A stretch of 64,000 nucleotides of DNA from Acholoe squamosa (taxonomy: Eukaryota; Annelida; Polychaeta; Phyllodocida; Polynoidae). Each line of letters starts with the position of its first letter. The first letter of the stretch is position 1. The stretch spans positions 43,713,250 to 43,777,249 of the forward strand of contig OX439051.1 of assembly GCA_949317995.1 (NCBI GenBank), written 5' to 3'. The translations under genes were made by a program, and so were the position numbers. The notes beneath the pieces were generated by a model. That model was not told the DNA's origin and did no database searches. It saw only the letters and a program-made list of their open reading frames with translations. Of the stretch, positions 1 to 64,000 are shown in pieces.

Positions 1-450
1 CTTCTCTGCCTTTGAGGGGGAGGATGTAGAAAATGTTTGCACATCCCACAGAAACTCACCATCACCCCCTTATTGATAAATAATGACCACTCCTCTAGGT
101 GGTAAGGCTTCATGTGAGTGTACGCAGAGGCAAGGGTGCCATGTAGACTACAGCAGGTCTGCAGCATGCCATATCATTATCAAAGTGGACATTAAAGAAG
201 CCGGATCATAAACGGATGAAATGAAGAGGAGAGCTAACTGGTAAGCAGGGAGGTTTGCAGGCTCAAGTGCATGGTGGGTAGTCACAGCAGCATCCCCTGT
301 GTTACCTATGGACTTGATTCCCTCATTCTGAAGTGTTAAGGTTGGGCTCCTCTATCCATATGCTATCCAAGGACTAGGAGAGTAATGGTTTTGGAGTCTG
401 GAAAAGTTTTCAGTCTTGAACAGGCTCACTTGAGATACTCAGCACAAAAG
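1..450. other. Unique non-coding sequence
   Basis: No ORF of note, RNA gene or repeat structure is visible here. Confidence 0.5.
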
Positions 451-959
451 AAAATATACCCACTACCCTGACCATCATATCTTCAGGGTAGTTGGTATAT
501 TACAGCAATCTAAAAGTGCTTATTCATAATAAATTGTACTTCTTCTGACATTATGTCAAATTCAATGCTGGTTAGTCTGAAACTAACATGCTTCAGAGTT
601 CCACAGTTTCCCACATCACGGGCCCTAAAATTACGGACCAAATGTTCCCGAGCCAGTGCTAGTATATTGCTACGGTATATGTCATAGTGAATGGGTATAT
701 AGCACTGAAGGGACCAGATGGAACTTTACCCACTATCCTGACCATCACATCTAAAAGAGCTTACACATAAAAACTGACATGATATCAATTTCAATGACAG
801 TCACTCTGAAAATAACATGTCATAACAGTTTCAGAGTTTCCCACTTCTGAAAATCACAAGCCTGGGCCTAAAATCATGGACCAAATTTTCCCAGGCCAGT
901 GCTAAAATACTGCTATGGTATATGCCATAGTGAATGGGGATGTAGGACTGAAGGGACCA
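451..959 (+). repeat. Two-copy tandem duplication, about 260 bp per copy
   Basis: Copy 1 (about 451-716) and copy 2 (about 721-959) share the same order of landmarks: an ACCCACTA-CCTGACCATCA block, an AGAGTT-CCCAC block, a GGCC-TAAAAT-A-GGACCAAAT block and a GCCAGTGCTA block, each ending with ACTGAAGGGACCA. Divergence is substantial, so the event is old. No coding function is apparent. Confidence 0.75.
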
Positions 960-1452
960 TGATATTCCTCTGAGAAATATGCCATGTGAATCATCTCTAA
1001 TATCCTATGATATATTTCACACTTGATGGGAGGGAGTCCTTTAAACCATATTCATTTATCAGGGGTATATAGAGCATAAAAATCATTAGTCTCTGTGTGA
1101 GCAGAAATTGTGAAGAATATTGCTTCACAGGGCGCAGACATTTATAATCTTAAAAAACCCAGGCCCTTTGAGCTGCCGGCGCTCTGGCCACTCTCTTTTA
1201 CCTAAAGGTGTTTACCGGATCATATCACCTGCAATACCTGCTTAGGCAACAGGTAAAGCAGGCAGCTATAGGGTCTGTCAAAGACATGGAAGTGAAGGAA
1301 AATGAAAAATGGGAGGAGGCTTTGAAAGTAGCAAGCGAAGCAGGACCTTTACCAAATGGGGGCGCCACACAACCTCTTAAATCAGCAGAGTGTTGCTATG
1401 GCAACCAAGGACAGGAGATAAATGTTGCGGGGTAAGGAATGGGACAGAGAGG
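960..1452. other. Non-coding sequence
   Basis: Nothing structured was recognised. The 75-codon ORF near 1208 lies in otherwise non-coding sequence and has no recognisable domain. Confidence 0.4.
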
Positions 1453-1675
1453 CACACTGTAAAATAAAACTGTTGAATCTACCAGGGATCCTCGTAAAAC
1501 TGAACACCCTAATTGTGTTGCAGTGAACCACTGTACATTTTTCAAGAAACCCCAGCTGGCAGTATGACAGTACAAGGAATCTCTGTAAAAGTAATGACAG
1601 ATGTCTGGCAGCTTTGGGAAAGGATTTCGCTGTTACATGGACGACATTCTTTACAGTGCATGGTGGGGGTGGATG
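1453..1675 (+). repeat. Dispersed repeat family A, copy 1
   Basis: About 200 bp, recognised by AACTGTTGAATCTAC near the 5' side, GCAGTGAACCA in the middle, then ACAAGGAATCTCTGTGAAAA-like and CTGGCAACTTTGGGA-like blocks. The same series occurs at 17082, 27220, 28490 and, inverted, at 22775. No ORF is conserved between copies, no tRNA promoter boxes or terminal inverted repeats were found, and the family was not recognised. A non-autonomous transposable element is the likely explanation. Confidence 0.75.
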
Positions 1676-2029
1676 GAGGATACTGGGGATGGAAGGGGTG
1701 GAAGGGCCCCTTGTTACCTGCCAGCATGACTTGATGTTTTATCGGTTGCTAAAGACCCGGATATGGACTCTGTCCCTCACCCGGTAGTGAAAGGAAATCT
1801 CTTTAATTTTTTTCTGTGATGTAAGTGACCTATTTAATCCTGTAAGGGCTGCAGTTTTATTCATCATGGTGTACAAAACAAACATAGCATGTTTCCTTTC
1901 CAGTGTCATATCCAGAAATGGTGCTAACCCATTTCGGGTTGCATTTAGTATCGGCATGAAAAACCAATACAGAGATGTTATTGTCTAATACAACCTATGA
2001 ACAGTTACACCCGGTCTACTAGCCCTCAT

Positions 2030-4736
2030 TTCCTCTTGCCTGCTCCTTTTGTAGCTCTGGTATAATTTCTTTACCTATAGCCTACTAAAACAGGATTTCC
2101 TATTCAATGTTTAGGTGTTTTCCCACCCACCACACCTTGTCTTTCTAAGGCAATGGGTGATAAATGGAAATGTAGGGTTTTTAAAAAGGGCATTCCCCAG
2201 GAGCACAAAATATAGATGGTGGAGATCAGGGGCTAAGCCAGAGGGATAATGCCTAGGAAGGAGACTTGGACACTTTCAGGAACATCATTAATTGTGTGTG
2301 GAAATCTTGATAAAAAAACATCTCACTAAGTCTAATCAGAGTGATAAAAGGTAACCATTGAACAAGGCAAAGAATTCATTGTGAGCTCAGTTCTTAGGGA
2401 GTCATCGCCATTTTAGGAGCACTTGTTGTCAAACATTGAATACATCTATATTTGCTACCTACTAGAATTAACTTTGAAAAGGAATGTAGAAATCCCAGGT
2501 AGTTACATTAAACTACCTTTCAACCATGACCGAAGTGACAGATTATATCTAAACCACATAATGACAGACCAAAATGTCTCTGAGACACATCCTTCTCTAG
2601 CATTTCCCACCCACTCACAATACATGTCCCCAGGGTCCAGCAGAGGATGAAGTAAATCAAATCACTGTTCCAAAGCATTCCCTTCAGTCCAGATTAAGTC
2701 AAAATGTATTTCAGGATGCACATAGGTTTTTGCAGTCTAGAGTAACTTCCATCTCATATCCCTTACCCTCAAGGAAAAAGCTATCACAGCAGGTCAAGAG
2801 GAAGGATGGCATCTATATAGTGACAATATGGTGCCTATTATGGACCAATCTGTCAGTGCAATGGGGTCATTTCTGAAATATGACAGGCACACGTGGAATG
2901 GACATGAGATAGTCATGCCAATAGGAATTGAAGTAGGTTTGATTTCCTCACTATCAAAGCAACCTCAGGAATCCTGTCAAAATAAACTAGAGACAGATAT
3001 AGAACCCCATTATTCTTGCACTGATATACAGATGCTGAATTTGGTGGGTTAACCTGGCAACCAGTGATAGCTTAGGTAAATTAAACTTAATTAGTTAGCA
3101 GAATAATGAAGCAGGCTAGCGAAACAGGTACAGGATAGGGTAACCTAAAGACGTCCACATACCTGAAAAGAGCCATAACATTGGGCTTGCTACTGAGTCA
3201 ACATTACAAACTGGTGGATTCAACGCTTGTCAATGATTTCCCAATGTTGATTCAGATGTAAATCCAGTTTTTATGGCAGATTTGTGGGGTGGACGTCTCA
3301 AGGTATGTGGACGGCCTTAGGGCAATCTATACTATAGATAAGTCCTATCAAGTTTGGCCAAACACCGACTGAGGAATGAAATGAATTTCTAAGTTATCTG
3401 AAGTATAAAGGCATAATTTGAATGCAAATGGTGCTTTTCCTCTGGTACACCATATGGCTTCATTAGGAAGCAGAATACTGCGACATTCTTACATCACGTA
3501 TGGAGATATAACCAAATCCTGACTGTGATAAACATGCACACATGGCTTCTTTGGGAGTGGTTATTTTCTAACAAAAAACAACCATACCAAAAGAGCTGTC
3601 CATGACGCAAAGTTTTGAGAAACTGACTTACCTTGATGCCTGAAACTTACACTGGTTGATGCACTGCTCTTAATAATTATATGTGTAGCTCATGGGATCT
3701 CTTTCTGCCTGCCCCTCGGTGCAAACCCATTTACACCAAAAGCGTATACCCTTTTATGTTTACCATGCTTACCCTCATGGTGTAAACCATTATGAATGTT
3801 TCATGACCACAAATGGGTGTACAAATTTCATGCACGCTGTGACTATTAGACGGTTAGACCCCTTCCACTACCACTAATTTTCTGTATTAGCTGCCCATTT
3901 TGTAGTTCTGATATCATTGCTTACTTAAGTTTTTAATGGTGAGGTGTTTTCCCACCCTTCAGGCCTGTGTCCTTCTAAGGTACTAAATGGAAATGTAGGG
4001 TTTTGAAAAGGAGAGTGCACTGAATACCTTTTGAAGCTTAAGATTGCAGGAGGGACGAGGCATTTGTGTTCCAAGAGAATGTTCCCCTGAAAAGATAGGT
4101 TGTAGTTTCAGAAAATTGATGGCTCTTACCAGCCGGCCTTTGGTTTATTACTTTTCTTTTCTTAAATAACCTCAGTATGCTGGGTCATGGACACTCATAC
4201 GATAGCAGGTAATGGGTTGTTACTTCTGGTCAGGTAGCCATACACTTAACCGTATAAAATGTCACAGCCTGCTCTAATGCACTATATCTATTTACTGCCA
4301 TGATGAATGAGTGTGGCCCAGGTGAGTAACCCGCCAAGGATGCACCCATGAATAATGCTACTCTAATATGAAACCATTGCAGAACTGCCAGGTAGAGTCA
4401 TGCCAAGATTGAATTAGTGCATTCATGCTAACCTAGAAGCACGCACCTGGGGGATCATGTGGTCCTTAATGGGTTGGGTGGCCTTGACCCATCACCCAGC
4501 CTACTAAGGCAACCTCCTCTGAATCGAAAGCGAACCTTTTGCTAATCTGACACCTGGTGGGCAGATCCTGAACCAATGGCCCATGAGGACCAAGGTGAAA
4601 TACCTAGGCCATTCACCATCTCCCATCCCAGCCTCAGCCAATGGAAATGGAGCTTACTGAAACCGGTCACTTATCCACCAATGTAGGACTGCTTTACACA
4701 TCTAAAGATTGCTGACTGCCTGGGAAGTGGCCACCA
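2030..4736 (+). repeat. V-cluster segments V1/V2 (diverged tandem segmental repeat)
   Basis: Blocks here recur in the same order downstream. The 2030-2300 block (TTTTCCCACCC, then AAATGGAAATGTAGGGTTTT) matches 3890-4060, 10025-10290 and 14205-14475. The 2690-2880 block (CTATTATGGACCAAT, TGTCAGTGCAATGGGGT) matches 9305-9500 and 13785-14000. The 4090-4736 block matches 12850-13460. The copies are clearly related but carry no shared ORF, so this is non-coding segmental duplication. Each c/g block carries a splice-donor-like GTGAGT or GTAAGT. The stretch 1676-2029 shows nothing else. Confidence 0.7.
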
Positions 4737-5146
4737 TAGGTTGCAGAACACCAATTGACGGGAGGTGGCAGCAGGAGACACTTTGTAGCTCCGCACTGAA
4801 GGGTGTTGTACAATGATTATTGGTCTAAAATCTGACAGTGGGTAGGCAAACCAGGTATCAAATTAATCCTTAGGGTGTATATTAATCGATTTGAGTGTTA
4901 TTTAGGCTGATATTTGATGGTAAGTTGATGGGGGTGCACTCTATTTAATTAGGGAATGTATTGAAATCATTCACTGCAAAACCCCCAAATCTGGGTATGT
5001 CCGCACTCTAAGGCCTATAGCAAAAACGCTAATCACATTGTACCACATGCCATGGCCAAAAAATTATTGGGAAAAATGTATATTTACAAGAAAATAATAG
5101 TGGCTAAGGCCAGATACTTGCACAAGTATTTTATTTTCGCCCAAAA
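4737..5146 (+). repeat. Duplicated 410-bp block, copy 1
   Basis: A nearly identical block lies at 6098-6506 in the same orientation. Both run from GGTTGCAGAACACCAATTGA to TTTTATTTTCGCCCAAAA with only scattered substitutions. The left end falls exactly where this V segment stops matching its paralogue at 13436-13470, so the block and the satellites after it look like an insertion into the V cluster. Confidence 0.9.
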
Positions 5147-6097
5147 GCTATATAGGCCAACAGTGGAAAAATAATTAGTGTTCTGCAGCCTCTACGGGCT
5201 ATATAGGGCCTTCTACCAAGTTTGTCGAATCTTGCTAAAATGTGTTTATTTTGCTTAGGGTAAGTCAGTTTGACAATGTTATGGTGAGAAAGGGCAAGGG
5301 AATCAATAAAATTAGTGAGAAATCACTGAAAATCGTAGTAGCGGAGTTTCGGCCTTGGAGAGGTTTATGAGAAATATTCTGGTGTCAATCCGCAAGCCTG
5401 ATACTTCTCTCTTGGGGGTGCCAGGTAACTAAAATTATGGTTTTCAGGGTCAGAATGACCTGAATTTTACATTCTTAGCTGTTTCCATCTGTTTCTATCG
5501 TCCTCAGTGCTCTATGGGAGGCCTTTTCATGCATCGGGGGAAAACATCATTTTTCTCTGCCCGAGCTATGCAGCCAATGAATGTTTACTGACACTTAATA
5601 AAATGTCCTTGTATTCACCATATCTGGTGAATTTTGTTGTCCTTATATGGGGGAGCTTGAATAATGTGTAAATGGGGCCATCTAAGCCATTACACATGGA
5701 GTTAAGATGCATTTTGTTGAATTTATTCTTTATATCATTATATTTCCGGGGGTTTTTCATACATTTTAGCCAGATATTTCTGTGAATTATAGCACCTAGA
5801 GAGAGAATAACACTCAGCACCTCACGTGATGCCCCTTGGCTATCAGCATGTCACATTTCTTGGCCCTGTGACCATTTTTTCTATGTGAAAGCACCATACG
5901 TCCATGTCAATGCTAGAAATCGATAAAATCTACAGAGAGCGCACAGACTGATACCCGCTCTGGGAATTGATTCTCAGAGAGATTTGAGTGGCCTGAGGGG
6001 CATAAAAGTAAAAGATTCTGGATAAGACATTACTGGGCCAGTAAATAAAAGCTTTCAAAGCTATTTCATTGACCACCAAGATTCCAACCCAGGCCTT
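5147..6097. other. Spacer between the duplicated blocks
   Basis: Single-copy within the window. No convincing coding potential, and no repeat ends other than the two flanking copies were recognised. Confidence 0.5.
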
Positions 6098-6506
6098 TAG
6101 GTTGCAGAACACCAATTGACGGGAGGTGGCAGCAGGAGACACTTTGTAGCTCAGCACTGAAGGGAGTTGTACAATGATTATTGGTCTAAAATCTGACAGT
6201 GGGTAGGCAAATCAGGTATCAAATTAATCCTTAGGGTGTATATTAATCGATTTAAGTGTTATTTAGGCTGTTATTTGATGGTAAGTTGAGGGGGGTGCAC
6301 TATATTTAATTAGAGAATGTATTAAAACCATTCACTGCAAAACCCCCAAATCTGGGTATGTCTGCACTCTAAGGCCTATAGCAAAAAAGTTAATCACATT
6401 GTACCACATGCCATGGCCCTAAATTATTGGGAAAAATGTATATCTACAAGAAAATAATAGTGGCTAAGCCCAGATACTTGCACAAGTATTTTATTTTCGC
6501 CCAAAA
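6098..6506 (+). repeat. Duplicated 410-bp block, copy 2
   Basis: Near-identical partner of 4737-5146. After the shared CGCCCAAAA the sequences diverge immediately, giving a sharp boundary, and the satellite below begins within about 25 bp. Confidence 0.9.
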
Positions 6507-6529
6507 TTTGCAGCCCATAGTCAGCCTCC

Positions 6530-7160
6530 CAGCAAATTGTCGTTATCTGTCGCCATGATTGGTCATCAATGGTGACTCCTTTCTGAGTGATAACTCACTG
6601 CGTCATCTTTCGCCACTGTGTGTCAGTCTCACATGGCATGGCAATTTATCACAACAGTCACCAACATGATCTCACTCACTGCGTGGGTATGTGCCACCCC
6701 TTGTCATCCCTCAGAAAGCATGGTGACTTATCACCACCATCGCCAACATGGATCTAACTCACTGCGTGAGTATGTGCCACTGCCTGTCAACTCTCACTCA
6801 GAATGGCGGCTTATCACAAGCATCGCCAACATGGATCTGACTCACTGTGTGATTATGTACCACTCCCGTGCCACTGGCATCAACTCTCACACAAAATGAC
6901 GACTTATCACTACCATTGCCAACATTGGTCTCACTCAACGCGTGAACTTGTGTCACTCCATGTCAATGCTCTCTAAGGATTGCATCATCTGTCACTCACT
7001 CTCACTAAGAATGGCAACTTATCACCACCATTGCCAGCCTTTGTCTCACTCAATGCGTGAATTTGTGTCACTCCAAGTCAATGCTCTCTGAGGATTGCAT
7101 CATCTGTCAGTCACTCTCACTCACAGTGGCAACTTATCACCACCATTGCCAAAGTTGTTG
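6530..7160 (+). repeat. Satellite array, units of about 80 to 114 bp
   Basis: About seven degenerate units, each carrying ACTTATCACCACCAT-GCCAACAT, then CTCACTCA-TGCGTGA and TGTGCCACTCC-like blocks. The first units repeat every 80 to 81 bp. Later ones are about 114 bp because they contain an extra block with GGATTGCATCATCTGTCA. A 93-codon ORF inside it is a by-product of the repeat. Confidence 0.85.
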
Positions 7161-7525
7161 AGACAGCACCACTGTTCGACATGTAGCCTATCTAGGAAGT
7201 GTGGGCATGAAGTATAAGTCCCATATGTATCAAATGTGCTTTGTTTCACACTGATTTCCATTGAGTTGAATCAAACAAGATTATATAGAGAGAATATCAA
7301 TTGAATTTAGATAGAGGTATCTCTAAAATGAAAGCAACTATCCATAAACACCTTTTCTCTGGTTACAGGAAAAATACATAGGGAAATATCAACATGAACA
7401 CCTTGTCTGTGGTTAGAGGGAAGATACATATGGCAATACCTTCTCTGGCAAAACATACTTTGATCTGGCAGATGTGAGGCTGCATGATTACCAATGTCGA
7501 TGATCATGAGCTTTTCATCTAACAA
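7161..7525. other. Spacer with a small tandem duplication
   Basis: A roughly 50-bp stretch (AACACCTTTTCTCTGGTTAC onward, about 7346) is repeated in degenerate form directly after itself (to about 7445). Otherwise non-coding. Confidence 0.55.
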
Positions 7526-8209
7526 GGTGAGTGATCACCAGCGTCGCCATCACTGGTGAGTCTGAGTGATCACCACTCTTGCCATCCATGGTGAACCTGC
7601 GCTATGACGTGGTGCGCGTTTCATCTAGCGAGGTAAGTGATCAACCGCCTTGCCATCCCTGGTGAGTGTGAGTCATCACGATCCTCGCCAACCGTGGTGA
7701 ACATGCGCCATGGCATGGTGTGCGTTTCATCTAGCGAGGTGAGTGATCACTCGTGTCGCCATCCCTGGTGAGTGTGGGTGATCAAGATCCTCACCATCTG
7801 TGGTGAACCTGTGCTATCACGAGGTACGCATTTTATCTAGCAAGGTGACTGATCACAATCCTTGCCATCCGTGGTGAATGTGCATTATGACGTGGTGTGC
7901 GTCTCATCTAGCGAAGTGAGTGATCACTCATGTCGCCATCCCTGGTGAGGATGCGTGATCACTCATGTCGCCATCCCTGGTGAGGATGAGTGATCACGAT
8001 CCTCGCCATCCCTGGTGAACATGTGCTATGACGAGGTGCGTGTTTCATCTAGCGAGGTGAGTGATCACCCACGTCGCCATCCCTGGTGAGTCTGAGTGAT
8101 CACCATCCTCGCCATCTGAGGTGAGGCCATGTGATCACCACCATTGCTATTCCTGGTGATCTTGTGCTATAGCGACGTCGTGTTCCATCTAGCGACATGT
8201 GTGAGCCAC
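7526..8209 (+). repeat. Higher-order satellite of about 36-bp submonomers rich in TGATCA
   Basis: The basic submonomer reads roughly GTGAGTGATCAC, a short variable part, then TCGCCATCCCTG. Groups of two to four submonomers are separated by a CGTTTCATCTAGCGAGGT block seen at about 7507, 7618, 7724, 7830, 7906, 8041 and 8185, giving spacings of 76 to 144 bp. It is CpG-richer than its surroundings. The TGATCA palindrome and the CACCAGGGATGG/CCATCCCTGGTG symmetry recur throughout. No coding role is suggested. Confidence 0.85.
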
Positions 8210-11200
8210 TTCACACAGGTTGACAAGGAGTCACGACAATTTGCTGGGCTGGCTCTTCACTATATTCAGATACACATATTTAGGTCCATATTCCAGCTTG
8301 GAAAAAGGTTGTGTCATAATAATATCGGCCACACATACTGCATGCTACCAGATATAGACAGAATCTTTGTGAATGAATCATACATGGAAAATATTTTGTA
8401 AATGGATACATATATGACATCAGATGAAAGTGGGAAGACTTCACTCAGCAGCATTTGCATGAATTTGTTAATGCTGAAAGTCTAGGAAAATTGTAAAACC
8501 AAAGAAATAAAAAAAAACAATGATATTGCATATAAACGTTTTGGTATTGGTCCACCCTTCTAGAAGAAAGAACAAAAGAACCACCCACAAATCTTTACAC
8601 TCACACTGTGTTACGCATGGATTCCAAGCCTGCCAGATACTGGCAGTCTTTTTAAAGGAAACGATAACCCTGATTTCAACATGACTTTCCGTGGTCTTAA
8701 TGTTGGATAAAAAGATTGTTGTATGCACATCTGCTATCATAAGGGCTGGGAGTAGTCTTCTTTGATGCATTCTATGACGTCACAAGAGACCAAATACAAC
8801 CAATGGTGCATTGTTAAAATCACAGAAGCTGTTGCACAATCATGTTTCCTTTTATAAACATAAAATGTAGAACATTATTATGTTGTAGGGTCAACACAGT
8901 GAGACATCAAGTGCTAATAATCAACTGAAATATACAACTACAATCAAAATAGATCTGTCAACAGTGTTTATTTGAAAGTAGCTAATGCTTTGCAGTCTAC
9001 ATTCAGATACATTTGGTCTATTGTGACGTCATAACCTGTATCAGAGAGGCCTGCTTCCTGCCCCTTTCTGTAGCAGATGTGCTAATGAGCATGTCAGAAT
9101 ATTTCTCTTCAATAAAAACCCTACCAAAAGAAGTCATCATGAAAATTGGGTGGTCTTTTCCTTTAACAGTGGCCACAGTGACCCTTTACACAAAATAATG
9201 ATGCCACAAAGTGTTTTTCTTTTACCTCCTAATCACACTATATAGCAATTGTCTCTTAGCCAAGCGAAAGTAGGATTTGTAAATCAAAATGATGTTCTGA
9301 AGCACTGAGTTCAGCTCAAATGTAATTGAAATCCATTTCAGGACACATACAGTATGTAATGCTGCTAACTGAAACTTTTCCTTGTAACCCTTACCCTTAC
9401 TACAAAACACAGCTATTACAGCGGGTCGAGGGGAAGGCTGGCATCTAAATATAGTAACAATATGACACCTATTATGGACCAATTTGTCAGTGCAATGGGG
9501 TTATCTCTGTGATATGACTGACACTGAAGGGGTGGCAATGAGACACAACTATGACACTGCCCGCAGCAATACCAATGGTACTTGGATTAGGTATAGTTTT
9601 CTTTCACTATCAGAGTGCGATAGGAGTCAGTCACACATGTTTTAGATCGTTTCAGTTTGAAGTAAGTTTTGATCCTTTAGATGTGAATTAGAAACAGTTT
9701 TTCTCTCTCCTGAAGATGGAAGCCAAAATTAGAGACAAATACTGTGGAGATCAGCATGAAAGTGAAAGTCATGTGAGTCAGACCATTATCTTATCTTTGT
9801 ATCTGGTACACCATATATATGGCTTCCAACATTAAGCAGATTTTGTGTAGGTGCGTAATCCTTTAATACTCAGTGAGACAACTAAGGGCGGTTCCACAAC
9901 CATCAGCTGAGCAGATCTTTTCTAATCTGACAATCTTTTATATAGAAAATGCATGAAAAAAAAGTTGGATAAGCAAAGATTTACATGACCGATGGCAACT
10001 GAATCATCCCTTTATTTACTCTTACCTTCTATTTGTGTAGCTCTAGTCTATTTCTCTACTTAACCTACTAAAAAGCAGGATATCCTCATTTAATGGTGAG
10101 GTGCTTTCCTGCCCTGTGGACCTGTGTCCTTTTAAGGCACCAGGTGGTAAATGGAAATGGTTTTAAAAAGGGCATTCCTCATGAGCGCACTGCATATTTC
10201 ATGCTGCTTAAGAAGGTTGGGGATTGGGCTGACAGGGAGGGATAATGCCCAAAATGGCATCTGTACTCCAAGAAAATGTCTCCCTTAAAAAGCCAGGTTG
10301 CAGTTTCCTGATCATCACTGGCCATTACAGAAGCCCATTGGTTCATCACTTTTCTTTATCAAAAATGGCCGCAATCCACTCTCCTTAATGGTGCATGAGT
10401 GTAGCCCAGGTAAGTACTTGTCAAGGACTGCAATTCCCCATACTTTCAATCCTGCAGAAGTGACAGTCTGCTGCATGGTAAACATAATGTACCAGTCGAG
10501 CACTGAGCAGTAATACCAGCTTTAAGTCGGTGAATAAGCATTGAACTATATTTAAATCCTGAAGCAGCCTTAAATCATAAAATGGCCCCAGGCTGCTTGT
10601 GCAAGCTCATGTGGATTAAAAGTGGATCTTGCCTCCTCTGACACCTGGAGAGCAGATGTTGAACTAGTATTCTGCATGGATCAATGTAAAATACCTGAGC
10701 CATTCGACACCTCCCACCACAGTCTTCTCCAATGGGAATGGAGCTCACTGTAACTATCATCTGATCCACTGAATTTACCATGTTGGCTGCATTTTGTGTA
10801 AGCACACACTGCAAGAGAGTGCTGTAAAATTAGTGACAGATCTCTGGCAACTTTGGGACAAGGTTTTAGCTGTCATTTTCACTGAGATTCCTTACAGAAA
10901 TTACAAAAATCTTTTTCATGGAGATTAATTATAGAAATTACAAAATCAAGACTGTACCTGCTCAACTTACCTTTATAGCTTTTCTGCTTATGTCAAAGTG
11001 AATACTGATACTCCATTGACAATGCACCAGACCTGTATAGCGCACCCCACAGTGATATAATCGATGCACCCCACAGTGATATAATCGATGCACCCCACAG
11101 TGATATAATCGATGCCAATTTTGCACAATGACGTCCTACCTGAGGTCACATGATCAGACATTTCAAAATAGCAAAGTAGACAACCGTTTTGGGTGGGTTT

Positions 11201-13460
11201 TGGGTTGGCTGACAGAAAATGAATGTAAAGGTGAACTTAGTGCCTCTTAGTTTTTATGTGCAGAATGGCCCAATCCCGCTCATGAAGAAACTGGCGACAA
11301 AAAAATCTACATCGTTCAACTTTACCATTTTATTTCCCTCCCATGCATTATCCATGTAGAACACCATTCATGAATATTGGTTACAGGAGAAACAAGTGAA
11401 ACCTCAAAACATGTACATGTATTCTCCTTTCAAAGCTGATGTAATGACATTTACAACTGATGTCCAGTGGTAACTAGGATTTTTAGCCATGGGAAGGAAC
11501 AATGTGATGCCTAATATGGATCAATTTGTCAATGCTATGGGGTTATATGACAGTCACAGTAAGTTAGCCTGAGACATTGTTCCAAAATTAAGGTTTGCTC
11601 TTTTTTGTTTATGGAGGGTTTCTATGTTTATGGCAGCTTAACATGGAGGGGAATTGGATGTAATGGGGAAGATGATGTATGTGCCAGATAGTGTTAGGTT
11701 GGAGTTAGATGTAGTTTTGGCTGTCATCGTGTGATCATTGTCTTCTGAAGAGTCATATTGGCACTGAATTATGGATAGGCTATTCCTGATTTGAGATGCA
11801 TGCTAAATTCTCCTTGTTTGCCTGACTGAATGTACTGGCTTTGTTTGCAAATCAAAACTAGGCATGGAAGGTAAAATGAGTCATTAGAATTTATTGCATG
11901 AATCCTATAGATGCAGGCTACTGCCACTTTGCTAGCTAGATATCTCGAAGCAAGCTTTAGGTCTAGCATGAGCACAAAATATATATCAGTTCACTTCTGG
12001 TTTAACCTAGGCTACTTTTACCCATAGACATCCACATTCCCTGAGACGTGTTTCCACTTCCTAAGAAATCTAACTTGCCATTTTAGTATGAAATTATTGA
12101 CCACTTATTCCTGCACTGGTATGAATACTCCTACAGTAAACAGACCCTATGTAAACACCACTTAAGTGTTAATTACGCAAAGCAGTCAAAATTCCTATGA
12201 TCACCATCATTGGTTTTGAGTTTTTCAAATTGTAGTGCTGTGTTCAGTTGTAAGTACTTTAGAAATGGCTTCCTGGGTTCACCCTGCAAATAAAGGTCAC
12301 AGGATCCAGTCCCATGCAATATTAGTTATATCAAGCACCCTATAAGGCTTCACAGGGAAGCAGAATACTTAAATATAACTACACCAGGTGGGTAGGTCCA
12401 GCCAGAGCCAGAGTCTCATAAGCATGATCACATGGCTTCATAATCAACTCTCTCTACCTGCTACCTCTCTCTATCAGACAAATTGGATTTCTACAAAAAA
12501 AACATAAAAAAAAGGTCTGCCAACAAATCAACTGAATGGTTCCCCAGGAAGATGCTGCCCACATATTGTGAAGATGTCCTGAGCTGATTGAGTTCAGGGA
12601 AATCCATATCACTTACACAGTTTCTTCTAACTAGGTAACTGTATTAGTCATATGCATAATTGGATAAAGGCATACAGGTGATATGCCGGTGGATTCTTAG
12701 ATATCTATCTGGTACACAATGGTGTATACTGAAAACAAAATGCAGTCAGAGCAAATCAAGCTCTCAGCAGCATTCCTGCTATGTCTCACTGTACGATGCA
12801 CCTAACAATAAACCCACCCCTCTCACAATTATATAAAAGCTTTGCACTCTAAGAGAACATCTTCCTTTAAAAAGCCAGGTTACAGTTTCAATATCATCAG
12901 TGGCTCTTACCAGAAGCCCTTCAGTTCATCACTTTTCTTTGACATCTTGTAAGAAAGAAGTAAATGGTCGTTACTCCTGGTCAGGTTGCACTTAGACTAT
13001 CAAAAGCATGCTTTGATATATAATGTCTATTTGCTGCCATGCTGCATGGTGGCTCAGGTGAGTAACTCACCAGGGATGCACCCATGCTTAGTTCTTTTCC
13101 TGCGGTAAGGTAATGATGCAGAAGAGTCAGGACTAAATTGCGTCAACCTGACCTAGAGGTATGTACCTTGGGGATCATGTGGTCCCTGAAGAGTTGAGTG
13201 GTCTTGACCCATCACCCATCCTATCACTACTGAGGAGACCTCCACTGAATCAAAGTGGATTTTGTCTAATCTGACACCTGGTGGGCAGATCCTGAACCAA
13301 TGGTGTATGAGGACCGAGGTAAACTATCCAGGCCATTCACTCCCATCCCAGCCTCAGCCAATGGTAATGGAGCTTAGTGGAACATGTAATTGATCCACCA
13401 ATGGGGGAGTGCTTTAAAAGTGCTGACTGACTGAGAAGTGGCCACTGTAGACAGCCGGGC
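8210..13460 (+). repeat. V-cluster segment V3
   Basis: This is the most complete V unit. Ordered blocks are d (8230-8400), e (9210-9640), f (10025-10290), g (10280-10900), a (11340-12500), b (12850) and c (13000-13460). The same order restarts at 13470, giving a period of about 5.2 kb. Divergence is high and no ORF is conserved. The region carries no recognisable gene, and a partial family A piece lies at 10812-10885. Confidence 0.7.
11042..11113 (+). repeat. Three perfect 24-bp tandem repeats
   Basis: GCACCCCACAGTGATATAAT plus CGAT is repeated three times without change, which suggests a young expansion. Confidence 0.95.
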
Positions 13461-16400
13461 TGTATTCAGAGGCACAGCTCTTAATTGATATTCCAGCTTG
13501 GAATAGTTTGTCTTATATCCTTTTTAATATGGGTCACACATGTATACTGCATGATACCAGAGTTTTGTGAATGAGCCATGTCATTGATGAAAATTGTATG
13601 GTGGAAAATATTGTATAAATGAATATGACATCAAATTAATGTTTCAAGCCTAAAACTTGCAAACAAATAATGATACCACTAAGTGTCTTTCAGAAATAGA
13701 CATCTTTCTGTTTCTTTTCCCTACTAATCACATTCTACATTGACTAAAATAAGAATGGTAAATCCAATTATTGGCCTGAAGCACTGAGTTCAGTTCAAAT
13801 TAGATTGAAATCCATTCCGGGGCACATACTGCATATTGTAGGACTGCTTACTGCAACTCCTGCCTTGTAAACCTCATCCTCACTACTAAGATGACACAGC
13901 TATCACAGCCCATCAAGGGGAAGGTCTGCATCTAAATATGATAACAAATCACACCTATTGTGGACCAATTTGTCAGTACAATGGGGTCATTGCCACAATA
14001 TGACAGACACAGAAGGGGTGGTTATGAGACATAAATATGGCACTGCTCACAGCAATGCCAATAGTACTTGAATTAGGTATGGTTTTCCCTCACTATCAGG
14101 GTTTACTATGGAGAGCAATTGGAGAGAAAAGAGTGATGCATATTTCAGATTATATTAGTCTGAAGGGCAGAATTTGATAGAAATTCAAGTTGAATTATTC
14201 TTTTGTTTCCTCCTAGCTTCTATTTTTTATACTTAACCTACTAAAACAATATATCCTCATTTAATGGTTAATGTTTTCTCACACAGCAAGGCTGTGTCTT
14301 TCTGAGGCACAAGGTGATAAATGGAAATGTAGGGTTTTAAAAAGGACATTCCTTGTGAGTGTACTAAATATTTTATACAGTTTGAGAAAGTTGGGGACAA
14401 GGAACCGACCAGGAGGGATTATCCCCAAGAAGGCATCTGGACTCCAAGAAAGTGTCTCCCTCTAAAAGCCAGGCTGCAGTTTCAAGATCATCACTGGCCA
14501 TTACAGAAGCCCATTGGTTCATCACTTTTCTTTATCGAAAGTGGCCTGAGTGCACCCAGCCCACAGATGCACAAAGGACAGGAAGTAATGGATTGTTACT
14601 TCCTGTCTGTTGACCATGCATTTAACTGTTTAAGAGCCAAGCACTTCTACTTTCCTTAGTGGTGCATTAGTGTAGCCCTGGTGAGTACCTTTCAAGGAAG
14701 GCATTTCTCAGGGAGGCATCATACAACCGTAAATGATGAAACACCCCTGCCCGCCCAGCTTAGCTCTGCTTGTTCAAGTTCCTGTGAATTTTGCCTCCGC
14801 TGACACCTGGTGAGCAGAAGCTGAACTAGTATTCTGCATGGATCAATGTAAACTACCTGAGCCATCCACCACCTCCCATCAGAGTCTCCTCCAATGAGAA
14901 TGGAGCTCATTGTAACTAGCTGCTGATCTGCCAGATTAACATTTTCTATTAATAGAAAGTGGCCACTTCAGGCAGCATGACTGAAGACAGGATGTCCCAT
15001 TTCTTTTATGTCAGTCACGTTTTATGCATGCACATGGTGTAAAAAGAGTGCTATCAAACCTTAGGATAAGGTTTTCACGAAGATTCCTTGTACCATCGTG
15101 CTTTACTGTATATTTTTCTGGAGCTTCACTATAGAAATTACAAAGATTAAAACTATGACCATTCATTATATAGCTTTATCTAACTATTTGGGCCTGGACA
15201 GCGCCATTGATTTCCTATTAAAACCGTTTAGGGTTCAACGGGGAATCGATGCCCGGCTGCTGGAGCAGGAGACGAGCTTGCTGTCCACTATACCAAGCCG
15301 ACCGGTGCTAGAAACCAACGTACATGAAGGATTTGAAAAAGTTGTCCGACATACCTGAAGTTTACACACCTCGTTAGCATAGAATCCAATAGAGCCTGGT
15401 GGAGTTATTAACAGAGAAACATCCTTAGATATTGTAGATGAACATGCCATGCCTAATTTCTCCATTTTGTTCGAAATAAATAAGAATCCATTGATTTTCC
15501 ATAGCAATATGTGTTGGAACCCGCCATTGCGGCTTGCTGACCTTTGACCAGTAAGTTTGTCACACACCGACATCCGGTCTACTTTTTCAGTCTCAACACC
15601 GCCCGGCTTGGCTTTTTGCTTTGATTTATACAGAATTTGTTGGTATTTGGCCTCTATATAGACCAGAATCACAATGAAACATGGCGAGAATAATCCTCGG
15701 CACCATGTAGTGAAGAATAGATAGGTTAAAAGTTAATATCATAACATTTCAATGTAAGAAATTGATTATCCACATTCCGGGGCCCTGCGGCGAAGTGGCC
15801 CGGCAATATGGACAAGAAATCACAGGAACACTTCCGCTGACAACATGGCGAGGATTATTTCTATCGCTCGGTCGAACAAAATGTCTTCTCCTGGATTAAT
15901 TCTGGGGTTATAAGGTAAGAAATTAATACAAAATGGAGTCAAATGTTAGATAAATGCGGGTCGTTGAATATTGACCCATAGACCCAGAAGTGCTGTCTCA
16001 TAACATGGATTAAACGCTACTTATGGGAGGCTTACCAGTACATAAAAAGCCATTTCTTAGAATACAACACAACCATACCTGTTCCACTATTGGTTATGGA
16101 TACAGTTTCTATGTAGAGAGTATAGATTAATGTCATTGAAATAATTTTCAGAGGAACACAGTGTGCCAAAAAGGCTTTTTCTGCTTATTTCACTCCCATT
16201 TATAACTATTTAGAACACCTTTGTTGAATATCAGTGACAGGAGACAAAGTGAAACGTGTATACATATTCTCCCTACAGAGTAAATTGAAATCTAATTTTG
16301 AGGCCCAATTATTTGTAAGAGCCTCTCACACCTCATATTCATTGGTAACCAGGGGATTTAGCTCACATAACAGATAATGGGGTGATTAGTGTTTATAAAT

Positions 16401-17081
16401 GGAATGATGTGACGCCTAATATGGCCCAATTTGTCAATTCTTTGAGGTTATATGACAGTTACAGAAGGCTGGCCTTGAGACACAGTGTGCCAATATTACT
16501 TCTAGTTGGTTTCCTTTTCTCTGTTTATGACAGCTTGATATGGAGGATAATTGGGTGTTATGGAGTTTGAAGGTGATCTATGTAACAGACAGTGTTCACT
16601 TGCAGCTTGATGTAGTTTTGGATGTCAGCGTGTAATCAGTGTCTTCTGGAGAACCGCATTAAGACTGAATAGACTCTCATATGAAACCTTATGTGTTGGT
16701 TTGACATGTGTATGCTGAATTATGTGCATATGCCTAACTGGATATATAATGACTTTTTGAAAATTAAACTGGGCATGGAAGGTGAAATGTGTCAATGGAA
16801 ATTATGGCACAAATCCTATAGAGATGATAAATTGACATTGGTTTTGAGGTTCTCAAATTGTAGTTGCATCTTGTGCCTTAAGAAATGGCCTCCTGGATTT
16901 TTAGCCTGCAAGTTAAGGTCACGGGAAATAGTCCCATGCAATAGTTATATGAAGCACCCTATACAGCTTCACAAGGAAGCAAAATACTTTAAGATAATTA
17001 CACCAGGCGGGTAGATGCAGCCATAGCCCTAATCTGATAAACACGTTCACATGGCTTCATAGTCAACTCTCTCTACATGCT
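13460..17081 (+). repeat. V-cluster segment V4
   Basis: Blocks d (13470-13650), e (13660-14110), f (14205-14475), g (14480-14940) and a (16190-17060) follow the order of the previous unit. Between g and a it carries an insertion of family B sequence (about 15190-15960) that the preceding unit lacks at the corresponding place. Confidence 0.65.
15190..15960. repeat. Dispersed repeat family B, copy 1
   Basis: Shares with copies near 49.4-49.9 kb and 54.4-55.2 kb a piece resembling ATCAATGGATTCTTATTTATT in inverted form, and an ATGGCG/ATGGCT-started module ending CTTCTCCTGG, TATTCTG and GGTAAGAAATTAATACAAAA (here 15845-15945, plus strand). It is more GC-rich than its surroundings. ORFs of 86 and 145 codons on opposite strands overlap here. 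Neither has a recognised domain, and both lie within repeat sequence, so they were not called as genes. Confidence 0.6.
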
Positions 17082-17290
17082 ACACTATAAAAAATAACTG
17101 TTGAATCTACCCGCAATTCTCGTAAAACTGAACAGGAACCATCATAATCATATAGCAGTGAACTAGTGTAGTTTTACAGGAAGCCCAACGTATCAGTATC
17201 AGTACAAGGAATTTCTGTGAAAATAATGATGGATTTCTGGCAACTTTGGGACGAGGGTTCCATCATTATTTTGGCGACATTTTTTTTTCA
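17082..17290 (+). repeat. Dispersed repeat family A, copy 2
   Basis: Carries AACTGTTGAATCTAC, GCAGTGAACTAGTGTA, ACAAGGAATTTCTGTGAAAA and CTGGCAACTTTGGGA in the family order. It is followed by a partial match to the end of V block a and b (17330-17450). Confidence 0.75.
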
Positions 17291-17758
17291 AAGTGTACCT
17301 CTCACTATCAGACAAATTGGTTAGAGCAAAACAAGCTCTCAGCAGAGTGCTTTCTGTACCGGGCTGTATGGTGCACCTGACAATAAACCCACTACTGTTG
17401 CAATTGTAAAAAATTGTTTGGAGAAATAGGAAGTGTTGGATAACCAAATAGTAAAGCATTATATGTCAAAGTTATGGTACTTATTTATATATATTATTGC
17501 AATGACTGAATAAAAAACAGGTAAAATTTGATTGACTTTACATGGTCTCGCACTCCTGCCACACGATCCTCATATCAAGAACTTGTAATTTAAAGCTGAC
17601 AAATAGAGGTCTAGTGGACTATTGGTAACAAATGAATATAATGCATTGTGTAAACTATTGGATCAGTAACAGTTTCAGTTATGCTGTGCAGTAGAACTCC
17701 AGGAGTAAATCAACCTTGCAGGGGCTGCATGAAATATATAGCATGGCCGGCCGACTCG
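17291..17758. other. Non-coding spacer
   Basis: The first part resembles V sequence near 12750-12840. The rest is AT-rich and unstructured. Confidence 0.45.
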
Positions 17759-18346
17759 CAATTGGGCATGATACATCATGCTCTATGTTGTCACAAGGTC
17801 TTCCATCATGACAATTGGGCACGATACATCATGAACTATGTTGTCACAAGGTCTTCCATTATGACGATTGGGCACAATACATCATGCCCTATGTTGTCAC
17901 ATGGTCTACCATCATGATGATTGGGCACGATACATCATGCCCTATGTTGTCACAAGGTCTTCCATCATGACGATTGGTCACGATACATCATGCCCTATGT
18001 TGTCACAAGGTCTACCATCATGACGATTGGGCACAATACATCATGCCCTATGTTGTCACAAGGTCTTCCACCATGACGATTGGGCACGATACATCATGCC
18101 CTATGTTGTCACAAGGTCTTCCATCATGACGATTGGGCACGATACATCATGCCCTATGTTGTCACAAGGTCTTCCATCATGACGATTGGGCACGATACAT
18201 CATGCCCTATGTTGTCACAAGGTCTTCCATCATGACGATTGGGCACGATACATCATGCTCTATGTTGTCACAAGGTCTTCCATCATGACGATTGGGCACG
18301 ATACATCATGCTCTATGTTGTCACAAGGGCTTCCACCATGACGATT
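17759..18346 (+). repeat. 53-bp satellite, about 11 copies
   Basis: The unit contains GATTGGGCACGATACATCAT, GCCCTATGTTGTCACAAGG and TCTTCCATCATGAC, and it recurs exactly every 53 bp. The first unit is the most diverged, while central units are almost identical, consistent with homogenisation by unequal exchange. Confidence 0.95.
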
Positions 18347-18353
18347 GGACACC

Positions 18354-18445
18354 TCCATCCCCCTAGAGGGGTAGATTTGATATGGTTTGTGCATGAAGTC
18401 CTACCACCCCCATAGAGGGGTAGATTTAATATGGTTTGTGCATCA
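18354..18445 (+). repeat. Two-copy short repeat with AGAGGGGTAGATTT core
   Basis: Two copies of an AGAGGGGTAGATTT-ATATGGTTTGTGCAT block lie next to each other, followed by a CCTGCACCTGCAGGGG partial palindrome. Confidence 0.8.
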
Positions 18446-18497
18446 CATCCCCTGCACCTGCAGGGGGAGTGGGGGAACTGTCTCCTTGTGGTGGTGA

Positions 18498-18616
18498 ATA
18501 AATAGAGAGAACTTAATGACTGTGGTGTACGAGGTGGCCGATCCACCATGAGGGGGTGTCTCCGAGGGGTGGATCGGCCACCGAGGACACCAGGGGAGTT
18601 TAGTTCTCTATTTATT
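18498..18616. repeat. Long interrupted palindrome
   Basis: The central arms GGTGGCCGATCCACC (18533-18547) and GGTGGATCGGCCACC (18568-18582) are perfect complements. The outer arms AATAAATAGAGAGAACT (18498) and AGTTCTCTATTTATT (18602-18616) also pair. The region could fold into a cruciform or be a MITE. Confidence 0.85.
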
Positions 18617-19009
18617 TTATGTTTTTAGAGGGTTTAAATAAGGAAAAATCAACATAATCTGTCACCTTAGTTCCCCGTATGAGCCGCAGTCCACCATTTT
18701 GAATGTTTACATGCGCCCAGAACGAGGCTGCGGTACAGGATCGGCCGCTGTGGTGGATCGGCACATGTTACGCCACTGTGGGTGTGGCGATCAGCCCTGC
18801 CATGATATCTCTATGGGAAGAAGTTATTCACATAAAAATAAAATATATAGTTGCTCCCTGCATCCCCCTGTGTGAAGAGTTTTCTGTTAAACCATCTCCT
18901 CATGTGTCCCGCGCCTTGTGTATGTAAAGTGGGCGATCAATAGATCGCCTATACACCTATACAATTTCACCAAATTCTTATTCCTTCAGACATAAACCTT
19001 TATCTATCT
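18617..19009. other. Non-coding sequence with CpG-containing patch
   Basis: Repeats GATCGGCCGC and GGTGGATCGGCAC pieces related to the palindrome just upstream (18735-18765). No gene was recognised. Confidence 0.45.
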
Positions 19010-19242
19010 AAGGGCCACTGATGCAGGAGTGCATCATGCCCTTTGGTCATCATGATGCACCAATGAAGTGCTGGCGAGTCTGCTCACCAGCACTTCATTG
19101 GAGCATCATGTCAATCCTCCAGGACTGTATCAGCCCAATAGGGTCATCATGATGTAGCCCTGGTGTTTTACTCGTCAGGACTGCATCCATGTCTCATGAC
19201 GCCCTATGGGCATGATGCATGAATGAATCAGTACCCCTTAAA
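19010..19242. mobile_element. Palindromic MITE-like element, copy 1
   Basis: Ends are near-complementary: AAGGGCCACTGATGCAGG then GTGCATCATGCCC at the left, and GGGCATGATGCAT then AATCAGTACCCCTTAA at the right. An internal perfect hairpin joins CCAATGAAGTGCTGG (19060-19074) to CCAGCACTTCATTGG (19087-19101). A shorter relative lies at 32803-32937. No ORF is present, so it is non-autonomous. Confidence 0.8.
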
Positions 19243-20941
19243 GGATCTGTAACAGTGCACATGTGCTTTCTGGGGGTCATTTCCCAAACACTATGAATTC
19301 CTATTCCCAGCATGGTATCAACGAGTTGCTGAAGGAGAATTTTAAAGTCGCTGCCTCCCACTAGGGCTATGGCCTATTGTTACTCCTTTAGACTTTGTAC
19401 CATCTTCCTATCTATAAATTTAATTTCAATCAGCCCACATCAGCTGTAAAATCAACATCTAATTTAGGCACAGTCTTACGAAATGACATGGCATGCAGCG
19501 TCTAAAGACAAATCTGTAAATGGGCTAAAGTTGATAGTGAAAAGCGCCTCTTAGATTCTTATTAATCTATAAAAAAAAAAGCAGTGTCAACATCACAGAA
19601 GGCTAAAATGCCGTTCTAGGATTTTTCACCTCTTGAAATACCTCCCCCTTCACACACTGCAGAATTTTCCAATCCCCTCTGTCTAATATTCGAAAAAAAA
19701 ATGAAAATCCACTATCACTAATCCTATCCAAGCTCCACTCCAGAACTCTCAAACCCTAGAAAGTTATCTAGGGGAAATGCCCCTGTGGGATCATTTCTAG
19801 CATTTCAATTCCAGGTGGAAGGGAATGAAATCCCCTGCCACTAGAATATCCTGAGTCAGTCTCCTTTAGTACAATCTCCTCAAGTTGGAATCTGATAGAA
19901 AGGTTGGACCTTCCTTGTGTATGAAATGTGGGCTTCAGCTACATAGGCAGTTTGTATGTATAGAACTGATGGACTTTGGTGATGGTGGTAGATTGCCTGT
20001 GGCACTTATGGAATTTGGCCTTGAGATACGCAGCTGGCATATTTGGCGCATTCCCTGTGCATGCATGGTTGATGGAGTTTGGGCTTTAAGAACACTGCTG
20101 CCATACAGTCTAACTGCTGCCATACAGTCTATATACGAAAGGTTTTTACAGATTTTATTGTTCTGTGGGACTTTATTGTTTTGAAAGGCTTGAATACCTT
20201 AATATTGTCATTGTCAGAAAGGAAATTAACTCATTTAACTCATTTGACATTAACAAACAGTAATTTTTTGTTTTAGGCTGTAAAACCCTCAATGATGGTT
20301 CAATTCACAAGCCGTAAAAACCATAATGTAACCCAAGGTTCCAGGATTGCAGCCAGACATTTAGTCTGTCAGTCTGGCAGTTCCTGCTGGCCTTGAGGTA
20401 TAGGAAAAAATACAGCTTCCTGCTCAGTGCTTATCCTCTCACATTAAACTGCGGCCTGGGAGGCTTCTCTCTTCATCCGATTTATGACGGCAGTGCTTAT
20501 AATGATTATATCACAGAGAACAGCACTGTATACCTGGGACTGTATATGAGAGAATCGTTTATTCATGTATAGGGCTCAGAGGTAGGTGCATGGATCTTCT
20601 CTTTTGGCAGTGATTGCTTCCTGAGCCCCTTCAACTAGAACCTTGGTAATTGGACAATACATAAATACTGCACTTCTATCATGGTATAAATGCAGCTGCC
20701 CCCAAATGAAGCCCAGCCAGATGATAGTCTCTAGTACAACTAAACCCTACAACAGTTTTCCCTATGAGAAATGGCCCTCAGCTGATTAGCCGTTTTCTTT
20801 GATCTTTTCTGCCCTAATAGGGCTATGTAGATAAGACAATTTGTGAACTCAGGCAGAGGTAGGGGCCTAAATATGGAGTGGGTAGTGCAGGAGCAGTGAA
20901 GTGTCTAGGGGGCTCTACAAAGGCATGAGTGGGTAGGGCTG
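19243..20941. other. Non-coding sequence
   Basis: Short ORFs of 60 to 99 codons on both strands overlap one another without any recognisable domain or splice context. An 18-bp direct repeat (CTGCCATACAGTCTA twice, near 20098-20131) is the only visible structure. Confidence 0.45.
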
Positions 20942-21162
20942 ATTTGAGGGGGCCGTGGTTTGGATGGGTATGAAGAGGTTGTCAGGGGCTGCTTTGATAC
21001 AGGTCAGATTAAGCAGGGATTTATCACCTATAGACATAACGGGTGGTTAGCCCTGTCATTAATCTGCCTGATTAGTGCTACAGACGTGCACAGGGGGCAG
21101 GTGGGACGGTGGGGAGAAGGATGTGATGTTTAAATAATTAAGGATCATTTGTAATTATAATA
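20942..21162 (+). repeat. Dispersed repeat, inverted partner of 28271-28470
   Basis: Shares GTCAGGGGCTGCTTTGATAC, AGGTCAGATTAAG, CATTAATCTGCCTGATTA and TTTAAATAATTAAGGATCAT with the complement of 28271-28470. The two copies lie about 7 kb apart in opposite orientation. Family unknown. Confidence 0.85.
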
Positions 21163-22774
21163 CTTGACTGCATCCTCAATGAACTTGTGTACTGCAAGAC
21201 TGTATTCTGATCCTACATGTTAAGCATTGGTTCCACTTCCGTTATTCAGGCGAATTTTGCTAAAACAATGATTTATATCATCGCAAAAGTATAATAAAAC
21301 AATCGGTTGGATTAGAGAATAAAATCACCAGATAGACAGCAGTGGGAGCAGTTCTTTAGATGCGTTTAAGCATCTTTGTACCAGTGACAAATAACCCATT
21401 TCTCATGACACTCAAACACTGTACAGGCCTATATAGGCTAAAGTCTTATCCAAAAACCGTAAAGAGAGGCACTAATTATTCCATAACATCTGATTTCATC
21501 CTGATTGAGAGTAAGAGCAGGAATAAAAAGAATGTGGTGTAGGAGTGGTGTTGGGTGAAGCACCAGTCTATTGATGTACCAAACAAGTGCACAGGGGTTA
21601 GATTACAAAGAAGTACTTCAGATCTATGGTTCCTGTGATATAGGCTAGGCCACAGCAGCATAACACCCCAACAGCTTACCACATTTAGCTAGGGCATGCT
21701 TATGGTATGATAAAACACTAAACCTGGTTTCTGAACTATTTCTGTAAGATTTGTCCAAGGTCCACTAGGGGCACATGAACGTCAGCGTTACCTGCGTCAG
21801 TCCTGTCTGTTTTTTTTTTACTCATGATTGTTTACCATCGTGTCAGTCTTGCATCAAGATTGTGGTAGCAGCAAAGAAAGCTGATGCACAATGTAAACAA
21901 TAACAAATAGAACAAGCTCAACTGTAGCTCAAGCTATGGTCTAAAGACAGGAAACCGGCATATTACATGTAGTAGTACAGACGGAGTAGGGCCTGATTCT
22001 GGGTAACTTCTGTGTAGAAGCAATGTTCATTGGCTCAGGTGTTGATTGTAGAGCTTCCTCTCCTGTTAATCTGTAAGGTTTCGCTGAATATGGGGAAATA
22101 CATGACTAACCATTTTGTCAAGATGCACTGTAGCTATAATACAGACAATCACAGACAGCAAACAGTGCAGACTGGTTTGCTTTGAGTTTTTAAATTGCAC
22201 TCATTCTAAATCGAACCCTTCTGTAAAAAAACAAAAAAACAGACAGATGTACATCATAAAAAGTATAGCACACCCCTAGTGTAACTGAAATTGCTTTCTG
22301 AAAGAAATGTCTGCAGTCTGGTAAAACGGAAGTGACTGATGGTTGCACAATGTTTTCAGTGTAATGAAAAGCTTCTTTGGTTAAAGTGAACACCTCTCTG
22401 TAATCATAACTTGGTATTAAATGACAATTTCACACATAAAAACTGAGTGGGAGGACGAGGTTATTACTACTGGTTTCTTGATTGTTCATGCCTAAAAGTC
22501 GATATCGATATCCCCAGCCTCATCATATTTCCAAATCCTGTAACAACACCATATCAAATATTCAACGCATGAACATAATTGGAAATTAAAGGAATAACAA
22601 TCATGTCCCGATGCCTGTAAATCTGAACAGACAACTATCAAACAGGCTGCTCAAGGTCAATATAAATTTAATTTGCTACTGTGGAAAAAAAAGTGAGAAA
22701 AGCCAAACTTGTATGCTTCAAGGCATTAAAACTTTGTCTATCTAACATGGACAGTCTCTGGTATTTGATGTAAA
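21163..22774. other. Non-coding sequence
   Basis: No gene, RNA or repeat structure was recognised. Scattered 60- to 68-codon ORFs are consistent with chance. Confidence 0.5.
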
Positions 22775-23012
22775 ATTTGTCTTAAGTTGTCATTTGGGAG
22801 CACTGCACCTGTTGTCAAAATAAGGATGGGATCCTTGTCCCAAAGTTCCCAAAGAGCCATCATAATTTTCACATGTATTCCTTCTACCATACTGCATCCT
22901 GGGGTTTCTTGTAAAAACTACACCGGTTCACTACAATGCAATTACATTGCTTCACTATTCAGCTTTACAAGAATCCCTGGTACATCCCAGTTATCTTTTA
23001 GAGTGTGGCTTT
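22775..23012 (-). repeat. Dispersed repeat family A, copy 3 (inverted)
   Basis: The complement reads AAAAGATAACTG, GGGATTCTTGTAAA, GTGAACCGGTGTAG, ACAAGAAACCCCAGG and GGGAACTTTGGGACAAGGAT in family order. Confidence 0.75.
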
Positions 23013-23608
23013 AGAAGCCAAAACATCCCCCAGGACAGGAACTAAGAGTTTAAGCCCCAACAGTTTAAGCCCCTTTCACGCATGTCCTAACTGTGATAGC
23101 CCTATAACCCATCATTGGGAATGTATTGAGGGATCAAAATAATCAAAACATTAGCCTGTATTTTAACATCACTCCAAGTTGGGGAACCTTTGCTTGCAGA
23201 CGGGAGATCTTTATCACTTTCAGCCGACAAACCCCCTATTTTGCATTCTGTTAAGGGCTCTAACCCCTACTCACTGTTTTGCCACTTTGAAGACCCAAAC
23301 TGACATATCCTGCTGGGTGATCCTTAGTGCTGTCAACCCCTGTTTGACAGCGTATTACCTGGATGACGGGCTGTCATGGCTAGGATTAATCATCTTTCTG
23401 TGTGATATCTTTCCATGCATCTTAACCAACGACACTTATACTGGAGTCATCTATAATCACACGCAACAATGCCTTCCTAGATTATGATGGCGTGTTATGG
23501 ATGAGCCTAAAGACTGCCTATCATATGCAATAGAGCTCTGCAGGCCCTTTCCTAACTAGGTACGACTACATACCGTCGGTAGGACTAAGAGGGTCTTCAG
23601 TCAAACTA
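23013..23608. other. Non-coding sequence with a chance ORF
   Basis: A 102-codon plus-strand ORF (23179-23487) has no recognisable motif and no flanking splice sites of good quality. It was left uncalled. Confidence 0.4.
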
Positions 23609-23613
23609 GACAG

Positions 23614-23732
23614 CACTGGCGGATTTGGAGGGGGCACCCCCCTTTTTCCTAGTGCTTACGTTTAACTACATATTTTGCACCCAAAAATAGGGTGTTCGCC
23701 CCCTCCTTTTCCAAATCCTGGATCCGCCACTG
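23614..23732. mobile_element. Short MITE with CAGTGGCGGAT-type ends
   Basis: The left end CACTGGCGGATTTGGAGGGG and the right end CAAATCCTGGATCCGCCACTG (first base dropped) are inverted repeats. GACAG flanks both sides (23609-23613 and 23733-23737). Elements ending CAGTGGCGGATCC are widespread in animal genomes and usually assigned to non-autonomous hAT-like elements. A 5-bp flank is shorter than the 8 bp expected for hAT, so the superfamily is left open. Confidence 0.85.
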
Positions 23733-25980
23733 GACAGCCACACCAAACAGTGGACATAGGGACGATGGGGATGCAAGTAACTTTTTAACCATCAGTCATA
23801 TCATTAACAATCAGAAAAATATACGTTTCAGCTGGTTTAATGCATCAGCCTATTTTATAGAGTATGCTAAAGAAAAAAGAGTTGGGTGGTGAAAGACGTT
23901 TTTGATAGATTTTGGTCATATTTTGCTGTGTAACTCAAGGAATTTACACTAGATATCTGCAAACCATATGCCCCGGGGCGCATCCAACAATGCCATTAGG
24001 AACGCTGTAAACCTAATGATGACAATATTATAGCCATGGGAAAGTTGGAATACAGGCGGGGAACTTTTGGCAACCCCAACCCACTTACGTTGTATATACT
24101 AGTGTGGATCATCCGAGAGATGTGCTTGTGTGTTCCTTGTTCCTTCTATGCCAACCAGGTGACGGTTCGCGATACCCGTTTGGTACCAGAGGGGGCAGCA
24201 CCACGCCTCACATCCAGCTCCTACTAAGGAGCCGGACGATCAGCAGAAGGGGACTGGACCTCGTCCAGTCCACACACGTTACTAGACCTTCTCAGGAAAC
24301 AATAAAGGCCATCTAAGCAGATGGAATGTCAAGGGCTTTGCCCAACCCAAACCTCTCATGTTCTGTATTGCTTGTAGTCACTAAGCGAGCCTAAGAGCCA
24401 CCCATATCGATACACCAAACAAACCGTTACACTGCTTAAGGTCCTAAACAATACAACTATTATGAATGACTGGAATTTGATGCAGTCATAAAGGCGGCCT
24501 TAGTAGAGCATTTCAAGATGATAACAATCATTATCCATCTGAAATGCCCTCCTAGTGAAGCCTTTCTATATAAACAGTCCGACCCAGGTTTGCTTGGAAA
24601 CACCAAAGTTTACCTTCCATGTTTTTGAAGCATAATTTTTCTGATTAGAGAATCAGAAAAGTTGTGCTTGGTTATTAAGAAGATAACTTATTCCAATTCC
24701 ACATCTAATTTGATAAAGGTTCGATAGCTTTAATTCATATATGCATGTATATGACACTGGCACTAGAACTTTGCAAATTTGGTTTTTCATATGTTATATG
24801 CATATTTGGCCTCACTGTCTGATTACTCTTAATTAGCGTTCATAGAATATGAATTAGGTATGTCCATATGATGCGACAGAGGTTAATGAGGAAGACAATT
24901 AGGAGGATATTCATCAGTCTATTACAGTAATGAACTAAAAAACCACTTCATAGAAAACTTTAACAAGCAAAAAATCAACATTAGGTGCATAACCATCCAA
25001 TGTGACTTAGACAATCAGAGTCCAGGTGATTTAAATTTATACAAACTATTGATGAATATATTACCTACACCAAATGTGAAATAGAAATGATGATGCAACA
25101 AATGATGTGGATAGCTGTTAATTCATTTGGAGGCACACTGATTTAGTTTAATTGTTGTGCCTCATCAGCAGCAAAAGAGGAATAATGTGCCCAAATAAAT
25201 GGCCTCTAATGGACTTGCCATTTCATTTCATTACCCTCCCATAGTACCTTTAATCATTTTTGCTTTAATCTAAGCCAGGGTTAAAGGCAACTGTCCAGTT
25301 CAGCTCGTCCAACGGGAGGGGCCCATCATAATATGAATACACATTGAGAAAAGCCGAACCTCTAAAAGCTTTAATCAAGATCTGATGCTGCCACCAGAGG
25401 CAAAATAAATGCAGTCTTTTAAACGTGTTAAGAGATCATTTAGGTCCTTAAACAATAACTGCTTCATTTCAATGATTTACTCAGCACAAAAATGAAATCA
25501 ATACAGACTAAGGCAACAGAATAGAAGTCTGAGTCACGTCCGCATCTGACCAACCCATAGGGCCCTACAAGTATGATATCCACCATACAGAGGTATACAT
25601 ACCAGATCAAAACTTCTCCTTTCAACTTTATGTAGCAGTTCCACAAGGCAATATGTACCAATTAGTAATCAGATATCCTGAAATTGATATTTATCCTTTC
25701 CTCACAACCTTATGGCAGGCAGGGTCTTTTTTGATAAAGATATTGGCAAGGGACTAAAAAGACCTACAGACTGCTGTACATTGCAATCTCCCACGTGCGG
25801 CCTCTGATGTCAGCCTCAATAAGAGTCACGTAAACCATCTGTATGCACAACTATAGGCATGTCCACACCTGATCGCCATGCTATCATAATTGATCATAAC
25901 GGAATAAACGCAGTTTTTTTTAAAAATTTCTGTTTATCCCTTTTTGGCTCTGCTACCATTCCAAACCTTCAGGACTATAT
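23733..25980. other. Non-coding, with a GC-richer patch at 24020-24330
   Basis: The patch 24020-24330 stands out by GC and CpG content, has two overlapping ORFs of 63 and 70 codons, and ends in an AATAAA (24299-24304). It resembles a piece of LTR or a retrocopy 3' end, but no ends or relatives were found in the window. The remainder is AT-rich and featureless. Confidence 0.4.
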
Positions 25981-26330
25981 CAGTGCCACAAAGCTGGTAT
26001 GCTGCACGGACTCAGCGCTGGTATCAGCACCACAAAGCTGGTATGCTGCACGGACTCAGCGCTGGTATCAGCACCACAAAGCTGGTATGCTGCACGGACG
26101 CAGCGCTGGTATCAGCGCCACAATGCTGGTATGCTGCACGGACTCAGTGCTGGTATCAGCACCACAAAGCGGGTATGCTGCATGGACGCAGCGCTGGTAT
26201 CAGCACCACAATGCTGGTATGCTGCACGGACGCAGCGCTGGTATCAGCTCCACAATGCTGGTATGCTGGACGGACGCAGTGCTGGTATCAGCTCCACAAC
26301 GCTGGTATGCTGCATGGACGCAGCGCTGGT
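25981..26330 (+). repeat. 44-bp minisatellite, 8 copies
   Basis: The unit contains CACAAAGCTGGTATGCTGCA, CGGACTCAGCGCTGG and TATCAGCAC. Because 44 is not a multiple of 3 and the unit lacks stops in all forward frames, all three plus-strand frames stay open (ORFs of 157, 142 and 112 codons). That is arithmetic, not evidence of coding. Later units carry more substitutions. Confidence 0.95.
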
Positions 26331-27219
26331 GAGTTAGTTAATCACCTGAGCTGCATTCATACTGTATTATGAACTGTCAGCATGATGTTTAAATGCCCCA
26401 CGTGACTTTTAGTCTTACTTGGTATGAGTTAAAATGGTTATTGTTTCTGAGAAGTCTCACACCATGCTGAGGCATTCTATCTAAAGATGAATACAGGGGC
26501 CCTATAGGTTTAGTCAAAGAGCCCCATATTGCACACCCCCATGTAATAACCCAACCCAGTATAACTATTCCATGGTAGGTTGCAGCATCCCAAATGGCCA
26601 GATAACTAGATCGTTATTCCATGTCAAATATATATGGAATTTTCAACATATCTCACTAAAATAACATGAAATTAAAGTAAAGGTTCACTCACATTGGTCT
26701 GAGTGCGTGATCAGTGGTAGTGTGTTAAGAAATAATCTCCTGATTTGTCTCCAACTCATGCAATAACCCTAAGTTAACCCATGAGACCTATTCTCATAAA
26801 CCTCAACCATTCTACTCAATAGACCTAAAAACACATTCTATGTCAGTCTGCATCTTTAGTTGGTATCTCCAGGAGGGAATCAAGGAATGGTCATTCACTA
26901 CCTACCTTTACAGCTCAGCCATCCTAACAACAGTGCATCATACACTGAACCCAATACACTTACCTATGGCCTGTATGAGACCTGTGTATACCTTACTAGC
27001 TTTTATGAGACCCAATCTCTCCCATTTATGGCACACTGTCAGCATGTGCCACCCACACGTCCTGCCTCCCGTCACCTCCTCAGTCCTGTAATGGGTTGTA
27101 CAGTTCACCTCTCTGTCTGCCATACACTGCCTCTTACACCTGCCCCCTGGTAACCATCTACTGCCTCTTACACCTGCCCCCTGGTAACCATCTAAGGACT
27201 GCTTATACATCACTCTAAC
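26331..27219. other. Non-coding sequence with a small duplication
   Basis: A 35-bp block (CTGCCTCTTACACCTGCCCC, CTGGTAACCATCTA) is tandemly duplicated at about 27125-27194. No gene was recognised. Confidence 0.55.
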
Positions 27220-27420
27220 ACACTCTAAGAAATAACTGTTGAATCTACAAGGGATCCTTGTAAAAACTGTACAATGAACCACCGTTATTACGCAACAGTG
27301 AGTCAGTGTAGAATCTCCAGGTGGCAGTGTAGTGGAACAAGGAATCTCTGTGAAAACGATGTGAAAATAACAAAGGATGTCTGGCAACTTCGGGATGAGG
27401 AATCCTTCATATTTTACAGT
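27220..27420 (+). repeat. Dispersed repeat family A, copy 4
   Basis: Starts ACACTCTAAGAAATAACTG and continues through GTTGAATCTAC, GGATCCTTGTAAAAACTG, GGAACAAGGAATCTCTGTGA and CTGGCAACTTCGGGATGAGG. The 189-codon ORF starting at 27274 runs from this repeat into the minisatellite below and is not considered a gene. Confidence 0.8.
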
Positions 27421-27511
27421 GCATGTTTATTGGCCATCGTGATGCACAATTTAAGTGCCGGCGGAACTGCAAACCAGCACTTCATACCAACTCTTAAGGG
27501 TCAATCTAATG

Positions 27512-27745
27512 TGACTGATTCGGAGAATGTCTGTGTGTTTGGGGTCATGATGACTGATTCGGAGAATGTCTGTGTGTTTGGGGTCATGATGACTGATTCG
27601 GAGAATGTCTGTGTGTTTGGGGTCATGATGACTGATTCGGAGAATGTCTGTGTGTTTGGGGTCATGATGACTGATTCGGAGAATGTCTGTGTGTTTGGGG
27701 TCATGATGACTGATTCGGAGAATGTCTGTGTGTTTGGGGTCATGA
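27512..27745. repeat. 39-bp minisatellite, 6 near-perfect copies
   Basis: The unit (TGACTGATTCGGAGAATGTC, TGTGTGTTTGGGGTCATGA) repeats every 39 bp almost without change. The length is a multiple of 3 and the unit is open on both strands, so it reads as a 13-residue repeat MTDSENVCVFGVM forward and MTPNTQTFSESVI in reverse. There is no evidence that either is translated. Confidence 0.95.
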
Positions 27746-28270
27746 TGCCTTCCATCTCAGGCTTTCTCCCACAAAGGTTATCAAGCTCTCCCTTTGCCAA
27801 TGTTAAAGTCCGGGAAGTAGCAGCATACATGATCTGGGGCTAGACTTTTGATGCACTTTCAATTGGCACAGCAATACACACTTCATACTTTGTTACTTCA
27901 CTTAAAGATTGTAGGTAAGGACAGCTATACAGCTGGTGCAACATGGTTCTTTTCTGCTCTCTAGAGCAGGATAGCACCAGGTTTCACCATTGTCAGTGGG
28001 TCTAACAGGCCTTATCACTCCAGGCACAATGTACACTTTTAAAGTCAAGTTTGATGCCTCGGCTCATGGATCTGTATCAGGTGTCTATTTTGTATTGTGC
28101 ACAGATCATAATGCATGGATGTATTACTGGCATATTATAGTTAGCACAATGTGGTTCTCAAAGGGTTAATCCTTTAATGCACCTTCTTCAACTTTCTACA
28201 ATGTATCAAACATATATAAGATGAGATTGGTACAGTCCTGCAGCACACTGACCCATCTGTGCTGCAGTCG
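27746..28270. other. Non-coding sequence
   Basis: Nothing structured was recognised. Confidence 0.5.
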
Positions 28271-28470
28271 TGTATTATAATTACAAATGATCCTTAATTA
28301 TTTAAACAATACATCCTTCTCCTCACCGTCCCTCCTGCCCCCTGTGCATGTCTGTAGCAGTAATCAGGCAGATTAATGACAGGGTTAACCACCCTTTATC
28401 TCTATAGGTGATTAATCCCTACTTAATCTGACCTGTATCAAAGCAGCCCCTGACAATCCCCTCAAACCCA
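28271..28470 (-). repeat. Dispersed repeat, inverted partner of 20942-21162
   Basis: See 20942-21162. The complement carries the same block order. Confidence 0.85.
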
Positions 28471-28489
28471 CCCTGTGATCCCACTACCC

Positions 28490-28675
28490 TCACCTTAAAA
28501 GAAAACTGTTGAATCTACCTCATAAAAACTGAACATTGAACCATCATTATTGTATTGCAGTGAACCAGTGTACTTTTACAAGAAGCCCCAGGAAACAGCA
28601 TGATAATACAAGGAATCTCTGAGAAAATAAGGACAGATCTCTGGCAACTTTGAGACAAGGAATCGCCGTTATTTA
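28490..28675 (+). repeat. Dispersed repeat family A, copy 5
   Basis: Contains AAAACTGTTGAATCTACCTC, GCAGTGAACCAGTGTACTTT, CAAGGAATCTCTGAGAAAAT and CTGGCAACTTTGAGACAAGG. It abuts the inverted dispersed repeat just upstream. Confidence 0.8.
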
Positions 28676-29157
28676 GACGTCAAGTTTTTGCCTCTCACCC
28701 TGTCTCTTCTCTGCACACTACCTTGTCTGTATGTTTACCCACATTAAGGATTCTGGATTCCATTCTATGATCTACTTGTCTTATTTCTGTACATTCCAAC
28801 ACATCTACCTGTTCATTTTCATCTGGAGCAGGAAAGCTTTTCAATTTCTTCAGCAGTCCGATGAGGGACAGTCAATCTACAGCTCGAATGGCAGCACACG
28901 TATCTGGTGGGCTAATAATGCAAATTGATATAATTGATAAATGCCCTTCTGATCTGGAGCTCTAATTTCTTGTATAGCCTCTTGCTGAAAAAATACAACT
29001 TTCACACACCCCACATGCTGCTTATACTGTATAACACCCTAAAATTCACTTTTGGAATTCAATTCATATGTTAACTCTGAGATCAAAAGGGTTTTAACCT
29101 GATGTACATGGTAAAAGATTTTTCTCCCCCTTCATACTGAATAAAGGCAGCATTATA
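28676..29157. other. Non-coding sequence
   Basis: A 65-codon ORF with no recognisable motif, otherwise AT-rich sequence. Confidence 0.45.
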
Positions 29158-29340
29158 TTACTCCCTGCTCAAAAATAAACCTCCTCAAAATACCAATGAA
29201 ATATTTTGGTTCTACCATCCATGCTACACTTAATTTTGAGGGACATTTGAGGGTTTATATGGTATGAAAAGTTTGTGGCCGCACCCATTATCTTTTAGTC
29301 CTGGCCCTATATTGGCATACACATTTTGAGCAGGGAGTAA
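29158..29340. mobile_element. MITE of the GTGTTACTCCCTGCTCAAAA family, unit 1
   Basis: Bounded by TTACTCCCTGCTCAAAA (29158-29174) and its exact complement TTTTGAGCAGGGAGTAA (29324-29340). No ORF, 183 bp. Confidence 0.85.
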
Positions 29341-29472
29341 CATATAACATTTTGGTTAATGAATCAAATTTGCTTTGCATAGTGTATTGGCACCTCCTAA
29401 TTAATTATGAACAAAAAGTGGTCCCGTATCGACTCGTTGTGCCGTTTGTAGACCATAAAATATGATCGGGTG

Positions 29473-30401
29473 TTACTGTCTGCTCAAAATTCTAAGTTCT
29501 TTGGCACTAAACCAGATGACATCTCTGTTATCCCTCGCACAGCGCATCAATATGGGTCTTTTCGAATCACAACAAGGACACTTCCGGTTATTGTTTGATG
29601 CATTTTTTGTCCAATTTTACCGGCAATTGTTTTTCCTACAGCTAAAAAAGGTGAGGGATCAGCCAAAATTTCACAGTAATAAGATGTATGAAGGTCTAGG
29701 GCACATGCGGATGTACTTTGTTTGGGTCCAAATGCTTTTATTTTGACTAAAACCGATGTTGTCCATCAGCGAGTGGTGGAATTTTGCCACTATTTCTAAA
29801 TGGCTGGGCATTATATGGGGTTGAAGCATGTCAACTGCCCAGGCCCTATATGTGTTACTCCCTGCTCAAAAATAGATTCTGCCGTTAAAACTCTCTTTCC
29901 TGTCCCTCAGTTATCAAAATGTGTACATATGATATCCTGATGATAGATTATACACTCCTGCATCTTCCTGGAGTATTGGTTATGATCCCAATACTTTAAG
30001 TGTCTGCTTGAGTGTGGAAATTCCAAAATTTTGCATTGGACCCAAAGATTTATCCCACTTTTTCACATCTCATGTCCCTATTATTATAAAGATTACTGTT
30101 TTTTGTGGCTTTTATGATAGATGCACCTCTCATTTATTCAAAAAGATGTGTTACATGTTACCTACATGTAGTTTTTTAGCCCCACTAACCCAATCAATGG
30201 TGGAATTTGAATTTTGAGCAGAGAGTAACACCTGATAGGAAAATGTTGTAATTTTTTCGATGAAAATATCCATCAAACTCCACCTACTACTGTTTCATTT
30301 GCTTGTTATGGAGTCCCCCTAACCTATCTATGTAGATTTGTGTACATAATTTGCACTTTGTGCTATTTGGGGGGGTGAAATTCATTTTGAGCAGGGAGTG
30401 A
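29473..30401. mobile_element. MITE of the same family, outer unit 2 with an insertion
   Basis: The left end is degenerate (TTACTGTCTGCTCAAAA, 29473-29489) and the right end is TTTTGAGCAGGGAGTGA (30385-30401). A second, complete unit (29855-30228) sits inside, so the outer one appears to have been a target for its own family. A 94-codon ORF and a 69-codon ORF inside have no transposase-like motif. Confidence 0.65.
29855..30228. mobile_element. MITE of the same family, nested unit 3
   Basis: TTACTCCCTGCTCAAAA (29855-29871) and TTTTGAGCAGAGAGTAA (30212-30228) bound a 374-bp segment lying within unit 2. Confidence 0.75.
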
Positions 30402-30405
30402 CGTG

Positions 30406-30761
30406 TTACTCCCTGCTCAAAAAAGTCAAATTGTGGTCCAACTTGTGACCAGTTCTATCACAACTGCTAGACATGGAACAGATAGTAGTTGCATATTAAA
30501 GTATACATATTGAAGCTATATAGATGAATTTTGGTGATTATTTGACAAATCTTGACAAAGCTGGAGGAAAATTGGGGTTTTAGAAAAGAATTCTCAGAAA
30601 ATCCATCAATGACAAAAGTTCAATATCCGATATCTCGGAAAGTTTTTTTTTTTAAGTCATTATACATACTTAATAGTAGATGTTGTAAATGGGTTTAGGA
30701 GTCATTAGGATATAGTTAAGAGGTATGTCTAGTTGGTCTCTGAATTTCGAGCAGGGAGTAA
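30406..30761. mobile_element. MITE of the same family, unit 4
   Basis: Starts only a few bases after unit 2 ends, with TTACTCCCTGCTCAAAA (30406-30422), and closes with TTTCGAGCAGGGAGTAA (30745-30761). The back-to-back arrangement puts two inverted ends next to each other at 30385-30422. Confidence 0.8.
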
Positions 30762-30952
30762 CACAAATTACAAGAGATTATCTTTGAACATGTATAAAAA
30801 CGGACCTGCTAGGAGTTGCTTTAACTTATTTTGAGTTTCACTGTTTTTGCTTTGTCAGGGCCAAAAGTGCCAATTTAAAAAATTTGGCATATATATATCA
30901 ATTCATATCAGTGGAATGATTTCCTCCATTCTACAGTTCTAAAGTGCAGGTG

Positions 30953-32177
30953 TATATGGGTCAATCCACTGAAAGTGGGCACTCAGAATTAGATCATGAA
31001 ACTTAATTTTATTGATAGCCCTATATCTTGGCTCTTTGGAAAGATTCATTCAAGTCACTAACTCCCAAGCGGTCAGTTTTTTTTTGCAGATATTCAATAT
31101 TATGAAAATGTAATGGGTATGAGCAAAATGAATTCTTCTCTAAATCACAGAAATATTTGTCAGAACTACATGATTCTCAGTTAGTATATTTGACAAAAGG
31201 TCCCAAAGAAAAACTATGAAGAAAAAAAGCAAAAAAATTATATTGACAATACATAAGGAAATAATATGAATGTAATAGCCATGAGCGTAATGACCATGAG
31301 CAAAACAACTTTTCCAGGCTTCAGACAGCCACTCAGTAATATAACCTCAACCAGCATTGATCTAAATAATGGAAATAGTTTAAGAATACAATAGGATGCA
31401 TTTGGAATGCATCCAGCCTGCCAACATTCTTGCACTGCATTTTAATCACGCCAATTACGCTCATGCCCATTACGCTCATGCCCATTACACTCACGCCCAT
31501 TATATCTTTTAGTTGACCTCTCTGTTTGGCATAACCAACGCATGTAGAGACTCCATTATCTTTTTAAAATGACTTATTAAATATAGATCTTCCTGTTAGG
31601 CTGGTTGAAAGAAAGAAAACTTTGATAGTATTTGTCCTGGATGCAGAAATATGAATGTAATGGGCGTGAGCAAATTGGACTTGAAAATACTTGAATATGT
31701 ATTGCATAGTCATGCCTGCAAGTAGACCCTAAGCTTCTGTACCAGTAACACCCCTATGAGAACCCTAATCTTGGTGGGAAATAAGAAGATTGAGGATAGT
31801 GTTTTAGTAGGCATACCAGTGTACTTTTATTTTGATCACGTTTGGTTAGAAAAATGAACAGGGGAAAAAGAATGCCAACCAGAGCACCTCCAAACTATCA
31901 GTCTGTTGCTGTTTGGCTTGATGGTATAGAGCCTGGAGTGAGGTGGAAATTGAAAAAAGGCAATTTTTGGCAATTTTTCAACTTTGGGCCACTATATCTG
32001 AAGAAATAGCAGGCCGACATACATAAGTTTGCCCTTCTTTTGAAGCCCAAGGTGTTTTCTTTCAAATGAAACAAGAAATAAGAAGATTTGTTAAATACTT
32101 TTTATTCTATAACTCCCTGTATCCAAAAAAGACCAAAAAACACCCAGGTGCCCACTTTCAGTCGACTGACCCATATA
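30953..32177. mobile_element. 1.2-kb terminal-inverted-repeat element
   Basis: The left end TATATGGGTCAATCCACTGA, continuing AAGTGGGCAC (30953-30982), is complementary to the right end GTGCCCACTTTCAGTCGACT, continuing GACCCATATA (32148-32177), with about three mismatches. The outermost TA on each side would fit a TA target duplication, as in Tc1/mariner-like elements, but this is weak. Inside, GTAATGGGCATGAGC-like motifs occur in both orientations. No transposase ORF is visible, so it is non-autonomous. Confidence 0.75.
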
Positions 32178-32802
32178 TGATAAGATGAATGTAAATAAAG
32201 TAAAATTTCCATTACACATATCTCACATTCTATCTCCGAATACTCCCTATATGCCAATCTGGGCGACAAAATCTGTCAATAAGGCCATATCTAGAGAAGC
32301 AGGCCTTATTCCACCTCAGTGAGTCTGGTGCTCAGGGGGGGGGTGGAGGATGATTTTCACATCCGGTGTGTAAATAAGCCAGGCAGTAGAGAGCCAGCAT
32401 TGTGTGTAAAGGGGCACAGAGGGCACAATTCTCCTACTAGCTGATGCTACGGTGCTCACTGCCAGCATGGGGAGCCAACTGTCAAAAATGATTAGAATCA
32501 CAGTGTCAGATACTTTGATTTGAAAACAATAACAATTCATGACTGATGTGAAGTGTAAAATATACAGAAGTGCTACAATAGGAGCCTCTGAAGTTTGCAG
32601 TTGCAGATGGTTGCTGACCCTTGAAATAATACAACAGTATATATAATTGAAATATTGAACTAACAGATTTGGATTGACCATTACCCCTGTCCTTAATGAT
32701 AAGGCTGGTGTTTATTCGATCTCTACATTTTAATGCTTAAAAGTGTTTCATGGCCCCCATACCTAACACCTGATTGGAACTTATTCAAAACCCTACACTT
32801 AA

Positions 32803-32937
32803 CCCTTCAAGGGCCACTGATGCAGGAGTGCATAATGCCCATTTGTCATGAGTCGCGCTGGTGAGTAGTCTCACCAGCACCTCATTGGGACGACCAATGG
32901 GCATGATGCAATAATGCATCAGCAGCCTTTAAAGGTT
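32803..32937. mobile_element. Palindromic MITE-like element, copy 2
   Basis: The left CAAGGGCCACTGATGCAGG-GTGCATAATGCCC pairs with the right GGGCATGATGCAATAATGCA, then TCAGCAGCCTTTAAAGG. An inner hairpin joins GCTGGTGAG and CTCACCAGC. It is about 100 bp shorter than the copy at 19010. Confidence 0.8.
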
Positions 32938-34949
32938 AAACCCATGTAGCAAGCCCAGTTGGGGCCAAAGTGGGCAGAATTCAGTACATGGGCTTAGTTT
33001 GGGCAAATGCTGGTTTTCCAGTCTAGGCCACAGTGGGCAACCCTACTTGAGCCTGTTGGGCTCTCAATGGGTTTTGTCCTCAACCAATGGTGTGTGCCAC
33101 ATTATGCTCCCTGACTCAGGCATATATCAGTTTCGAAATGGGCAACCACAGTGGGCACAGGTTGGGTTGAAAATGGGCATCCCAAAATTGGTAGTAAAGA
33201 TCAATTCTAAGACAAGTTATCCAATATGGGTTTGGATAGGGCAAACTCACCTTTGGCTTTTGTGATTTGACACCAGATGGCCAATCTATCCCATATACAC
33301 CTTTATTCCCCATACAGAATTGATTCTCTCAAAATAGAACAAATGAAGTATGTTACTCAATTAGACATTGAGTAACATAGTGGTTGCATGCTGAATACAA
33401 GCACTATGAGCTAAAAGCTCTGCTCCTTCATGGTGCATCTATGAAGAGAGGCACTAAAGAAGGTCAGGATTTTACTAGACTCAAAGTCACTTTTCTTAGA
33501 CTATTGAGTGCAAATTGATGTATGTACTCTACCAATGCAATGGAATAGATCCAGTATCCAGGGTATTGGTATACTTGGTAAGGCGGGGGAGAGTCATATT
33601 GAATAATTCAATAAATTCTTCTGAATTTTCATTAAAAAGTATGGCATCCCAGTTTGGGCCACATCAGAAATGTTGAATTCAATCTGAGCCCTTCATTAGC
33701 CTACCTTGAAACTGATCTGTGCCTAATTTGGTTTGCCCAGTGTTGCCCAGACACTTTGCTGAGGACAAAACCATTGGTAAGCCCTGTTCGGCCCACATTG
33801 AGCACCCACTGTAAGCCATACTAGGGCCAGACATGTTTTGATACCTGGGAACATGATTTTGGTAATTATTTTTTTCAGGATGAACCCATACTTTACCTTC
33901 GCTTCTAAAAAGAGGAAAAACAAGGAGGCAGGACTGACTGAAAGCATAGTAATGCCTGGCGCTATTTACTCACTTAACATCCTGCCACATCTAACTTGAG
34001 TCAATCTGAATTCACTTTAAAAAAAAGATGACATAAATTATAGCCCCAGGTAAATGTCAGCCCCACTAATTGGACCATAATATATAAATTGTGGCTTTTA
34101 CCATTTATTAATGTATGCGCTTGCTGTTTATGACTTAAAGCTTGACAAAGTGGGAGAGATGCAAAACTAATTAGACACATTTATGGCCTATATTTCAGGG
34201 CATTCAGAATGAGGAATGAGGAGGTGATGAAAGATAGGTAATTTAATATCTCATCTTCCATCTCCAGTATTAGGATCATCCATAGATAATCAAGAGGAAG
34301 TGTCATATAAATGAGTTCAGATCTAGGTATGTGATATGAAGTTCAAATGTTCTTGAGGAACAATTACTCTGATTACAGATAGTGAAGAGTTGCAAGATTT
34401 TTATACTCTGGTTACCATGGTTACTTGTATGTGCTGGCTTCATTTATATATCTATTTGTCCTACAGGCAAGTGCAACAAAAACAATAATACACACTTTCC
34501 CCACCCCCAGACATGGAGCTCAGGAGGTGCTTCATTACCTGTATTAAACAAGTTCACAAGTGAACACAAAAAACAAAACAAAAATCACATGGAGGCGTAG
34601 AAAAAAATGATGTGGTTTGTTTGACTTGCTGACTCTTTTTATACTTCATGGGAATGGAAAACCTGATTTGTAACAAAAACATGCAAGCAGGAAGTCTTCA
34701 ATGATCTGCAATAAAGATAAGGAATCCTCATTAACATGTACTGCTTCCTACGCACTCATTCATCGTACAATGGTAGGAGTGCGATGTACAGTCGTACATT
34801 GCACCAATACTATGCTGTGTCAAAAACAGCTTACTTGTGCGCAATACTATACCAGAAACCACTAGCTACACAGCGAGTCAGTCTTCAAAAGCGATGATAT
34901 ATGGCTGACAGACATGACAATAATATCCAGACAGCAGTAAGAGAAACCG

Positions 34950-35121
34950 CTGTGGTAACAATGCCATATGTAATAGGTGCTAGACATGGCATGTGGTGCA
35001 AACTAATAGCTTTGTGCAATAACATATGTAATAGGTGCTAGACATGGCATGTGGTGCAAACTAATAGCTTTGTGCAATGACATATGTAATAGGTACTAGA
35101 CATGGCATGTGGTGCAAACTA
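34950..35121 (+). repeat. 58-bp tandem repeat, three copies
   Basis: Unit ATATGTAATAGGTGCTAGAC, ATGGCATGTGGTGCAAACTA, ATAGCTTTGTGCAAT-AC. The corresponding place in U3 (near 53330) has a single diverged copy (ATGTGTAATGGGTGCTATAT), so the expansion happened in U1. It grades directly into the 50-bp array, sharing the AGCTTTGTGCA piece. Confidence 0.9.
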
Positions 35122-35776
35122 ATAGCTTTGTGCACATGAACTGCTTTACAGTATCTATCTTTGTTACAGTAAGAGCGTTGTGCACATGAACTGCCTTTCA
35201 GTATCTAGCTTTGTTACAGTAAGAGCTTTGTGCACATGAACTGCTTTACAGTATCTAGCTTTGTTACAGTAAGAGCTTTGAGCACATGAACCGCTTTACA
35301 GTATCTAGCTTTGTTACAGTAAGAGCTTTGTGCACATGAACTGCTTTACAGTATCTATCTTTGTTACAGTAAGAGCGTTGTGCACATGAACTGCCTTTCA
35401 GTATCTAGCTTTGTTACAGTAAGAGCTTTGTGCACATGAACTGCTTTACAGTATCTATCTTTGTTACAGTAAGAGCTTTGTGCACATGAACTGCCTTTCA
35501 GTATCTAGCTTTGTTACAGTAAGAGCTTTGTGCACATGAACTGCTTTACAGTATCTAGCTTTGTTACAGTAAGAGCTTTGTGCACATGAATTGCTTTACA
35601 GTATCTAGCTTTGTTACAGTAAGAGCTTTGTGCACATGAACTGCTTTACAGTATCTATCTTTGTTACAGTAAGAGCGTTGTGCACATGAACTGCCTTTCA
35701 GTATCTAGCTTTGTTACAGTAAGAGCTTTGTGCACATGAACTGCTTTACAGTATCTAGCTTTGTTACAGTAAGAGT
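35122..35776 (+). repeat. 50-bp minisatellite, about 13 copies
   Basis: Unit GAGCTTTGTGCACATGAACT, GCTTTACAGTATCTAGCTTT, GTTACAGTAA. A variant with GAGCGTTG and CTGCCTTTCA recurs at 35171, 35371 and 35671, so blocks of several units have been copied together. Confidence 0.95.
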
Positions 35777-37771
35777 CAGTAGAGCTGTTATGGCATCCAG
35801 CAAAACAAAGTCATTCAACTCAGTTGGCATTTTTTCTCTCTAGAATATTAATCACTGAGCATTTATTCATAATTACCATTGCGATTCCTGCATTATTTAC
35901 AGCCAATCTTCCACGCACAGTATAAATTCCATGCTATTCAATGCAGAGCTGGATTCAGGTACTCATTCAGCGCCCCTTAACAGGACACCGCACTCAGCAC
36001 CTATCCCTGCATGTCACTCCCCTATTACCTGAATCTGCCCCCTCCTGCCTTGTGACATGGTTCCAGTATTTCCCACCAGGGTACTCTCTGTGTCTCCTAG
36101 TCCCCTTGGTGCAATTCATGCCCCTTTTGTTGCCATGACCACCTGCCATGGGAAACAAATAGGCAGGCATCAGTCATAAGTGACCTTGTGTCTCCTTCCC
36201 TCTGCGTGTGGGTGCGTTTGGCATCGGGTGACTAGATTATTCTGACTTTCTGTCTCTCTGGTGCCATATCGTATACCCACGATCAAATGAAAAACAAGAT
36301 GCAGGGGTGTAAAGGCATTTATGTAAAATGACAGATAGATGAAGAAGTAAATGATGAAAACAGATCAACAACAATCCAGGGGCTTAGGAAGCGAAAGAAC
36401 TTAGGGAGTGGGCAGGGGCCTCAGTTGGGGGCACTGACCTTTTATATGGGCTTATATGGGGTACCCTCCCACTATTGCTGCTTCCCCCTCCCTACCTTTT
36501 ATCTACGCCCCTGACATCATGGGTCTTGTTTGTATCACTGGATACTGCCTCACCTGTACAAGACCACCTTTATCTGACATATGATTACTTGTCTCACACA
36601 CATAGGGATCCAATCCATCAGGTTAAACCCATACCCTGTCAGTATGACTGTGTCATTGTCATCCGCCATCTGCCGGTCTTTATCTGGTCAGGTTCCATTT
36701 GTCAGTCAGATCTCCTTATCCCTATAAGTAGAAGTCTTTGTGATACAGGACCTGAGGTAGGGATGCGTGTGACAAGATGATTCATCAGGACCTGATCTTG
36801 ATATTAAACAGGCCTTAAATTCCACCCACATACTGGAAATCTGGTGTTGCTCATTGTAATGCATCGGGCAGGTGTCCATTTGATTGACACTTAGAGAGCC
36901 TATGATTTGTTTTGCATTACACCTTTCTGTGTTAGGAATAGAATCTGACTATATTGATAAATGGTTGGGTACTTCAAATGAAGAATATCTTACCAAGTCA
37001 ATATCCAGCTCATTTATACCAATACTAATATACCCATCTCAAAGATATATTTGTAAATATGCATACAGTGTTCCTTACAGTAATTAGTTTCCCTCATATA
37101 TACCCATCATTAGGACAATAGGGTATTTTGATTACCCACCCACATATGGTAGTAGGGCCCTGTTAAAGTTGATATAAGAAAGGTAAAACTAGGAACTCAG
37201 CCTCTCTGTGTAGGTGCCAGAAGCACGGAAGCTCCTCGGGGAATGCGCTCGTACCCCTTAGATGTGGCACAGGCACAGGGTATTCTCTAAGGTATAGATT
37301 GTATGCATCTGCCTGCTAACCTATCAATCAGGCAATCTTCCCTTTGAGTTACCCTATACTTAAAATGTAAACCTTTTAGCCATGTTCACCCTGGCACATT
37401 ACCTTATGTTGGAGACTTTTATCTAAAACAGTTTTGTTTTTGGTCAAGATGAAGCAGATTGCCTGCAGCTGTCCAGTATCAACTACATGCCATTAATGAT
37501 ATCGGATGTATTTTTCTTAAAGTCAGCCACAAGGAATTGTTGTAAGAGTATGATAATTGTTCTGCAAAATAATCAAATTTGAGTTCTCCCATATTGTCAT
37601 GGTTAAATCTTCTTTATACAGAAGAAGCAGTTTCTGATTGAATTGATAAAGCAGTAATAACACTTACTTCAACATTTGATGTGATCTAATGACATAATTT
37701 CTCCATACTTAGTCTCATCATGAAATACTTTTCTGACAATTTCTAATTGTGTTTCTACTTTATCTTTGCAG

Positions 37772-37820
37772 GTAAGCTGATGTTGTCTTCATATGGAGAA
37801 GTCACTAGGTAAAGAAACTG
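37772..37820 (+). other. Exon-like island conserved between U1 and U2
   Basis: The preceding TTTCTACTTTATCTTTGCAG looks like a 3' splice site and the following GTGAGT is a strong donor, giving a 49-nt putative exon that contains an ATG at 37793 opening MEKSLGKET across the donor. From TATGGAGAAG onward, 38 consecutive bases are identical to U2 (48085-48131 plus donor), while flanking sequence differs at roughly one base in eight. GCAG|GTAAGC could alternatively itself be a donor. Either a short real exon (coding or lncRNA) or a remnant of a duplicated gene. Confidence 0.35.
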
Positions 37821-37870
37821 GTGAGTTTATATATACATTAGTCTTGAAACAAATAAACCCATGGGATAAC

Positions 37871-37926
<56 letters not shown>
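37871..37926. repeat. (AT)n microsatellite
   Basis: About 28 uninterrupted AT dinucleotides. They are absent at the paralogous place in U2 (48180), which has only ATAGATATC. Confidence 0.98.
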
Positions 37927-37928
<2 letters not shown>

Positions 37929-37953
37929 CATAAGTAGGACAGCGCATCACACA

Positions 37954-38045
37954 CTGTTCTATATATGTGACATGTACTGCAAGAAGGGGTCTTAGTTCCC
38001 CTGCTCTAAGCCCCCTTTTCGCAGATCGTGTCACATATGTAGAAC
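37954..38045. repeat. Imperfect palindrome with about 40-bp arms
   Basis: GTTCTATATATGTGACATGT at the left pairs with TCACATATGTAGAAC at the right, and the inner CTGCAAGAAGGGGTCTTAG pairs with CTAAGCCCCCTTTTCGCAG. The short ORFs on the two strands (both MT-A-RGL-like) are mirror products of this palindrome and not genes. Confidence 0.8.
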
Positions 38046-38599
38046 ATATTCACCAAAATCCTTTACTTAATAGTCTAGACTCTGACCATGAAGTAGAATA
38101 TGAAGGGTACTCAGGAGGGATTCATGACAATACTGCTACTGTCAGTCCACCACAAGGGTTTTAAAGTAGAGTGCCTCTTATTCTGAAAATCAGTAGTAGC
38201 TGACCTGATTTGTATCCTGCTGTATGCACTACAGCGGTATTTATAGCCCATTTGCAATTGTAGCTGAGAGTGTAAGATTCTTTTTATTCCTTATTGGGGG
38301 GGGGGGGGTCATAGCTAAGATTTCCATATGGTTTGGGTGGGTCCTGAGGCACAATTTATCTTCTATATGCATTCAAACATGAATTTTACACAATGAGGCG
38401 TGAGTGATTTTTTTTTTCAAAGTGACCATCCAGGCCCTTACAAAAGAGCACAATTTTTCTTATTATATACAATCAAGAGGTACCCTAGGGGGGGTAACCT
38501 CCATAGAAATTGTTTGATGTACTTCGAGAATTACCCAAGCCAGGAAAATAATAGTGATTTTCAATGCACACCAAATTCACTCACGCTTCAGAGTCTTTT

Positions 38600-39085
38600 A
38601 CTGGCCAGTAAAAGATGGGCCTTATGTGTGTATAAATGACTCTAGATAGGTAGTAAAACCTCTTTATTAGTTGTCTGAGTGTTCTTATTGCTATATGATG
38701 TATAATGAGCTGTGGGAATTCTCATAAAGGTCGATAGAACGTGAAGCATCAGTGAAGCATGTAGGGTTTTTGGATGGTTGAAGGTAAAGTGTTATGATGT
38801 CAACCTATCATCTTGGTGTATGGTGTTTCTATTATTTCTATTTCACCATAGACATGTTTGAGTTATTGAAAAAGAGTTTTTTTTTGTACATCAAAATATA
38901 TTTCTGTACAACATGGCATACACACATTGCGAGAAGTGTAGAAATTTTGAATTTTTCTTGTTCAAAGCATTAGTAATCAGTCAAGATGGGCCGTATGTGT
39001 ATAAATATAAATGACTCTAGACAGGTAGTATTACCTCTTAATTCATTGTTTATGCAACCCCATTGGTATATGATCATACGGTAAA
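38600..39085 (+). repeat. Short direct repeat pair
   Basis: A block with AGATGGGCCTTATGTGTGTA, TAAATGACTCTAGATAGGTA and ACCTCTT (from about 38600) recurs from about 38977 in slightly altered form. It lies just upstream of the polymerase relic and may mark an element boundary. Confidence 0.7.
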
Positions 39086-39233
39086 ACCATATGCAACAAG
39101 CAAAACTTTGTTCAAACAAAGTATGTGTCCCCCTCTAAGGCAAGACGATTAGCCTTGCACTGGTCAGTTCAAGATACACAAGACTTAAGTGACAACACGG
39201 TAGAACTTTCTTGTTTACCCACCTCCATCACCT

Positions 39234-39864
39234 ACGACCTTCCAGTTCAAATAGTTCCAATATGCCAACCTTAAAATGTTGGCATTCTATAAGGACTTTC
39301 TCCTTGAATACATAGACGAAAAAGACTTTGAAATGTGTGAAATGGACACTGACAGATTCTACTTTGCTTTGAGTGCAGAGAATCTAGAAGATGTGATTAT
39401 TCCTGAAAAACGTGAGGCTTTCTTTAGAGAACATCACAAACGGTTGCCCTCTGAATCTTGTGAAAATTCTCACCACAGAGAAACCTACATTCAAACCAAA
39501 GCATTGGGTAACTTATGGTTACCTCAGCCCTGCTGCCAGAGCTGTCTGGTGTTTGATAAAAGAACCCCCGGATTGTTCAAAGAGGAGTGGGAAGGGGATG
39601 AAATGACCACCTTGAACTCCAAATGTTACATAGGCACTGGCAAAAAAGTGCCCTTTAAACTAAGTTGTAATTCAAAAACAAAACAACTTAATGACTGAAA
39701 AGCTGGACAGTGAGAATGTTGTCATGGTAGTTAACAAAGGATTTAAAGTAGTTAACCACAGCGTTACTACCTACTCTAAAAAAAAAAAACAAGGGTGAAG
39801 TTATCAGTATATAAAAAGAAGGGTGTGTGAAGATGGAGTAAGCACCTCACCCCTCTCTATTTAA
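39234..39864 (+). pseudogene. 3' fragment of a family-B DNA polymerase (Polinton/virus type), broken
   Basis: The main open piece (39276-39698) carries the polymerase active-site region: a YxDF-like helix, then MDTD followed by R instead of the usual S, an FYFAL strand, then DKRTPGLFKEEWEGDEM and a late SK-Y segment. This arrangement is typical of protein-primed PolB in Polintons/Mavericks, adintoviruses and bidnaviruses. Family-like codons continue upstream of 39276 but meet an in-frame TAG (39252-39254). Downstream the reading frame shifts near 39690, and family-like sequence (NKGFK, TTYS, IKRRV, DG-ST-PL) continues to a TAA at 39862-39864 that fits the usual C-terminus. Both breaks and the D-T-D-R change argue for an inactive remnant. 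The N-terminal exonuclease and most of the palm are absent. Confidence 0.75.
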
Positions 39865-40340
39865 ACAATGGCTTTTGCTTGTGTTTGTCTCCCTCTAGTT
39901 TTCTTTTTCTCACTTTACTTAAAGTTATACATTTTAAAATAAAAAAGTTGGTTTTTTCTAAACATTTTGTTCATTTTTTTGAAAAAAAAATTTCAATAAA
40001 AACAAACATTTTGTGTAAAAAAACATGTGTTAAAGTATCATATGGTGCAACAAAAATGAACATTTTATACACAAAAAAAAATGAACATTATCAAAAAATT
40101 TATAAACATTTTACAAAGTTAACGCAAAAGTGAACGTTATCACCCAAAAAAAAACAAAAAAAAAACTATTCAAAAAAGTGAAAACTATACAAGTTCACAA
40201 CAAAAAATAAAAATCTGGCGCTAAAGAAAACATTTTGGGTGTATTTGACAAAAAAACTAGTAGGTTTATTCTTTGCGTCAACTTCACCAGATAACTGGTT
40301 GTAACAGTTCATATCTGGTTAGATTAAGTCATCATTTAAG
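39865..40340. other. Extremely AT-rich, A-run-laden intergenic stretch
   Basis: Contains many runs of 5 to 11 A and repeated AACATTTT / TGAACATT motifs, with only rare G/C. A TATATAAAAAG motif lies just before, at 39810-39820. Composition is unlike anything else in the window and matches spacers between genes of AT-rich DNA viruses. It could hold the promoter of the downstream ORF. Confidence 0.6.
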
Positions 40341-41213
40341 ATGGAAAGTTTAGAGGCAATGATAGTAGAACAAAGCACAGAAACTCCACCTTATGAATAT
40401 TACATGCGGCCAGCTCTACAAAGTGTTGCTCTGTACAGCAAAGCTTCTGCTGTAACACCTGACAATGATGTTATTGCTATTGCATGTAGATGTTCAGAAA
40501 AAACCTTTTGGGAAGTAATACCTGCAGAAAACATTTGTTATTTTAGAGGACCTGAACCAGACACTGTTGACCACTGTTTAACTAGTGTTAAAATGTACAA
40601 ATATTTCTCTTCAGCCTTTTGGGACGCGTACAGGAACTGCATGCACTATTGTCGAGTGAAAAGTGTAAACTTAATAACGCAAGATTGGTGCATCGGTGTA
40701 TACCAGTTACACACTGAACCTAGCTGTCCTAGGCACTACACAAGGTACACTTTAAGAAGTGTGAAAAGATTTGCTGTTACCATGCAGCAGTTAGGGTGTA
40801 ATCCCATTGTAGGGGTGTTTTGCCAGTGTAATTGTAAAATACAAGTATCTGCTATAGCTAAAACCATTTGTTTCACATGTCTACAGGTCACGTTGGAGCT
40901 TCACGCCTTAAGTATACCTGGAGTGAAAAATCATTTCTCGTTTGAGGTAAACTTCAAGGATGGTTTTACATCTAGTCTTTTATTAGGACCTAAAAACAAC
41001 GAAACTTACTTCCTGGCACAGGCTTTGTTTGAACATGCTATAGCTAACATAGCTAAACTGAACAGTTTTTGTTTCCACAACACGTGGAAAACTAGTCTCA
41101 CAGGTCAAAGCTGGTGTCAAGCAAGTGAATTTACACACAACAAATGCTTCTGTTGTATCTGTGCACATCCCGGTAATGGAAATGAACAGGTTGTGTTATA
41201 TTTTAAAATATGA
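40341..41213 (+). CDS. Intact cysteine-rich ORF of unknown family, 290 aa
   Basis: The longest intact ORF in the window that is not explained by repeats, starting at an ATG in AAG-ATGG context and ending in TGA at 41211-41213. The protein is not recognised. It has roughly twenty cysteines, including GVFCQCNCKIQ (about residues 158-168), ICFTCLQ (about 175-181) and KCFCCICAHP near the C-terminus, which could be zinc-binding pairs. There is no signal peptide and no clear membrane segment. It lies 476 bp downstream of the broken DNA polymerase on the same strand, across an AT-rich spacer, so it is probably a gene of the same integrated virus or Polinton-like element. An uninterrupted 290-codon frame next to a broken polymerase suggests either recent integration or selection. 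A viral accessory or capsid-related role would be a guess. Confidence 0.55.
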   Translation: MESLEAMIVEQSTETPPYEYYMRPALQSVALYSKASAVTPDNDVIAIACRCSEKTFWEVIPAENICYFRGPEPDTVDHCLTSVKMYKYFSSAFWDAYRNCMHYCRVKSVNLITQDWCIGVYQLHTEPSCPRHYTRYTLRSVKRFAVTMQQLGCNPIVGVFCQCNCKIQVSAIAKTICFTCLQVTLELHALSIPGVKNHFSFEVNFKDGFTSSLLLGPKNNETYFLAQALFEHAIANIAKLNSFCFHNTWKTSLTGQSWCQASEFTHNKCFCCICAHPGNGNEQVVLYFKI

Positions 41214-41333
41214 AATAAACAGAGAGAACTGCACAACCATGGGTAACCAAATGTGGCCTTTGTTCCCCTCAGACTGTGTCCTCGGGGACCCCATTTGGTG
41301 CCCACGGTTGTGCAATTCTCTCTGTTTATTTCA
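41211..41333. repeat. Long hairpin overlapping the ORF stop
   Basis: The left arm TGAAATAAACAGAGAGAACT then GCACAACCATGGG (from 41211) pairs with the right arm CCCACGGTTGTGCAATTCTC then TCTGTTTATTTCA (ending 41333), with about five mismatches over 43 bp. The left arm begins exactly at the TGA stop of the upstream ORF. Inner TCCCC and GGGGA can pair as well. It may be a terminal inverted repeat or hairpin of the element, or an inserted MITE. Confidence 0.85.
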
Positions 41334-41460
41334 TCAGTCATTATTGTGCAATTTCTAAGTAATGTTTCATCAGCAATTGCACAATACCCATTTGCTATTT
41401 CGTCATGGTTATTGTGCAATTCTATAAACCATGGCACAATACCTGTTCATACGTAGCTCA
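41334..41460. repeat. Secondary inverted repeats with TTGTGCAATT core
   Basis: ATTATTGTGCAATTTC (about 41340) and GCAATTGCACAATA (about 41377) are complementary, and TTATTGTGCAATTCTATA with ATGGCACAATACC follows. The TTGTGCAA word is shared with the hairpin upstream, so the two structures are probably parts of one palindromic element. Confidence 0.65.
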
Positions 41461-41740
41461 TACGTTTTCATGAGGTCACTTCCAGTTTGTAACTAGGTCA
41501 AACCAAAGTATTGCGTAATATATGTAATTTATGTAACTAGGTCATGACATATATTCCAGCTCTCTGATTGGTTGAAAAAACTAGGTTGTGACCTTGTGAT
41601 GTCACTTCCTGTCAAATCCATGCTTCTGATTGGTTAAAATGGGTCAAATGGGGTCACTTCTGTTCTGCAAGTGGGTCATGACCTAGTTAGTAGCTGAAGC
41701 TATGCGCTGAGTTTGCATGCATATACTACTTCTAGTGTTC
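41461..41740. other. Non-coding sequence with AGGTCA-rich direct motifs
   Basis: GAGGTCACTTCC, TAGGTCAAACC, TAGGTCATGACA, GGGTCACTTCTG and GGGTCATGACCTAG recur within 200 bp. AGGTCA is the half-site bound by many nuclear receptors, but here the repetition is more likely simple sequence derivation. Confidence 0.35.
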
Positions 41741-41744
41741 ATTG

Positions 41745-42105
41745 TGTAATGGTTTGTATTACCAGTTCGGTGGTTCGGGCCTTAGGGATTATGGAAAAAA
41801 GAGTAAGGCGGTAATTCAAGTGTATGCCAACGGATTTTATTGATAGGACACTTAGCGGCTTCCCGGAAGGTGGTGATGGGGCAGCTAATATTAATGGATA
41901 TCTAGTTCTATATGCCTGGAGGGCCTCTGACGTAGCGGCTGAGCCCCGGTCTTTATATATGGATCTTGGTGTTTGTTGCCAGATGTCCCCACAGGCCCGG
42001 ATCGGTGCTGCCACCTATCCGGAACCTGAGGAACACCCAGCGACTGGACTCACCCTCCACGCCAGACGGTACTCGTACATATTGTTATAATGTAATACCT
42101 CTACA
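41745..42105 (+). mobile_element. Solo LTR, copy 1, with 4-bp target duplication ATTG
   Basis: Starts TGTAATGG and ends ACCTCTACA, flanked by ATTG on both sides (41741-41744, 42106-42109). An internal TTTATATATGG is a plausible promoter. It is homologous along its length to 49922-50297 (shared blocks GTGTATGCCAACGGAT, GGGCCTCTGACGTAG, CAGATGTCCCCACAG and CGGATCGGTGCTGCCACCTA). The U2 paralogue at about 50500-50530 (GTGTTCATTACAAAGGGATT) is the uninserted site. TG...CA ends and a 4-bp duplication suit Ty3/Gypsy- or BEL-type LTRs. No internal retrotransposon genes remain. Confidence 0.85.
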
Positions 42106-42782
42106 ATTGCAAAGGAATTTTTATGCTGATTTAAGTTGGAACCTGAAATCTTAATCTGAATAGGAACAAAGCTGCATATTTAACCAAAGTCATCATTTTA
42201 GAAGGAAAATTGAAGGAGAATCATCTTTATTTAGCCATTGACCTTAAATAGTGATTTTGAATAGATTTGTAGTGACTATTAATGATAACATGGATATTTG
42301 TAGTGTAGTGGATGCAGTGGAGCTATATCAATTATCCATCACTGTCATGCAAAAATGAAAAGCTGATGTTTAAATCCCACAGCAGGCACCAAACACTGGT
42401 GGTGTAATTGGTTTAAATCACTTAATGTGGTTATGGGGATTTTAAGCTGTGATTTATGATGTGTGTGGTCTTATCTTTTTCATAACTTCAAATGGCATTG
42501 CCTACCATTTATTTGAACTTCTTATTTTGAATCTTGCTGTAGATGACACATGTCAATTAACACTCAGTGTTATAAAATACAATATTGGACTGTTCTAGCA
42601 CTCATGTGTTAACATATTTCAGCCTCTGATTTAGCCTGCATTTATACGAGGTCTGCACTTACATTAAGTATAAAAACAGGTGAATCTTGAATTTTAAAGC
42701 CCTGCACTAAAATGGGCCACTACGGTAGGTGCTCACTAGAAATACCATTAGTGAAATTTATTCATCACTAAGATAATATTTA

Positions 42783-42838
<56 letters not shown>
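42783..42838. repeat. (TA)n microsatellite
   Basis: About 27 TA dinucleotides, uninterrupted, at the distal end of U1. Confidence 0.98.
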
Positions 42839-42841
<3 letters not shown>

Positions 42842-43009
42842 GGTTCCCAAGAACTCCTTTTCAGGCTATACCAAAGTGCTGTAGACCCAGACCACCTTAT
42901 TCCTCCTTATACCACGATTTGTGGGTTACACAGTGCTTTTTGGGGTCTATTCCCATCCACATATCTGTCGATATTGCACACCCTATAGGCTGTAACATCA
43001 ATCTTGGAA

Positions 43010-43082
43010 GGCGTGCGGTTATCCAGGTAAGGCGTGCGGTTATCCAGGTAAGGCGTGCGGTTATCCAGGATAACCGCACGCC
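43010..43082 (+). repeat. Three 21-bp repeats ending in a perfect palindrome
   Basis: GGCGTGCGGTTATCCAGGTA plus A is repeated, and the third copy runs into its own complement (GGCGTGCGGTTATCC, one base, GGATAACCGCACGCC at 43052-43082). The inverted copy at the array edge could reflect fold-back during expansion. CACATGT repeats follow at 43087-43110. Confidence 0.9.
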
Positions 43083-43135
43083 TCTCCCATGTCACATGTC
43101 ACATGTCACATATTAAAACCCACGAAATTTTCCAG

Positions 43136-43207
43136 GCCAGGGCAGGGCTCGAACCTACAGCCTCAGATCCCTAATCCAACTCCCTATGCATTGCGCCACA
43201 GGGACTG
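43136..43207 (-). repeat. tRNA-derived element head (SINE-like), minus strand
   Basis: On the minus strand an A-box-like TGGCGCAATGCATAGGG and a B-box GGTTCGAGCCC stand about 27 bases apart, as in tRNA genes. The cloverleaf is imperfect and no 3' processing site was verified, so it is called a tRNA-derived repeat and not a functional tRNA. Confidence 0.65.
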
Positions 43208-43252
43208 ACGAGAGAAGCTTGGTTAGAACCAAGTCTGGATATGATACAAAGC

Positions 43253-43480
43253 TGTGTGCGCTGTCGCTGTCCGCTGCCGGGCGAGGAGGTGTATTATACA
43301 CAAACATAACTGCGAGAAGAGGAGACGCGGTGGTCTAGCGGTTAGCACGTCGCGCTCAGCCGTGAGGGGTCCGCGGATCGAATCCCGGCCGAGACACATC
43401 TTTTTTCGCCGTGTGCGCTGCCGCTGTCCGCTGCCGGGAGAGGAGGTGTATGTACCGATCGTGTACACACAATGGCTGGC
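43253..43480 (+). repeat. tRNA-derived element (Glu-like A box) between direct repeats
   Basis: GGTGGTCTAGCGGTTAGCAC (A box region, 43329-43348) and GGATCGAATCCC (B box, 43374-43385) give a tRNA-Glu-like promoter pair. A GTGTGCGCTG-CGCTGTCCGCTGCCGGG block lies on both sides (43253 and 43412), so the tRNA-like part is bracketed by duplicated GC-rich sequence. Probably a SINE or a composite of two. Confidence 0.7.
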
Positions 43481-43577
43481 ATCGAGTCCCGGGGAGGGGG
43501 AATAATTTTTGTTTTCAACTTGAATTTATTGGTATAATATTGATTATTTATTGGTTTCGTGGTATAAAATAAGTAGA

Positions 43578-43685
43578 CAATGGATAACTGATGACTCGTG
43601 GGTGTTATCGACGATAATAACACTCGGCCTACGGCCTCGTGTCATTATTCGTCGATAACCCCCACTCGTCATCAGTTATCCATTG
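43578..43685. repeat. 108-bp imperfect palindrome
   Basis: CAATGGATAACTGATGACTC, GTGGGTGTTATCGACGATAA and CACTCGGCC read outward from a central TACGGCCTCGTG to GTCATCAGTTATCCATTG on the other side. CpG-rich loop. Likely a MITE or fold-back sequence. It lies at the U1/U2 junction region. Confidence 0.9.
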
Positions 43686-46600
43686 GTTACTTGTTCATCA
43701 GTGGGCCTGGTGCTCAGAGTGGCTGGTGATAGCGTCCAGTGTGTAAGTTAGGCAGTCAGACAGTAGGGAGTCAGCATTGTGTGTGAAGAGGCACTGAGGG
43801 CACGGTCTCCCACTGGCTGATGCTAAGGTGCCGGGTGCCAGCATGGGGTGCCAACTGTCAAAGATCTCGTGTGTTATGAGTAAGGTCCCATGCTGTAGCT
43901 ATAGCTTACCTGTCTGTCTTGGACTAGACAAGTTCAAAGTTGAAAGTGACAGAAGCATTTGTTTAATATTGATTCCATTATATGCCACAATATGATCCGT
44001 CAAAGTGCTAACACTGTTGTTGTTTGTTAAGGCTCTAAAGGTGTCAAAATACACCAGAGAACATCAAGAAACATTCATACGAATATTGCTATAACACGGG
44101 CCATCTTTTTGGGTAGAGGTATAACAACAAGTGATACGTGAGATGTAAAATTCCAATTCAGACTTGATCTATTGAAAGTTTGAGGTTTTCATGGACTAAG
44201 CAACATGGGTCGGAATATATGGCAATGGACAAAGGAAGTGGAGTCTCTCCACTATGGTGAGTTCAGAGAGCAGACATTGCCTACTATAAATTCAATCCTC
44301 CCTTCACCTGTTGAGGCCTCACTAAAAGCAGAATACTCCTTGGGGGCTCGCCCTCCTTCAGTGTCCAGGCCACCCAACTTACAACCATCTCCATCACTTA
44401 AAAGGGGAGGGCCTAAAGCCTCTGGTGAAGTCCCTGGAAACATGCTGGTCTTACTAATTGGATCATGATATAGAACTTGTAGCGTTAAAGATAGATTACC
44501 TTTAATAGTTCCTCTGCTCATGAGCTAAAGTTTGACAAATTATTGGAAATGGGAACATAATTAGAAGTCATTTTGGTCTACTTGTCTGGCCCTTCCCAGA
44601 AAGGGAAAACCATTTTATTGAACAGTTTTTCCTGACAAACGGACATGTTTTATCTTATCTTTCATCTCTGCTCTCTAGGTTTTCTAAAGGAACCAACTCC
44701 TCTGCCCATTCTAACATAATAAGACTTGATATAGTCAGGGTCGATGACAGCATAAACAATATGTTTCACATGATCATGCCATGAGCTATTTATTGGTTTA
44801 TGATATCTAAGAAGTATTTGAATTGCTCTGAAATGTGTGCTATTCATCTGATACACATGATCATAGCTTTAAAGATAGAAAATAAGGGTCAATCACGATG
44901 TGATTTGGTGGATATGTCGGTTAATATAGTCATAATTCAGTTGATATGTGTTTCTCCTATGTATACTTTTTTTATATCAAAAATAACTGGATCAACATCA
45001 GTCAGAATAGAGCAGTGGAACACTACCCCCCCCCCCCTCAAATAGATATACATAGAACTCTTGAAGTTGGATGCATTGTCATATGGGTGAAAATCTGAGA
45101 TGTGCACCAATTGCAAAATAACCGATTTAATGGCATTTATTGCTTACCACGTGGACCAGGAGGGTGTTTCACCACATAACATACGGCCCCCTATGTGACA
45201 TATGGTCCCCACATGTGACATACGGCCCTTTTTCTGTTTCTGTTCAAATTTCCACATCCTAAAATATTGGATGCGGACCTCCACATGTGGATGCAGACTT
45301 TTACCTGTTTCTGTTCAAGATACGGAAATCAGAAATCCCACATCCAGGCCATATAATTTCATTTAAATGTGGAGGGGTAAGGGTGTACCCTGTATGTTAA
45401 AAATGTGAGAATATGGGTTTTTTTTTCTTGTCCGTATGTCAGGAAAAAGTTTATATAGGTACATGGGAGATTTAAGGTGGCTGGGTGGGAGAGGGGTTCG
45501 GGGGTGAAACAATGAACACGGTGCACTTCATAAGATGTAAGGTAGGCATATATTATTCAAATGTACAGCACACTGTTAAACTGGGGCAAGGGTTTTTACA
45601 GTAGATTACTTCTATTTTTGGAAAACAGTATTAGTTGCTGTCAGTACAAATCCAATGCCCAGACATGGGTTGCCCTGTACCCAGTACAGCGGCCTTTATA
45701 GCCCATTTACAATTGGGGCTGGGATAGAGGCCAAACCCCAAGAAATTAGAAGAATAGAATTGAATAGAAGTGACAAATACTCCTACAGTGTATAGGCCTA
45801 AGCACTACCATGAAATCAGCCTGAGCAATTGTTGTATTTTCATGGTAGTGTGCACCTCAGACCTTATGCACGAGGTAATGAAGTATAAGTACAAACCATG
45901 AGCTTTCTGATGGGAACTCTCTCAAAGAAGAGCTCACTCCATTTCCAAATCATTTTGTGTTTAGTCATGCGTATTAATAGGTCATGAAGACTGCTCATCA
46001 CAATCTGTCAGTTCTTTTGTATTGCCAGATTGCTTTGTCTGAGTATGATGTTGTGGAGGCTACAAAAGAGTCATTAAACCCAGTATCCTAAGAAGGTTCC
46101 TGGTGCAGGGCCCAACCACCATCCTTCTGTCATGTAGATCCTATGCATAAGATGCCAACATTAGAATATCCTTATCCCCACACAGCCTGCATTTGAAATA
46201 TTGAGATAGGAATGTAATTAAAACTCTTTATGACCCATATGCCTGAGCTATTAATAATATTTAGATGTAGATGATATCTTATCTTTCATCTCATATCACT
46301 TATAGAAAGCATGAGGGGTAGGTATTAAAAGAAACTCTCTCGAAGAGTTAACTCCATTCCTAAAATCATTTTGCAGTTAGTGCACCACACCTATAAATAG
46401 TTCATGAAGACATATTACTGGAAGAGCAGGGAAATGACGATATAGAAGCAAGGAATCATTTATGAGCACTCAAATGGTACTATTTAAGTATGAAATATCT
46501 TAAGGTCAGAAAATCTCCAATGGCACATACATTATGGTGAGGTCTACAAATGTTGATAATATTATGCCTTACTCTGTTACCCCACGATGAGTGTGCTTAA

Positions 46601-48084
46601 TTTCTTTGTCAGCAGTCAGCTCAGTCTGAACAAAAAGGGTCCTTGACTGTACATTAACAAACTTAATCAAGAAACACCTACGATTCTCCCTGTGTGTGCC
46701 TTATTACCTGGAAGCAGCTAATTGACAGTGAAGGTCACCCGCTGTGACAAACGCCTCTATAGGCTATACAGGCTAAGTGCTGATATCAGCTTGTATCAGT
46801 ACTTGGGGAGGAGGGTCTTGGAATACACTTCAAGGACTAAAGATGCAGACCTTGTATAAGCACCTATCTTTGATGTAAATATCATTTGATACCCAAAGCT
46901 GGGCCTTTTTTAATACAGAGGCTCTCTACTGCCAAAATATTACAAATCCTTATTGATCAATTGCCTCACACTCAAGAGCCCACAAACCTACCTTCCTTAT
47001 CTGGAATCAGATATCCTGCCTCTTAAAGAAGGGATCCAATCCATCAGGTTAAACCCATTTACTGTAAATATGACTTGTCACCCTCCTTCTGCCTCTCATT
47101 ATCTGGGTGAGAACCATCTGTCAGTCAAATGTCATTATCCCTAAAACTAGATCTTTCAGCCATAAGCAATCTGACGATGGGATGTTTGTGACAAGTCAAG
47201 GTGTCCATTGCTTGACATTCATAGAGCCTGTGATTATGTTTTGCATTACACCTTTCTATGTTAGTAATAGCATCAGCATTTGATGACACTGAAAGATAGT
47301 TGGGTACTTCTAATGGAGAATATCTTACTGAGACAATACCCTGCTCATTTATATTCATTTCCATGATAATTCTGTATAAATATGTATACAGAGTTCCTAA
47401 CATTAATTAATTTCTCTCATATAGTATGATCATTATAACAATGCTTGCACAATGCCCTTCATTAGGAGATTAGGGTGTTTTGATCACCCACCCAAATATC
47501 ATAGTAGGGCCCTGCTAACGTTAAGACATAGTGACTTGCCCTGTCTCAGTAGGTGCCAGAAGCACAGAGGCCCCTTGGGGAATGCGCTTTGCTTTTGCCT
47601 CTCAGATGTGGTACAGGCATGGGCTTCTCCCTAAGGTATAGAATGTATACATCTGCCAACTAACCCAGGAGTCAGGCAACATAACATTTTTGTATCTGTG
47701 GCGTTTTGGCTGTGGCAGTGGTTAGGTACTTTTTACTCTTTCCCTTGCGTTATGTTATACTTGAAATGTAAATATTTCAGCCATGATTGCCCTGGTACAT
47801 TATCTCATCATCTTTTACCCATTTTTTTATGGTCATGTAGCAGATTGCCTGCAGCTTTCCAGTATCGATTTCTACTTGTCAACTCTATGTCTCTGATGGT
47901 ATCAAATGTTTATATTCTTAATGTCAGCCACAAAGAATGATTGTGAGCGTATGAATATACTTTGTCAAAATAGTCTACAGTCCCAAAAGCATGTAATCTT
48001 ATGCAAAAGTCTTTCCTCTACTTATTCTCATCATGAAATACCATTCTGATAATTTCTAATGGTGTTCCTACTTTATCTTTGCAG

Positions 48085-48131
48085 GTAAGCTGATGTAATC
48101 TATATGGAGAAGTCACTAGGTAAAGAAACTG
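48085..48131 (+). other. Exon-like island, U2 copy
   Basis: Same acceptor-like TTTATCTTTGCAG, ATGGAGAAGTCACTAGGTAA and GTGAGT donor as the U1 copy at 37772, with indels confined to the part before the ATG. Not seen in U3, whose matching segment ends earlier. Confidence 0.35.
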
Positions 48132-48823
48132 GTGAGTTTACATAAGTCACGAGGCGAATAAACACCTGGGATAACAGATAGATATCCCAGAAGTAGGCCA
48201 GTGTGTCTCAAACTCAGAAGACTTCAGACTCGAAATGATTCTGACGTGTAAGATAATTGACTTCTGATTAGCATAGACTTTGTAACATAGGGAAACATCG
48301 AGTATTTACTGTCTTGATATCTACAGAGCCAGCAGCCTTTCAGGGCTTAAATTGATTGGTGTTAGATGTAATTCGTTGTTATCACGGGCCAGACCCCCTT
48401 TTAGGGTTTACATATATGTCATAGATGGAAGTGGAACCCCTCTCAAGAATAGATGACAAAGTCTTCATGGCTGTTTTGTATTCATGGGATATTCAGTGCT
48501 CCATTTTTATCACCAGCTCTACTATGAACGAATTGTTTGTATTTGAAGCATGTTTTCATTAGAATACCACCCTTTTGTAAAATGTGTCATAATTACTTAT
48601 TTGTATAGAGCATGCCTCTAAGCATATGGTTTCTGAATATAAATTTGATATGCAATTCATCTCCTGTACTATATTAAAAAAACTGAATATGTTTGATATT
48701 GTAGAGGAATGTGATTTCCTGTGCCCGGTAGGCTGACCTGCAGGGGCAGGTCCCAGGGCAATCACTTGTCCCCTATTGGTATCATGCCAGTCCAGGCATG
48801 GGTGGAAGGTAGGAAACGTTGTA

Positions 48824-48894
48824 CGGGAAGTAGCTCAGCAGTAGAGCAATTGTCTGAAGGCTGAGAGGTCCCGGGTTCAACTCCCAGTTTCCCT
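48824..48894 (+). tRNA. tRNA-Phe(GAA)-like sequence, probably a pseudogene or SINE head
   Basis: The acceptor strand CGGGAAG pairs with TTTCCCT at six of seven positions, including a G-T pair. The D arm GCTC/GAGC is perfect with a 7-base loop. The anticodon loop CTGAAGG would give anticodon GAA. The T arm has CCGGG-TTCAACT-CCCAG with one mismatch, and both A and B boxes are good. The anticodon stem (ATTGT/CTGAG) barely pairs, so a working tRNA is unlikely. No T-run terminator follows immediately. Confidence 0.5.
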
Positions 48895-49094
48895 AAACGT
48901 TTTCACCGTCCCCTACAATATATAGCAGCCTGCATAGCAATATTCAGTATGATGAAGTCATAGGAAACAGATGTTCCCTTTTAGTACAACCAATAGTATT
49001 TCTTTTGCCAGTATGAATGCCTTGATTGACTGCCAAGTGCAGACACATATCTAGGAAAGATAATTGAAGAACAATGATTATACCACTATTCTGC

Positions 49095-49335
49095 CACCTC
49101 CCTTACTGTTATGCCCTCCTCTACCAGTGCCTTATCAGAGCATACATGACCATGTGCTTTTTGGGATTTTGGATATACTTTTTCAAGGTCAAGTTGGACA
49201 TACAAAGTCAGTCTCGCCATTGTTTCATATTGAAAAATCGTGTCAACTTGTAGGAGAACTGAACCCCGGCCACAGTGGATCTGGGTGGATGCCTTAGCCA
49301 TGACGCCACACTGCGCAGTGGGGAAAACCAAAGCA
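49095..49335 (-). repeat. Dispersed tRNA-like repeat family E, copy 1
   Basis: On the minus strand: GTCATGGCTAAGGCATCCAC (A-box-like), GGCCGGGGTTCAGTTCTCC (B-box-like), then CGATTTTTCA, ATGGCGAGACTGA and AAAGTATATCC blocks. All are matched by 55250-55440 on the plus strand. A tRNA-derived SINE is the best reading. The ORF across it (81 codons) is repeat-derived. Confidence 0.75.
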
Positions 49336-49420
49336 AAGTATATATTTTTGTCAAGATTTCACTCATCGGTCCATCTATGCACCCACATTTAGAGTAGAAT
49401 GGAAGCTTGTCATATCAAGT

Positions 49421-49921
49421 TATTAAAATGTATACATCCTTAGATATCCTAGATGATCCCTCCATGCCAAATGTCTCAGTAATATAATAAAAAAAGAAGA
49501 ATCCAATGATTTTTCCATCGTAAGCGAGTCACAGTCCACCATTCCTCCCCACCTCCTTGCCCGATGAAATGTGTCAGTGGCCCGGATGTGGATATAGGTC
49601 AAGACGCCGCAGTTGAAGAACACGCTGAGAATGTCGGACCGCGACTCGCTTACGAGGGAAAAATCAATGGATTCTTCTTCATTTTGAATATATTGGACAT
49701 ATTAAGCATGGAGGGATCATCTAGACTATTAAGGATGTTTACATTTTAATAACTCAACATAACACGGTTGGTTTCAATACAAAAAAATGGGTGGAAAGTC
49801 AAGCACCCACCGAGAACAACAATGGCTTCGCACAGAGCGAAACAGGGAAGTATCACTGGCACTTATAAAATGTCTTCTGCTGTATTTATTCTGGGGATAT
49901 CAAGTAGGTAATTAATGTTAT
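49421..49921. repeat. Dispersed repeat family B, copy 2, with inverted arms
   Basis: The left arm (49421-49540, TTATTAAAATGTATACATCC onward) and the right arm (about 49636-49751) are inverted copies of each other, both ending at GTAAGCGAGTC/GACTCGCTTAC. Downstream lies the first-exon-like module: ATGGCTTCGCACAGAGCGAA (49819) to CTTCTGCTG, TATTCTGGGGATATCAAGTA. The solo LTR at 49922 is inserted into this module. Confidence 0.75.
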
Positions 49922-50297
49922 TGTAAGGGGTTGTGGCCTTACGGACCTGGGGGTTCGGGTCTTACGATTCGGAAAGAAAGAGTAAGACGGTGTTTCAAGT
50001 GTATGCCAACGGATAGATTTTATTACTAATGCACACTCACAGCTACCCGATAGTATGAAGAGGGTAGCTAATAATTATCAATGGTGTTCTACATGCTTCG
50101 GAGGCCAGAAGGGCCTCTGACGTAGAGGCTGAGCCCTGGGCTTTATATAAGGACCCAGGTGTTCGCCGTCAGATGTCCCCACAGACCCGGATCGGTGCTG
50201 CCACCTATCCGGAACCTGAGGAACATCCGACGACTCAACTCACCCGCCACGTCAGACGGTACCCAACGCTATGGTTTATATGTTATGTACCTCTACA
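49922..50297 (+). mobile_element. Solo LTR, copy 2, with 4-bp target duplication TTAT
   Basis: TGTAAGGGG to ACCTCTACA, flanked by TTAT (49918-49921 and 50298-50301). TTTATATAAGG at about 50143 is a TATA-type promoter. It sits in family B sequence: the ATTAATGTTAT before it and GGAGTAAAAAGG after it align to the continuous AATTAATACAAAATGGAG of the other family B copies. The target differs from copy 1, so the two LTRs inserted independently. Confidence 0.85.
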
Positions 50298-50340
50298 TTA
50301 TTATGGAGTAAAAAGGTGGTATAATCCCAATATGACATAA

Positions 50341-50400
50341 ATATGGGAGCCCACGGTTTGGATATATTCCTCAATATCCAAACCTTGGGCTCCCATATAT
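50341..50400. repeat. 60-bp palindrome
   Basis: ATATGGGAGCCCACGGTTTG, GATAT pairs across ATTCCTCA with ATATCCAAACCTTGGGCTCC, CATAT. About two mismatches. Confidence 0.9.
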
Positions 50401-50664
50401 ATGTTGTGCTGTGTGATATGGGATACAAGATCAATGGAGTAATGGTACTTCTGGTTGCACTCTGCGTTCTTTCCTTGTCTTGCGTTCTTTCCTTGTCTTG
50501 TGTTCATTACAAAGGGATTTTTGATGTTGGTTTTATCTGGAAAAACTCATGAGGAACATGATCTTATCATGGTCCTTATTTTATCAGAAAAATTGTGAAA
50601 TTGGGAGAAAACCATCTTCATTAAGTAATGAACATTGCATAATAATTTTTGAATAGATTGGTAG

Positions 50665-50890
50665 TACCATAAATTCTCTGATTTAAGCTGTCGCTAGTAC
50701 CAGAACCCAAATCAAAATGAGGCTTACTAGGATTGGCCTAAAGTGGAGGTGCAGCTTATAGGGGATATTAAACCCTATAGACCAGTATTAAAGCATCAGT
50801 TCTCGGCACTTTGGTGCAACCTATAACTTAATCTCTAACTCAGGGTGCGGCTTATACGAGGGTGCGACGTATACAAGAGAATTTATGGTA
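50665..50890. mobile_element. MITE with TACCATAAATTCTCT ends
   Basis: TACCATAAATTCTCTGATTT at the left and AAGAGAATTTATGGTA at the right are inverted. Inside are GTGCAGCTTATAG and GGTGCGGCTTATACGAGGGTG, the GCGGCTTATA type of sequence common in animal MITEs. The paralogous place in U1 (about 42262-42285) is uninterrupted, supporting insertion after duplication. Confidence 0.8.
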
Positions 50891-51185
50891 AGTGTTAATG
50901 ATAATATGCATATCTCATTTATCCATCACTGTATTTCAAAATGCCCTACAACCCTGTGCTAAAATGGCACCACATGAAACCTGTGCTAATGTTAGGACCT
51001 GCTCTAAAATGGGTCACAATGGGAGGTGCTCACTAGAAATATCATTCATTTACCAATATAGTATTTGACATGTGCAGGTTCTGCTCCTGCTCAGTCAGTC
51101 TGCTCCTTAGCTGGACCCAGAGAGTTCCTGTTTTTCATGGACAAAGCATCATTGACTAAGCAACATGAGTAGAGATGGGCAAAGG

Positions 51186-52177
51186 TACGGAGCCCCTAAG
51201 AGGACATGCCAAAAAAAATTTTCACCTGAAAAAAATATTCTTGCAGAAACTGAACAATTTCTATAGATACTGGAGTATTCTTGCGGATACTGAACAATTC
51301 TTGCGGGAACTGAGCAATTCTTGCGGGAACTGAGCAATTCTTGCGGGTACTGAACAATTCTTGTGGGTACTGAACAATTCTTGTGGGTACTGGACAATTC
51401 TTGCAGGCACAGGAATAATTTTTGTGGGTACAGGAACTGTTCCTGCGGGTACTGAACAATTCTTGCGGGTACTGAACAATTCTTGCGGCTACTGAACAAT
51501 TCTTGCCGGAACAGGAATAATTTTTGTGAGTACAGAAACTATTCCTGGAGATACAGAAATGCTTTTTGCAGGTACAGAAACATCCTTGCGGTACATGAAA
51601 TAATTCTTGGGGATGTACAAATAATTTTTGTGGGTGTACAAATATTCTTGCATGTGAGAAAGTATCTCTCAAATATTTGGCAACATTTATGTGGGTAATT
51701 CTTCAATTTTAAAGCCTAAAAATGTTAGAATATTACCATTCCCCCAGAAATCTTTCTGTACCCACAGGAATCTTCTTGTAGCCGTTGGAATCTTCCTGTA
51801 CATGCAGGAATGTCCCTGTATCCACAGGAATGTCCCTGTTTCTGCAGGAATGACCCTGTTTCCGCAGAAATGTCCCTGTTTCCGCAGGAATGTTCCTGTC
51901 CCCGCAGGAATATGTTTTGCACGAAAAAGAATCTTTTGGGTATGTCCTATTAGGGGCTTTGTAGGGCTCCGTAGTAAGCATTCCTGGACTAGTACCTGCA
52001 GGAATCATCCTTTACTTGCATGAATCCCCCAGTACCCGCATGAATCCCCCAGTACCTGCAGGAATCCCCCAGTACCCGCAGGAATCCCCCAGTATCCGCA
52101 GGAATCCTCCAGTACCCACAGGAATATTTTTTGCATGAAAAAAACTTTTTTTGGTATGTCCTATTAGGGGCTCCGTA
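51186..52177. mobile_element. Foldback element: inverted minisatellite arms with 6-bp target duplication
   Basis: The left terminus TACGGAGCCCCTAAGAGGAC then ATGCCAAAAAA is complementary to the right terminus, GGTATGTCCTATTAGGGGCT then CCGTA. The left arm is mostly about twenty 20-bp units (ATTCTTGCGGGTACTGAACA). The right arm contains the same motif inverted (CCAGTACCCGCAGGAATCC, and CCTGTTTCCGCAGGAATGTC). A second internal terminus lies at about 51935-51975. CAAAGG flanks both ends (51180-51185 and 52178-52183). The paralogous U2 sequence (44230-44235) has a single CAAAGG and no insertion. This architecture is that of foldback elements such as Drosophila FB or sea urchin TU. There is no transposase, and ORFs here are repeat artefacts. 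Confidence 0.85.
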
Positions 52178-54305
52178 CAAAGGGAAGGGAGTCTGACCAC
52201 TATAGTAAGTTCAGAGAGCTATTATAAATTCACACCTCCCTTCACCTCTTGAGGCCTCACTAAAAGCAGAATGCTCCCTGGAGTCCAATTCTCCCTTAGG
52301 CCAACTAACTTACAACCATCGCCATCACTTAAAACTGGAGCACATAAAGCCCCTGACCAGGTCCCTGGTTACATGCTGGTCCTACTAATTGGATCATGAT
52401 ATAGACATTACCTTTTGTACTCCATACGCCCATGAGCTAAGGTATGGCAAATTATTTGAAGTAGGAATATAAGTAGAAGTTTTTTATGGCCACTGTCTCT
52501 GGGCCTTTAAAGCCAGAAAGGGAAAGCCATTATTGATATTTAAATGTAAATAATATTTTATATTTCTTCTGTACATATAACTCATAGAGAGCATTGTAAA
52601 AAAAAGAAACATGCATTATCAAATATAGGTTGGAATTATAGTAGCCATAGTAAGGAAAGTATTATTAACCATTAGGGCTTAGATAACCAGAAAGATAATG
52701 CCCATTAAACATAAGGGTTTAAGGCCTGAGGAATAGTCACCATGAGGGGTAGGTAAATTTAATGATAGGTAGATTGAGGATAGGTGGACTAAGGATGAGT
52801 AGGTAGAGAGAAAATAAAGTAGGGTGAGGGATAAGCTTTGGGATTTAAGCCCTTTGAGGAATTACCTGGTTTTGAGAAACTCTAGAAGTTTTGGATTCAG
52901 AAGATAGGCAGTATGAGTGATTGGTATTATGCACCATTGCCTGCTCGCAGATTCCAGATGTGTCACAAGTGGATGTCTGGTGTAAAACAAAACATGGTAC
53001 CTACACTATGCCTTATTGTAAACAGAGTACTGACAGAACATTATGGGTAGACCTGCGCCTCCACAGTAGTCCTCAGTAATCTGTTTTATGTCTTCTTTGT
53101 GTAAAGACTCTCATGCTCACAGAGTGCCTCATCAGGCAATGGTAGGCAGTTTGTGTAAAGTCATAAACACTCCTAGCTGTACTAAATATCAGTCACCCAC
53201 TGCTCCTGCACAATATTTTACCATATACCACTACCTATAATGCGGGTAAGTAATCTGACATATGGCTGGCAGACATGACAATTATGTTCCGCCACAACCA
53301 TACAGCAGTAACAGCTACTGTTGTGATGACAATGACATGTGTAATGGGTGCTATATATGGCAGTAGAAGTGGGTTTACTGTCATGTGTGTATGAAATGTT
53401 TTTTGAAGCATTTCTTATTCATTGCTTCCAGTTGCAGTGATACTGAGTAAAGGACAAGGCTGTAACTAACCTGTGCTACAAACTAAATACTATACCCTGT
53501 ATCAGATTCATAGAGATCCCATTTCACCAATACAATAGTAAATACTTCAAAGACCTCCCTCTGCATGTCCTTCCCCTATTAGCTGAATCTGTCCCATCCT
53601 GCCTTGTGACATGCTTCTATTACTCCCCACCAGGGCACTCACTGTCTGTTTTATGTCTTCTTTGTGTAATTCATGTTACAGTGTAACAGAAACAAGTCTA
53701 CTTTTGTCTCTTCAACTATTTCCTTTGTTGGTTTGCTGCCCCCCCCCCACCCCTCTACATTGTATTTATACCTTATGGTTAACTTTTAATCCGAGTAGTA
53801 CCCAAATTGCAATGAGCCCAAAATATCTATGGATCATGTTTCTGATACAAACACTCTGAAAGAAGAGCTCACTTCATTTCTGATCCTTTTGCAATTAGTG
53901 TACCACACATGTGAACAGGGCATGAAGAGAGGTTTAAGTTCATTTAGTTTAAGTTCATTTAGTCCACCAGAAAATCTTTGGCAGATCATAATGCTGTGGA
54001 GGCTTCCAGACAGTTATTAAACCCCAACTACACAGAAGGTTCTGCGTGCTGCCTCCAATCATCACAATCATTCTCATGTAAAGTGGATCTCAAACACAAG
54101 ATGCCAACATTGAAACATTCCTCTTCTTCCCACACAGCATATATGATTGTGAGCTGGAGGGTGTTATTGAATTATTTTCATTTTGAAAATAATTCATTCA
54201 CATCTAACAGTCCACGCTGGAATTTTGTCCACAACGCACTCAGTGACCCATAGACCCTGACCAGGCAGTACACATGGCCTCCATGCAGCTGAGACAGACT
54301 ACTAA

Positions 54306-54427
54306 GCTAATAGATCATGGATATTGGAGCCCTAGGGCCTTACATGCTGGATATACCCGAGCCGCGTAGCGGCGAGGGTATATCCAGCATGTAAGGCCCG
54401 TGGGCTCCAATATCCATGACCTAATAG
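54306..54427. repeat. 122-bp near-perfect palindrome
   Basis: From CTAATAGATCATGGATATTG through GAGCCC, GGGCCTTACATGCTGGATAT and ACCC to a central GAGCCGCGTAGCGGCGA, then the full complement back to CAATATCCATGACCTAATAG. Only a few mismatches. It lies immediately beside family B sequence and may be part of it. Confidence 0.95.
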
Positions 54428-54439
54428 GTTTATACCACG

Positions 54440-55160
54440 ATTTCCTCCATTTTGTATTAATTTCTTACCTGATATCCACAGAATATAGCCAGGAGAAGAT
54501 ATTTTGCAAGTGCAAGCAATACTGCCCGTGGCCGCTCTGCGCGAAGCCATTGTTTTTGTTCCTTGCCGAGAGATGAACCTCCGTGTTCACACTCACTTTT
54601 CGTATGGAATCCAACCATGACAAATCGAGAAATTAACAGGTTCATATCCTTAGACAGTCTAGATGATTCCTCCATACGTATTATGTCCAATATATTCAAA
54701 ATAAAGGAGAACCCATTGATTTTTCCATCGTAAGCGAGTCGCAGTCCGGCCATTCCCACCCGCCTCCTTGTCCGGCAAAAGTGTGTCAGTGGCCCGGATG
54801 TAGATATAGGTCATCTGCTCATCATACGAGGAAGACGCCGAAAATTTCGCACCGGTTTGGAAAATCAATGGATTCTTATTTATTTTGAATATATCGGACA
54901 TATCAAGCATGGAGTATTCATCTAGAATGTCTAAGGATATGTATGTTTTAATTTGAAGACTTGTCATGGTTGGATTCCATACGAAAAGTGAGTGTGAACA
55001 CGGCGGTACCTCTCCCGACAAGGAACAAAAACAATGGCTTCCCACAGGGCGAACCGGGCCGCGACTCGCTTACGATGGAAAAATCAATGGATTTTTATTT
55101 ATATCGAAGAAAATGGAGAAAATTAGCACGCATTCCTCTTCTATGGATCGAAAACTTCTT
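54440..55160. repeat. Dispersed repeat family B, copy 3, with long inverted arms
   Basis: The left arm about 54546-54752 and right arm about 54855-55047 are inverted copies (GCCATTGTTTTTGTTCCTTG versus CAAGGAACAAAAACAATGGC, TGGATTCCATACGAAAAGTG on the right). On the minus strand the first-exon-like module reads ATGGCTTCGCGCAGAGCGGC ... CTTCTCCTGG ... ATATCAGGTAAGAAATTAAT (54550 down to 54455). Another partial module follows to the right (55060-55160). The several ORFs here are repeat-derived. Confidence 0.75.
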
Positions 55161-55249
55161 GGGATTTTAATATTATAACATGACAAGCTTGGAATCAAGA
55201 CAAAAATGAGTGCAAACATAAGACTAGGACCTCAGGTTAGAACTTATTT

Positions 55250-55440
55250 ATTTTCACATTGGGTTTTCATCACCGTTCAGTATGGCGCTATGGCTAAGGC
55301 TATCGCCTACCACCACTGCGGCCGGGGTTCAATTCTCCTACGAGTTGGGACGATTTTTCACATTGAAATGATGGCCAGATTGACCTCAAAAAGTATATAT
55401 CAAAAATGTCAAAAATGCACATGTGTGGTATATGCAGAAT
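55250..55440 (+). repeat. Dispersed tRNA-like repeat family E, copy 2
   Basis: GCTATGGCTAAGGCTATCGC (A-box-like) and GGCCGGGGTTCAATTCTCC (B-box-like) about 25 bp apart, then CGATTTTTCACATTGAAATG and AAAAGTATATATC as in copy 1 on the other strand at 49095. Confidence 0.75.
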
Positions 55441-55934
55441 AATGCACGGCTAAACTGCATATAAAACCACCGGAAGTGTCAGAATCGTTGTATAAAAGGA
55501 TACAATCCAACTTGATACCATAGCTTATTGGGAGTGCTCAGCCGTCACCAAGCAGTACACACAGCCTCCACGCACCTGGGACACCGATTTATTATTCAGT
55601 GACCTTAGTCACTGAATAGTTGATTGTATGGTACATCAAAAATTTCTACCACAATAGCACTCCCCCCCCCGCACCACTCTTGATCAGACACGCCTTCTAC
55701 CGCCTACTACCGCCACAATGCTCTTAGTACTTTACTAAAACCCTCTAAGGTGCACATGATGCACCAAAGCAGCTCTATGCATTATTTGTCCTTGAAAGAT
55801 CTATACTATATCTATACTACATGGTGTAAAAGAAGAAGGCAAAAAAAAGGAACCAAAAGCAAAGAATTCTAAAGCCTGATATCTAAACCTTTTATTGAAT
55901 TACCCTGTTATGGATATTAAGAACAGGCTGTAGG
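55441..55934. other. Non-coding sequence
   Basis: Includes a short inverted pair around 55597-55613 (GACCTTAGTCACTGAATA-type) and a C-run at 55661. No gene. Confidence 0.4.
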
Positions 55935-57165
55935 CAAGTGGAATCTTACTTATGTATATCTTTCTACTATCTGTACTAGGTATTAGAGATCACTGCTAGG
56001 TATCAGTAATACTACACTATCTGTACTAAGTATTAGAGATCACTGCTAGGTATCAGTAATACTATACTATCTCTACTAGGTATTAGAGATCACTGCTAGG
56101 TATCAGTAAAACAACACTATCTGTACTAGGTATTAGAGATCACTGCTAGGTATCAGTAATACAACACTATCTGTACTAGGTATTAGAGATCACTGCTAGG
56201 TATCAGTAATACTATACTATCTCTACTAGGTATTAGAGATAACTGCTAGGTATCAGTAATACAACACTATCTGTACTAAGTATTAGAGATCACTGCTAGG
56301 TATCAGTAATACTATACTATCTCTACTAGGTATTAGAGATTACTGCTAGGTATCAGTAATACAACACTATCTGTACTAAGTATTAGAGATCACTGCTAGG
56401 TATCAGTCATACTTTACTATCTCTACTAGGTATTAGAGATCACTGCTAGGTATCAGTAATACAACACTATCTGTACTAGGTATTAGAGATCACTGCTAGG
56501 TATCAGTAATACAACACTATCTGTACTAAGTATTAGAGATCACTGCTAGGTATCAGTAATACAACACTATCTGTACTAAGTATTAGAGATCACTGCTAGG
56601 TATCAGTAATACTACACTATCTGTACTAAGTATTAGAGATCACTGCTAGGTATCAGTAATACTATACTATCTCTACTAGGTATTAGAGATTACTGCTAGA
56701 TATCAGTAATACAACACTATCTGTACTAAGTATTAGAGATCACTGCTAGGTATCAGTAATACAACACTATCTGTACTAAGTATTAGAGATCACTGCTAGG
56801 TATCAGTAATACAACACTATCTGTACTAGGTATTAGAGATCACTGCTAGGTATCAGTAATACTATACTATCTGTACTAGGTATTAGAGATCACTGCTAGG
56901 TATCAGTAATACTATACTATCTGTACTAAGTATTAGAGATCACTGCTAGGTATCAGTAATACAACACTATCTGTACTAAGTATTAGAGATCACTGCTAGG
57001 TATCAGTAATACTATACTATCTCTACTAGGTATTAGAGATCACTGCTAGGTATCAGTAATACTATACTATCTCTACTAGGTATTAGAGATTACTGCTAGG
57101 TATCAGTAATACAACACTATCTGTACTAAGTATTAGAGATCACTGCTAGGTATCAGTAAGCTGGC
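55935..57165 (+). repeat. 50-bp minisatellite, about 24 copies
   Basis: Unit TATTAGAGATCACTGCTAGG, TATCAGTAATAC(A/T)A(C/T)ACTA, TCTGTACTAGG. Variants (CTGTACTAAG versus CTCTACTAGG, ACAACAC versus ACTATAC) are arranged in recurring combinations, suggesting block duplication. Same period as the U1 array at 35122 but unrelated sequence. Confidence 0.95.
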
Positions 57166-58983
57166 CTTAAGAGTACATTGATAACACATGTTCAGGTTAT
57201 GTCCTTTAAAGGCCCAAGTTTAGTTAAGGAAGTAACAGTTAATATGGCGGAGTTATGAATCGTGCAGCAGTTGGTTGCACTCAATATCTCTGTCAGCACC
57301 CCCTGTAGCTTATTTAGTTCGAAACCAGCCAGAGCTGGAATGTATCCCTGGTCACTACAAAAGGATTTCTAGACAGCCATCATAGAGTTGGACAATGTAC
57401 AAGTTACTGTATTACTACCGCTTCCCTGATTCAAGACCAAAATATCTTAAGGTCACATTACTCATATACACTGGCACAACTCTTATGGTTATGTCTACAG
57501 AATGCCTTACCCTATTACCCCACAGTATGTGTGCTTAACTGCATTGTCAGCAGTCAGTTCATTTAGAGCAAAATCTACAATAACAAACTTAGCTAAGAAA
57601 CACCTATGATTCTCCCTGTATGTGCCTTATTACCTGGAAGCAGCTAATTGACAGTGAACGACATTCACTGTGACAGACGCCTCTATCTGCTATACAGACT
57701 AAGTGCTTATATCAGTACTTGGGGAGGAGGGCCTTGGAATACACTTCAAAGACTAAAAGAGCAGCCCTTGAATAAGCACCTGTCTTGTATAACTACCAGG
57801 CATTAAAACCTCGAAGTGTTAGCCTCCTTATTATGTCTGCATTGATACAGTAACTACTTTCTTACCTCAACCAAATAAAATTATTATTGTCTCTGTAGCT
57901 ATCATTGGTATTGGATACCCACCTATTGGGCATTTTGATACTGAGGCTCCCTACTGCCAGAAATCTACAAACCCACACCTTTATCTTGATTGATTGATTG
58001 CCTCTCACTCAAGAGCCAACAAACATGCCTTCCTTATCTGGCAATAAATGAGCTGCATCCTACAAGAAGGGGTCCAATCCATCAGGTTAAACCTGTACCC
58101 TGTCAGTATGACTGTGTTGTTGCCACTCTCTATCTGCCTGCCATTGTATGGGTGATCACCATCTGCCAGTCAGATGTCCTTATCCCTATAACTAGATCTC
58201 TCAGCCATAAACAATCTGACAGTGGGACGTTTGAGACAAGATGATTCATCGGGACTCAAGCAAAATTTCAAATGGTTCCTAAGCACCACACCCAGGAAAC
58301 CTGCCTTTGGCTATTGTAGATTGAATTGCATATTCTGTTTTAGGCCACTAAGTATTACCTAGAACACAACCTTTATGGCAAACTGGGATTGAACCTACAT
58401 TGGGATTTGGAATGAGCTGAATTACCCTTGCATTCTATGGCCTCAATAACGCCCATAAAAAGCATCAGAGAAAAACACAGAGATCTTGGAGGTCTAGAAT
58501 GCATAGTGGGCTTTCACCCTTGTATTATATCAGATCAGTCACAATTCTTTTGCATTCATTTGATTTGTGTTAACACTACCTATCTTGAATTTACATTTAC
58601 CGTTTTATATATACAGCTGGATATTTAGAAATGGAGAGCTTACCAATGTTGATATCTCCCACGCACCCATATCCTTCTTATTTGATTGTTATCATACTTT
58701 CCTTATATATTATCAAATAAAACAGTTACTCACCCACCTAGTAGAGCCCCATTTACTTAAAAAAGCATGGAAGCCCCTCAGTGAATAGGCTCTTACCTCT
58801 CAGATGTGGTACAGGCACGGGCGAGTCCCTAAATTATAGAATGCACAGGTGAGATACTTTGTAGCTTGGTCATGGAATATAAAGGAAATTCATTGTTAGA
58901 CACCATACATTTGCTGCAACTTTAGACTTCAGAAGACATGAGACAATAGAGCAACTAACAAAATAACTCAGATTTATATTATA

Positions 58984-59615
58984 TGTCGACGGACCGTTAC
59001 AAGTCATGAACATGAGCAACTCAGGAGTCCAGAGAGTACAGTTGATGAATCCACTTTATTGTAGTGCTAGGCAGGTACATGTTGGCATGGTGATGTACAA
59101 TGTGTATGCTGCCCACCTGATCAAGCTAGCTCTATACCGAGGCACTGTGTGTCATAGAGACTAGGTATGGAGAGAGGAAGGTAAAGAATAAGAGTATCCA
59201 AAGCTAGTCCCGTATTCATATATATAGGAGCAGCTCGGGGTAGGCATGACGTCAGTCTTGGGAGAAGCATGACGTCATGCTCAGGGATTTGGCAAGACCC
59301 GGCGTGCCTTGCATCATCCCACCCTGGAGGGGGGGAGGGGGCTTGCCTAAAGGTGGGTCGAGCTGGCCACCTGTTGGAGGAGCAGCTCGATCCCTGATTG
59401 GCTAGGAATGGAGGTGGGTGTGAGCACACTCCCACCCTGTACCTAGGGTTAGTGGGGGTCGAGGTCATGACCCCTAGCCAGGATCCGGAGGTGAATCTGA
59501 GGTCACTGGCCAGGAGAGGCAGAGCTGGGTAGAGATACCTGGCTCTGTCAGATCCAAAGGTTTGGCACAAGGGAGCCTTATAGGCGAGCTTGATTATTCG
59601 GCTTAAAATATTTCA
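58984..59615 (-). mobile_element. Candidate solo LTR, minus strand
   Basis: TGTCGACGG at one end and AATATTTCA at the other, flanked by TATA on both sides (58980-58983, 59616-59619), although TATA is low complexity. In minus-strand sense the order is a GC-rich upstream part with two TGACGTCA CRE-type sites (59248-59276), a TATATATATGAA box (about 59215-59228), then an AATAAA (about 59057-59062), the U3-R-U5 order of an LTR. The 149-codon minus ORF (59121-59570) lies wholly within it and lacks retroelement motifs. Confidence 0.45.
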
Positions 59616-59619
59616 TATA

Positions 59620-60198
59620 ATAATAAAGGAACCTTGAATACCCCATTGACATATCCCCACATTCCTATTCGATTCTACGCGAATGCAAAAGGTAGAGAAC
59701 AAGTTTTTATAATCGTCATTGGTACATTCAAGGTTTGGCCAAACTTCATAAGGTGACTCAAACTCAGTGAACGTTGTGTATACTTGGCTTGATACCGGTA
59801 TAAATATCCTAACTTACATTCATGAATCATCAACTGTGTGTATAGATCTACTTCTAAGAACAATAACATCCTCAATGGTGAGGCAGGTTTCGTTGGAAAG
59901 ACACATACAAAAATATAGTCGAGCCCACGAGGTTGTGGTCACAGTCTCTACTATGTACTGATTGCTATAAAAATCTTAAAGATACATGCAAATCAAGAAA
60001 ATACACATGGATGAGAAATACTTCGAAAATCCTGGTGGCAACAGTGATACTGGTTGCTACATCCTGCCTTCAGCGATCAGGGCAGAAACAGCTGTGATAC
60101 TCTGTCACATTTACCGGTTACTGAATGAGATCAAGTGTACATGGTTAACAATTTTTATATAAAAATACATGCTTCAGAAATATATCCTCTACATAGTC
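59620..60198. other. Non-coding sequence
   Basis: Nothing recognised, though it contains a partial relative of the next block: CTGCCTTCAGCGATCAGGGC (about 60066) resembles CTGCCTTGGGTAATCAGGGC at 60240. Confidence 0.45.
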
Positions 60199-60200
60199 GG

Positions 60201-60608
60201 ATATTGACTAGGGCAGTAGTGATATTCTGTGCCGTGTGCTGCCTTGGGTAATCAGGGCAGCCACAGCAGTTACATTCAACGAGGCTTGCTGCAAGCGTAC
60301 TTGAGTTTGACTAGTTGACAAATATTGATCATTAAACTCAATAGAAAACATTTAAACTCTGAAAACTGTCTTGTCGTTTTTAGACGATTGGCAGTAATCT
60401 TGCAATACAATAAATACAAAGGAAAAATGTAACACGCTGGCTAAGACTAAAACCCATAAATACAAATGCAAACTGTTTTGGGCTTGAAAAACAGGTATTG
60501 TCCTTTTAGAGAAAAAGGTAACTTATTGGGGGGGGGGAACTCTGTGGCACCTAGGTTTCTGATTTGACTCAGTATCCTCACAGAGTGGATTAGCATCAAG
60601 AAAAACTT
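60201..60608 (+). repeat. Direct duplication, block X (copy at 61840-62249)
   Basis: Essentially identical to 61840-62249. The only difference noticed is the length of a G run (10 versus 12). Together with block Y, the order is X-Z-Y-X'-Y', where Z (about 60609-61391) is missing from the second copy. Confidence 0.95.
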
Positions 60609-60805
60609 ACATGAGGTTTTAAAGATTTCACAGTAATAAATTTGAACGCTTTATATCAGCTTTCTTAAAAATGAATCAGCATATAAATTTGTAAACATGT
60701 GGTGACTCTGGGAGTCCCATGGGTGGGGGGGGTGGGAAAAATTGTGTCCCTACAATGTCAGATCAAGAAGATATAAAGTTCATAATTTTTCATGTGTATA
60801 CAGTC

Positions 60806-61592
60806 CTAGTATTTAAATTTTCTTAATTTTGTGCCAATGCTGCTTGGTGGTAAATTGTAGTGTTCCATAGGGGATCTACAGAAGTGTTTTCCAGCAGCTG
60901 ACTTTCTCCTCTGTTTGGCTTCCATGCTGTAGTCGTCATCAAAGGAGTCTATTCTAAATTTTGAGAATGAGACTTCCATAAAAGCCATGTCTCCAACCTC
61001 AGGGGAAGTTGAGGAGGAGGAGGATGAGCTGCTGTCGTCAAGGGGTGAGTCTAATGTCATGTTGCTTCTTGGTGGTGGTGTTGGCTTGAAAGAATGTCTC
61101 TTTGAATTTCTGTTGATGGGCCTGAAGGTGGTAAAGGAAGGTGAACTGCGTGCTGTGGCTTGTTCCTGGCTTTGATAATAAGCACAGGGGCATGCAAAGG
61201 TTCCTGGACCGTCCATACATAAGGTACACAGGTTTAAGGTGGCTGGCCTGGTTGGGTGTACAGGCTTGGGGGAGAAATAACTGTCCTTCCAAGCCGCATA
61301 GCCTGGGGGAATTGGAGTTCCAGGCCTGTTGGTTGCAAGTCCTATTTGCGTATAGGACCTGCCTGTGCGGCTTATTGGGTGGCTGGTGGTGTTGCTTGGG
61401 GGCCTTGGGTCTATTGGGCCGGCTGGGAAGTCTTCTTGGTGGGGTTTACTGGTGTTGCTCGTTCTTTTGCTGGTCCAGTTGGTCCAGCTGCTGTGGCACC
61501 ACCTGCTGTAGGGGCTTGGCCTGGGTCTGTAGATGGTGGCGAATCTGTTCCCAGGCTGCGCTTGCCCTGGTTGCCCTTCTTCTTTTGTGGTC
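60806..61592 (-). CDS. Probable terminal coding exon, unknown protein
   Basis: On the minus strand a classic 3' splice site precedes the exon: CTAAC branch-like sequence (TTTCTAACG), a pyrimidine-rich tract, then CTATCTGCAG. From there one frame stays open for 262 codons to a TAG at 60806-60808. It implies a phase-2 intron. The encoded segment is rich in P, S, T and N, with an NLCTLCMDGPGTFACPC cysteine patch, a run of eight serines, an acidic FDDDYS stretch and a basic C-terminus (GTKLRKFKY). No domain was recognised. Alternative frames give shorter ends, reading GPQKKKGNQGKRS... to a stop near 61411, or DHKRRRATRAS... to a stop near 61446, so the frame is not certain. No internal ATG near the acceptor is needed. 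The first ATG in frame is at 61216. Upstream exons were not identified and may lie beyond the window. Confidence 0.5.
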
Positions 61593-61839
61593 CTGCAGAT
61601 AGAGACAAAGGCAGAGGGTGTCTGACGTTAGAAACAGGTTGAAAACGTTGTATGGTTCACAAGGCGGTCCACAAAAATACTGAAATTTGACCAAAAGGGT
61701 TAATTTGTCCGTGTGTCGACCATGAGACAAAATAAAGTAGCATTGGTATTGTATGGCTGTGGGGCGGTAGCTGTAACTAGGGAAACAATTAGTTCATCGA
61801 CCTATAGTTTGTTTGTTTTGGGTTGCAGGCAGACCACGG
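61392..61839 (+). repeat. Direct duplication, block Y (copy at 62248-62695)
   Basis: Constant offset of 856 bp from 62248-62695 with no difference noticed. It contains the 3' splice site and first 200 bp of the minus-strand exon. The Y/X' junction shares CGG, and the X'/Y' junction shares TT, with the parental ends. Confidence 0.95.
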
Positions 61840-62249
61840 ATATTGACTAGGGCAGTAGTGATATTCTGTGCCGTGTGCTGCCTTGGGTAATCAGGGCAGC
61901 CACAGCAGTTACATTCAACGAGGCTTGCTGCAAGCGTACTTGAGTTTGACTAGTTGACAAATATTGATCATTAAACTCAATAGAAAACATTTAAACTCTG
62001 AAAACTGTCTTGTCGTTTTTAGACGATTGGCAGTAATCTTGCAATACAATAAATACAAAGGAAAAATGTAACACGCTGGCTAAGACTAAAACCCATAAAT
62101 ACAAATGCAAACTGTTTTGGGCTTGAAAAACAGGTATTGTCCTTTTAGAGAAAAAGGTAACTTATTGGGGGGGGGGGGAACTCTGTGGCACCTAGGTTTC
62201 TGATTTGACTCAGTATCCTCACAGAGTGGATTAGCATCAAGAAAAACTT
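61840..62249 (+). repeat. Direct duplication, block X'
   Basis: Second copy of 60201-60608, joined directly to Y' with block Z missing. Confidence 0.95.
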
Positions 62250-62695
62250 GCTTGGGGGCCTTGGGTCTATTGGGCCGGCTGGGAAGTCTTCTTGGTGGGG
62301 TTTACTGGTGTTGCTCGTTCTTTTGCTGGTCCAGTTGGTCCAGCTGCTGTGGCACCACCTGCTGTAGGGGCTTGGCCTGGGTCTGTAGATGGTGGCGAAT
62401 CTGTTCCCAGGCTGCGCTTGCCCTGGTTGCCCTTCTTCTTTTGTGGTCCTGCAGATAGAGACAAAGGCAGAGGGTGTCTGACGTTAGAAACAGGTTGAAA
62501 ACGTTGTATGGTTCACAAGGCGGTCCACAAAAATACTGAAATTTGACCAAAAGGGTTAATTTGTCCGTGTGTCGACCATGAGACAAAATAAAGTAGCATT
62601 GGTATTGTATGGCTGTGGGGCGGTAGCTGTAACTAGGGAAACAATTAGTTCATCGACCTATAGTTTGTTTGTTTTGGGTTGCAGGCAGACCACGG
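62248..62695 (-). pseudogene. Duplicated and truncated exon copy (block Y')
   Basis: Repeats the splice acceptor and the first 199 bases of the minus-strand exon (62448 down to about 62250), then runs into X' sequence instead of the rest of the exon. In the exon's frame the reading continues a short way into X' (PSKFFLM...) before a stop near 62145. If the assembly is right, this is a partial exon duplication that could be spliced in. If not, it is a collapsed second haplotype. Confidence 0.6.
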
Positions 62696-62827
62696 TCAAT
62701 ACAGAGAAAGGACGTGATATCAATATAATTTTGTCAACGTACAAAACTTGAGTACAGAGCTCAATTGATTCAGTTGGCTTAGCGCGGGTCCTGTATCCAG
62801 GGACGCTATGGTTAGTTTATCTAAGTT

Positions 62828-62841
62828 CCACCAGGTGGTAG
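62828..62841 (+). promoter_or_regulatory. CTCF-like motif
   Basis: CCACCAGGTGGTAG resembles the core of the bilaterian CTCF site (CCACNAGGTGGCAG). Single motif, so suggestive only. It also contains an E-box-like CAGGTG. Confidence 0.25.
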
Positions 62842-62898
62842 TAGCGAGCTGGTGCTGCACCGTAATGGCGAGGAATCAAATAAGTTATGGGGAATAAA

Positions 62899-62936
62899 TA
62901 CAGGTATGACCTGCTCAGGTCGACTCCTACCTGTAT
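62899..62936. repeat. Imperfect palindrome containing two CAGGTA words
   Basis: ATACAGGTATGACCTG and CAGGTCGACTCCTACCTGTA face each other. Each arm presents CAG-GTA, a donor-like word, on its own strand. Confidence 0.6.
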
Positions 62937-63075
62937 CGATTGTCTTGAAAGCAATTGTGTTTGAGTTGATTGAAGAAAAATTTGTTTTTGGGTCGAAATA
63001 GGGGGGGGGCGAAAAAGGGAAAAAAAAAATAAAATTTTGTTCTGTGTCGCCAAAAAATTTATTGATCCGGGCTGC

Positions 63076-63082
63076 TATAAAA
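63076..63082 (+). promoter_or_regulatory. TATA box of the downstream microgene
   Basis: GCTATAAAAGGGG matches the metazoan TATA consensus with its G-rich flank. A start site 25-30 bp downstream would fall near 63106, giving a leader of only about 10 bases before the ATG at 63116, and would exclude the earlier ATG at 63095. Confidence 0.6.
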
Positions 63083-63115
63083 GGGGGGTGCGCGATGTCA
63101 TAATGTTACATCATC

Positions 63116-63355
63116 ATGGAGGTCTACGAGGTAGACCTCGTTCTGCCTAACGGGACGATTTTACACGTGGAAATCACAATGACAGGCGGATTGTAAGTAT
63201 ATTTTGATTCACAAAGGGGTGATACTTGAATTTTTGATAATTTTGAGGGTCGAGACGTGGGGCATTTGGTCTAATGCGCTTTTGCATTGTATTTCAGCAT
63301 AACGCAGATCCAATGGGTGATCATCCCTCCTGGTGGGGCTGTCAATGGATATTGA
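63116..63355 (+). CDS. Two-exon microgene, 44-aa protein
   Basis: Exon 1 (63116-63192) begins ATGGAGG 34 bp after a TATA box and ends at GGATT|GTAAGT, a perfect donor. The 105-bp intron (63193-63297) has a CTAAT branch-like site and ends TTTTGCATTGTATTTCAG. Exon 2 (63298-63355) joins in phase 2 and stops at TGA. The product starts MEVYEVDLVLPNGTILHVE and ends IPPGGAVNGY. The first part alternates like a beta hairpin and resembles the VxxLLPxG start of beta-grasp domains such as the PI3K adaptor-binding domain, but this is weak. Unspliced translation would end after 26 codons. GAGGTCTAC-GAG-GTAGACCTC at the start is a perfect inverted repeat. An AG|GCAAGT after the stop could be a GC-type donor, so further exons are possible. 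Confidence 0.5.
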
Positions 63356-63399
63356 GGCAAGTTTGATCTGAACAAGTTGAAGACCGAACATGTGCTAAT

Positions 63400-63640
63400 G
63401 TTGTTGTTGTGGTAGAGATGCCACGTGCGGGTGTCACATGACCGATGGTAGTCATGGTGACGGCCGTGATGTCCGTCAGTTTCGATAGCTTAAAACGAAA
63501 CCAAGATGGCGCCGGGCTGCCGCGTACGGCACGAAAGCTGTCGGACCAGACGCTGCAGCCGGTGCCAATACTGATGAACATTAATGTAGGCCGATCTATT
63601 GCGTATTTTTGGCTTAGCTGTGGTTATCATGTTGTTTTAG
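63400..63640 (+). promoter_or_regulatory. CpG-rich promoter-like segment with YY1/TISU-type ATG
   Basis: High CpG density compared with the rest of the window, and CAAGATGGCGCC at 63502-63513 matches the YY1/TISU element (SAASATGGCGGC) at 11 of 12 positions. TISU marks genes with very short leaders. The ORF from that ATG (63506) is only 22 codons unless spliced. It likely marks a transcription start for a gene running right, out of the window. Confidence 0.45.
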
Positions 63641-63689
63641 CTCAGTGTGGTTGATGATGGCTGTGTGTGGGTGTGTTTTGGGCGTCTTT

Positions 63690-63775
63690 CGGGGATTGGG
63701 GGTTCAGTGTGGGGCGGGGGGGGAGGGGGGGCCAAAGGGTAGGCTAGGTGGGGGGGTGGGGGGGTGGGGGGGGCG
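63690..63775 (+). other. G-run tract with G-quadruplex potential
   Basis: Successive runs of 4 to 9 G (GGGGCGGGGGGGGAGGGGGG, then GGGGGGGTGGGGGGGTGGGG) separated by short loops satisfy the usual G4 pattern many times over. It lies about 180 bp downstream of the TISU-like ATG, a typical position for promoter-proximal G4. Confidence 0.8.
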
Positions 63776-63949
63776 ATCTCCACATAAGCGTCTTTGCGGC
63801 GTATGTGTAAAGGCTACCTGCCATCCCCACGTAATTGTGATGGTACATTCCAAACGCTACTGACATTTGGGTATAACCTCGGGACGGTTTAACATTATAT
63901 GATTGTGGGGGTGGCCGGTAGTCGCTGGGTTGGGACGGTGGTCTCCGTC

Positions 63950-63978
63950 ATGAACCGAAACTCGGCCATGTTGGAATG
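63950..63978 (+). CDS. Candidate first coding exon, cut by window end
   Basis: ATGAACCGAAACTCGGCCAT then GTTGGAATG is followed by a strong donor GTGAGT, giving MNRNSAMLE plus two bases. Unspliced it would stop at once (TGG TGA). Short, so it could be chance, but it sits downstream of the CpG-rich promoter-like segment. Confidence 0.25.
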
Positions 63979-64000
63979 GTGAGTCGAAATTTTACCTACC

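Follow-up and report, generated by a model that had tools for sequence, protein, structure and literature searches.

The locus

The window, by which is meant the whole 64,000-nucleotide stretch of Acholoe squamosa DNA analysed here, contains the decayed C-terminal end of a type-B DNA polymerase (PolB), followed by an AT-rich spacer, an open reading frame (ORF) for a cysteine-rich protein and a foldback structure. The features are as follows.

39062..39253, + strand: PolB remnant in frame 2, from the palm region (SYGK) to 'LPVQI', with an internal stop at 39071 (tblastn)
39231..39695, + strand: PolB remnant in frame 3, with CEMDTD-R and KRTPGLFKEE and a stop at 39252 (tblastn, alignment of relatives)
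39667..39864, + strand: PolB remnant in frame 1, the C-terminal end, with an internal stop at 39796 and TAA at 39862 (tblastn)
39865..40340, no strand: AT-rich spacer, 74.8% AT (composition)
40341..41213, + strand: 290-codon ORF of an unnamed cysteine-rich family, with the second CxxC of its C-terminal zinc ribbon lost (profile search, alignment)
41182..41450, no strand: possible outer extent of a foldback element, overlapping the last ORF codons (15-nt outer arms)
41210..41334, no strand: inner hairpin with 41-nt arms (inverted-repeat search, folding)
41308..41421, no strand: cluster of the window's 4 exact TTGTGCAATT copies, 3 direct and 1 inverted
18523-18592, 19051-19110, 31267-31493, 43571-43692, 49494-49679, 50335-50404, 54307-54427 and 54533-55051: eight other strong foldbacks, the longest arms being 191 nt

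The polymerase remnant

A broken PolB C-terminal region had been predicted at 39234-39864 from the letters of the window; it is real, and tblastn with PolB relatives extends it to 39062-39864. About the last 270 codons survive, from the palm region to the C-terminus, and they are spread over three successive frames (2, 3 and 1), with two frame changes and three internal stops (39071, 39252 and 39796) in 0.8 kb. The TAA at 39862 is at the position of the natural C-terminus. The frame-2 piece is matched by residues 2-66 of the PolB of contig L003 (joint E value with the other pieces 1e-35) and by residues 1137-1200 of that of contig L002, both of which are described below, and the frame-1 piece has tblastn matches from the relatives P0005 and P0007, from L002 PolB residues 1368-1409 and from L003 PolB residues 236-277. 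Within the frame-3 piece there is an open frame of 140 amino acids, 39276-39698, for which 42 relatives were found at E<=1 among 44 candidates, the best at 4.1e-52. The open piece departs only once from the residues that are at least 90% conserved among 23 aligned relatives: the Ser of CEMDTDS, which is part of the family-B polymerase catalytic motif and is present in 23 of 23, is Arg in the relic (DTDS to DTDR). Otherwise its preservation is like that of its closest kin, as it keeps 55 of the 64 positions invariant in P0004, P0005 and P0006 (86%), for which the values themselves range from 85 to 93%.

A 45-row tree, made from all 42 relatives plus L002, L003 and the window, unites the window sequence with P0004, P0005 and P0006; support for the group is 100/100 and its stem measures 1.02 changes per column. 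The window PolB thus shares a clade that is well supported and long-stemmed with three unnamed relatives, and adds a divergent lineage to the Polinton/adintovirus fossil record.

The original prediction proposed a check against the PF03175 (DNA_pol_B_2) profile and took the lack of a PolB profile hit as refuting. This outcome did arise for PF03175, which is matched at E<=1 neither by the open piece nor by any of the 24 aligned members, these being the window plus 23 of those 42 relatives. The extent of the model accounts for this. The related L002 PolB, which is open over 1409 amino acids, does match PF03175 above its cut-off (E 2.9e-9), and the best stretch there is residues 1123-1215, corresponding to positions 365-461 of the 468 in the model. 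By tblastn the relic corresponds to about residues 1137-1409 of the same protein, mostly past the model, with the open piece beginning at about the counterpart of residue 1212. Since the model ends near where the surviving open piece starts, the missing match is no evidence against a PolB; this is one case where a PolB relic escapes a screen relying on PF03175 only, what survives of it being C-terminal to the model. Searches of Pfam and NCBIfam with the PolB piece and with its 24 aligned members turned up no significant family, and the piece on its own had no significant PHROGs match. Weak matches to phrog_1907, 'DNA polymerase', were obtained with 5 of the 24 members (best 0.0023) and with the longer relatives P0029 and P0012 (E 0.012 and 0.021; profile positions 464-567 of 629). 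A PDB search with the family profile yielded nothing significant, hhalign of that profile against the phi29 polymerase no credible match (probability 0.6%), and tblastn of P0029 against phages a single match at E 2. No relative came out of protein-based scans of IMG/VR. Searching GTDB contigs with the PolB family found L002 and L003.

Relationship to Polintons and adintoviruses

L002 (1-11769) and L003 (1-3607) come from a metagenome-assembled genome (MAG) whose label is that of an Escarpia laminata (tubeworm) endosymbiont, and are probably animal (host) or viral contamination of the bacterial bin. Both have a PolB. L002 also has an integrase (rve at 3.5e-13 together with a chromodomain at 3.2e-8), a P-loop ATPase of packaging type that narrowly exceeds the cut-offs for adenovirus IVa2 (8.5e-5) and for PF00910 RNA_helicase (2.4e-4), and a protease-like ORF that matches the adenovirus endoprotease PF00770 at 7.7e-4, below the cut-off. 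Judged by its alignment to the L002 PolB, itself beside an rve-chromodomain integrase and a packaging-type ATPase, the PolB relic is of the Polinton/adintovirus class. The original description of the locus as what is left of a Polinton-like element or an integrated DNA virus is supported, by the 42 relatives and the L002 PolB, for its PolB part; the hairpin as a terminus has no such support.

Adintoviruses are described, in the account drawn on here, as combining a PolB that carries an N-terminal OTU-like domain, a hexon-class capsid protein (Hexon) and an integrase of rve type with a C-terminal chromodomain (PMC11071296). A PolB of this type is represented in the window by its C-terminal part, through homology to the adintovirus/Polinton-like L002; the homology detected reaches no further back than the counterpart of residue 1137, and the N-terminus, the site of the OTU-like domain, is absent. 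When eight other L002 ORFs, among them the ATPase and the protease-like ORF, were compared with the 64 kb by tblastn, none gave a hit at E<=0.01. They include the integrase, the absence of which is expected as the relic is a fragment, and the putative capsid (ORF 9187-10500, a guessed hexon with no Pfam match). With only the PolB part present, 'fragment of a Polinton/adintovirus-class element' is a justified name and 'adintovirus' is not. The gene order is also unlike that of L002, where the next ORF of at least 80 codons on the same strand after PolB encodes the ATPase, whereas in the relic the gene next to PolB is the cysteine-rich ORF. Polintons (Mavericks) end in terminal inverted repeats flanked by a target-site duplication. 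No viral terminal repeats were identified at the relic: among the 25 longest of 166 inverted pairs in 36000-46000, those that bracket it are runs of AT dinucleotides.

The cysteine-rich ORF

Downstream of the PolB stop the predicted AT-rich spacer is borne out, the 74.8% AT of 39865-40340 comparing with 59.1% in the window. The ORF that follows, 0.5 kb downstream of PolB and on the same strand, had been called an intact 290-codon ORF. It is open and belongs to a real family, though it is not fully intact since half of its terminal zinc ribbon is gone. A single search gave three relatives (1.9e-73), and a profile search gave eight at E<=1 among 1853 candidates; the profile was built from three of the eight, and the five absent from it were recovered at 3e-120 to 2e-79. 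With eight relatives, at 35-47% identity over the alignment, the ORF is not due to chance. Near the C-terminus all eight have a CxxC-x11-CxxC zinc ribbon, of which the window copy keeps the first pair and lacks the second CxxC. In the first 40 residues acidic amino acids (4-8) outnumber basic ones (1-3) in every one of the eight relatives. The combination of an acidic N-terminus and a zinc ribbon suggests a nucleic-acid-binding regulator, and the family, unnamed and conserved, is flagged here as a candidate viral regulator.

Matches to characterized proteins did not come to light. Pfam gave nothing significant for nine members of the family (best 0.039), nor did a PDB search with the family profile (best 0.15). 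AlphaFold models of two members have mean pLDDT values of 33.9 and 39.8, and a Foldseek search of BFVD and PDB with the latter had no hits at E<=0.001. GTDB contigs contained no relative of the family, and literature searches, none of them aimed specifically at it, turned up nothing recognisable as this family. The LxCxE motif of small DNA tumour virus oncoproteins is present in 1 of the 9 sequences.

That 290 codons have stayed free of stops beside a PolB with two frame changes and three internal stops in 0.8 kb would fit domestication, the host having kept the ORF as a functional gene while PolB decayed. This is nevertheless very improbable. Apart from the loss of half the zinc ribbon, the ORF keeps in a leave-one-out comparison 56 of the 70 positions that are invariant in the other eight sequences (12 are changed and 2 gapped), below seven of the eight relatives, which keep 93-100% of their ungapped positions, although the remaining one, P0050, is as low at 81%. 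The open PolB piece is within the range of its three closest relatives, so that the ORF, while open, is by residue no better preserved than PolB, which speaks against domestication.

The foldback

The arms of the inner hairpin, 41210-41250 and 41294-41334, are 41 nt long and 88% complementary. Folded as DNA, 41190-41460 has a z score of -10.8, and none of 200 shuffles is as stable. Further out, 41182-41196 and 41436-41450 are 87% complementary; when the flanks were shuffled 300 times, such a pair arose in 3. The long hairpin of the original prediction, 3' of the ORF, is therefore real and stable; it is not unusual here, being one of nine strong foldbacks (arms of at least 25 nt, at least 85% complementary, loop up to 200) in the 64 kb, compared with none in each of five mononucleotide shuffles. 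TTGTGCAATT has 4 exact copies in the window, where about 0.4 are expected, and all are within 41308-41421.

Two origins can be weighed for this structure. It could be native to the virus, as one of its parts or as its end, with a linear layout like that of bidnaviruses or parvoviruses in which PolB and an accessory ORF are followed by a hairpin terminus with TTGTGCAATT repeats. The order of the three features, the start of the inner hairpin where the ORF ends and the strength of the fold are what such a layout would give, and a viral origin could also show an array like that of TTGTGCAATT. Six ORF relatives have alignments to the window that end nearby, two at 41180 and four at 41195, the latter reaching 14 bases inside the supposed outer arm; this fits a viral end and tells against a host repeat. 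Yet the left outer arm coincides, within about 14 bases, with the loss of resemblance between the ORF and its relatives, the missing second CxxC falls near the edge of the foldback at 41182-41450, and the outer arms extend into the ORF. Strong foldbacks are, moreover, common in the window. Bidnaviruses have a Polinton-type PolB and a zinc-finger accessory protein, NS3, that may be comparable to the cysteine-rich ORF product; the hairpin is unlike their ends, as the terminal repeats are stated not to form parvovirus-type hairpins (PMC4061559). A viral end thus appears unlikely, and the prediction of the hairpin as a terminal viral feature finds no support, given the loss at that point of the conserved end of the ORF and the frequency of strong foldbacks nearby.

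With nine strong foldbacks in 64 kb, the hairpin is more likely a host-type foldback repeat than the end of a virus. It resembles foldback or MITE-like repeats in being one of these nine; it differs from them in sharing no detected sequence with the others (no match of at least 150 bases at E<=1e-10), in carrying TTGTGCAATT and in having no target-site duplication discernible by eye. A scan of IMG/VR for the pattern of the hairpin arms found none. L002 and L003 have no foldback at a 14-nt arm limit, a weak control as the two total 15 kb, a strict complexity filter was applied and their ends may be missing. Just past the hairpin, at 41470-41690, short repeats of AACTAGGTCATGAC type, both direct and inverted, form another cluster.

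Origin of the relic

It seems likely that a DNA virus of the Polinton/adintovirus class once integrated at this locus and left a dead fragment, comprising the end of PolB and a cysteine-rich accessory gene, and that the hairpin is a separate, host-type foldback. What is observed is the homology, the frames and stops, the lost Ser of DTDS and the lost half of the zinc ribbon. The relic is probably an endogenous viral fossil, and the neighbouring ORF, a real family, may well be of viral origin too. On this reading a single virus would have left both the last ~270 codons of its PolB and most of the accessory gene. Polinton/adintovirus-class PolBs function in protein-primed replication, and in the intact virus the enzyme would have copied a linear genome in this way. 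The cysteine-rich protein, with its acidic N-terminus, conserved cysteines and zinc ribbon, would most likely have been a nucleic-acid-binding regulator of early transcription or replication. The accessory gene would then have had a host-type foldback inserted into, or attached to, its 3′ end, with the removal of half of the zinc ribbon.

The common origin of the two genes has its own alternative, namely that PolB and the cysteine-rich ORF are independent insertions that came to be side by side. The pairing is known from this single locus, tblastn reveals no relative of the ORF in L002 or L003, and the sizes of the longest contigs listed for the PolB and ORF families do not coincide, in a search that leaves out full-length PolBs. 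Set against this, the two are on the same strand, and the natural stop of PolB is 0.5 kb upstream of the ORF, as for neighbours in one genome; two insertions are distinctly unlikely. The zinc-ribbon family could quite possibly, though short of probably, be an undescribed accessory gene, a regulator, beside PolB in animal viruses of the distinct Polinton/adintovirus PolB lineage formed by the window and P0004-P0006.

The segmental duplication and other features of the window

The relic is within U1, one of the units (U1, U2 and U3) of a segmental duplication, and had been predicted to have no counterpart in U2 and U3. For U2 none was indeed detected, but the gap in the alignment has other boundaries than the relic: the match between U1 and U2 breaks off at 37880/48185 and resumes at 41769/49949, and no alignment was detected between the 3.9 kb of U1 37880-41769 and the 1.8 kb of U2 48185-49949. 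Because this unaligned part far exceeds the relic in length, U2 offers no clean empty site. U3 (58200-62000) has no match to any part of U1 37500-42200 and so says nothing about the relic.

Within 60198-62695 there are duplicated segments, 60198-60616 and 61837-62257 being 98.8% identical and 61392-61839 and 62248-62695 100%; these are either a very recent duplication or an assembly artefact. Tandem arrays are present at 55966-57159 (50-base units), 35120-35775 (50), 17761-18352 (53) and 51277-51506 (20). The sequence at 48824-48895 matches an Rfam tRNA model at 35 bits and is not called by ARAGORN; it is possibly a tRNA pseudogene or a tRNA-derived SINE.
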